From Tetrahymena thermophila SB210 (lineage: Eukaryota > Ciliophora > Oligohymenophorea > Hymenostomatida > Tetrahymenidae), in contig NW_002476347.1 of the NCBI RefSeq assembly GCF_000189635.1, positions 17,832 through 81,831 on the forward strand: a stretch of 64,000 nt of DNA, given 5' to 3'. A program made the position numbers and the translations under genes. Each line of letters opens with the position of its first letter. The first letter of the stretch is position 1. Positions 1-64,000 of the stretch are shown here, piece by piece. Under the pieces are notes generated by a model. It saw only the letters and a list, made by a program, of their open reading frames with translations. It did no database searches and was not told where the DNA came from.

Positions 1-3000
1 AATAAACTTTATTAATATCAAAAATACTAGTTATTTTATAGTGGTTTAAAAAGAATTAGTTTCTATTATAAAAGTAGATATTTAAAGCAATTATGAGCTA
101 ATTCAAGAAATTGAATAAAAATATTCTATTGTCTAAAAAGTACAAACAGCATAATCCTAAAATTTTGTTTATTTGAATTTAACTCTATCCTCATACAGGG
201 GCATAATTCACTCAACAATACCCTTATATTCTAATTCTAATAATAAATAAAATTGCTTTATTAACATTTAATAGAAAAATAGAGAACTAGAATATATTTA
301 TACAGAAATCTCTTTAAATTAAATAACTAAATAGCTTATAAACAGTAATTAAATGCTCTCCTAAATTTAAATTGACTATTATGATTAACAGTATATAGAA
401 GAATTAAATTTTATCTAATTAGAAAAATCATAAGTTAATTATAATCATGACTTAAACATAGTTTTATAATCAAATTAAGAACAAAGCAATATTTTTTGGT
501 TTAATAATAATATAGGAAATTCATATTAATATACATTTAATTTAATTATTAGATAAATGAGTCTATTTATAATTGATAGTATATAATTAAATTAAAATAA
601 ATAAATTAAACATTTACAGATGACAAATGTGACTCTCGATGTTGGAAACTAATTAAATTTAACAAATTTTGAAAGTGTATTATTACAAAATATACAATTT
701 TACCAAAGTTAAGGTAATAACTCAATAATAATAGAAAACTGCTAATTTGTAGTGATAGAAAATATATAAATAGATAGTATTTAAAGCAAAAATATGTTGT
801 TTACTTTAAATAATAACAGTCATGTTATTTTAAGACAGATTTACATTTAAAACTCAAATTAAAATAATATATTTTATTTATTTAACAACTAGATGGTTGA
901 GATAGAAGACATATCCATATAGCAATCAAATTACCTAAATATGTTTTAAATTAATTTAGGAAATAGTTTGAACGTAAATAATATTTAAATAAATTAAGGT
1001 TAAAATACAAGTCTATTATAAATTCTTGGTACTGTTGACTTAAAAATATAAAAAATAGAAGTAAATGAAAGCAATTAAATAAAATTAATAAAAATTAGCT
1101 CAGCTTAAATACAAAATCAAAAAATTTTACAAATGTAAAATGAAATAAGAAATTTAAAAATATTTAATTCAACAGATATTTTTTTATAAATTGATAGTGG
1201 GGCATCTAGTATTTACGATCTTGAATTTCTTAAATTGAATTATATTTAACATAGTTGCATTGTTATAAAAGCAAACGATGTAATTATGGATGATATTACA
1301 GTCAAAAATTCCATATCAAACTACTATAGTTTTATTTAAATATTTTAGTTTAATAATTTTAAAATATAAAATATTTATTGCTTTAGTAATGATTTACATT
1401 TTATTTCTTTGAACAGTTAGTTTTAGGGTGGACTAGCCTATATATTAAACTCTAAATTTATTAACTGTAATCTATAATTGAATGATAATTTAATCTATTT
1501 AATGGCTATAGATAACATACTTTTAGATTAAATTTAAATAAAAGATAATTTATTTAATAGTACTGATCGATCATCTGCTTTACTTATAATGGAATCCTAA
1601 ACAATAACTCTCACTAATTTTTAAGTAAAAAATAATACGAATATACTGGGATCGGGAGGTTCAATTTATGTTATTGAAAGCGTAAATATAACTATACAAA
1701 ATGGTATTTTTGTTTAGAATAAGTGCTTATATTTTTAAGGTGGAGCTTTATTTATTTAAAATATTTAGTATTGGACCTTATTAAACATTTACGATTCAAT
1801 ATTTTTATAAAATTAAGCTCTTTTTTCAACTGGAGGAGCAATTAGTGTTTAAAATACAGATATTATTATGGTAAATACATCAATTTCATAGAATAGAGCT
1901 GCTCTAGGTGGAGGCGTTTATTATCAACAAATGATACCATCTTTTATTCTAGACCTTAAATAGGGGTTAAACAATAATAATACAATTAAGAATAATTAAG
2001 CTCTAATATATGGTAAAAATTTGGGATCTACTTTAAGAAAAATTAGTATTAACATTAAGAACATTTAAATTCCAAAAGGAAGCTTTATTGAATAAGAAAT
2101 GGATAATGTTAAAATAAGTCTATTCAAGAGTGGATAGGTAATTTTATTAAATAAAATCTAATTACTAGATGAAGAAGATAACCCTATGTTTATTCCTAAT
2201 ATTGGCGAATCAGATTTCAACAAATTAACCTAAGATATATAATCTCAAATTAAATAAATTATTATTTCTTTGAAATGGGATCAATAAAATGATTAAATAT
2301 AGCTCTAAGGATAACTTTAATAATAAGAATTTGTAAATGGTGGATTTAATTTGAATGCGCAAGTTGTTTATTAACCATACAAAAGTATGGTTCTCTAAAT
2401 TGTTTCAAATTCAATTCAACAACTATAAGATTCATATGGAAATATTGTAATTTAAGATGGATAGTTAAAACAAAATATAACTATTGACTTTGCAAGTTGT
2501 TCTATAGGAGAAATTCAAAAAGATTAAGGCCATTCTATTGTGTGTAATTAATGTCCTGATGGAAAATATTCTTTAAATACTACAGATACTGATTGCTAGT
2601 AATGCCCTATAGCGGCAACTTCATGCTATGGCTCAGTAATAAAGTTAAAGAGTGGTTACTGGAGGGAAAGCGAGATGACAGATCAAATAGCTTATTGTTA
2701 GTATAATCCAATGTCATGCTAGTCTTAATCCAAAAACTCAAAGGTAATATAAAAATAATAATTCAAAAATTTAATTATAAAATAATTAAAAAATCTTTTA
2801 TTATTTTACGTTTAAGTTTTAAATATTAAGTTAACTTGTTAAATAACTATAAATAATATAAAGTATGGTTGTGTTGAAGGTTACGTAGGTACTCTTTGCT
2901 AATCTTGTGATATATATGGAGAAGTTTGGAAATAAAGATACTCTGAAATATTAAAACCAGGCCAATGCTCTATATGCGAAGAAAATGCATAACTTATCTT

Positions 3001-4782
3001 TGCCCAAAATTTAATAATATTTTTGCTAATTTCTACATATAATTTCTATATTTTAAAAAATATAATTTCAAAACTTTAATCAAAGCTAGCTGGCTATTAC
3101 ATTTAGAGGTTAGATATAATTTATTTAGGATCAACATGTAAATAATAAATATTATATTTACATTTTTTTAAATTTTTATCATATTAGTAAGTAAATTAGA
3201 TAGGCCATAAATAGTATCTAAAATTATGACAGACCATATTTAAATCTTATCATTATTAATATCCTTTTAGGTTAATATACCTATTTCGTTTTAATTACCT
3301 GTTTAGTTTTTAGGAAATTCTCTATAATATGCTAGTAAATCTATAAATTGCGTTTTTTCTAAGAAAAAACACTTACAGCCACTGTGGTTTTATTAATCTT
3401 TATGGTCATTTGCTTTACCTCTTATCTTATTAATTGTTTATATTACTGTTGGAATATTATATAGCATATTTAAAAAAAATAAAATTATGCTAAACTATAG
3501 AACTACAGCTTTTCTATTTATTTATTTTTACTTTTTACCTATGGTTATCACACTTTTAAGCAGGTCTATTAACTGCATCTAAATAGCAAATAAAGAATAT
3601 TTAGATATTGATATAAATATTTAATGCTTTGATGATAAGTGGCATAAACCTTTTATCTATTATTACTCAATACCAATGTTAACGATTTGGTTACTAGTAA
3701 TTCCTCTTTACTTATTAATAAAAATTAGAGACTTTAAAAATTAATAAAAGTCCTCTATATTTAGTGTATGTAAATATTCATTTATATTTGCAGGATACAA
3801 AGAAAAATTTTATTATTGGGAGTTCGGTAAACTAATCTATAAATCTCTGTTAATTTTTATTGGGATTATACTCTAATAACAGCCATTTCTAAAAGTAAAA
3901 TTTAAAAAATTATTAGAAATATTTTATAATAACTTTTAAAATATCAAAGGTATGCTTGTTGAATGGTTTAATATTTTTTTCATTTTACTTAATCTTCAAT
4001 GCTAAGCCATATTAGATATAAAGCTTTAACAATTCACTGTAGAAATCAACTTTGCTGTGCTCATATACTTTAAATCTATCTACTATTTATTAATAGGTTA
4101 ATAACGAAAATTTAATTTATTAAATAGTAATGATTGGCTTATTAATTATACCAAACCTTTTATTTATTCACTAGATATTGCTAGGTATAGTTTTTATTAG
4201 TATCTCAAGCGATAAAGATGATAGAAATATATTTCAAAAAATTTTATTTTCTTTAAAAAGTAATTTTCCAACTCAATTTGAAAACATTCAAATTGAAAAT
4301 AAGAAAAAAATAAAATATTTAATTAAATTTAAATAAGTAAAAAAAAAAATTTAAAAACTTATTTAATATTTAAAAAGATATGATTTTTATAGTTAATAAA
4401 CTTTGCAATCTCATTTTAATATACAAAGAAACTCACCTTAATAATAAACTACACAAAACATAAAATTATAATTAGATAAGCAAACTAATTCATAAGATAG
4501 CACCAAAAATCCATTTTTTTTAAAGATTAACTCATTAAATAAGATGAGAGATAAGTGGTCTTACTACAGTAGAAAAACTAGATTAAGTCCTTTAAGTATT
4601 TATTATTTTTATATTCTTAAAATATATTACTAATATCTTTAAAATATGTAGATAGAATTTAGAATGAGTCTAGTTAGGGAATGGAACTAACTTCAGAAAA
4701 ATTAAAATATACCTAAGAAGATGAGATCTGTTCAGTAAGCGCAACTAATGAAATTATCCATTAAAAAATTGAATATAATTGA
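1..4782 (+). CDS. Giant multi-pass surface protein, type A (A1), 5'-truncated by window edge
   Basis: This is the 3' half of a gene whose start lies left of the window. With TAA/TAG as Gln, reading begins at base 2. In-window exons are 1-2743, 2864-3137, 3188-3894, 3950-4595 and 4652-4782, with TGA at 4780-4782, giving 1499 residues. The first exon encodes a long Asn/Ile/Gln-rich beta-helix region with GGSI, GGALF, GGAI and GGGVYY turns (about 1655-1925). A Cys motif C..CPDGKYSLN follows near 2548. Exons from 2864 on encode several hydrophobic segments (for example around 3000-3060, 3400-3460, 3515-3570, 3650-3720 and 4130-4190) and a polar Gln/Lys-rich tail. The sequence is nearly collinear with A3 from about 25490 onward, exon for exon. 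It is probably a plasma-membrane protein with a large ectodomain. The ligand is unknown, and I do not recognise a named family beyond its component folds. Confidence 0.85.
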
Positions 4783-5127
4783 AATAATAAAGTTAATAAA
4801 AAAATAAGTAGATTACTTTTAATAGAAATTATTTATGTTTAATTAACTAACTATTAAATATAAGTAAAAATAAATTTGTGTTTTTTATATGAGTTTCTTG
4901 TCCAATTCAATTAGATAAATTTATATTTTTAAATGTTGAAAATAATATATAAAATTTTATTAAGTTAATTCATTTTGTCTGATGTCTTTTGACATATTTT
5001 AGTTATAGTTAATTTTAATTAATTAAATATCTGATCTTGTCAACCTAAGAGGCTCAAGCTTATTTCAGCAACAGATCTTCTTTTAATTAATTTAATTAAA
5101 AATTTTTTTTTCAGGTTTTAGAGTTTA
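4783..5127. other. AT-rich intergenic gap after A1
   Basis: No open frame or RNA gene is visible. The first roughly 150 bases resemble the 3' flank of A3 (from about 30420), including a shared GAGTTTCTT.TCCAATTC stretch, so the 3' flank was duplicated with the gene. A slightly less AT-rich patch at about 5035-5080 is not recognised. Confidence 0.5.
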
Positions 5128-6085
5128 TTTCAAGCAGATGCTTAAGCTGTTACAATATTTATTAGGATTCTTGTATTAATTATAATGAAAATTACTTTAT
5201 CAGTTCATAAAATAGTTCTACTTTCTAATAAAGCTGCTAAATAAGTGAAAGAAATATGTGTTTAATGTGATATTTTTAAATATGTCTTTAGTACAATGTG
5301 AGATTGACTCTTAATTTAGCTTAAAATAAGTGCTAGCTATAACAAAACACTTGCTAGAATAACATATCATATATTTTAGCCCCATATAATTAAGGCCAAA
5401 GCGTTATTAGTTGTCCTTCATCTTATTATTAGAATGAAACAACTAGAATTTGTGAAAAGACTGTTTAATGCATTTAAATACATGATTATTCTATTTCCTA
5501 TTTTGGTTAAAGGATATAGTACATAGAATAAATAAACAAGAAACAATATTTAATTAGAGCAATTCATTGCACATTCTTATTAATGGACAGTAATTTAAAT
5601 ATAATTTCATTCTAAATCTTACAAAATTTACCAAATTTTTATTCAATGTATATAGTATATGGTGAAGAATTGACTCTTTTGGAGGTTTTACGACTAATAA
5701 AAGTTTTGTTGTGTTTGATTTTGAGAATATGAATGTTTTTTTCAATCAAACTAATTTAGCTTACGATCAAAATGTTTAATATATAGATTATGCAAAATAA
5801 ATAGTTTTTCAAGGGTGGTATGATGCACTAAATTAAAATCTAAATAAATAAATTCTACCCAACAACTTTCTGATAAAATTTATTTAATTTGAATAGACAA
5901 CAAAGACAAACTATATTATACAAATAACTTTTATATTCTATGGTAAATTAATTTATTAATTAATAACACTTTTTTATTTTAAATAACATAATTTATATTT
6001 TTATTTAATTAATGATAATGGAGTTATAAGAAGATAGGTCATTAGCCATTTTAAATAAAACACTACATTACTCATATGTATCCTC
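5128..6085 (+). pseudogene. Decayed 5' end of a type B surface-protein gene
   Basis: The sequence matches B2 exon 1 from its Cys-rich part (from about 7858) through the segment just before intron 1, then intron 1, then the start of exon 2 (6015 on). It is broken. Part of the Cys-rich coding segment is missing (the stretch around 5240-5270 is shorter than in B2). Several Cys codons are changed, for example around 5170 and 5220. A second deletion around 5650-5690 removes sequence kept in B2, B4 and B5. No signal-peptide start is attached. After about 6085 the similarity to exon 2 ends. It is a host gene relic and probably untranslated. Confidence 0.75.
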
Positions 6086-6388
6086 ATTTTAATTATATTA
6101 TATTTTACTTTCTCTGTTTAGTGAGCTATATTATCTATATCCTTTTTACAATTAAAATATAAATAACCTTGGATTTTATGAATAGTTATTTTCATTATAT
6201 TTAAATTTTCCAAAAATAGATTGATTAAGTCAATTTTAGTTTTTTAATTAACTGCAAAAGAAATAAAATGAGCATTAGAAATTTATTATTATTTAAAAAA
6301 AAAACTAATCAAAGTTACTTTTAAAAATAAGAAGCAAATTTCTTAATCAAATTAAATAAGAGAAAAATTATTTATCCTTTTATAAAAA

Positions 6389-6475
6389 AATTGCTTATTG
6401 CTTTGATTTTAAATGTAGTAACTATTAAAATGTATAGGAAATTAATCATATGATCTTATTGCATAATGGCTTATA
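6389..6475 (+). pseudogene. Decayed signal-peptide-coding start of a type B gene, copy 1
   Basis: The stretch starting AAATTGCTTATTGCTTTGA aligns with the signal-peptide codons of B2 (7756-7840), including the later region around ATCATATGAT. The initiating ATG and the reading frame are lost. It lies inside the first unit of the 722-bp tandem duplication. Confidence 0.55.
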
Positions 6476-7101
6476 AATTTTATTAGGATAATAGAAAGCA
6501 CATATATAAGTTTGAATTTCTGATATTAAATATTTTAAAAATAAAATCTAATTAATTAATAATTAATGAAAATATTTACTGTAAATAACAGAATTAAAAA
6601 TATGTGAAACTCATTTTTTTTATAAATTTTAAAATAACGTTTATTATACTTAACTCTATTTTTAGAAATTAATTTATAAATTAATTATTCTTTTTTAATT
6701 TTTAATAACATAATTTATATTTTTATTTAATTAATGATAATGGAGTTATAAGAAGACAGGTCATTAGCCATTTTAAATAAAACACTACATTACTCTGTAT
6801 CCTCACTTTAATATTATTATTTCTCTGTTTAGTGAGCTATATTATCTATATCCTTTTTACAATTAAAATATAAATAACCTTGGATTTTATGAATAGTTAT
6901 TTTCATTATATTTAAATTTTCCAAAAATAGATACATTAAGTCTATTATTAGTTTTTTAATTAACTGCAAAAGAAATAAAATGAGCATTAGAAATTTATTA
7001 TTATTATAAAAAAAGCTGATAAAAATTCCTTTTAAAAAATAGGAAGCAAATTTCTTAATCAAATTAAGTAAGAGAAAGATTATTTATTCTTCTATAACGA
7101 A

Positions 7102-7165
7102 AATTGCTTATTGCTTTGATTTTAAATGTAATAACTATTAATGTATAGGAAATAAACATACATAA
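7102..7165 (+). pseudogene. Decayed signal-peptide-coding start of a type B gene, copy 2
   Basis: This is the second tandem unit's version of the fragment at 6389. It has the same AAATTGCTTATTGCTTTGA core and is shorter at its right end. There is no start codon or continuing frame. Confidence 0.5.
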
Positions 7166-7670
7166 CTAAGTTTTAATTTCTGATATTAAATATTTTAAGA
7201 ATAAAATCTAATTAATAATTAATGAAAATATTTACTGAAAATAATCGAATTAAAAATATATAAAACTCAATTTTATTTATAAATTTTAAAATAACATTTA
7301 TTATACTTAACTCTATTTTTAGTTTTTAAATTAACTAACTTCATAAGAATTTAGCCTATATAAAAAGACCACCTTTCCATTTAAATAATTGTTATAATTC
7401 TATTAGGATACTAGAAAGTGCATATCTAAATTTGAATTTCTGATATTAAATATTTTAAAAATAAAATCTAATTAATAACTAACAAAAATATTTACTGTAA
7501 AAAAAATCTAATTAAAAATATGAAACTCAATTTTATTTATAAATTTTAAAATAACTTTTATTATTCTTAACTTTAACTCTATTTTTAGTTTTTAAATACA
7601 CTATCTTCATATGAAATTAGCCTATATAAAAAGATCACCTTTCCATTTAAATAATTGTTATAATAAAATT

Positions 7671-7752
7671 ATCAAAAGTTCCTTTTAAAAAATTAGAAAA
7701 CAAATTTCTTAATCAAATAAAATAGAAACTTTAATTGAAAACCCTTAGGTAG
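7671..7752 (+). promoter_or_regulatory. Conserved 5' flank of B2 (candidate promoter / 5' UTR)
   Basis: About 80 bases just before the ATG are conserved upstream of B2, B4 and B5, including AATAGAAACTTTAATTGAAA close to the start. Conservation beyond the coding start suggests a shared leader or promoter, but recent duplication alone could also explain it. No defined factor site is recognised. Confidence 0.35.
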
Positions 7753-10700
7753 ATGTAGAGAATTGCTTATTTACTACTTTTTAATTTAAATTTAGTAATT
7801 GCGTTAAAATGCAAAGGTAATTAAATATATGATGCCATAGCATAGCAGTGCGTTGAATGTTCAAGCAGATGTTTAAGCTGTTACAATATCTATTAGGATT
7901 CTTGTGTTAATTGCAATGAGAACTTTTTTATGAGTTCATAAGATAGTTCTACTTGCTAATAAAGCTGCTAAAAAGGCGAAATAAATGATGAAAACTAACA
8001 ATGCGTTAAATGCTAAGTACCTGGGTGCGTTAAATGTGATATCCATTAAATATGTCTTTAGTGCGATGTGAATTTGACTCTTAATTCAGCTTAAAATTAG
8101 TGCTAGCTATAATAAAACATTTGCTAGAATAACATGTCATATATTCTAGCCCCATATAGTTAAGACTAATGCGTTATTAGTTGTCCTCCATCTTATTATT
8201 AGAATGAAACAACTAAAATTTGTGAAAAGACTATTTAATGCATTTAAGCAAATGATTATTTCATGCCCTATTCTGATAAAAGGATAAAATAGATAGAATA
8301 AATAAACAAGAATCAATATTTGGTTAGAGCAACTCATTGCACATTCTTATTAATGGATAATAATTTAAATATAATTTCAGTCTAAATCTTATAAAATATG
8401 CCAAATTTTTATTCAGAGTATATGTTTTTTGGCGAGGAAATGCTCTAAAAAAGTTTCATAGTTGGCTCTTTTGGAGGTTGTACAGCTGATAACAGTTTAG
8501 TTGTGTTTGATTTTGAGACTATGAATGTTGTATTCAATTAAACTAATTTAGCTTACGATCAAAATGTTTAATATATAGATTAAGCAAACTAAATAGTTTT
8601 TCTAGGTTTCAATGAAATTTATGACATATTTTGGTATGATGCACTAAATTATAATCTAAATAAATAAACTCTACCCTATAACTTTCTGATAAAATTTATT
8701 TAAATTGAAAAGAAGACAAAGACAAACTATATTATACAAATAGATTTTGTAAATTCTATGGTAAATTAATTATACATTTTTAATTTTAAATAACATATTT
8801 TATATTTTTATTTAATTAAAGATAATGGAGTTATAAGAAGACAGGTCATTAGCCATTTTAAATAAAACACTAAATTACTCATCTATATCCTCACTTTAAG
8901 TATAATAAAAATAAGATTTTTTAATCTAAATTGGTTAAATTCATGGTCTTGCGCAAGTATAAAAGATTTAATTTGATAATGATTTTAATCTTCAAATTTA
9001 ATCTGTTGAACTCCTAAACAATTCATATTCTAGAATTGTATATTATAGTAAGTAATTAAATTGCTTATTATAATATAATAATGATAACTAAAATTTAGAA
9101 ATAGCTATCCTAAATGATTAATCTGATTAAATCACGGAAACAATTCCAATAAACTTATATATAAAAGACTAATTTAGCTTTTAGGAAAATACTTTTTCTA
9201 ATTCCTCCTTCATTTTCTTTATCAATGATTCGTTATACTTTCTTAATATCACACAATATTTAGAAAAATATAGATACACAGATTAACTAATTTTAACTGA
9301 AAATTTACTGAAGTAAATTAAATCATCTTAAATAAATAATTAAACAACTATATCAAATATTATTTTTGAGGAAAATAATAATATTAGTATATTTTTAACT
9401 TAGATTTTAAATACAGATGATTCATTTTACTAATAAATAAGAGTATAATATTCCCCTATTACTTTTTAATACAAAATCTAATTTATAAATCCCCTACAAC
9501 AAGTAAAACTTTATTATGATAAAACAGATTAACCGAACTAAAATTAAATGATTATTTTCAGTAATTTAACTTCAAATTCTTTTAATCTATATGACGGAAA
9601 TTAGATTTACTTAAATTAATAAATTGGTAATATAAATATATAATATCCTCTCACTAATTTGTAAAAGAACCCAGGAATAAATACATAATTTATTTATTTT
9701 TATCTCTCAGACAATATTACCTAATTTGATAGAGTTGTAAATATTAATGAAAAATATTTTTTAGTAAGCTAAGTTATTGACACAATTGTATATGAATACA
9801 TATATAATTTAAATGAGTAGAAGTAGATATTATCTTATTAGTATGAAAGAGGTTATGGTTAATTAATGAGTAAATATTTTTATATTTCAAAGATTGAAAT
9901 TTTAATAATAATCGATGTTCCTTAAATTTATAATTTAAAAACATAACAAAATATTGTTGACAATCCATCTGAAAATTATTTTTCTCTGAGTAATTTTATA
10001 ATAATAAATGATATTTAAATTGCGTATTTAACTTACGATGAAGAATACTCATTACTTCTTTACTTAATTGATTTATAGACACACTAAATAATATAGATTT
10101 ATAATTTTGGTTATAGCTATTTATCATTTTGGACGATAAATAATGGAATTTATCCTTTAATATCTTAAAATAATTTAATATATTTGATAGATTATAACAA
10201 TAATTGCTATATTTTTTCATTAAGTTAATTGGAAGTATACAATTAAGTAATTCTTTAGATATATCCTATTAATCTTCCTTCTCTGGTCTGTAAAAAAACA
10301 AACGAAATATTCATTTTTAAGTAGTCTGATATATATATTTATTCACCTGATCTTTAAAGCTTATTAATTCTAAATTTAGGTATTTAATATCCTAACTAAT
10401 ATTTGTTAATCACATATAAGGATTTAGTGTATGATGATAAGTATGTTTATTTCTATGAATAAAATAATTTTCATAAGTTTGATATGGAATTAAGATAATT
10501 TGAATCAATACCATCAAAAACAAGTCTCAACTTATACCTATAATCCCAATTTAGTTTTTATTTTATAGAAAGCACTCAATATATTAAAAAATCTTAAGAC
10601 ATAATAGATACAAAAAATATGATTGTAGTGAAAACATCATATGAATAAGATAATTATCTTGGAAAAATTGTATTTGATGATAATACTTCAATCCACTGTT

Positions 10701-13700
10701 TTTAATCCAAATAAGGTGCTTATTGGTATTATAATTTGCTTAATTAACCATTTGATGTTTTAAATATAACATAATACTAAACGATATAAGATTAACAAAT
10801 TGAAAATAATTATATAGCTATTTATGATTAAAGCACAAAATAGTTATATATTTATAACTTTCTCAAAGGAATTTAGTAAATTTAAGTGATAGATATAGAT
10901 TTGCAAGTGAATCTTTAGATTAAAATCTTAGATTGGGATTTATTAAGATTTATTTATGTAATAAATAACACATTTTATTTATATGACTCTCAAAACAAAA
11001 CATAAATTTCATTAATCTATTAAGCCTAATACAATATATAGCAATATTAATATTGCTAATTACAAAATCTAATTGTATTTTTGACATAAAATTCTAATTT
11101 TTAAATCATAAATGTAATTAAAAATTTTAATTTATTTAAAGTTTATTTTTTTTTTAATATTATGTAGGTGAATGATGGAACAATTTCTGACATCATTCAA
11201 GTATCAAGTTTTGATTATTAAAACGTTTAAGACTAATTTTATTTAAACTGTGATTAAAGCTTATTTGTCGTTTACTATCCTGTGCTTTAAATTTTTGACT
11301 TGGGAACAGGCTAGCCTATTGCAGATTTTTTAAATGTAAAATAATAATTATTTTTGTTTAAATTCTATCAATTTTATATTTGAATTATAGTATTAATTTT
11401 TCTTAATTTTTCCAGTTACTTATACATCCCCCTGTATTAAGTAAGAACCCATCTACTCAAAAAAGAGATTAAATAAAGTGTAATCGAGGGATGGCATTTT
11501 ATAAATTCAAATAATAATAGAAAATTAAATAATATTTTTTTAGATTTAGCTTCTTAACTTTATTTATTAACCTAATTTTTAAGAGAATGTTAGAAGTAAA
11601 ATATATTAATTTAAAATATTTTAAAATAGGATAACTTACTTTCGTTAAATAATGCCTTAAAGAGCATCCCTATAGTTGATATAGATGGTTATTTGATCGT
11701 ATATTTTTATAGTCCAAATTCATTTTATTTTAGCCACAAAAACTATTTTACATAAAAATATATTTTTGAATTTAAGTAAAATTCCACAAATATTTATTAT
11801 GATTTAGATAATAACATATTAATTGGACTTGTTGGTGAAATAAACCAAATAAATATTGTTAATGCCACTGGTACTTTACAATGTTTTACATACGAAACTT
11901 CTAGCCAATTTAGTAAAGGTGCTTCTTACTATTATAAAAATTAAAACAGCTTAATTATAATTGATAACTCTCCTATAATATACCTTTTAAATTATTTGAC
12001 TAAAAGTATTACAACTTTTAGAATAAATATAAGAAATATTCAAGGAATAATCATGGATGAGTTTAAAAGTGTTATATTCATATACTAGGATTATTTTATA
12101 TCAGCCTTTTAGTTTCCTAGTATGTAATTTATGGAAACAATTTCTGTAAAAGATTTCAGTATAAATCCAATAAATTCAATATTTATAAATTTTAAGCAAT
12201 CAATACTCATAGCAGAAACTCAAGATTCAATAATTTCTTTTGATTTAAATGAGATTATTTATGCTAGTGAAATAAACCTCTTTCAATATCAGAATATTCA
12301 AACAATAATTTATGAAGAAAAATATTTGGTATATTATAGTACTGTTAATCTTTCTTTGAATCTTTTTAAAAACTCTTAGTTAATGGATACTTTATTATTT
12401 GATCCAGTACCATCTAATATATATCCATATTTTACATAACTCATATAAATTCCAAAAAATCAATTCATTTATCTAACATATAACAAGCTGAGTATTATTT
12501 AACCTGATTTGTTAAAAGAATAATTAAATTTAATTTAAAACATAACATTATAAGATTTTACTGACCACTACTTTTACGATAATCAATAAAATCAAATATT
12601 TCTATTTTATGATAGAATCTCTTCTTTATATAAAATAGATCTAACTAAAAATCTTCTGACTGAAATCTATCAAACTAACTTTTCTATAAATAATATAATT
12701 TAGACACTTATATTTAGCGATTACATTATTTTAATTTCACCTAAAATGATTTAAATTTTTAATTTTATTAAGTAATCTAATTACTAATTAACTTATTCTA
12801 ACAATTCAACTGTAAAATTTGCATTAAAACTTTAGAAAAAGAAGTTTTAAGATTACTAAAATAATTTGTGGAACATACCTTTTGAGTATGAAGAGAAATA
12901 AAATAGTAACGATCCTAGTACAAATGAATCTAAACAACTTTGTATAATACTATATTAAGAAAATTATTTTGAAATACAACTTCTTAATCTTGAATCCTAG
13001 AAAGTAGATTACTCAATAAAACAAGAATTTATCAAAATTACTAATATTGTTAATGATCCCTTTAGATAGTTGATATATGTCATTAATAATATTGGAACCA
13101 CTCAAATATTTAACTATTCTTTAAAAATGTTGTCTACTATTTAAAATGCTTGTATAAAATAAGCAATAATTTCCTATGATATGGATTTTATTTATTCTAT
13201 TTGCCCAAATGATGTAATCATTTATAATGCTCTAAGCTTTTAACCCTAATTTCCAACAATAAATTCGGGATTTTCAGAAATCACTAATTTCGTAAAATTA
13301 AATTACAATAATTATTTTATAGTCTTACAAAAAAGTAAAGTTAGCATCATAAAAATGAATTACAATAAAAGTTATGAATTGATTCAAGAAATAAATTAAA
13401 ATGATTAGAAATTGTAAAATATGTAAATTCAATAAGATTAAAATGGACTTGTTTATCTTGAGTTGATATTATCTTCCTATTAAAATATTTATCATTCAAT
13501 TATTCCTTTATCATAGAGTAAAATTTGTAGCATTATAATTCAATAATAAAATAGAATCTAAGAAAATATTTATACAAAAATAGCACTAAATTAAGCTTTT
13601 AACTCAAATTAATTCAGTTAATACATACCATCTCTCATAAGCATTCAGTATTATAATTAATAATACATTTAAGATATTGACTTAAGCTTATTATAAACTT

Positions 13701-16700
13701 TGAAAAACGATTCAAATTATACAAATACTTTAATAATTTAATCAGACTCTGAATAAAATAGTATTTTCTGGAATTAGATTAATGATTTTTAGAATAATAT
13801 ACAAAATCTTTAATTAAAACAAATGAATTTATCTATTTATAACTAAATTATCTTGAATAAAAACAGTTTTATGGACAACTTTTAAATGGTAAACATAAAT
13901 TTAAATTTAAATAATTCTTTGATTTTATCTAATTTTGAAAAGGTTGTAATTCAAAACATAACAATTAATAATACAATATTAAATGAATAATAAAATTAGA
14001 TAGCTATCACAAACTCTAAACTTGTTGTGATAGAAAATATTTTTATAAGCAATTTTAATTTTCAAAATGTTATGTTTAATATATCTAATAATACAAAAGT
14101 AATCATTAAATAAATTTAAATAATAAATATTACTTAAACAAACTTATTTTCACTTGTTAATAATAATGATGTATTGATATCAGACATATTCTTATAATAG
14201 TCTAATAATGTATCACTTTTTGAAATTCAGATATCTAATGTTTTGAATGCTTCAAATTTTTACATTAACAGTGTTTAATCTTCAATTATACTGAATATAT
14301 AGGGGACTTTCTTTTCTAGTATTTAATAATTTAATGTTAGTCAAAGTTAAACTATTTATTTTGTTAAAGTCTAACCGTTATCAAAGAATAATTTACAACT
14401 TTTATGCAATTAGCATGATGCTAAATATATTAACATTCAAGATTCCATAGATGTGTAAATCTATTTATAAGTAAACAATACAACAATATTTAATATGAAA
14501 ATTAATGAGCTTACTTTGTCTTAAAGCTTTATGACTATTTTTTCAACACAATCAACTATAGATACAATTTCTATAACTAAATCTAGTGTAAAGTCATCTT
14601 AAAATACTCCTAAATTGATAGAAATAGTGAATTTTTAAAATTCTATAATTAAAAATATTAGTTGTACTACTAATAAAATTCCCTTACTATATATGAGTTA
14701 ATAAGTTTCTGCAGGATATGTTCTTTTAGATTCTTCTAAATTTATGGATATCAACCTGCAAAATGATATTCCATTAATAAGTCTAGAAAACATTTTAATA
14801 GTTTAATTAAATTAACTTAATTTTAAAAATATTACTATATAATAAAACTTATAATCCTCTATTTTAGTAATATATTCTTGCAATTAAGTAAAAATTTCTG
14901 AGAGCTTATTTATCAGCAATAGTAATTAAAAAGGAAAAGGAGGTTCAATCCAAGCTATAGATAATTAGTTTGTAGATATTGAAAATTCTCTATTTATTTA
15001 AAATAAATGTTTGTCATTAAATGGAGGAGCTTTGTTCATAAGTAATAGTGTGTTTCAAGCAGAAGTTATGATATAAAATAGTATATTTGACTAAAATACT
15101 GCCATATATTCAACTGGTGGAGCTATTCATTTGGAAAACTCAAATTTGAAAATGTTTAATACTTCTATTTTTTCTAATGAAGCTGCTATTGGAGGAGGAG
15201 TTTTTTATTAATAGATTATTCCGGATTTTATATTAGATTTCTAAAAAGGAATAGTTTAAAGTAATAAAATTATAAATAATAAAGCTAAATTTTTTGGAAA
15301 AAATTTTGGTTCAACATTAAGAACCATAAAGGTAAATTTAGATAACATAAAAGTAAACAATCAAAGCTTAATTACTAAAAATAATAGCTTACTAGAAGTA
15401 ATATAATTGAAAAGTGGTAATTAAATATCATTTTAAAGAATTTAAATCCTTGATGAAGAAAATAACCCTGTCATTATTCCAAATTCAAAAGACTCATATT
15501 TAAATAAATATTGTAGCAGCGTTTAAGCATTAATTTAAGAAGTTAGTATTTCAGTTGAATGGGATTAAAATGACACTTAAATTTAATGTATTGGTCAGCT
15601 TTAAACAAATTAATTTATAAACAATGGTTTCTAATTGTATTTTTAAGTAATGTACAAACCATTAGGCAGTACAGTTTTAAAACTTGTATCTAATACAATT
15701 TCAGAGCTTTAAGATTCTAAGTAGCAGGTTTATATTAAATAAGGAAAACTTGAATAAGAAATCAATGTATAATTTTTAGGATGCTCTATTGGAGATGTAT
15801 TAATGCATTAAGAGAAGTCAATTATCTGTGAGTAATGCCCTGACGGTAAATATTCATTAAATCTTAATGATACAGCTTGCCAATAATGTCCAGATTCGGC
15901 TATTAAATGTATTGGTTCTAACATATATTTAAAAAATGGATATTGGAGAGAAAATGAATAGACAGATAATATTGTTTATTGTGATTTTAATCCAAATTCA
16001 TGCTAAGCTGAATCAAATCTATCAAAAGTAAATAATTAATTTTATATGATCTTTATTTAATAAAATAAATAGAGGGGATTATTTTTTCAAAATAAAATAT
16101 TTTGATTTTGTTAAAAAACATTTTTTTTAATTAAAAATTTTAATCATAATTTATCATAAATTAATAAACCCCCCTCCCCCCACTTGAATCATAAATAATA
16201 AAATCTAAATAAATCTTTTTCAAAATCCTAAATATCATGTGATATTTATTATCTTTTAAAATATATACTACAATTTCATTATTTATTTGATAAAAAATTA
16301 AAAAAAGATGAACTGCATTTAAGGTTATAAAGGTCCTATTTGCAAATCTTGTGATACTTATGGTGATGTATGGGATTATAGATATTCTTAATTATTTGAT
16401 GAAGGAAATTGCTACAGATGTAGTTAAAACATTTTATATATAGTAATTTAAAATCTGACCATATATTTATTTGCCTCTTTCTATGTATTTGGAATATTAA
16501 AAAAAATTATCTCTTCATTATAAGCAAAACTTGCAGGGTATTTTATCAATAAAGCAGATATTATTTACTTGGGTACGACAAGTAAGTACTTTTAAATATT
16601 TAATTTTTAATAATTTAATAAATTTAAAAAGTAACTGATAAAGATAAATCATAAATAGTTTCCAAGATTCTAACAGATCATCTCTAAATGTTATCTTTAC

Positions 16701-18231
16701 TTAAAACTCTTTAAATTAGTATCCCTTCATATTTTAGTACATCTATTGGATTATCTGGAAACCCTCTTAGAGTTACAAGTAAATCTTTTGATTGCATATT
16801 TTCTTAGTTTCCAAATTTACAACCCTTATGGTTTTATCAAACAATATGGTCTTTTTCTTTACCAGCTACTTTATTTATAATTTACTTAATAATTGGAGTT
16901 TTAATGTATGCATTTTAAAAAAATAAATCTGCTCTAAAATATTTAAATACAGCTACTATCTTTATGTATTTTTATTTTTTCCCTATGGTGATAACAACCT
17001 TAATCAGATCAATAAATTGCTTATAGATTGGAAACAAAAAGTACTTAGACATTGATGTTTCTATTGATTGCTATGATTCAACTTAACATAAGCCGTATAT
17101 CTTCTATTTTAGCTTACCACTATTAATTTTATGGGCACTATTTATTCCTCTACTTTTATTTTTAAAAATAAAAAACGGTAAAAAGAGAAAGTGGTCTATA
17201 TTTTTAGAAATTAGGTATTCTTTTATTTTTGCTGGTTATAAGTAAAGCTTCTTCTACTGGGAGTTTGGAAAACTCATTTATAAAGCATTATTCATTTTAA
17301 TTTCAATAGTATTTTAGCAAGATTTGATATTAAAGGTATATTTATTTAATTATTAATATAACACTTAACTAATTTATTTTATAAATTTTTTAAAATGTAG
17401 CTTAGTCTAATAAATGTTACTATTTTAGTAAAATACTACTTGCTTTTAAAGTTCTAACCATTTACAAGAACAAGTTTTAATTACTACTAATAGAAGTCTG
17501 TATTTTTAAGCGCTTTGTCTTTAAATGTATCTTCAATATAATTTAATCAATTAAATGGTTTAACAGCTTTGATACTAATATTACCCAATCTCTTGTTTAT
17601 CATACAACTTTTTTTAAATATAGTTTAAGTAAATATATCTAGTGAAGAAGAAAAAAGAAACTTCTTCTAAAAATGTCTTTATTATTTTAAATAAAAATAC
17701 CCATAAAGGTTTGAAAATATACAAATTGTAAGAAAATAAAGGTTCTAGTCTATAATTAAGTTGAAAAAAGTAAGAAATAAAATTTAAAAGCTTGCTATTT
17801 ATTTAAAGAATAATAAACTTTACTCATAAGAATCATTCTAATCTGTCTTTTAATTGAAAAAATCTCAAATTACTCCTTAAGGTTCTCCTCTAAGTTAATT
17901 TAGCAGATTTTAAGGTATTGATTCAAATTAAAGTAGGCTTTTTAAGAAAAAAGGAAAAAATATTAACTATTCATTGAATCTTAAAGATAAATGGAATTAC
18001 TATACAAGAGAATCTAAATAAAATGAACTAAGTATCACATCCTAAATAAAATATAATATTTGTTTAATTAATTAATTTTTAATAAAATAAATAGGTTCTA
18101 AAAATTATGAACATATTGGTAAATTCTAATTAACTACAGAGCTTACTAATGAATCAAGCAAAGATAACGAGAGAATGATGAATTCAAGCAGATAAAATGA
18201 AAATTTAAATATACTTTTTTCACCTAAGTGA
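7753..18231 (+). CDS. Giant multi-pass surface protein, type B (B2), intact
   Basis: Eight exons: 7753-8760, 8822-11113, 11168-11335, 11630-16027, 16308-16581, 16632-17335, 17401-18031, 18095-18231. They total 9612 nt (3203 aa) and end at TGA 18229-18231. The start is chosen because MQRIAYLLLFNLNLVIA is a good signal peptide directly before a Cys-rich segment (about residues 19-165, repeated C..C, furin-like). Residues about 170-1870 are beta-rich and perhaps propeller-like (inference). About 1870-2350 looks like a right-handed beta-helix with GGSI, GGALF, GGAIH and GGGVF turns. A GCC2/GCC3-like C.QCPDGKYSLN motif lies near 2556. Seven hydrophobic segments lie at about 2665, 2780, 2820, 2867, 2925, 2950 and 3001, followed by a polar tail of about 180 residues. 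Intron phases match the sister genes. It is probably a plasma-membrane receptor or adhesin of unknown ligand. Confidence 0.88.
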
Positions 18232-18591
18232 ATGTGAAGAAAATTTATATTTTATTTTGTTTTTAAGTTTAACATTTTACTTTTTTAATTAATTATTTTT
18301 CAATTTTCAAAATTTAAAAAATCAATTTTTTTATTTGAGGCAAAAATTAAAAATGATGCTTAATAAATGATAAGTAGGTATTTCTTTTTAAATTTAATAA
18401 AACTTCATTTATTTAAAGAGTTATTTGTTTTGAAAAGTATTTAAAAATATATTTTAAACAGAATAATATTTATAGTCGCTGTGAAAAAAATAAATTTAAA
18501 TTTTAAAAATATATAGATATCTAAATTGTAAATTTTAAATAAAAACTATTTGTTTTTATAAATATTTTAATACTTATATAAATTTTATAAT
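18232..18591. other. Spacer after B2, shared with the spacer after B5
   Basis: The spacer is AT-rich with no gene. Together with the fragment that follows, it is recognisably similar to 53264-53625 downstream of B5, so B2 and B5 were copied together with their 3' flank. Confidence 0.6.
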
Positions 18592-18858
18592 TCATATTAA
18601 TATAAAAATAATCGATGAATTAATAAATCCAAGTAATAGTGTAAGTGAATATATGGTGGTGTTTCCTTAATTAGTCAAGGAAGCATTGGCAACTGAAAAA
18701 GAAAATTACTAAGATATCTTTTTGTAGGTGATGCTAAGCCTTACAAATTTCTTCTTGAATGAGGTGCTTAAATTTACATAGTTAATTAAACTGTTGGGCT
18801 TGGGGGGTGTATAACTAAAGGTAATTAAACATGTATAGAATAATCAGTTGAACTCCAT
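18592..18858 (-). pseudogene. 3' fragment of the small surface-protein gene found whole at 53626-54939
   Basis: This matches the last roughly 267 bases of the minus-strand gene at 53626-54939, from its TGA up to the equivalent of position 53894. There similarity stops abruptly after GAACTCCAT. It has no 5' part. The frame is also shifted: a T run at about 18717-18721 is one base shorter than in the intact gene. It is a truncated duplicate whose right edge marks a duplication breakpoint. Confidence 0.8.
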
Positions 18859-19646
18859 TTTCAATTTAAATTTAGAAAATAACTTGCTAAAAAATATTGA
18901 TGCCTCATCACTAGGTTTTAGAAAGGCATCTAGCTGTAAATAATAATAATATTCTTTATCCTTTTACATAAAATATTTTTTAATAAAATAAGTAAATGAT
19001 AAATTTCCTCTTAAAAACATTATTTACAGTTTAATTTTATTTTTTCTTATTTATGGCTTACTAATTTTAAATTTTAAAATAATTTTCTGATAATTTAAAT
19101 TTAAAACTTGAATTTATAAATAAAAATTTTATATTTCTTTGTAAATGAAGCCTTTTAATTTTGAATATTCTATACAAATATAGCTAGAAGTAAGAATATT
19201 ATTAAAAAGAAAAATTTATTGATTAAAGCTTATAAAATTTAATATTTTTATTATAACCAAAAAATATTATTATATAGATTAGATTAAGATAATTAGATGA
19301 ATGAAATAAAAAAAATTTTTTAATCCATAAAAACTATAATAAAATATAATTTTATATTATAATTTAAATTTATATTAGTTTTGTTAGAAAGGTTAAGTAT
19401 GAATGATATATTAATTTAAATTAAGTCTTTTCTAAAATTTTTAAAAATGTTTGTTGATATTATTAATCTTATTCTGAAAGGAAAAAAAAAATAAAGAGAG
19501 CGAGAAATTGAATTTTATTTCTTTACTTATAAAAGTTGTTTGTTAGTAATTTTTTTATTTATTTTAAATTCTCTCTTTATAAAAATAGTTAATTATTTTT
19601 AATTTAATAAAAATAAACAAAAAAATCAAATTGTTTTTATTTTAAA
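18859..19646. other. AT-rich intergenic region before A3
   Basis: No credible coding frame under the ciliate code and no tRNA-like fold was seen. The stretch at 18859-18945 is less AT-rich and does not match the full-length surface gene, so it is whatever lay beyond the duplication breakpoint. The remainder presumably contains the A3 promoter, but no motif is recognised. Confidence 0.45.
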
Positions 19647-22600
19647 ATGGTCTTTTTAATTAAAATTACAATTATTTTTAGTTTACTTAAAGCTGTATTA
19701 TCGTAATGCAATAGTAACTAAATATTTAATACTATTAATTAAGAGTGCCTTTAATGTTCAGCTTATTGTTAAAGTTGCTTTAACTAGAGTGAAAATTCAT
19801 GCATCGATTGCTAACAACCCTATTTCAAAAGCTCACTAAATAGTTCTACTTGTGTGTAAAATTGCTAAAATGGTGAAATTTTTTTAGAAAATAAATAATG
19901 CGTGCAGTGTAATGTTTAAGGTTGTACATTATGTGATCAAAATTAAATATGTCTTAAATGTGAGGCAAACTTAAGCTTAGACATTTCGTTAAATTAATGC
20001 ATTCTTAAAAATAACATTTGTAAAGAATAATAATTCATTTAAGCTCCATTCACTAAAAATGAGTGCTTCTAGAGTTGTCCTTCATCCTATTACCAAAATT
20101 TCTAAACCTAAATATGTGAAAAAATGCTTTAATGCATTTAAATCGATAATAGTTTGAGGTCACTTGATGATAGGGTATTATAGATAGAGTATATAAGCAA
20201 TAACTAATATTTAGTTAGAGCTAACTAATGCAATTTTGCTCTAGTAAATCAAGATTGGAACATAATCAATTTGTAAATTTTATAAAATATGTAAGATTAC
20301 AAAGGTTAATATATGATAAATGGCTAAGAATAGTTTCAAAAGAGCTTTATTATTAGATAATATGGAGGTTGTACTGCAGGAAATACTCTGATCCTTATGA
20401 ACTTTACTAATTTATAAATCTTATTTTAATAGGCAGATATGGATTAAGATTATTTTATCTTATTTGTTGACTAAGAAAATCAAATAGTTTTCTTGAAGTC
20501 TAATTAATATAAGGACATATAATGGTTTGATGTTGTCACATTAAAATTCTAAAAAATAAAGTTTGATTATAGTGTATTAGCTATTTTCAAAATGCAATAG
20601 AACGGAAAAATAATTTATAATTTTTAAATAAGTTATGCTCAAATCTAGGTAAAATTCAATCATATTTTTTACAAAAAGAGTTGATATAAGGGAGGGGCAA
20701 CAATTAAATGGGCTAATAAAAATAAAATAATTTTTAAAAGATTTAAATATGTTGTTTGAAAAACTGTATTAATATTTTAATTTTTTGCCTACTCCCTTAA
20801 AATTTTTAAAGGATAAATAGGATCATAATTATTTTTATATTTCTAACTAATAAATTCAACAATATTAAATTAATTGTAAAATTTTATTTCATAAAAAGTT
20901 AGGTTTTCTTGAGGATGATAGATCTTTAAGACTATAGGATACCAAAATATAGCTATCGCCTATTTAATTAATATAATATACCTATTAAATTCAAGATTAT
21001 TTAATAACGTATAGTGAATCTTTAGAATATCATTATATAAATAAGTTAGTTTTTTCAAGCTAATTTGATCTTCAAATAATATAGTTAGAAAAATTAGATT
21101 TGTTTTAATACGAAATATACTTTAGTAAAATTTTTAATTTAATTATCTAATACAATTCAGTAGATTATTAAATAGAATTACTTTCTTTAGGAGGGTAAAG
21201 CAATCAAGTTAGTTAAAGTATGAATATAACAGTAAATTCATTAATTTAATTTTAAGTCTATGAAAGCGAAGAATAAAACTTAACAATAGCTATTTTTATT
21301 GCTAATAATTTATAAATTCTGAATATAAATAAATGCCTAAACTTTACTTAAGGAAGTCAAGTTTAAAATATAATCTAAACAATTGATTCTCCATTTATAA
21401 CAAATCAATCTACAATAACAAATGTGCTTTTTCTGCAAAATTAAATGATTGATATTTTTTTAAGCTAAATTATATAAAATAATGAACAAAATTATTAGCA
21501 AATAAGACTTAGATATAATCTTTAAAGTGAAGAATATTAAATAAAATACCTAGATCCTTACAAATATCAATAACTTTATTATATAGATAACGATCTTTAA
21601 CCATAATTAATGATGTTTAACTTAAACGCTACATCTCAATAAGGCCAATTTTATATTTACAATTAGCTTTAAATGCAATTTTTTTAGGGTTTAGGAGTTT
21701 AATAGGTAAATTTAAGATTAACTAATTTATAAAATACTCATAAAATTTTAACAAGGTTATTTTTTTTACAATTATAAGATGATGCTTAAGCTTACGATAG
21801 ACTAGATTTAGTAAATGGTTAATACTTATTGTTAAGCAAAATAAATTCAGAATAAATTGTTGAAGAATAAATAATCGATCTTTCTATTTAATAAAATATT
21901 ATTTTTTATACCTATAGCTATGATTATTATTTAAGCTAATATTACTTTATTGAGAAAAGGAAATTGCTAATCCTTTAAAATATATCTAAGATATATTCTT
22001 TAATCAGTTAATCTGATATTATAAGCAATCCTTCAAAATATTATTTTTCTTTAGATAATTTTGTAATAATAAATGATGATTAATTAGTTTATTAAACATA
22101 AAATATATAAAAGGAAGTAATTCTAATGTTACTAGATTTTTAATCGATGGAATTTTCATAGCTCTATAATTTTGGTAAAAAAAATTTTATAAGCTTTTGG
22201 ACAATTAATAATTCTATTTATCCTTTATTAGTTTAAAATGATATTATTTATTTAGTATCAAAAAAGATTTATTGCTAGCCATTTTCTCTGAGTAATAAAT
22301 AATTATTATATCAAAAAACAAAGCTATCGAACATTTTAATTACAACCCCTTCTTTGGTATATCAAAAAACAAGTGAGATTTTTTTATTTTATCTCTCAAC
22401 TATCTACATATTTTAGTTTAATTTATAGTAAAAAAACCAGATTAATTTTGGAATATAATATCCTATGCTTGGTGATCAAAGTTTAAATTTAATTTATAAC
22501 GAAAGATATATTTTTTACTATGACCACAATTATTTCATAAAATTTGATATGGAATCTAAGTAATTAAATATGATAAATATTGGAATAAATTTAAATTAAA

Positions 22601-25600
22601 CTAGTATTTTGAAAAATAGCTTCATTATTATAGACAGCGCTAAATATATAAAATAATCAAAAGTTATAATAGACACAGAAAATATGATAATAATTAAGAC
22701 TTAATAAGAAATTAATAATTATTTAGGAAATACAATTGCTGGCGATGGTACATCTGTTCATTGCTTTTCATCTTAAAATGGAATATATTGGCATTTAAAT
22801 TTGTTTAATGAGCCATTCAACGTTTATAACATTTCTGTACATTAAGTAATATAAGATAGTTTTCTTGAGATAAATAATAAAATTGCTATTTATGATTTTA
22901 ACACAAACTATTTAATGATATTTGATATTTTAAAGCAACCTCAAGAAAATTTATCTATAAAATTTAATCAAGAGTTTAATTTATCAATAAAAATTGTAGA
23001 TTGGAATATAGGTACATTTTTTTGGATTAAAAATATGACTTTATATCTAGAAGATCAACTAAATAATTAAACATCAAAAGTGATCTCTCTATTAGATTCA
23101 TAAATTATTGATTATAAATATTGCTTTAGTTAGTAAGTAATTGTTGCTAAAACTTAAAAATTAAATATTTACATTATAAAAGTAAATATTTTTCATTTTA
23201 GTTTTAAATTAATTAACATAATTTTAAAAATAAATAGATCTAAAATAACTAGAAATTTCAAATCTCCTATTTTTACCCTTTAGAATATTAAGACATTCTT
23301 TTTTATCTAATGTGTGATTAAAATCTAGTAGTAATTTACTTTCCTTCATTGTAAATATATGATTTACTTACAGGAAAACTATCAAATGACTTCACTGATG
23401 TAAATTTAATTGATTTCATTTTATTTGTCTCTAATTAATTACTTGATAAAATCTAATGATTATTATTAGTATTTATATTTTAAAATGTTTAAATGAATAA
23501 AAAACGTTTACTCATATATTAACACCCATTTTTAATAAAAGTAATTTGTCAAAAATTGATAAACTTTAGTTTAAATAATACTTTAAAAAAAATAAGACTG
23601 TAAGTCTTCATAAATTTTGGCCAAAAAAATTTTTTTTTTAATTTTAAATAAAGCCAACTACAATTGGGTGCCCAATAAAGATTTTTAAAAACTAGTGTCC
23701 AATAAAAATATTAAGGACATGGTGTCTAATAAAGATGACTTGTCCCAATTTATTTGATAATATAGTTTAATGAGTAATTTATTTTTAATTTTGTAAATAT
23801 TATTTATTAAAAAAAAGCAAGACAATTTTGGATTAATTTCTAATGATCTTTAGAGTATACCATTAATAGATAAAAATAATTAATTGATAGTTTATTTTTA
23901 TCAACCATATAACAACTATTTTTAATTTAATAAAACATAAAGTAACAATTTTATTTTCGATTACAGATTAAATAGTACAGTATTATTTTGGGATGTAGAT
24001 GAAAAAATATTAATAGGATTAACTGGAACTATAAAATAATTAAATATTATTAATATCGCTGATATTAATTAATTAGTAACTTATGAAACTGTAAGCTAAT
24101 TTGCAAAAGAAATGATATTCTACTATTAAGAATAAAAAAGTTTAATTATTGTAGATTAAACTCCTATTTTATACTTATATAATTATTAATCTAGTGCTAT
24201 TTAAATTCAAAAGATAGAAATAAACAATATTTAAGGAATGTTAATTGATCAAAATAAAAAAATGATATTTATTTACTCTGATGTTTTTATTTCAACTTAT
24301 TCATTCCCATCATTTTAATTTCAAGAGACTATTTCTTTATAATAATATGGAAGTTCTTCTATTCAAAAAATATTTTTGTAATAAAAATAATCTATCCTTT
24401 ACGTACTAACGAAAGACTTTATTATAGCCTATGATTTAACAGAAATTCTTTATGCAACTGAGATGAATTTACTTTAGTATCAAAATGTATAATATGTTTT
24501 TCTTAGTCCTGAATATTAGGTTTATTCTAGCATTTTAAATTATTCTTTAAATCTTTATTTAAATTCGAAATTAGTAGATACTTTGTTATTAGATCCACCA
24601 AATCAAAATATTTATCCTTATTTTACTTAGCCTATTTTGGTAAAATAGAGTTAATTTATTTACATTTAATAAAAAAGTATTAATGTAATATATTTTGACT
24701 TAGAAAATTAAAAATTGATTATAAAATTTAAAATACTTCTGATAAATGTTCCTGGTAACTATTTTTATGATAATATAAGGAATTAAATATTTTTACTTTA
24801 TGAATAAAACTATTTGCTTAACTAAATTGATTTTAAAGTTGATGCACCAGTAGAAAATTACTAAACTAATTTCTAATAAGGAGATATTTCACTGTCTCTA
24901 ATTTGTAATGATTTCATATTGCTCCCAGCTTCTAATAAATTATAAATTTACAATTATATTTTATAATAGCATACATAAATCACTCTATTAAATTATTAAT
25001 AAATTTAGTTTACATTCAAGCTCTTAAAAAAATAATTTGAAGATTATTAAAATTCTTGGTGGAATATTCCTTTTGAATATGAAGAAAGATATAATACAAA
25101 TGATTTTTATGAATAAGAATAGCCAATGATATGCATAGTTATTACTAATGAATAAAATCAATATTTGATATAAATTATAGATGTTTTATAAGTTAAAGTA
25201 ACTTAAAGTTAAACTTTATAATATTATAAAATAAGCAACATTGTTAATGATCCTTTTAGACAGTTGCTATATGTTATTAATAATGTTGGAACTACTTAGA
25301 TATTCAATTATTCACTGAATTAGATAGGAACTCTAATAAACCCATGCCTAAAATAAGCTATAATTTCTTACGATTTTAATTTTATCTATTCTATCTGCCC
25401 TAATGATGTGATTATATATAACGGATTAAACTTTATACAACAATTTCCTACAATTAATTAAGGTTTTAGAGAGATAACAAAATTTATTAATGTTTAAAAT
25501 ACTAGTTATTTTATAGTGGTTTAAAAAGAGTTAGTTTCTATTATAAAAGTAGATTATAAGAATAATTATGAGCTAATTTAAGAAATAGAATAAAAATATT

Positions 25601-28600
25601 CTATTGTCTCAAAAGTACAAACAGCATAATTCTAAAATTTTGTTTATTTGAATTTAACTCTTTCCTCATATGGAGGTATAATTCATTCTACAATACCCTT
25701 ATATTCTAATTCAAATGATAAAAAATATTGCTTTATTAACATTTAATAGAAAAACAGAGAACTAGAGTATATTTATACATAAATCTCTTTAAATTAAATA
25801 AATTAAGTGCTTATAAATAGTAATTAAATACTCTCCTAAATTTAAATCGACTATTAAGATTAACAATATATCGAAGAAGTATATCTTAGCTAGTTAGAAA
25901 AAGCATCATTTAATTATGATCATGATTTAAACATAATTTTATAATCAAATTAAGAACAAAACAATATTTTTTGGTATAATAGTATAGGAAACCCATTTTA
26001 ATACATAATTAATTTAATTATTAGATAAATGAGTCTATTTATTATTGATAAAATATAATTAAATTAAAATAAAGAAATTAAACATTTTCAGATGGTAAAT
26101 GTGACTCTGTATATTGGGAACTAATTATATTTATCAAATTTTGAAAGTGTATTATTACAAAATATACAATTTTACAAAAGTTAAGGTAATAATTCAATAA
26201 TAATAGAAAATTGCTAACTTGTAGTAATAGAAAACCTGTAAATAGATAATCTTCAGAGCTAAAATATGTTATTTACTTTAAATAATAACATTCATGTTAT
26301 TTTAAGATAGGTTTACGTTGAAAACTCAAATTAAAATAATATATTTTATTTATAAAACAACTATATGGTTGAAATAGAAGACATATTCATAGAATAATCA
26401 AATTATCTTAATATATTTTAAGTTATCCTAGGAAATAGTTTGAATATTAATAATATTTAAATCAGTAATGGTTAAAATTCAAGAATATTATAAATTCTTG
26501 GTACTGTTGATGTAAATATATAAAAAATCCAAGTAAATGAAAGCAATTTAATAAAATTAATAGAAATTAACTCATTTTACATACAAAACCAAAAATTTTT
26601 ACAAATATAAAATGAAATTAGAAATTTAAAAATATTTAATTCAACAGATGTTTTTTTATAAATTGATTGTGGAGCATCTAGTATTTATGATCTTTAATTT
26701 ATTTAATTAAATTATACCTTAAATTATTGTATTTCTTTAAGAACAGATGATTTAATTATGGATAATATTACAGTCAAAAATTCCTAATCAAACTCGCCAG
26801 GTTTTATATAAATTTTTATGTTTAATAATTGCAAAATATAAAATATTTACAGCTTTAGTAATGATTTACAATTTATTTATTTGATGAATTAGAATTAAGG
26901 TGGATTTGCTTATATATTAAACTCTAAATTTATTAACTGTAATCTATAATAGAATGATTATTTAATCTATTTAATAAGTTTAGATAACATATTTTTAGAT
27001 TAAATTTAAATAAAAGATAATTTATTTAATAGTACTGATCGATCATCTGCTTTACTTATAATGGAATCCTAAACAATAACTCTCACTAATTTTTAAGTAA
27101 AAAATAATACTAATATGATGGGAGCTGGGGGTTCAATTTATGTTTTTGAAAGCGTAAATATAACTATAAAAAATAGTATTTTTATTTAGAATAAGTGCTT
27201 ATATTTTTAAGGTGGAGCTTTATTTATTTCTAGTTCTAACTTTTAGAGCTAACTAAATATTTATGATTCAATATTTTTATAAAATTAAGCTCTTGTTTCA
27301 ACTGGAGGAGCAATAAGTGTTTAAAATACAAATATTATTATGAAAAATACAGAAATTTCATAGAATAGAGCTTCTATAGGTGGAGGCGTTTATTATGAAT
27401 AAGTTATACCATAATTTATTTTAGACCTTAAATAGGTGTTAAAAAACAACGATAATAATAATAATAATAATACAATATAAAATAATTAAGCTCACATATA
27501 TGGTAATAATTTTGGGTCTTCTTTAAGAAAAATTAGTATTAACATTAAGAGTATTTAAATTCCAAAAGAAAGTGCTATTGAATAAGAAATGGATAATATT
27601 AAAATAAGTCTATTCAAGAGTGGATAGATAATTTCATTTAATAAAATCTAATTACTAGATGAAGAAGATAATCCTATTTTTATTCCTAAAATTGGAGAAT
27701 CAGATTTCAATAAATTAACTTAAGATATATAATCTCTAATTAAATAAATTATTATTTCTTTGAGATGGGATCAATAAAATTATTAAATATAGCTCTAAGG
27801 ATAACTTTAATCATAAGAATTTATAAATGGTGGATTCAATTTGAATGCATAAATTATGTATTAACCATAAAAAAATATGGTTCTCTAAATTGTTTCAAAC
27901 ACATTTCAATAACTTTAAGATCCAAAGGGAAATATTGTAATTTAAGGTGGATAGTTTTTGCAAAATATAACTATTGACTTTGTAAGTTGTTCTACTGGAG
28001 AAATTCAAAAGGATTAAGGTAATTCTATTGTGTGTGATTAATGTCCTGATGGAAAATACTCTTTAAATACAGCAGATACAGATTGCTAGTAATGCCCGAT
28101 AGTTGCAATTTCATGCTATGGTTCAGTGATTAATTTAAAGAATGGTTACTGGAGGGAAAGTGAGATGACAGACCAAATAGCTTATTGCTAGTATAATCCA
28201 ATATCGTGCTAGTCTTAATCGAAAAACTCAAAGGTAACATAAAAATAATAATTCATCAATTAAATTATAAAATATTAATAAATATGAAAACTATTAAATT
28301 TAAATATAATTAAAAAATGTTTTATCGTTTTCATTTACTTTTTCAAATTAATTTTTAAAAATATAAATAATATAAAGTATGGTTGTATTGAAGGTTACGT
28401 AGGTACTCTTTGCTAATCTTGTGATATATATGGAGTAGTTTGGAAATAACGATACTCTGAAATATTTAAACCAGGGAAATGCTATATATGTGAAGAAAAT
28501 GCATTACTTATCTTTGTCCAAAATTTAATAATATTTTTGCTAATTTCTACATATATTTTCTATATTTTAAAAAATATAATTTCAAAACTTTAATCAAAGC

Positions 28601-30305
28601 TAGCTGGCTATTACATTTAGAGGTTAGATATAATTTATTTAGGATCAACATGTAAACATTAAATTTTATATTTATATTTTTTAATTTTTATCATATTAGT
28701 AAGTAAATTAGATAGACCACAAATCGTATCTAAAATTATGACAGACCATCTTTAAATCTTATCGTTATTAATATCCTTTTAAGTTAATATACCGATATCG
28801 TTTTAATTGCCAGTTTAATTCTTAGGAAACTCTCTATAATATGCTAGTAAATCTATTGATTGCGTTTTTTCTAAGAATAAACACTTACAGCCACTGTGGT
28901 TTTATTAATCTTTATGGTCATTTGCTTTGCCTCTTAGCTTATTAATTGCTTATTTTACTGTTGGAATATCATATAGCCTATTCAAAAAAAATAAAATTAT
29001 GCTAAAGTATAAAACTACAGCTTTTCTTTTTATTTATTTTTACTTTTTACCTATGGTTATAACACTTTTAAGCAGGTCTATTAACTGCATCTAAATAGCA
29101 AATAAAGCATATTTAGATATCGATATAAATATTTAATGCTTTGATGATAACTGGCATAAACCGTTTATATATTATTACTCAATACCAATGTTAACAATTT
29201 GGTTATTAGTAATTCCTCTTTGCTTATTGATAAAAATTAGAGATTTTAAAAATTAATAAAAGTCCTCTATATTTAGTGTATGTAAATATTCATTTATATT
29301 TGCAGGATACAAAGAAAAGTTTTATTATTGGGAGTTTGGTAAATTAATTTATAAATCTTTGCTAATTTTTATTGGGATCTTACTCTAATAAAAGCCATTT
29401 CTAAAAGTAAATTTTTTAAAGTTATAATAAACAAATATTTAAAAATAACTTTTATTTTATAAAAGGTATGCTTGTTGAACGGTTTAATATTTTTTTAATT
29501 TTATTTAATCTTCAAAGCTAAGCCATATTAGATATAAAGCTTTAACAATTCACTGTAGAAATCAACTTTGCTGTGCTCATATACTTTGAATCTATCTACT
29601 ATTTATTAATAGGTTATTAATGAAAATTTAATTTATCAAATAGTAATGATTGGATTATTAATTATACCAAACCTTTTATTTATTCATTAGATATTGCTAG
29701 GTATAGTTTTTATTAGTATCTCAAGCGATAAAAATGATAGAAACTTATTTCAAAATATTTTATTTTCTTTAAAGTGTAATTTTCCAACTTAATTTGAAAA
29801 CATTTAAATTTAAAATAAGAAAAAAATAAAATATTTAATTAAATTTAAATAAGTAAAAAATAAGATATAAAAACTTATTTAATATTTAAAAAGCTATGAT
29901 TTTTATAGCTAGTAAACCTTACAATCTCATTTTAATTTACAAAGATGCTCACCATAATAATAAACTTCTCAAATTATACAAAACACAAAATTATAATTAG
30001 ATTAGCAAACTAATTCATAAGATAACACCAAAAATCCATTTTTTTTAAAGATTAACTCATTAAATAAGATGAGAAATAAGTGGTCTTACTACAGTAGAAA
30101 AACTAGATAAAGCCCTTTATGTATTTATTATTTTTATATTCTTAAAAGTTTTATTAATTTCTAAAAAAATATAGGCAAAATTTAAAATGAGTCTAATTAG
30201 GGAATGGAACTAACTTCAGCAAAATTAAAATATACCTAAGAAGATGAGATTTGTTCAATAAACGCAACTAATGAAAATATCAATTAAAATATTGAATATA
30301 ATTGA
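19647..30305 (+). CDS. Giant multi-pass surface protein, type A (A3), intact
   Basis: Eight exons: 19647-20648, 20899-23181, 23238-23399, 23818-28233, 28378-28651, 28700-29406, 29466-30120, 30175-30305. They total 9630 nt (3209 aa), with stop TGA at 30303-30305. The start gives a signal peptide (MVFLIKITIIFSLLKAVLS) followed by a Cys-rich segment with C..C pairs up to about residue 165. The long middle is beta-rich. The beta-helix region has GGSIYV, GGALF, GGAIS and GGGVYY turns (about 27121-27395). A C.QCPDGKYSLN motif follows near 28038, then seven hydrophobic segments and a polar tail. Exon number and phases equal those of type B, but the protein sequence is clearly diverged from B. It is very close to A1 throughout the shared part. 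Intron 3 (23400-23817) is larger than in the B genes. An Asn run encoded by AAT repeats at about 27450-27470 is longer than in A1. Probable surface receptor or adhesin; ligand unknown. Confidence 0.88.
23668..23748 (+). repeat. Three 27-bp tandem repeats in A3 intron 3
   Basis: Copies start at 23668, 23695 and 23722 with cores GTGCCCAATAAAGA, GTGTCCAATAAAAA and GTGTCTAATAAAGA, exactly 27 bases apart. A related TGTCCCAATT follows the third copy. The first copy overlaps a perfect small palindrome (ATTGGG TG CCCAAT). The patch is richer in C and G than the rest of the intron and is absent from the matching introns of the B genes. Confidence 0.65.
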
Positions 30306-31290
30306 AATAATAAATTTAATAAAAAAATAAATAGATTGTTTTTGGAAAAACAAATAAATATTATTATTTTTATTTGAAATTATTAATTAATTAACAATTA
30401 AATATACTTAAAAGTTGATGTTATTTAAAGGAGTTTCTTATCCAATTCCATTTGATAAATTTTTTTTATTTGATGTTAAAATACTAATTTAATATATATA
30501 TATGTATACAATTTCATAGCTAGAGTTGAATACAAATAAATTTTTATTCTTTCAATATAGTCATAATGGCCAATTTTCTAATTTATTTTTAGTAACCTTT
30601 GAATATTTTGAACCATTATTTTGCACTAAATTACACTTTAAAAGGTAATAAAAGGGTATAATATAATTTATATAATTCAATATCCCATCTTTCGTTAAAG
30701 GGTAATAATTATTATTAAGATTAATATTCTAGTTTTTTTCTTGAAAATATATTTTATTTGGGTAGTAGTGGATATTGTTGATAATATAATTTAGTCCTTC
30801 TTATATCATCTTACTATAATTCTTAATCTTTTTAATTTAATCAAAAGAACTATTCTATTTAATAATAGCTCAAATATTAGGTGTAGTTAATTATTATTAT
30901 TAATATTAATTTTATTACTATTTAGTTTATTATTAAGTTAGTAATTGTTATTTTTCATTATTAATTTAGTGTGTATTCCTTAGTTAATTTAGTGAGTTAA
31001 TTGAATGCTCAAATTTAGTGATTTAAATTTATAACTATTTATTTCATTAGCGGTTAATCTGTTAGTTATAACAGATTAGTCTTATTTGGTACTTATTTTG
31101 TTTATAATTAAGAGCCTAGAGATTAATTGGATGTATAATGCTTCTATGGTTTAATATCTTAATATTTATCAAATACCTTAGTTAAGTGAAAAAATTTTAG
31201 AATAAAATTCAGTAATTGAATTGCATAAAAAATAAAACCTTTTTAAATGATCAATACATTATTAAAAAATTGTTTTTTTTTTAAGAAATT
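30306..31290. other. Intergenic region between A3 and B4
   Basis: AT-rich with no supported gene. It starts with the 3' flank shared with A1. At 31055-31078 a perfect inverted repeat with 10-base arms (TAATCTGTTA / TAACAGATTA) and a 4-base spacer could form a hairpin. TTAATTTAGTGA-like phrases recur loosely at 30965-31030 without a clear period. Confidence 0.45.
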
Positions 31291-31368
31291 AATCAAGAGT
31301 TCATTTAAAAAATTAGAAATCAAAATTCTTAATCAAATAAGATAGAAACTTTAATTGAAAACCCTTAG
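31291..31368 (+). promoter_or_regulatory. Conserved 5' flank of B4 (candidate promoter / 5' UTR)
   Basis: This matches the block upstream of B2 (7671-7752), including GATAGAAACTTTAATTGAAA just before the ATG, and diverges quickly further left. Its role is inferred only from position and conservation. Confidence 0.35.
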
Positions 31369-34300
31369 ATGTAGAGAATTGCTTATTTACTTCTTTTAAA
31401 TTTAAATTTAGTAGTAATTGCATAAAAATGCAAAGCTAATTAAATATATGATGTCATAGCATAGCAGTGCGTTGAATGTTCAAGTAAATGTTTAAGCTGT
31501 TACAATATCTATTAGGATTCTTGTGTTACTTGCAATAAAAATTTCTTCATGAGTTCATAAAATAGTTCTACTTGCTAATAAAGCTGCTAAAAAGGCGAAA
31601 TAAATGATGAAAATTAATAATGTGTTAAATGTTAAGTACATGGGTGTGCAAAATGTAATATACATTAAATATGCCTTGAGTGTGATGTGAATTTGACTCT
31701 TAATTAAGCTTAAAATAAATGCTAGCTTAAATAAGACACTTGCTAAAATAACATGTCATATATTTTAGCCCCATATAGTTTAGAAGAATGTGTTATGAGT
31801 TGTCCTTCATTTTATTATTAGAATGAAACAACTAAAATTTGTGAAAAGTCTATATAATGCATTTAAGTAGATGAATATTCGATGCCCTATTTTGACAAAA
31901 GGATAAAATAGATAGAATAAATAAACAAGGATCAATATTTGGTTAGAGCAACTCATTGCACATTCTTATTAATGGATAATAATTTAAATATAATTTCAGT
32001 CTAAATCTTACAAAATATGCCAACTTTTTATTCAGAGTATATGTTTTTTGGCAATGAAATGCCCTAAAAAAGTTTCATAGTTGGCTCTTTTGGAGGTTGT
32101 ACAGCTGATAATAGTTTAGTTGTGTTTGATTTTGAGACTATGAATGTTGTATTTAATTAAACTAATTTAGCTTACGATCAAAATGTTTTATATATAGATT
32201 AAGCAAACTAAATAGTTTTTCTAGGGGTAAATTAAATTTATGACATATTTTGGTATGATGCACTCAATTATAATTTAAATAAATAAACTCTACCTTATAA
32301 CTTTTTGATAAATTTTATTTAATGGTAAAACACCACAAAGACAAACTATATTATATAAATAGACCTTTTTTCTTCTTCTATGGTAAATTAACTAATTATG
32401 CTTTTTTAGATTATTAATAACATAATTTATATTTTTATCTAATCAAAGATAATGGAGTTATAAGAAGACAGGTCATTAATCATTTTAAATAAAACAGTAA
32501 ATTATTCATCTAAATAGTAACTAAAATTTTATTAAAAATATGATTTTTTAATCTAAATTGATTAAAGTTATAATGCTATGCAAGTATAAAAGATTTAATT
32601 TGATAATGATTTTAATCTTCAAATTAAATCTGTTGAACATCTAAATAACTCGTATTTTGGAACTATATATTATAGCAAATAATTAAATTGCATATTAAAA
32701 TATAATAATGATAATTAAAATTTAGAAATAGCTACTCTAAATGATTCATCTGATTAAATCATAGAAACAATTCCAATAAACTTATAAATAAAAGACTAAT
32801 TTAGCTTTTATGAAAATAATTTTTCAAATTCCTCCTTCATTTTCTTTATCAACGATTCGTTATACTTTCTTAATATCACACAATATTTAGAAAAATATAG
32901 ATAAAGATATTAATTAATTTTAACTGAAAATTTACTGAAATAAATAAAATCATCACATATAAATAATTAAACAATCATATCAAATATTATTTTTGAGGAA
33001 AATAATAATATTAATATATATTTAACTTAGATTTTAAATATAGCAGATTCATTTTAGTAATAAATAAGAGTATAATATTCCCCTATTACTTTTTAATTTA
33101 AAATTTAATTTATAAATCCGATATAATAAGTAAAACTTTATTATGATAACAAAGATTAACTGAACTAAAATCAAATGATCATTATCAATAATTAAACTTC
33201 AAATTCTTTTAAATTGTATGATGGAAATTAGATTTACTTAAATTAATAAATTGGTGATATAAAAATATAATATCCTCTCACTAATTTGTAAAAAAATCCT
33301 GGTATAAATACATAATTTATTTATTTTTATCTGTTGGACAATATTACCTAGTTTGACAGGGTAGCAAATATTAATGACAAATATTTTTTAGTAAGCAAAA
33401 TAATTGACACTATGGTTTATGAATACATAGTCGATTTAAATGAATAGAAGTAGATATTATCTTATAAGTATCAAAGTGGTATTTATGGTGATTTCTTGAG
33501 TTAGTATTATTACATTCAAAGACTTGAAACTTTAATAATAACTAAAATTCCTTAAATTTATAATTTAAAAACTTAACAAAGTATTGTTGACGATTCTTCT
33601 GAAAATTATTTTTCTCTGAGTAATTTTATAATAATAAATGATATTTAAATTGCGTATTTAACTTACGATGAATAATACTAATTACTTCTTTACTTAATTG
33701 ATTTACAGACACACTAAATAATATAGATTTATAATTTTGGTTATAGCTATTTATCATTTTGGACGATAAATAATGGAATTTATCCTTTAATATCTTAAAA
33801 TAATTTAATATATCTAGTAGATCATTCAGACAATAATTGCTACATTTTTTCATTAAGTTAATTGAAACTATACAATTAAGTAATTCTTTAGATATATCCA
33901 ATTTATCTTCCTTCTCTGGTCTGTAAAATAACAAACGAAATATTCATTTTTTACTAATCTAAAATATATATTTATTCACCTGATTTTTAAAGCATATAGA
34001 TTCTAAATTTAGGTATTTAATATCCTTAGAAATATTTATCTAACATTTATTAGGATTTAGTGTATGATGATAAGTATGTTTATTTCTATGAATAAAATAG
34101 CTTTCATAAGTTTGATATGGAGTTAAGATAATTCGAATCAATATCATCAAAAACAAGTCTCGACTTATACCTAGGATCCCAATTTAGTTTTTATGAAATA
34201 GAAAGCACTCAATACATTAAAAAATCTTAAAACATAATAGATACAAAAAATATGATTGTAGTGAAAACATCATATGAATAAGATAATTATCTTGGAAAAA

Positions 34301-37300
34301 TTGTATTTGATGATAAAACTTTAATCCACTGCTTTTAATCCAAACAAGGTGCTTATTGGTATTATAATTTGCTTAACTAACCATTTGATGTTTTAAATAT
34401 AACATAATACTAAACAATATAAGATGAACAAATTCAAAATAGCTAGATAGCTATTTATGACTAAACCAAAAAATAGCTATATATTTATGACTTTCTCAAA
34501 GGAATTTAGTAAATTAAAGTGATAGATATTGATTTGTAAGCTAATCTTTAGATTAAAATCTTAGATTGGGATTTAGTTAGATTTATTTATGTAATAAATA
34601 ACACATTTTATTTATATGACTCTCAAAACAAAACATAAATTTCATTAATCTATTAAGCCTAATAGACTATATAACAATATTAATATTGCTAATTACAAAA
34701 CAGAATTGTATTTTTGACATCAAATTCTAATTTTTAAATTATAAATGTAATAAAAATTTTAATTATTTAAAGTTTATTTTTTTTTAATATTATGTAGATG
34801 AATGATGGAACCATTTCTGACATTTTTCAAAGATCAGCTGATGGTTATTAAAACATTTAAGACTAATTTTATTTAAAGTGTGATTAAAGCTTAATTGTCG
34901 TTTACTATCCTGTGCTTTAAATTTTTGATTTGACAACAGGCAAACCTATTGCAGGGTTTCAAAATGTAAAAATAATAATTATTTTTCTTTTTATTCTATC
35001 AATTTTATATAGCTTTTTCAGCATTTCAAATAATTATTATTTTGATTATGAATTTTTTTTTCTAAATCTTAATAAAAAAATTTTTTACATTCTTTGAGAA
35101 TAAAATTTATAATCGAAGTATGGCACATTATAAATTCATTAAATATTTATTATTATTTAGTTTATAAACTTTTTTATATAATCTAATTTTTAAGAGAAAT
35201 AAAAATATATATTAATTTGTAAATTTAAAAAATGCTAAAATAGGATAATTTAATTGTGCTAGAGAATATGTTATATAACATTCCTATAATTGATATAGAA
35301 GGTTATTTGGTGATATATTTTTACAATCCAAATTAATTTTATTTTTAGCACAAAAATTATTTTATATTTGAATATATTTTTGAATATAAGTAAAATTCCA
35401 CTAATATTTATTATGATTTAGATAATAACATTTTAATTGGACTTGTTGGTGAAATTAATCAAATAAATATTGTTAATGTTACTGGAACTTTACAACTTTT
35501 TACATACGAAACTTCTAGCCAATTTAATAAAGGTGCTTCCTACTATTATAAAAATTAAAACAACTTAATTATAATTGATAACTCACCTATAATTTATCTT
35601 TTAAATTATTTGAGTAAAAGTATTGCAACTTTTAAAATAAATATAATTAATATTTAAGGAATAATCATGGATGAATATAAAAATGTTATATTTATCTACT
35701 AAGACTATTTTATCTCTGCCTTTTAATTTCCAAGTATGCAATTTATGGAAACGATTTCTGTAAAAGATTATAGTATAAACCCAATAAATTCATTATTTCT
35801 AAATTTTAAGCAATCAATACTCATAGCATAAACTCAAGATTCAATAGTTTCTTTTGATTTAACTGAAATTCTTTATGCTAGTGAAACAAATCTCTTTCAG
35901 TATCAGAATATTCAAACAATAATTTATGCAGAAAAATATATGGTATTCTATAGTAGTGTTAATCTTTCTTTGAATCTATTTAAAAACTCTTAGTTAATGG
36001 ATACTTTATTAGTTGATCCAGTGCCATTTAATATATATCCATATTTTACATAGCTCATATAAATTTAAAAAAATCAATTCATTTACATAACATATAACAA
36101 GCTGAGTATTATTTAACCTGATTTATATAAAGAATAATTAAATTTAATTTAAAACATAACATTATAAGATTTTACTGACCACTACTTTTATGATAATCAG
36201 TAAAATCAAATATTTCTATTTTATGAAAGAATATCTTCTTTATATAAAATAGATCTAACTAAAAATCTTCTGACTGAAATCTATCAAACTAACTTTACTA
36301 TAAATAATATAGTTTAAACACTTATATTTAGCGATTACATTATTTTAATTTCACCTGATGGGATTTAAATTTTTAATTTTATTAAGTTATCTAATTCCTA
36401 ATTAACTTATTCTAACAATTCAACTATTAAATTTGCATTAAAGCTTTAGAAAAAAAAATTTTAAGATTAAGAAAATTATTTGTGGAATACACCTTTTGAG
36501 TATGAAGAAAAATACAATAATAACGATCCTAGCATAAACGAATCTAAACTACTTTGTATAATACTAAATTAAGAAAATTATTTTGAAATATAAATTCTTA
36601 ATCTTGAATCTAAATAAGTAGATTATTCAACAAAACTAAAGTTTATCAAAATTACTAATGTTGTTAATGATCCCTTTAGATAGTTAATATATGTCATTAA
36701 TAATATTGGAACCACCCAAATATTTAGCTATTCTTTAAAATTGTTATCTACTATTTAAAATGCTTGCTTAAAATAAGCAATAATTTCCTATGATATGGAT
36801 TTTATTTATTCTATTTGCCCAAATGATATTATCATTTATAATGCTCTAAGCTTTTAACCTTAGTTTCCAACAATAAATTCAGGACTTTCTGAAATCACTA
36901 ATTTCGTAAAATTAAATTATAATAATTATTTTTTAGTGCTACAAAAAAGTAAAGTTTCCATCATAAAAATGAATTACAATTCAAGTTATGAATTGATTCA
37001 AGAAATAAATTAGTAGGATTAAAAGTTATAAAATATGTTAATTTAGTAAGATTAAAATGGGCTCATTTATCTTGAGTTGACATTATCTTCTTATTAAAAT
37101 ATTTATCATTCAATTATTCCTTTATCATAGATTAAAACTTGTAACATTATGATTCAATAATAAAATAGAACCTAAGAAAATGTCTATACAAAAATAGCAC
37201 TAGATTAAGTTTTTAATTAAATGTAAAATAGTAAATACATACCATCCGTCATAAACATTCAATACTAAAATTAATAATACATTTAAGATATTGATTTAAG

Positions 37301-40300
37301 CTTATTATAAACTTTGAAAAACGATTCAAATTATACAAATACTTTAATAATTTAATCAGACTCTGAATAAAATAGCATTTTCTGGAATTAGATTAATGAT
37401 TTTTAGAATTACATACAAAATGTTTAATTAAAACAAATGAACTTATCTGTTTTTAATTAGATTAACTTGAATAAAAATAGTAGTATGGATAACTTTTAAA
37501 TGGTGAATATAAATTTGAATTTAAATAATTCTTTGATTTTATCTAATTTTGAATAGGTTTTAATCCAAAACATAACAATTAATAATACAATATTAAGTGA
37601 ATAATAAAACTAGATAGTTATCACAAACTCTAAACTTGTTGTGATAGAAAATATTTTTATAAGCAATTTTAATTTTCAAAATGTTATGTTTGAAATATCT
37701 AATAATACAAGAGTAACCATTAAATAAATTTAAATAATAAATATAATTTAAACAAACTTATTCTCACTTGTTAATAATAATGAAGTATTGATATCAGACA
37801 TATTCTTATAATAATCTAATAATGTATTACTATTTGAAATTCAGACATCAAATGTTTTGAATGCTACAAATTTTTTCATTAAAAATGTTTAATCTTTGAT
37901 TATACTTGATATTTATGGGACTTTCTTAACAAGAATGGAATAATTTAATGTTAGTCAAAGTCATTCTATTTTTTTTGCTAAAGTCTAGCCATTATTATAG
38001 AATAATTTGCAACTTTTATGCAATTATTATGATGCAAAATATATTAACATTTAAGATTCAATAGATGTGCAAATCTATTTATAAGCAAACACGATAACTA
38101 TATTTAATATGATAATTAATTAGCTTACTATTTCTTAAAGTTTTATGACTATTTATTCAACATATTTAACTATAGATACAATTTTTATAACTAAATCTAA
38201 TTTAGGGACTTCTTAAAATATTCCTAAATTAATTGAAGTAGTATAGTTTTAAAATTCTATTTTTTAAAATATTAATTGTAGTAATAATTAAATTCCCATA
38301 CTATTTATGAGTTAACTGGTTTCTACAGGAAATGTTCTTATAACTTCTTGTAAATTTATAGATATAAAAATACAAAATGATATCCCATTAATAAATCTAG
38401 AAAAAATTTCAACAGTTTAATTAAATTAACTAACTTTTAGAAATGTTACAATACAAGAAAATATTTATTCATCTATCTTATTAATAAATTCTTGTAATTA
38501 AGTTAACATTTCTGAGAGTTTATTTATTAGGAATAGTAATTAAAACGGGAAAGGAGGTTCAATCCAAGCTATAGATAATTAGTTTGTTGAAATTGAAAAT
38601 TCTCAATTTATTTAAAATGAATGTTTTTCATTAAATGGAGGAGCTTTATTCATTAGTAATAGCATGTTTCAAGCAGAAATTATGATAAAAAATAGTATAT
38701 TTCACAAAAATACTGCCATATATTCAACTGGTGGAGCTATTCATTTGGAAAACTCAAATTTAAAAATGTTTAATACTTCTATTTTTTCTAATGAAGCTGC
38801 TATTGGAGGAGGAATTTTTTATTAATAGATTATTCCAGATATTGTGTTGGAGTTCTAAAAAGGAATAATTTAAAATAATAAAATTGTAAATAATAATGCT
38901 AAAATTTTTGGCAAGAATTTTGGATCAATATTAAGAACTATAAAGGTAAAGTAAGAGGACATAAAAGTAAACAATTAAAGCTTAAGTATAAAAAATAATA
39001 GCTTAGAAGAAGTAATATAATTGAAAAGTGGTAATTAAATATCATTTGAGAGAATTTAAATCCTTGATGAAGAAAATAACCCAGTCTATATCCCAAATTC
39101 AAAAGACTCTAATTTAAATAAATATTGTAGTAGTGTTTAAGCAATAATTGAATAAATAGATATTTCAGTTGAATGGGATTAAAGTAATGATTAAATTAAA
39201 TGTATTGGTCAACTTTAAACAAATTAATTTATAAATGGTTATTTTTAATTGAGTTTTTAAGTAATGAACAAACCGTTAGGCAGCGCAGTTTTAAAACTAG
39301 TTTCAAATACAATTTCAGAACTTTAAGATTCTAAGTAATAGGTTTATTTTAAATAAGGAAAGCTTCAACTAGAAATCAAAGTATAATTTTTAGAATGCTC
39401 AGTAGGAGAAATTTTAACAAATTAAGAGAAATCACTTATATGTGAATAATGTCCTGATGGCAAATATTCATTAAACCTTAATGATACAGCTTGCCGATAA
39501 TGCCCAGATTCGGCTATTAAATGTATTGGTTCTAATATATACTTAAGAAATGGGTATTGGAGAGAAAATTAAAACACAGATTATATTGTTTACTGTGATT
39601 TTAATCCAAATTTATGTTAATCTGAATTAAATCTATCAAAAGTAAATAATTTTTTAAATCTTTAATTTAATTATAAAGTGGTAAATATACAGGGTATCAG
39701 ATATCATTTTTTTAAAAATTATGAGAAATTATTTACTTTAAAAAGTTTAATTTTAGCAATAATTTATCATAAATTAACAAAGAAACCTCCATTTAATCCC
39801 TAACATAAATCAAGATTAATATTTTTCAAAATCTTAAATGTTGTATTATTTTATCTTTTAAAATGCATACTATAATTTCAATATTTATTCAATCTATATT
39901 TAAATAAAAAGTAGAATTGCATTTAAGGTTACAAAGGTCCTATTTGCAAGTCTTGTGACACTTATGGTGATGTTTGGGAATATAGGTATTTTTACCTATT
40001 TGATGGAGGAAATTGCTATAGGTGTAGCTAATAGATTTCAAATATAGTATTATAAAATCTCACCATACTTTTCTTTGTTTCTTGCTATATATTTGCAATT
40101 TTAAAAAGAATTATCTCATAATTATAAGCAAAACTTGCAGGATATTTTATTAATAAGGCAGATTTAATTTTCTTAGGCACAACATGTAATAAATTTTTCA
40201 AATATTAAAATTTTTAATAATTTACTAAATTTAAAAAGTAATTCATTAAGACAAATCATAAATAGTTTCCAAGATTTTAACAGATCATCTCTAATTGTTA

Positions 40301-41708
40301 TCTTTACTTAATATATTTTAAATGAGTTTCCCTTCAATTTTTAAAATAACTATTGGATTATCTGGAAACCCTCTTAGTGTTACAAGTAAATCTATTGATT
40401 GCATATTTTCATAATTTCCAAATTTATAACCCTTATGGTTTTATCAAACAATATGGTCTTTTTCCTTACCGGTTACTTTATTCTTAACTTACTTAATGAT
40501 TAGTATTTATCTAAATTTATAAAAAAAAAACAATTCTGCTCTAAAATATTTAAATACAGCTGCTATCTTTATGTATTTTTATTTTTTCCCTATGGTGATA
40601 ACAAACTTAATCAGATCCATAAATTGCTTAAAGATTGGAAATAAAAAATACTTAGACATTGATTTTTCTATTGATTGTTATGATTCAACTAAGCATAAGC
40701 CCTACATTTTCTATTTTAGCTTGCCATTATTAGTTTTTTGGACAATATTTATTCCTTTACTTTTATTTTTAAAAATAAAAAATGGTAAAAAAAGAAAGTG
40801 GTCTATATTCTTAGAAATTAAATATTCATTTATATTTGCTGGTTATAAGTAAGGTTTCTTCTACTGGGAGTTTGGAAAATTGATTTACAAATCATTATTA
40901 ATTTTATTTTCAATATTATTTTAGCAAAATATGATGTTAAAGGTATATTATTTATTTATTTATATAATAATAAAATAATTTTTTTTAAATATTATAGCTT
41001 TGTCTCATAAATCTTACGATTTTACTAAAATACTACTTGCTTTTAAAGTTTTAACCATTTGTAAGAATGAGATTTAATTATTACTAATAGAAATCTGTAT
41101 TTTTAAGTGCTTTTTCTTTAAATATATCATCGATTTAATTAGATGAATTAAATAACCTCATAATTTTTATTTTAATATTACCTAATATCATGTTTATCAT
41201 CCAATTATTATTTAACATGATATAAGTTAATATACCTAGTGAAAAATAAAATAGAAATATCTTCCAAAATTGTTTGTTTTATTTAAAATAAAAATACCCA
41301 GAAATATTTGAAAATATACAAATTGTAAGAGAACAAAGGTTTTAATCTATAATAAAGTTGAAAAAAGTAAGAATAAAAATTTAAAAGCTTGCTATTTATT
41401 TAAAGAATAATTAATTTTATTAATAACAATCATTCTAAACTGTAATAAATAAGTAAAAATCTCAAATTACTTCTTAAGGTTCTCCATTATTTTAATTTAG
41501 CAAATTTAAAAGTTTTGATTCAAATGAAAGTAGCTTTTTTAAGAAAAAACAATAAAATATTAACTCTAATATCAGTAAGAAATAGAAGTACTTCCCAAGA
41601 ATATCTAAATTAAATGAACCCAGTACCATAGATTTAAATAAATAAAATATTTATCTTATTTTTTAATAAAAAGGTTTTAAAAATGATAGTTTTATTGATA
41701 AATTCTGA
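31369..41708 (+). CDS. Giant multi-pass surface protein, type B (B4), shortened C-terminus
   Basis: Eight exons: 31369-32382, 32449-34746, 34798-34965, 35244-39641, 39912-40185, 40239-40942, 40998-41622, 41674-41708. They total 9516 nt (3171 aa). The start gives the signal peptide MQRIAYLLLLNLNLVVIA. The domain order is as in B2: Cys-rich start, long beta-rich ectodomain, beta-helix with GGA turns (around 38550-38820), GCC2/GCC3-like Cys motif (near 39450), seven hydrophobic segments and a tail. Exons 3, 4, 5 and 6 have exactly the same lengths as in B2 and B5. The difference is the last exon: a codon that is TAA in B2 and B5 is TGA here (41706-41708), so the protein stops 34-36 residues before its sisters. 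The removed part is polar tail, so the protein may still work. The equivalent of B5's 42-residue insertion is absent. Confidence 0.86.
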
Positions 41709-42188
41709 TTAACTCCATAACTTACTAAGGAGTCAGCTGTAGAAAAAAGAAAGGACTATGAATTCAACTAAATAATATGAAAAATTTATGTTATATTATA
41801 TTATTTACCTTAATAAAATTTATGATAAATTTTATTTAATTTGATTTTAAATATTTTACTTTTAAATTATTTTTCATCCTATATTATTTGCCTTAAGTCT
41901 AAGAACTGAGCTGCACTTTGAGGAATTATGTTAAATATTGTAAAAATAATTTTATATTTCAGTTTAGTGAGATATATTATTATTTTATTTTTATTTTACT
42001 TAAATTTTTCAAAAGTTGATTCATTAAGTCTATTTTTAGTTTTTTAATTAACTGCAAAAGAAGTTAAATGAGTATTAGAAATTTATTATTATTTTCAAAA
42101 AATGTATTAAAATTCCTTTAAAAAATTAGTAAGCTAATTTCATAATCAAATTAAAAAAGAAAAAAATTATTATCCATTAGATAATAAA
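41709..42188. other. Spacer after B4 with old gene-end spacer repeats
   Basis: No gene is seen. The first roughly 170 bases resemble the 3' flank of B5. From about 41960 the sequence resembles the spacer found in the tandem array at 6180-6390 and 6900-7100, so the same decayed 5'-end cassette sits upstream of B5 as upstream of B2. Confidence 0.5.
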
Positions 42189-42345
42189 AATTGTTTATTG
42201 CTTTGATTTTAAATGTAGTGATTGTTAAAATGTAATTGAAATTAAACTTATTATGTTATTTCTTAATAGTCACTATAATCTTCAAGCAGATGTTTTAGTT
42301 GTTACAAATTCTATTAGGAAACTTCAAAGTCCAAAGATAATTTTG
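42189..42345 (+). pseudogene. Decayed 5' end of a type B gene upstream of B5
   Basis: TTGTTTATTGCTTTGATTTT resembles the signal-peptide codons of the B genes. About 100 bases later, TCAAGCAGATGTTTTAGTTG and TCTATTAGGA match the Cys-rich codons that follow in B2 (7860-7900). The frame is not continuous and there is no start codon. It is the same class of relic as at 6389 and 7102 but retains more of the Cys-rich part. Confidence 0.55.
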
Positions 42346-42574
42346 AATTTCTGATATTAAATATTTTAAAAATAAAATCTAATTAAAAGTTAATGAAAAT
42401 ATTTACTTTTAACAATCTAATTAAAAAAAAATTATATTCAATTTTATTTATAATTTAAAAAAAATATGTATTTTTAATTCTATTTTTAGTTTTTAAATTA
42501 ACCTACTGCATAAGAAGAAATAAGTCTTTATAAAAAGATCACGTCAGCATTAAAAAATTGTTATAAAAAGAAAA

Positions 42575-42657
42575 CTATCAAAAGTTGCTTTAAAAAATAA
42601 GAAAACTAAATTCTTAATCTAATAAAATAGAAACTTTAATTGAAAACTCTTAGATAG
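42575..42657 (+). promoter_or_regulatory. Conserved 5' flank of B5 (candidate promoter / 5' UTR)
   Basis: Third copy of the block before B2 and B4, with AATAGAAACTTTAATTGAAA ending about 10 bases before the ATG. Role inferred from conservation only. Confidence 0.35.
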
Positions 42658-45600
42658 ATGTAGAGAATTGCTTATTTTCTTCTTTTAAATTTAAATTTAA
42701 TAGTAATTGCATAAAAATGCAAAGGTAATTAAATATATGATGTCATAGCATAGCAGTGTGTTGAATGTTCAAGTAAATGTTTAAGCTGTTACAATATCTA
42801 TTAGGATTCTTGTGTTACTTGCAATGAAAACTTTTTTATGAGTTCATAAAATAGTTCTACTTGCTAATAAAGCTGCTAAAAAGGCGAAATAAATGATGAA
42901 AACTAACAATGTGTTAAATGTAAAGTACCTGGGTGTGTAAAATGTAATATACATTAAATATGCCTTGAATGTGATGTGAATTTGACTCTTAATTAAGCTT
43001 AAAATCAGTGCTAGCTTAAATAAGACACTTGCTAAAATAAAATGTCATATATTTTAGCCCCATATAACTTAGACGAGTGCGTTATGAGTTGTCCTTCTTC
43101 TTATTATTAAAATGAAACAACTAAAATTTGTGAAAAGATTATATAATGCATTTAAGTAGATGATTATACCATGTCATATTTTGATAAAAGGATAAAATAG
43201 ATAGAATAAATAAACAAGAATCAATATTTAGTTAGAGCAACTCATTGCACATTCTTATTAATGGATAGTAATTTAAATATAATTTCAGTCTAAGTCTTAT
43301 AAAATATGCCAAATTTTTATTCAAAGTATATGTTTTTTGGTGATGAAATTCTGTAAAAAAGCTTCATAGTTGGCTCTTTTGGGGGATGTTCAGCTAATAA
43401 CAGTTTAGTAGTATTTGATTTTGAGACTATGAATGTTGTGTTCAATCAAACTAACTTAGCTTACGATCAAAATGTTTAATATATTGATTAAGCAAACTAA
43501 ATAGTTTTTCTAGGGTTCAATGAAATTTATGACATATTTTGGTATGACTCATTAAATTAAAAACTAAATAAACAAACTCTCCCCTATAACTTTCTGATAA
43601 GTTTTATTTAATTTGAAAACATCACAAAGACAAACTATTTAGTATAAATAGATTTTGTAAATTCTATGGTATTAATTATGCTTTTTTAATTTTAAATAAC
43701 ATAATTTATATTTTTGTTTAATTAAAGATAATGGAGTTATAAGAAGACAGGTCATTAGCCATTTTAAATAAAACACTAAATTACTCATCTGCATCCTCAC
43801 TTTAAGTATAATAAAAAAATGATTTTTTAATCTAAATTAGTTAAATTTATGGTATTGCGCAAGTATAAAAGATTTAATTTGATAATGATTTTAATCTTCA
43901 AATTTAATCTGTTGAACTCCTAAACAATTCATATTCTAGAAGTGTATATTATAGCAAATAATTAAATTGCATATTATAATATAATCATGATAATTAAAAT
44001 TTAGAAATAGCTATCCTAAATGATTCATCTGATTAAATCACAGAAATAATTCCAATAAACTTATAAATAAATGACTAATTTAGCTTTTAGGAAACTACTT
44101 TTTCTAATTCCTCCTTCATTTTCTTTATCAATGATTCATTATACTTTCTCAATATAACGCAATATTTAGAAAAATATAGATAAACAGATTAATTTATTTT
44201 AACTGAAAATTTACTGAAGTAAATAAAATCATCACAAATAAATAATTAAACAACCATATCAAATATTATTTTTGAGGAAAATAATAATATAAGCAGTGTT
44301 GGAACGAAGTTTGGCAAGGCGAAGAAAATTCGCGAAGGGGCGAAGCTTTTTTAGAGGCAAGATTTTTTTTTCTTCGCGAAGTCAAATTTTTTAGCCTTCG
44401 TTCCAACACTGAATATAAGTATATTTTTAACTTAGATTTCAAATATAGCAGATTCATTTTACTAATAAATAAGAATATAATATTCCACTATTACTTTTTA
44501 ATATAAAATTTAATTTATAAATCCGCTATTATAAGTAAAACTTTATTATGATAAAAAAGATTAGCTGGATTAAAATTAAATGATCATTATCAGTAATTTA
44601 ACTTCAAATTCTTTTAATTTATATGACGGAAATTAGATTTACTTAAATCAATTAATTGGTAATATAAAAATATAATATCCTCTCACTAATTTGTAAAAGA
44701 ATCCAGGAATAAACACATAATTTATTTATTTTTATCTGTTGGATAATATTACCTAATTTGATAGAGTAGCAAATATTAATGAAAAATATTTTCTAGTAAG
44801 CTAAGTTATTGACACCGTTGTATATGAATACATATATAATTTAAATGAGTAGAAGTAGATATTATCTTATAAGTATCAAAGAGGTTATGATGAATTATTG
44901 AGTAAATATTTTTATATTTCAAAGCTTGAAATTTTAATAATAATCGATGTTCCTTAAATTTATAATTTAAAAACATAACAAAATATTGTTGACAATCCTT
45001 CTGAAAATTATTTTTCTCTGAGTAATTTTATTATAATAAATGATATTTAAATAGCGTATTTAACTTATGATGAATAACATTAATTACTTCTTTACTTAAT
45101 TGATTTACAGACACACTAAATAATATAGATTTATAATTTTGGTTAAAGTTACTTAGAATTTTGGAAGATAAATAATGTAATTTATCCTTTAATATCTGAA
45201 AATGATTTAATATATTTGATAGATAATAACAATAATTGCTACATTTTTTCATTAAGTTAATTGAAACTATACAACTAAGTAATTATTTAGATAAATCCTA
45301 TTTATCTTCCTTCTCTAGTCTGTAAAAAAACAAACGAAATATTCATTTTTTAGTAATCTAAAATATATATTTATTCACCTGATCTTTAAAGCTTATCGAC
45401 TCTAAATTTAGGTATTTAATATCCTAAAAAATATTTGTTAATCACATCTTAGGATTTAGTGTATGATGATAAGTATGTTTATTTCTATGAATAAAATAGT
45501 TTTCATAAGTTTGATATGGAATTAAGATAATTCGAATCAATTTCATCGAAAACAAGTCTCAGCTTATATTTTAAATCCCAATTTAGCTTTTATTATATAG

Positions 45601-48600
45601 AAAATACTCAATACATTAAAAAATCTTAAGACATAATAGATACAAAAAATATGATTGTAGTCAAAGCATCATATGAATAAGATTATTATCTTGGAAAAAT
45701 TTTATTTGATGATAAAACTTCAATCCATTGCTTTTAATCCAAACAAGGTGCTTATTGGTATTTTAATTTGCTTAATTAACCATTTGATGTTTTAAATATA
45801 ACATAATACTAAACGATATAAGATTAACAAATTGAAAATAGCTAGATAGCTATTTACGACTAAATCACAAGATAGTTATACATTTATAACTTTCTCAAAG
45901 GAAGTTAGTAAGTTTAAGTGATAGATATTGATTTCCAAGTTAATCTTTAGATTAAAATCATAGATTGGGAATTAGTTAGCTTTATTTGTGTAATAAATAA
46001 CGCATTTTATTTATATGACTCTAGAAATAAAACATAAATGTCATTAATCTATTAAGCCTAATAGACTATATAGCAATATTAATATTGCTAATTGCAAAAC
46101 AGAATTGTATATTTGACATAAAATTCTAATTTTTAAATCATAAATGTAATTAAAAAATTTAATTGATTTAAAGTTTATTTTTTTTTAATTATTTGTAGAT
46201 GAATGATGGAACAATTTCTGACATTATTCAAGTATCAACTTATGATTAATAAAACGTTTAAGACTAATTTTATTTAAAGTGTGATTAAAACTTAATTGTC
46301 GTTTACTATCCTATGCTTTAAGTTTTTGATTTGAGAACAGGCTAGCCTATTGCAGAGTTTCTTAATGTAAAATAATAATTATTTTTGTTTAAATTCTATC
46401 AATTTTATATTTGAAATATAGTAATAATTTTTCTTAATTTTTCCAGTTGCTTATACATACATCCCCATATTAAGAACTATCTACTTAAAAATTGATAAAT
46501 ATAATTACCCTAAAAGATTTTTAAAATACTGTGAATTGTTGAATAAAAAAAATATAGGGTCTTTATTTTTTTAGCTTATAAAATTTATTTATTAACCTCT
46601 TATTAAGAGAATGAAAGAAGTAATAATATATTAATTAAAAATATTATAAAATAGGATTAGTTATTTTAGTTAGAAAACATCTTATATAACATACCTATAG
46701 TTGATATAGATGGTTATTTGGTGGTATATTTTTATAGTCCAGATTACTTTTATTTTTTCCATAAAAACTATTTTACATAAGAGTATATTTTTGAATATAA
46801 GTAAAATTCCACTAATATTTATTATGACTTAGATAATAATATATTAATTGGACTTGTTGGTGAAATAAATCAAATAAATATTGTTAATGCTACTGGTACT
46901 TTACAACGTTTTACATACGAAACTTCTAGCCAATTTAATAAAGGTGCTTCTTACTATTATAAAAATTAAAACAGCTTAATAATAATTGATAACTCTCCTA
47001 TAATATACCTTTTAAATTACTTGACTAAAAGTATTACAACTTTTAAAATAAATATAATTAACATTCAAGGAATAATCATGGATGAGTTTAAAAGTGTTTT
47101 ATTTATATATTAAGATTATTTTATCTCAGCCTTTTAGTTTCCAAGTATGCAATTTATGGAAACCATTTCTGTAAAAGATTTCAGTATAAATCCAATAAAT
47201 TCATTATTTCTAAATTTTAAGCAATCAATACTCATAGCATAAACTTAAGATTCAATAGTTTCTTTTGATTTAAATGAAATTCTTTATGCTAGTGAAACAA
47301 ACCTCTTTCAATATCAGAATATTCAAACAATAATTTATGGAGAAAAATATATCGTATATTACAGTACTGTTAATCTCTCTTTGAATCTATTTAAAAACTC
47401 TTAGTTAATGGATACTTTATTATTTGATCCAGTACCATTTAATATATATCCATATTTTACATAGCTCATATAAATTTAAAAAAATCAATTCATTTACATA
47501 ACATATAACAAGCTGAGTATTATTTAACCTGATTTATTGAAAGAATAATTAAATTTAATTTAAAACATAACATTATAAGATTTTACTGACCACTACTTTT
47601 ACGATAATCAGTAAAATCAAATATTTCTCTTTTATGAAAGAATCTCTTCTTTATACAAAATAGATTTAACTAAAAATATTCTGACTGAAGTCTATCAAAC
47701 TAACTTTACTATAGATAATATAATTTAGACACTTATTTTTAGTGATTTCATTATTTTAATTTAACCTGATATGATTTAAATTTTTAATTTTATTAAGTAA
47801 TCTAATTACTAATTGACTTATTCTAAAAATTCAACTATTAAATTTGCATTAAAGCTTTAGAAAAAAAAGTTTTAAGAAGAATAAAATAATTTTTGGGACA
47901 TACCTTTTGAGTATGAAGAAAAATACAATAGTAACGATCCTATCACGAATGAATCTAAACAACTTTGTCTAATAGTATTTTAAGAAAATTATTTTGAAAT
48001 ACAACTTTTTAATCTTGAATCCTTGTAAGTAGATTACTCAATTAAACTAGAATTTATAAAAATTACTAATGTTGTTAATGATCCCTTTAGATAGTTAATA
48101 TATGTCATTAATAATATTGGAACCACGCAAATATTTAGCTACTCTTTAAAAATGTTGTCTACTATTTAAAATGCTTGCTTAAAATAAGCAATAATTTCCT
48201 ATGATACGGATTTTATTTATTCTATTTGCCCAAATGATGTAATAATTTATAATGCTCTAAGCTTTTAACCTTAGTTTCCAACAATAAATTCAGGACTTTC
48301 TGAAGTCACTAATTTCGTAAAATTAAATTATAATAATTATTTTTTAGTGTTACAAAAAAGTAAAGTTTCCATCATAAAAATGAATTACAATTCAAATTAT
48401 GAATTGATTCAAGAAATAAATTAGTAGTATTAAAAGTTATAAAATATGTAAATTCAATAAGATTTAAATGGGCTTATCTATCTTGAGTTGATATTATCTT
48501 CCTATTAAAATATTTATCATTCAATTATTCCTTTATCACAAACTAAAATTTGTAGCATTATGATTCAATAATAAAATAGAACCTAAGAAAACATTAATAC

Positions 48601-51600
48601 AAAATTAGCATTAAATTAAGCTTTTAACTCAAATTAATATACTAATTACATACCATCTGTCATAAGTATTTAGTACTAAAATTAATAATACATTTAAGAT
48701 ATTGATTTAAGCTTATTATAAACTTTGAAAAATGATTCAAATTATACAAATACTTTAATAATTTAATCAGACTCTGAATAAAATAGTATTTTCTGGAATT
48801 AGGTTAATGATTTTTAGAATTACATACAAAATGTTTAATTAAAACAAATGAACTTATCTATTTTTAATTAAATTAGCTTGAATAAAAATAGTTCTATGGA
48901 TAACTTTTAAATGGTAAACATAAATTTGTATTTAAATAATTCTTTGATTTTGTCTAATTTTGAATAGGTTTTAATCCAAAACATAACAATTAATAATACA
49001 ATATTAAGTGAATAATAAAACTAGATAGTTATCTCAAACTGTAAACTAGTTGTGATAGAAAATATTTTTATAAGCAATTTTAATTTTCAAAATGTTATGT
49101 TTAATATATCTAATAATACAAGAGTTTTCATTAAATAAATTTAAATAATAAATATAACTTAAACAAACTTATTCTCACTTGTTAATAATAATGAAGTATT
49201 GATATCAGACATATTCTTTTAATAATCAAATAATGTATCACTTTTTGAAATTTAGATATCTAATGTTTTGAATGCTACAAATTTTTACATTAACAATATT
49301 TAATCTTCAATTATACTTAATATATAGGGGACTTTCATCTCTAGTATTGAAAAATTTAACATTAGTCAAAGTTAAACTATTTATTTTGCGAAAGTCTAAC
49401 CATTATTAAAGAATAATTTACAGCTTTTATGCAATTAATATGATGCTAAATATATTAACATTTAAGATTCAATAGATGTACAAATCTATTTATAAGCAAA
49501 CAATACAACAATATTTAATATGAAAATTAATTAGCTTACTTTATCTTAAAGCTTTATGACTATTTTTTCAACACAATCTACCATAGATACAATTTTTATA
49601 ACTAAATCTAGAGTAGGGACATCTTAAAATATTCCTAAATTGATAGAGATAGTGAATTTTTAAAATTCTATAATTAAAAATGCTAATTGTATTAATAATC
49701 AGATTCCCTTACTTTATATGAGTTAATAAGTTTCTGCAGGATAGGTTCTTTTAGATTCTTCTATATTTATGGATATCAACATATAAAATGACATTCCATT
49801 CATAAGTCTAGAAAAAATTTTAGCAGTTTAATTAAATTAACTTACTTTTAGAAATATTACAATACAATAAAACACATATTCCTCTATCTTAGTAATAGAT
49901 TCTTGCAATTAAATAAATATTTCTAAGAGCTCATTTATTAGTAATAGTAATTAAAAAGGAAAAGGAGGTTCAATCCAAGCTATAGATAATTAGTTTATTG
50001 AAATAGAAAATTCTCAATTTAGTTAAAATAAATGCTTGTCTTTAAATGGAGGAGCATTGTTTATTAGTAATAGTGTGTTTTAAGCATAAGTTATTATAAA
50101 AAATAGTTTATTTAACTTTAATACGGCCATTTATTCAACTGGTGGAGCTATTCATTTGGAAAACTCAAATTTGAAAATGTATAATACTTCTATTTTTTCT
50201 AATGAAGCTGCTATTGGAGGAGGAGTTTTTTATTAATAGATTATTCCAGATTTTATTTTAGACTTCTAAAAAGGAATAGTTTATAATAATAAAATTATAA
50301 ATAATAAAGCTACCATTTTTGGAAAAAATTTTGGATCGGCATTAAGAAAAATAAAGATAAGTTTAGATGACATAAAAGTAAACAATCAAAGCTTAATTAT
50401 AAAAAATAATAGCTTAGAAGAAGTAATATAATTGAAAAGTGGTAATTAAATATCATTTTAAAGAATTTAAATCCTTGATGAAGAAAATAACCCTGTTATT
50501 ATTCCAAATTCAAATGAGCCATATTTAACTAAATATTGTAGCAGCGTTTAAGCATTAATTTAAGAAGTTGGTATTTCAGTTGAATGGGATTAAAGTAATG
50601 ATTAAATTTAATGTATCGGTCAGCTTTAAACAAATTAATTTATAAATGATCATTTCTAATTGAGTTTTTAAGTAATGTATAAACCATTAGGTAGTACAGT
50701 TTTAAAACTAGTTTCTAATACAATTTCAGAGCTTTAAGATTCTAAGTAGTAGGTTTATTTTAAATAAGGAAAACTTGAATTAGAAATCAAAATATAATTT
50801 TTAGGATGTTCTGTTGGAGATATATTAACACATTAAGAGAAGTCACTTATCTGTGAATAATGCCCTGACGGTAAATATTCATTAAATCTTAATGATACAA
50901 CTTGCCAACAATGCCCAGATTCGGCTGTTAAATGTATTGGTTCTAATATTTACTTAAGAAATGGGTATTGGAGAGAAAATGAATACACAGACAATATTGT
51001 TTATTGTGATTTTAATCCAAATTCATGTTAAGCTGAATCAAATCTATCAAAAGTAAATAATTAATCTTATATGATATTTAATTTAATAATCAGTAGTAAA
51101 TGTACAGGTTATTATTTTTTAAAAACATAATGAAAAATTAAAATAAATATTTTTATTTGAAATTAAAAATTTTAATAATAATTTATCATAAATTGATAAA
51201 ATACCCCCCCCTTGAATCACAAATCATAAAATCTATATAAATCTTTTTCAAACTCTTAAATATCTTATGTTATATTTATTATCTTTTAAAATTTATACTA
51301 CAATTTCATAATTTATTTGATAAAAAATTAAAAAAAAGATGAACTGCATTTAAGGTTATAAAGGTCCTATTTGCAAATCTTGTGACATTTATGGAGATGT
51401 TTGGGAATATAGATATTCTTAATTATTTGATGAAGGAAATTGCTACAGATGCAGTTAAAATGTTTTATATATAGTACTTTAAAATCTTGCCATATTTTTA
51501 TTTGCCTCTTGCTACATATTTGGAATTTTAAAAAAAATTATCTCTTCATTATAAGCAAAACTTGCAGGATATTTTATCAATAAAGCAGATATAATTTACT

Positions 51601-53263
51601 TGGGCACGACATGTAAGTACTTTTAAATATTTAACTTTTTAATAATTTAATAAATTTAAAAAGTAACTGATAAAGATAAATCATAAATAGTTTCTAAGAT
51701 TCTAACAGATCATCTCTAAATGTTATCTTTACTTAATACCATTTAAATTAGTATCCCTTCATTTTTTAAAGCATCTATTGGATTATCTGGAAACCCTCTT
51801 AGAGTTACAAGTAAATCTTTTGATTGCATATTTTCATAGTTTCCAAATTTACAGCCCTTATGGTTTTATCAAACAATATGGTCTTTTTCTTTACCAGCTA
51901 CTTTATTCATAACTTACTTAATATTTGGAGTTTTAATGTAAGTATTTAAAAAAAATAAATCTGCTCTAAAATATTTAAATACAGCTACTATCTTTATGTA
52001 TTTTTATTTTTTCCCTATGGTGATAACAACCTTAATCAGATCAATAAATTGCTTAAAGATTGGAAACAAAAATTACTTAGACATTGATGTTTCTATTGAT
52101 TGCTATGATTCAACTAAGCATAAGCCGTATATCTTCTATTTTAGCTTACCATTATTAATTTTGTGGGCACTATTTATTCCTCTACTTTTATTTTTAAAAA
52201 TAAAAAATGGTAAAAAGAGAAAGTGGTCTATATTTTTAGAAATTAAATATTCATTTATTTTTGCCGGTTATAAGTAAGGTTTCTTCTACTGGGAGTTTGG
52301 AAAACTTATTTATAAAACAATATTTATTTTAACTTCAATAGTATTTTAGCAAGATTTGATATTAAAGGTATATTTATTTAATTATTAATATAACACCTAA
52401 CTAATTTATTTTATAATTTTTTTTAAATATTAGCTTAGTCTAATAAATATTACGATTTTAGTAAAATACTACTTGCTTTTAAAGTTCTAACCATTTACGA
52501 GAACAAATTTTAATTACTACTAATAGAAATCAGTATTTTTAAGTGCTTTGTCTTTAAATGTATCTTCAATATAATTAAATCAACTAAACAGTCTCATAGC
52601 TTTAATACTTATATTACCAAATCTCTTGTTTATCATACAACTTTTTTTAAACATAGTTTAAGTAAAAATATCTAGTGAAGAAGAAAAAAGAAATATCATC
52701 TAAAAATGTCTCTATTATTTTAAATAAAAATACCCAGAAATGTTTGAAAATATACAAATTGTAAGAAAATAAAGGTTATAGTCTATAATTAAGTTGAAAA
52801 AAGTAAGAAACAAAATTTAAAAGCTTGCTATTTATTTAAAGAATAATTAATTTTACTAATAAGAATCATTCTAATCTGTCTTTTATTTATAAAAATCTCA
52901 AATTATCTCTTAAGGTTCTCCTCTAACTTAACTTAACAAATTTTAAGGTATTGATTCAAATTAAAGTAGGCTTTTTAAGAAAAAAGCAAAAAGTATAAAG
53001 TATTTATCAAATCTCAAAGATAAATGGAATTACTACACAAGAAAATCTAAACAAAATGAACTCAGTATCATAATTCTTAATAAAATATAATATTTAATTA
53101 ATTAATTTTTAATAAAAAAGGTTCTAAAAATTATGCACATATTGATAAATTCTAATTAGCTCCATAGCTTACTAAGGATTCGAGTGTAGATAATGAGAGG
53201 ATTATGACTTCAAGCAGATAAATTGAAAATTTTAATTTACTTTTATCGCCTAAGTTAATATGA
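42658..53263 (+). CDS. Giant multi-pass surface protein, type B (B5), with transposon-derived insert
   Basis: Eight exons: 42658-43668, 43728-46145, 46199-46366, 46655-51052, 51339-51612, 51664-52367, 52434-53064, 53121-53263. They total 9747 nt (3248 aa), with stop TGA at 53261-53263. The domain order is as in B2. The signal peptide starts MQRIAYFLLL. The beta-helix GGA turns lie around 49965-50225, the C.QCPDGKYSLN motif near 50850, and seven hydrophobic segments run from about 51465 to 52650. Exon 2 is 2418 nt (806 codons) against 2292 nt (764 codons) in B2. The excess of 42 codons is accounted for exactly by a miniature transposon plus its target duplication at 44294-44419, read through in frame. 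All other exons match B2 in length, apart from one codon more in exon 1 and two in exon 8. The intact frame after insertion argues that the protein is still made. Ligand and role unknown. Confidence 0.87.
44286..44293 (+). repeat. Target-site duplication, left copy (AATATAAG)
   Basis: This 8-base copy abuts the left terminal inverted repeat, and the identical right copy is at 44412-44419. The sister genes have a single similar unduplicated site at this point (around 9371-9385 in B2, 33003-33016 in B4). Confidence 0.9.
44294..44411. mobile_element. 118-bp hAT-like MITE inserted in the coding exon of B5
   Basis: The element has perfect 16-bp terminal inverted repeats, CAGTGTTGGAACGAAG at the left and its complement at the right, flanked by 8-bp direct repeats AATATAAG. 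A CAG.GTTGG-type terminus with an 8-bp target duplication is typical of the hAT superfamily of DNA transposons. It has no transposase and is too short for one, so it is a non-autonomous miniature element. By my count it is 42% G+C (50 of 118), far above its surroundings. CGAAG-type motifs recur inside on both strands (near 44318, 44330, 44339, 44373 and 44395) and could be subterminal transposase sites (inference). In the B5 reading frame it contains no TGA, and element plus duplication is 126 bp, so the host frame continues through it. Confidence 0.88.
44412..44419 (+). repeat. Target-site duplication, right copy (AATATAAG)
   Basis: Identical to 44286-44293, immediately right of the MITE's terminal inverted repeat. 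Confidence 0.9.
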
Positions 53264-53625
53264 TGATAATTTATATTTTATTTTCGTGTTATGTTTCATA
53301 TATTACACTTTTAAAATTATTTTTCATTTAGAATTTAATTAGTTTTCAAAATTAAAAAAAAAATAAATTTATTTATTTTTTGAAGATAAAAATAAAAAAT
53401 GAAGTTAATGATTGGTAGCTTTTTCTTTTTAAATTAAAAAAAAATTCAGTTATTTAAAGAATTATTTGTTTTGAATAGTATTTAATAATATTTTTTAAAC
53501 AGATTACAATTTATCTCAACTCTGAAAAAAATTAATTTAAAATGTAAAAGTATATTAATATCTAAATTTTAAATGAAAACTATTTGCTTTTATAAATGCT
53601 TTAATACTTATATAAATTTTATTAT
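53264..53625. other. Spacer between converging genes
   Basis: AT-rich 362-base gap between the stop of B5 (plus) and the stop of the minus-strand surface-protein gene. It holds both 3' untranslated regions and no visible gene. Similar to 18232-18591. Confidence 0.55.
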
Positions 53626-54939
53626 TCATATTAATATAAAAATACTCAATAAATTAATAACTCCAAGTAATAATGTAAGTGAATATGTTGTACTGTTTCC
53701 TTAATTAGTCGATGAAGCACTGGCAACTGTAAAAGTAAATTACTAAGAGACCTTTTTTGTAGGTGATGATAAGCCTTACAAATTTCTTTTTGAAGGAGGT
53801 AGTTAAATTTACATAGTTAATTAAACTGTTGCGCTTTAGGAGGGTAAAACCAAAGGTAATTAAACATGTAAAGAATTATCTGTTGAACTCCATCCTGTAG
53901 CAGAAGGAGCTATAAGATTAGTTTAATCATAAACTTGTCCACTTCCGGTCATATATTGAACATTTGTTAATGAAAGTGTTTAGGTATAAGTAGGATCCTA
54001 AAACCAAACTCTCAAATACATAGTATCACCAACAGTGTATGATGGAGGAGCACCTGTATTAAGGGAGTCTTTAGATACAGAATTTTTATTAGAACTAGAA
54101 GAGGTATATAGAGTTTTCCAATCTGATTTATATTATCCACCAGTTATATCTAAATCAGCAATAATAATACATTCCTAACCTGATTAACAACCCTAAGTTC
54201 TTTAAATATCCACATTAACAGTAAAGATTTAAACTTAGTTTCTATTTGTAAAAACAGTTGATTACCATCTATGTGATCTAAGCCAAGTTCCAGAGAAACC
54301 AAGTAAAATTCTAAAATTCAAAATCTACACAATTTGGCTACCATCTTAGCTTACATTTGAACTATGAGCTAAATTATAAACATCAATAAGAGGAATTTAG
54401 ATTCTTTAGTCTCCAACATCTCCACCAGGTAAGTTATTTACATATGAACCTCCTGAAGATGGAGTTGGTAAGTCAATGTAATTTTAATCTTCTTTAGGGA
54501 AATTGTTTGTTGAAGGTTAATACTATATATGAGTAACAAGACTGCCTCTGCAACTTGCATTACTGAATTATGAATGAATTGTATCAATTGTAACATCAGA
54601 TCTTACATAATTTGCTTCTTAACCGTTTTAGCCAGCATTTTCAGTGTAGTAATAACAATCTGTGTTAACAATAAAATTAGCCATATTTAAAGCTAGATCA
54701 ATATTGCACTAACTTTCTGAACTACCTGAGATTAATTTATTACAAGTTAATGGGTTCAAAGAAGAAGCATAATATCCATCTTAACAAACGCATGTTCTTT
54801 GATTAGGATCAACTTAAGAATTTTAGGCGCTGCAAGAGAGGCAAACATTTCCATTACAAGTTGCACAGCTGTTACGACATTACTATGTAAAAGCTAATTA
54901 TAGCAAAATAAAGATTAATGTGGCTATTTTATAATTCAT
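53626..54939 (-). CDS. Secreted or surface-anchored protein, unrecognised family, possibly GPI-anchored
   Basis: A single-exon gene runs from ATG at 54939-54937 to TGA at 53628-53626, 437 aa, with TAA/TAG as Gln. It begins with a signal peptide (MNYKIATLIFILLQLAFT). A short Cys-rich segment follows, with spacing C...C..C....C..C then CVCQDGYY (residues about 20-60), like one furin/EGF-type module. The central 300 residues are rich in Ser/Thr/Gly/Asn and look like beta-sandwich sequence, with few Cys; I do not recognise the fold. The C-terminus is Ser/Asn/Thr-rich followed by about 20 hydrophobic residues ending the protein (SLTLLLGVINLLSIFILI), which fits a GPI-attachment signal or a single membrane anchor. 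It is less AT-rich than its surroundings. It converges on B5, and a broken duplicate of its 3' end lies after B2. Confidence is high that it is a gene; its function is unknown. Confidence 0.88.
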
Positions 54940-56599
54940 TTTTTGAAGTATTAGTAATTTTTTACTGATTATTTAATTATTAAAGTTATTGATTAAAGTT
55001 GGAATAAATATATTTGAAATTTATTTAAAACTGAGGAACTTTCTTTTATTTGAATTATCGTTTGTTTAGAATAAAACTTTTGAAAGTAAAGAAATCAAAT
55101 AAAAATCAATATTGATAAAAAAACGAATATTTATTACTAGCTTAATCAATAATTGTATAATCCATAAAAAGGTAATGAGTAAGTTTATTGAGTATTAAAT
55201 AAATTTAAGATCTTTAAAATATTATCTAAAAATGTAAATTAAAAATTTAGAATAAATAGAAATTACTAAAATACTCTAAAAATTATTTTTTAACTTTAAA
55301 GTATTATGAAACAAGAAAAAAAATTAAAAACTATTATTTTTATCTTTCATATAAACTAATTAAAAAATTACCTGAATTTAATATTTTGAGAAATAACATG
55401 TTATGAATAGAGGATGAAGTATAGTTTTGATATATAAAACTTCATATGTTTGTAATATAATTAACTAAAAATAAATGGGTTTTGTTTGTCAAAAGGAATA
55501 AATATTGCATTTTTTAGATTTATAATTTTAAATAAAGTAAATTGATAGAAATCAAATAAAATGAGTTATTTATCAAAAGAGTATTTAATTTCAGTTATTT
55601 TACATTTTAAGCTTGAATTATCATAAATTTTAAATTTGCTTTTAATTAATATAATTTATCAGATTTACAAAATTTAATTAGATCACTTTTTTTCTTAGTC
55701 TTCAATTGAATGTTGTTTATCATATCAAAATCTAATACCCTAATTAACGCATATTACAGACTAAATATTTAGTTTAAAATGTATTTATATGTTAGACATC
55801 TAATTTATATTTATCTCTTAATTATAGAAAAAGGATTAAATAAATTAATATTTACTAACTTCAAAGGTTCTTCGTAAATTGAAAAAGGTAAATATTAATT
55901 AAATAAAAATATATGAAAGCAAAATCAGTTAAGAAAATATGTTTTTTTAAAACAAACTTTAAAAATTTTTTTATGATACTAGATTTCAATGAAATCCGAA
56001 TGAATATAAATGAGTATTAATATTTTGAGTTTAGTTGTATATTATGCAATTTTAACATATAAGCTTAACAAATTATATACAGTTGTGTAAAACTAGAAAA
56101 TATTTTTAAAAATTTTATTATCATATTTATTTGACTATTTTCAGTTTTATCAAATAAATTTAAAGTAAAAACGCATTGATCATTGATAAATATAATTTAT
56201 ATTGAAAAAATAAATAGAAAAAAATTCAGGTTAATAATTATTTAAAAAGTTTTCATTATTTTTTAAATGAAACTAATCAAAAATAAATTTTTGTTTAATT
56301 GAAACAATCAAAAATTAAGAAAAGGTAATTTTTAAATATTAGTCAATTTGATAACTAATTATTTAAATAATACTGAGTAAAAAGAATAAGATTATAAAGG
56401 GAGTATCAAAATATTTTTATTTTTAATACAATTTAATTAATATGACTAAAATAAAACATTTCTTTTATTTATTATCAAATCCCGTATAGTAATCTCTCCC
56501 CCCCCCCCCATCAACCCTTTTCTTTATAATCAAATATTTTACCTTTTTAGGTTTTTTAATTTCATTATCTCGCCATATATATTTTGTATTATTTTTTTT
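54940..56599. other. Intergenic region upstream of the minus-strand surface gene
   Basis: No coding frame of useful length was found on either strand under the ciliate code. The part next to 54940 should hold the promoter of the minus-strand gene. A run of 12 C residues lies at 56498-56509 near the start of the following gene relic. Confidence 0.45.
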
Positions 56600-57700
56600 A
56601 GTTATTTAATTTTGTTTGAAGATTCTAAAAGAAATTATTATTTTTATGAATTAAATTAATTTAATCAATATGAATTTTCATTTATTTCTACCTTTTACCA
56701 ATATGTATCACTCTCTTAAATCGTTCTTTAAATTATATATCAGAAATAGCTAGAATTATATTTCAAAATAAAATATTATAATCCTATTTACCATAAAATT
56801 TACATACTTTTTTATAACCTATCTTTACCAACTTTATGAACAATAAATAGTAATAAATAAAAAAGGGAAAGTAAAAGTTATGATCAATAGTTACTTAAAT
56901 AAGTAATTTTTTATTTTATTATAAAAATAAGTTTTGTTTTTGTGAATTAGGATAATTTTTTGATAAATCTACATTAATTGCTATTTCTATGCTGCTGAAA
57001 GATAATTAAATTTTAAAAGTAATTTTTTGTTCTGTTAAAAGATTCGAATTATTCGTGCTTTTCATATGTTGAAATTAAAACAAAAGGTAGACTTGTTGAA
57101 TGCAATATTCATGATTTAAATATTTAAAGTATCTAGTTATACTTAGACCTTACGAAGTTGGTAATTAATTGTTTTAAAAATCAATATTATGAAATGCTTT
57201 ATCACTTTATTTTATTTGAATAATACCAATAATTACTAATATAAATTTGTTTAAAAATGGTTTTTTTTAAATTATAATTATTTATAATTTATAATTTGTT
57301 ATTTAAACATTAATATGAATTCATTAAATAATAAAACTAAGTGGCAAGAAAATAATAAAAACTATTAATAAGTGCATATATCATTTAAAAAAAATATTCT
57401 TCATATTAGAAGTATAATTGAGTCAGATCTTTCATAAATTTATAAAATAGATATCAAGGTAAAATAAGATAAAAGGTTTCATTTTTAAAAAGTAATAGCT
57501 ATTTTAAAGAATAATATTTATATTAATAATTTTGTATTTAAATAACTTAAATCTAATTTATAAGTTCACCAAAATCATTACTGCAAATCAATAAATTTAT
57601 TTTAAAATATATAAGCTGATAACAATAAAACTTTGATTAAAAAAACTGATTATATTAAAAGAAAGGATATAATCACTCAAGAAGAAAAAATAGTAATCCT
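56600..57700 (+). pseudogene. Relic of the 3' end (membrane domain and tail) of a type A surface-protein gene
   Basis: At about 56670-56760 the frame FIYFYLLPICITLLNRSLNY matches FIYFYFLPMVITLLSRSINC of A1 exon 6 (3517-3575). At about 56920-57020 YKNKFCFCELGQFFDKS matches YKEKFYYWEFGKLIYKS. At 57086, GGTAGACTTGTTGAATG matches the start of A1 exon 7 (3949). Later Lys/Gln-rich stretches resemble the tail. Frames are interrupted, key residues such as the YWEFGKL Trp are changed, and no ectodomain remains. It is older than the duplications that gave A1 and A3, judging from much weaker similarity. The edges are approximate. Confidence 0.7.
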
Positions 57701-59344
57701 TATCGTATAGTATAAAATTCAAAGAGCTCTTAAAAATTAAATAATTTATTTAAACGATTTTAATAAATACTAAAAGAATTAATAACACCTCTAATAACGA
57801 TATATTTGAATAGGCCAAAAGCAGGAATTGAGCACATTAGGTATGCGAACAAAATTTTTGGGCGAAATAAAAAATTCATTTTAACAAATGCGGATAAATG
57901 TGAACAACCTCAAAAAAATTGATTTTTTAAAGTTTTATTTATAATAAATGACAAAAATGTGTTTTAATTTGGATTTTAGTTAGATATTCTCATTATTATT
58001 AAAAAATAATCAATTAATTGTTTTAAAAATGAAGAAATAGTCTATAAACCAAATATTTTTTTATTTTAGTATTGATTAATCAAGAGTATAATAATTTAAT
58101 TGATAAATCGAAAATTAATAAAGCATATTTGTTTAGGTTTACTTGTAAATTAATTGTATGTTTAATAAAAAAGGTTTTAAATAAATATAAATAAACAGTG
58201 TAATCAAAAAGAGGGATGAGCTGGGTGTGTTTCGTAGTAAAAATTCATTCATTTTTTCATGAAAATTTTTTTAAAAAAAGTGAAAATAACATTTACTATC
58301 AATAGATTTCAATTTTTTACCCTCAATTAATAGTTGTTTTATTTTTTTTAAATTACAAGTAACTACTTATTTTGATTTATTTAAAAAATATTTTTATTTA
58401 CAAAAAAAAAAACTATTAAAATAAAAATTATATTTTCAAATTTACATCATTTTTATATCCTCAAATTTTTTAATTGATGTTCGCTATATTTTAGTCTAAA
58501 AATAGAATGAATTTTTTCTACTAGAAAGGTAATGATAAAAAATATTTGAATTATATATTATTTATTACACAATATTAAATTTATTTATTAAATAGAACAA
58601 TGATTATTTTGAAAATAATTTAAAAGCAAAAATTAAATAATTTTATATGGAGTAAATAAAAGAGATATATTTTTAGTACTAATTAATTTTTATATAGTCA
58701 AAATTTAAGTAATAATAAATTATAAAATTTAAAAATCGCCTGAAAAGCATTAGTGCTTATTATTTAAGAGTTTAATTAAGAAATGAACAGAATTTAAAGC
58801 AGGTTTTAGTATTTTCTTTGTATCTGCAAAGTGATTTTGATCTATCTTTTCTTTGATTTTCAGAATTCATCATAGTTTAATGAAAAATGAAAAGGAAGAA
58901 AAATAAAAATTTAACAATATTTCTTTTATTTACTTTTTTAAACAAATACAAATTTTACATTTTAAAATTTAAATATTTTATTTATCATCGTATACTATTG
59001 AAATTAAAATACCTTAATTTTCTAGCTAAATTCATTAATTTGAGGAATAATTAAATAATATTTTGTATTTTCATATATATTTATTAACTTATTCAATGTA
59101 ATACAAATGTTCTAAGACTACCAATAAAGATAACTTACATTTAAATGTATGCAAAATTTGAGAAGAAATACAAAAATATTGAAGAGTGTTAAAATAATTA
59201 GAAGAAGCTTGCTGAAATATTTTGATTTATATATGTTAAATATATTGCCTGCTAATAATATTGATTAAGTTTTAATAAATAAAAAACACTTAAAAAAAAA
59301 TAGAAAGCTAGCAAATTATCTTAAATAAAGAATTGACCTATAAA
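57701..59344. other. Intergenic region before the ABC transporter
   Basis: AT-rich, with no supported gene or RNA. Two slightly less AT-rich patches (about 57810-57910 and 58195-58250) are not recognised. The right end should contain the transporter's promoter. Confidence 0.45.
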
Positions 59345-62300
59345 ATGGATTAATCTCAAAATTTGTCTTCAAAGACGCTTTTAGAGAGCAAGGAAGCTAA
59401 GTAAAATCCAAAAGACCCTTTCTCAAAAATAAATTTCTTTTCAAGAATATTGTTCTTTTGGGTGTTTTCATTGATAAAAGTAAATTGTATAATTTATTAA
59501 TAGGATATTTAATTATATTTATTCAAAAAGAATGCTCAAAAAAGGAGCTTAGAACAAGAAGATATATTCTAGCTGAATAAAAAAGATTAAAGCTAATATA
59601 ATTTTGAGAAATTTGATAAAATTTATGAAGAGCTTATTAACAATCCTAAAGTTAAAAACAAAATAAAGACTACTTTTTACCGAATTTATAAAAGTAATTT
59701 TTATTATTATTAAATACTTCTACTTTTATTAAATCAAGCAAAGTAAAATTTAAAATATTTATATTGAATTAAAAAGAGGAAATTATTATTTCAGCTATCT
59801 TGTATTTCTTGTATCTGATGAGTAATGTGTTTAAAATGATGTCCTTTTAATTGATCTTAGATGCATTTGATGATCCTTTACGTGGTAAAAGTTTTTCTCC
59901 AATGATTTTTGGAATGGTCTTGCTTGCTAGTTCATTTATTTTATAATCTATAATTTATTCTAACTATAAATTCTATTATGTAACATAAAATATTTAATTC
60001 TTTCAATAATATTTAAATTTTATTCAATATTCAACAAAGAGTTAGTTGACTGTAAGAATGACAGGTGCTCTTAGTATAAAGATCTTTAAAAAAACTTTTT
60101 GTTTTGCTATGTAAAGAAACTAATTGTATAAAGTTGGAGATATCTTAAATATGATTTAAGTTGATATTTTACAAGTAATTTTAAATATTTAAAATAAAAT
60201 ATTATTTTCAAAAATATAAAATTTATATATTTTTTTTAAAGATAGTTTCTTATGTTTAAAGCGTTTTTACTTTAGCCTTCTCTTTTTTGCTCATATTAGT
60301 GTCTTTCTATTTATGCTATAAATAATTAAATAATGTTAAAATCATACTTGTGATGGCTGTATGTGTTTTAATTGCCTCTACTATTTCTTTAGTTTTCGGT
60401 AAATGGTATGGAAATATCTAAAAAAAATTCATGCACTAAAAAGATCTTCGTATGAGATCTCTTGAAGAAATGATGAGAGGAATTAAAACCATTAAGTATA
60501 ACTGTCTAGAATCCTTTTTTGATGAAAGAGTAAATTATTTTCAAATTAGATTTAATAGTTTAACTAAATCTTTTTTAGATCATGCATAAAAGAGAAAAAG
60601 AAATCAAAGAACTAAAGCTGTAAAATGTTCTAAGTAGTTTAAATGAATTTATCTCTAATTTTTCATGTACAGTTGCAATATTTATTGTTACACTTATATT
60701 TGGTATAAGTTCTTTGTCATAATTTTTAATGATCAATAGCTCATATAACATCATATTAAATTTTCTTATCTCTGTTCCTAGTTCTATACAGGGTATTGTT
60801 GTAGGCTCTAATTCTATGAAGAGAATTGATATTTTCTTAACAGAGAGTTTTGTTTATTAATAATGTATAAATAGCAATGATTAACAAAATGCAATTTCTT
60901 TAATTAATTCAAATTTTTCTTGGAAGAACTCTCTTGATATCAATTAAATTGAAGAGTCTGTTTAATTATCCAAAAGAGAAAGATAATCATTTAGTTAGTA
61001 ATCCTAATCTAATTTATTTGAAATAAAAAATTTAAGTTTAACCATAAAGAAAGGAGAATATGTTGTTTTTTATGGGGAGTAATCTATTTATTTTTTTATT
61101 TTATCTTTTAAACTAATTTTTTTTACTTTAGTTTAGGAAGTGGAAAGACTTCTATCCTTCAAGGCATATTAGGAGAAATGGAAGTAAATGGAGGATAAAT
61201 TATGTATGAATAAATGGTTTAAATTAATGGATAAATCAGTATCTGTTCATAAGAACCTTGGATAATTTAAGATACTGTAAAAGAAAACATTGTCTTTGGT
61301 TAAATTTTTGACAAAGACAGATATAAACAAGTTTTAAAAGTATGCAGTTTAGAGGAAGATATTTCTTATTTTATTGATGGAGATCAAACAAACATAGGAG
61401 AAAAAGGGTAATAGCTTTTTGTATATTTTATAAATTTTTTATATCATATGTTTTGAGGATACAATTTTTAAAAATCTACTACTCAAATACAAAATAAAAA
61501 AAAATATTAAAATTGAAGTGAAATTTTGTTTTTATTTTATTTATTTATTTATTTATTTATTTTTTAGAGATACACTTTCTGGAGGATAAAGGAAAAGAGT
61601 AAATTTAGCAAGATCAATCTATAAGGAAGCAGATATTTACTTTTTAGATGATCCTCTTAGTGCTCTTGATATTGGAGTATCTACTTAGATAGCTAAAGAG
61701 TGCTTTGAGGGAATGTTAAAAGATAAGACAAGAGTAATTTTTACAAACAGCTTAACTGGAATGAATAAAGCAGATAGGATATTTGTAGTAAAAAATGGCT
61801 AGATTGTGAACGAAGGAAATTACAATTAAATTAAAAAAATAATTGCCTAAGCAAATAATAATAGTTAGTATGATCTTGAGTAAGACATGCATGATGAGGA
61901 AAAGGAGAGAGCATAATCTATAAAAATTCTTAAAAGCCAAAGAAAAGAATAAAATAATGAGAATAATTACACAAAAAAATTAATTTAATCAGAAGATATA
62001 TAACAGGGAAATTTTAAATTAGAAATCCTTAAAGAGTTTTTTAAAAGTGTTGGAGGAACTCCATTTATAATAATTAGCATCATATGTATAATTTTTCAGA
62101 AATAATATTTTTACTTACTTTCAATAATTTTATCAGTAATAGCTGCTTACACAGTTGCAGGTGTGTTTTCTAAATTAATATAATTAGATGTGTCTAAAGA
62201 TGCTCCTAAAGATTAATAATTTAAAGTCATGATGGGGTACTGTGCTTTGAACGCTTTATGCCTTTTATTGGTAATGGCTTTTGAGCTTTATATTGTAATT

Positions 62301-64000
62301 AAAATGGCAAATCTCTCAAAGTAATTACATAAATCCATCGTTTTTGAATTGCTCAGAGCTTCCTTTACAAAATTTTATAACTTGATTACATCAGGAAGAA
62401 TTATGAATCGCCTTTCTAAGGATATTTATCAAGTAGATATGTAGGTTACTTAGGATATGTCTAGTAATTATTACAATATTGGAGGTTTATTTTTTTCTAT
62501 AATTACAACATTTATCATTTGTAATATATCTACCATTCCCATTGGTATTTGCTACATCTTCCTAGCTGTTTTTATTGCATTTATATTCTTAAAAGCAAAA
62601 AGATAGTTAGCTAGAATAGGTAATGTTCATTTTACATTCAGAAATTCATAACTAAAATTTATTTATTTATTTATTCAGAGGCTACTTCTAAAAGTCCAAT
62701 TTTGCAATACTTTTCAGAAATAATAAGAGGTATATTTTATGTTCGCTATTGCGTTTGCTACTAAAAAATGAAAAATACTTTCCAAGAATATGTTGATATA
62801 GATTTGAGAAATCAAATAGCTCTTAATGGAGTTGAATTTTGGTTTGAATGTATTTCAAATTTTTTAAACATGTTCCCAGTTTTAATAAGTGTAGCAATTG
62901 TGGTAAGAAATTAATTTTTGTCAATTTCATTTTTAAAGTATTATTTTATTAGTATTATGACATGTCTGTTTCAGCAAATAACGCTGTGTTAATGGCTGTG
63001 TAAGTATCAGGAATAGCTATCAGCTTAGTTTATTTTACTAAATCATGGATATCTTATGAAACTCATTTAGTAAATTATGAAAGATGCCTTAAATTAAAAG
63101 AGTAAATATTTTTAAAAATGTTGAATTATATAAAAAATATTTATTTTTGGTATTTAAAAAGGAGTATTATTCCTGAAGATTACGAGTTATAAATTTAAAC
63201 AATAAATTCTTAAATTTAATAAAATAATTAATCTAATAATTCTAACTATAAACAACCTGATATAGAATCAAACTAAAGAAGTTACAATAGCTAGTTTGAA
63301 TCTGAATATGACTGCTTTTATTAGCAATAAATAGTTTTCAAAAATGCTTCTTTTTAATATAGGGAAGACCTCCCTAATTGTTTATAGAATCTCAGTATAA
63401 AATTTTCGGGTAATGAAAAAATTGGTGTAGTAGGAAGAACAGGAGCAGGAAAAACATCAATAACTCTAGCTCTAACTAAAGTACTAGATCTTGTTGAAGG
63501 AGATGTACTAATTAATGGAAAAAGCATTTCTGAGTATCCTCTAAAAAATCTAAGAAAAAGTATAATAAGTGTTGTAAGTTAAGAACCTTATATTTATGAA
63601 GGAAGTCTTAAATAAAACCTTGATCCGTATAATTAATACACAGAAAACTAGATTATAGATGCATTTAAGAAATGTGGATTTAGTACTTTTCGTTCTTTTA
63701 AAGATGGACTTAAAACCTAAGTAAATATTTATCATATTTATTATTTAGTATAACTTTTTCAAAAACAGATTAGTTAACTGGGTGATAACTTATCAGAAGG
63801 TGAAAAGCAGTTAATCAGCATATGCCGCATAATCTTGAAAAAATCTAAGATAATAATTGTCGACGAACCAACTAGTCATATCGACGCATCTATGGAAGAT
63901 CATGTCACAAAAGTTCTAAATGACTGTTTTTAAGATTGCTTAATGATTACGATAGCCCACAAAATAAAAACCATTATGAATAGCGACAAAATACTTGTTT
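59345..64000 (+). CDS. ABCC/MRP-type ABC transporter, 3' end beyond the window
   Basis: Eleven in-window exons: 59345-59479, 59531-59693, 59777-60174, 60242-60529, 60579-61078, 61132-61407, 61568-62619, 62679-62902, 62953-63101, 63162-63720, 63769-64000 (about 1325 residues). The order is TMD1, NBD1, TMD2, NBD2 with no TMD0, as in short ABCC exporters. The N-terminus has [20 protein letters not shown], the usual ABCC lead-in. NBD1 (about 470-660) has Walker A GDLGSGKT split by an intron, Q-loop SQEPW, signature LSGGQRKR and Walker B IYFLDDP, where Asp replaces the catalytic Glu as in many MRPs; its H-loop position reads TNS, so the switch His is absent. NBD2 (about 1130 on) has [19 protein letters not shown], a signature altered to LSEGEKQL, Walker B IIIVDEP and H-loop TIAHK. 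It probably exports organic anions or conjugates across a membrane; the substrate is not readable. It is unrelated to the surface-protein array. Confidence 0.9.

Follow-up and report, generated by a model that had tools for sequence, protein, structure and literature searches.

A hAT-like miniature element inserted in frame in exon 2 of a tandem-family gene of Tetrahymena thermophila

Exon 2 of B5, a member of a tandem gene family of Tetrahymena thermophila, contains a 118-bp element with perfect 16-bp terminal inverted repeats (TIRs), flanked by both copies of an 8-bp target site duplication (TSD). The block of element plus duplication is absent from the corresponding exons of related genes, and the reading frame of B5 stays open across it. 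This is probably a non-autonomous element of hAT type that inserted in the exon with the frame kept; expression of B5 in this form would add a peptide. The predicted translation of the insert is the simplest reading of the sequence, in which the B5 protein may carry 42 extra amino acids.

The whole stretch of DNA analysed (the window, 64 kb) has a G+C content of approximately 21% and contains long reading frames once TAA and TAG are read as glutamine (code 6); exon 3 of B5 by itself has 121 such codons. The genetic code, the base composition and the short GTA...AG introns point to a hymenostome ciliate such as Tetrahymena. The B units form a tandem gene family spread over approximately 7.4–53 kb of the window, with the following features around the insertion and in the paralogues.

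43669–43727, forward strand: intron 1 of B5 (inferred), 59 nt, 90% A+T, matching introns of B2 and B4 in position by alignment
43728–46145, forward strand: exon 2 of B5, 806 codons (code 6) including the 42 of the insertion; limits deduced from the GTA...AG introns that line up among the paralogues
44286–44293, forward strand: left copy of the 8-bp TSD, AATATAAG, from the empty-site comparison with B2 and B4
44294–44411, forward strand: hAT-like MITE, 118 bp, 42% G+C, mostly hairpin-forming, from TIR and TSD, fold and absence from three paralogues
44294–44309, forward strand: left TIR, 16 bp, CAGTGTTGGAACGAAG
44396–44411, reverse strand: right TIR, 16 bp, a perfect match to the left TIR
44412–44419, forward strand: right copy of the 8-bp TSD, AATATAAG
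8822–11113, forward strand: exon 2 of B2, empty-site paralogue, 764 codons
32449–34746, forward strand: exon 2 of B4, another paralogue with an empty site, 766 codons
20899–23181, forward strand: homologous stretch of B3, a distant paralogue (39% identical), without the insertion

Upstream of B2, at 5129–7397, the 5′ portion of a B gene recurs as incomplete, rearranged copies; these segments (5129–6100, 6186–6465, 6471–6676, 6680–6811 and 7167–7397) match B5 at 42.3–43.8 kb. At the other end of the window, an ABC transporter (60477–63999), whose top sequence matches in the PDB belong to the ABCC (MRP) type, is unrelated to the B array. The window gave no Rfam match at the gathering threshold, and the telomere repeat and chromosome-breakage core motif are absent from its 64 kb, an absence that is uninformative.

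The element had been described in the original prediction as 118 bp long with 16-bp inverted ends and an 8-bp duplication, and each of these properties was reproduced at the same coordinates (TIR 16/16, TSD 8/8). The whole window was scanned for exact 8-bp duplications flanking inverted repeats, with element lengths of 30–5000, and compared with 20 windows simulated with its trinucleotide composition. At a TIR length of 8 the 13 pairs found are background (simulated mean 10.25, maximum 16); two pairs were found at length 10, compared with 0.8 in the simulations, and two at length 12, compared with a mean of 0.1 and a maximum of 1. At lengths 14 and 16 the element at 44294–44411 is the sole pair in 64 kb, and its TIR/TSD structure is not due to chance. 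The second candidate at TIR length 12 (28357–28681) was attributed to chance, its ends being made of A and T only and its fold indistinguishable from that of shuffles (z 0.03). The single strand of the element, by comparison, folds much more strongly than 200 shuffles of it (RNA z −7.5, DNA z −6.8). The motif CGAAG/CTTCG occurs 7 times in its 118 bp and 8 times in all of the remaining window; 2000 shuffles of the element had a mean of 0.57 copies and a maximum of 4, the observed count being partly inflated because the element is palindromic. The G+C content of the element is twice that of the window, which may reflect a recent arrival from another genome, and no second copy was found inside the 64-kb window.

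The boundaries of the insertion are given by the paralogues. The 126-bp block is missing exactly from B2 and B4, and also from B3 by a much more diverged alignment. Across 43735–46166, B5 shares 92.8% identity with B2 (2140 of 2306 gap-free columns) and 90.5% with B4 (2084 of 2304). The block is the sole gap between B5 and B2 in exon 2, in agreement with the earlier observation that the B5 exon exceeds its B2 counterpart by exactly 42 codons (806 compared with 764); the exon 2 alignment of B5 and B4 has two further 3-nt gaps. The empty site reads AATATTAG in B2 and AATATTAA in B4, and both copies in B5 read AATATAAG. Because both TSD copies carry a T-to-A change relative to B2 and B4, the insertion is most simply placed later than that change, and entry of the element into exon 2 after B5 split from B2 and B4 is supported by these alignments. 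The 24 paired positions of the TIR and TSD contain no differences, in line with a young insertion, although they set only a loose limit on its age. An assembly artefact was rejected, as the exact TSD and the empty sites of the paralogues speak against it, and so was contamination, the element lying inside a gene with exact junctions.

In the proposed course of events, one target base would have changed on the B5 line (AATATTAG to AATATAAG) after its split from B2 and B4. A non-autonomous cut-and-paste element of hAT type, mobilised by a transposase encoded elsewhere, would then have inserted, with the 8-bp target duplicated by a staggered cut and its repair. B5 would stay open, as 126 bp were added without a TGA in frame, and, provided that it is expressed with the locus in this state, its protein would gain NISSVGTKFGKAKKIREGAKLFQRQDFFFFAKSNFLAFVPTL. 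Within this course we infer that the element is of the hAT class, that it is kept in the expressed nucleus and translated, and that the peptide is tolerated rather than selected.

By its size, ends, duplication and hairpin the element is a textbook MITE. MITEs are also expected in multiple copies per genome; the 64-kb window has one. Elements of the hAT superfamily have ends with a YARNG-type start, and the TIRs of hAT MITEs begin with CAG; TSD lengths overlap among transposon superfamilies. The ends of the element begin with CAGTG, which matches the YARNG-type start. The hAT element Hermes has a TSD of 8 bp and a target preference of nTnnnnAn, which is a preference and not a rule, and its BED domain binds clustered subterminal repeats, as given in the text available for PMC10368747. 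AATATAAG agrees with the Hermes pattern at one of its two fixed positions, with A present at position 7 and T absent at position 2, and the CGAAG/CTTCG cluster resembles the Hermes subterminal repeats, a likeness by sequence alone that is due in part to palindromy. Like hAT MITEs in general, the element is short, starts its TIRs with CAG, has an 8-bp TSD and lacks coding capacity; unlike them, it is seen here with neither an autonomous partner nor a second copy, and its 42% G+C contrasts with a window of approximately 21%. Together, CAGTG ends, the exact 8-bp TSD and the clustered subterminal repeats make hAT the best-fitting superfamily for what is here called a hAT-like element. That the MITE belongs to another superfamily (for example P, Merlin or Mutator-like), its TSD being 8 bp long by coincidence, is unlikely given this combination, although the assignment uses the TIR and TSD alone, TSD lengths are shared between superfamilies, and only one of the two fixed Hermes positions is matched.

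The name is kept at ‘hAT-like’ because neither a transposase nor a second copy was found. The original prediction is supported in its insertion of an element with TIRs and an 8-bp TSD; its hAT assignment, which draws on the ends and the TSD, is putative. Sixteen reading frames, a part of those in the window, gave no Pfam match to a transposase. The TIR-pair pattern had no hits in collections of genome contigs and viral contigs, a 20-mer of the left end had none in the viral contigs, and a left-end pattern with 19 fixed bases had none in the genome contigs; these collections do not represent ciliate genomes, so misses there say little about further copies. A 16-mer match to the TIR in the viral contigs (L001) was judged to be chance, with no opposite end in 8241 bases at up to 2 mismatches in 12. 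Among the papers listed as containing the initial 10 bases of the TIR, no title concerned a ciliate transposon.

Read in the B5 frame, the element has no TGA and a single TAG, which is Gln in code 6, as the original prediction held, and no in-frame TGA occurs in exon 2 of B5, B2 or B4. The exon is open because 118 + 8 = 126 bp is a multiple of three and the added frame has no TGA; with 118 + 8 divisible by three, length is therefore no filter on insertions of this element. Five of its six frames are open under code 6 (one contains TGA), compared with two of six under the standard code. Element and duplication were also inserted in silico at almost all positions and in either orientation, judging only codons with element bases, into exon 2 of B2 (n = 4548), exon 2 of B4 (n = 4560) and exon 3 of B5 (n = 8870). 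With TGA as the only stop, 70.4%, 70.4% and 71.0% of these insertions, respectively, added no stop; with TAA and TAG also counted as stops, the same insertions did so in 26.9%, 26.9% and 27.2% of cases. The argument that reassigned stops make ciliate exons tolerant of such insertions is thus borne out for this element (approximately 70% versus 27%). Random 118-mers with the base-step make-up of the element (5000 trials) had an open frame in 65% of trials with TGA only, and in 38% with TAA and TAG as stops, which puts the openness of the element close to what its composition would lead one to expect. For this element an open frame is what insertion gives by default, even without selection for a peptide, and so is not evidence of function.

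The inserted peptide is rich in Phe and Lys, as had been noted (8 Phe and 6 Lys of 42 residues, net charge +6), and is unlike its surroundings. Through the duplication of the target, Asn-Ile-Ser, which could be an N-glycosylation sequon, is encoded a second time; no weight is given to this because exon 2 has 14 sequons in each of B5, B2 and B4. The structures predicted for exon 2 with four paralogues had a mean pLDDT of 35, too low to place the insert in the fold.

The peptide would be lost, in whole or in part, if the insertion behaved as an accidental intron, transcribed and then removed completely or partially by splicing. On paper, GT–AG pairs of in-frame length exist in the insert region (for example 44296–44394, 99 nt, and 44309–44419, 111 nt), and the hairpin could draw the ends together. 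Both introns measured, however, start with GTA and are approximately 90% A+T, whereas the element contains no GTA and is 58% A+T, and none of the GT–AG pairs listed removes exactly 126 nt, all of which makes splicing of the insert very improbable.

The element could instead be germline-limited, the window representing a germline or unexcised form from which the block is removed in the somatic nucleus, so that it never reaches the protein. Ciliates eliminate most transposon DNA: the text available for PMC5182062 gives 95% of putative TE sequence as removed in T. thermophila, with approximately 1 Mb apparently kept in the somatic genome, and excised MITEs provide a precedent in Blepharisma (PMC9942856). 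According to the portion of PMC8354472 available, Paramecium exons hold many excised elements, the exonic IESs of T. thermophila number only 11 and have TIRs that end in TTAA, and germline Tetrahymena DNA carries approximately 0.1 IES per kb. The flanking repeat here is AATATAAG and not a TTAA terminal direct repeat. Set against that IES density, the other internal gaps are at most 20 nt between B5 and B2 and at most 22 nt between B5 and B4, larger gaps of 46 and 52 nt being unaligned ends of B units; the comparison covers B2, B4 and B5, with B3 aligned in part, and an insertion common to all units would not appear in it. The scarcity of large gaps among the three units leans weakly towards a somatic rather than a germline window, and a germline-limited element appears quite unlikely.

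To judge whether B5 is a working gene, the spans compared were exon 2 (43728–46145, with limits from introns), exon 1 (42712–43660) and exon 3 (46628–51080). The B5 and B2 units differ by 26 gaps, of which only the 126-nt gap lies inside exon 2 or the compared exon 1 and 3 spans; for B5 and B4 the figure is 4 of 45 (the insertion, both 3-nt gaps of exon 2, and one of 5 nt at 51062 in the apparent next intron). The cleanness of the exon 1 and 3 spans arises partly by construction, because their limits were set after the gaps were known; still, 4.4 kb of exon 3 free of B5/B2 gaps contrasts strongly with the gap density around the compared spans. The 1-nt gaps between B5 and B2 at 51635 and 52430 were rejected as frameshifts, as they lie in apparent introns and the flanking protein is alike in both genes. 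The ratio dN/dS (Nei–Gojobori, custom script) was 0.21–0.41 across nine whole-span comparisons, and 0.65 for B5/B4 in one sub-stretch of 182 codons upstream of the insertion. B5 thus looks like a constrained gene, although dN/dS covers the whole time since duplication and much of the constraint may predate the insertion.

Changes found on one lineage only gave synonymous:nonsynonymous counts of 23:19 (B5), 15:24 (B2) and 18:21 (B4) in exon 1, of 31:48, 34:42 and 43:86 in exon 2, where B5 is between B2 and B4, and of 66:73, 72:114 and 111:153 in exon 3. These counts bear on the reading in which B5 is becoming a pseudogene, the insertion disrupting the folding of a redundant tandem copy whose product is of no consequence. 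Several related B copies exist, which makes redundancy of B5 plausible; the Phe- and Lys-rich insert departs from its surroundings, and over its first 1.1 kb exon 2 otherwise has the same length in B2, B4 and B5. Yet the compared B5 exon spans contain neither a frameshift nor a TGA, and the changes specific to B5 are not unusually rich in replacements, although the insertion may be too young for visible decay. Decay of B5 is accordingly a lesser but appreciable possibility.

Pfam gave no match at the curated cut-off for exons 1–3 of B5, and the ‘giant surface protein’ of the original prediction is a putative label. The end of exon 3 (within 46535–53204) is cysteine-rich, with weak NCD3G and ephrin-receptor-like matches below the Pfam cut-offs, and the frame that follows has, by eye, several long hydrophobic stretches interrupted by apparent introns. 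These properties are in line with a membrane-anchored surface protein without proving one. Relatives of exon 3 were sought in viral contigs, a collection that is not ciliate, in which 5 stretches fitted the peptide pattern and none was confirmed.

In-frame mobile palindromes in proteins are already known from Rickettsia, and the present insertion is ordinary in kind. Rickettsia palindromic elements (RPEs), approximately 150 bp long, lie in frame inside open reading frames and add a peptide, in 44 genes of Rickettsia conorii according to the text available for a review (PMC10969869). The element resembles RPEs in being palindromic and in frame within a protein-coding gene; RPEs differ in being bacterial and present in many genes, whereas here a single copy has eukaryotic cut-and-paste hallmarks and a reassigned code that aids tolerance. 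Among ciliates, the exonic IESs of Paramecium and Tetrahymena and the MITIES of Blepharisma are likewise small mobile or mobile-derived DNA in genes, bounded, as described in the portions available of PMC8354472 and PMC9942856, by TA, TAA/TTA or TTAA and excised in development; the B5 element differs from them in its 8-bp duplication and in being present in the assembled gene. Among the matches listed from the open-licence literature, no report describes a ciliate exon that has kept a hAT MITE in frame. It is conceivable, if highly improbable, that the element represents a eukaryotic counterpart of RPEs: a transposon family with a length plus TSD divisible by three and with frames mostly free of TGA, spreading through UAA/UAG-recoded exons as translated peptide modules and escaping elimination.

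A single silent or unexpressed copy would be of little importance. As a candidate for transposon sequence that is kept, and possibly translated, in a ciliate gene, the element is of interest because ciliates normally purge such DNA from their expressed genes, and the locus is a clean test case, provided by nature, for the idea that coding exons accept mobile DNA more readily when stop codons are reassigned.
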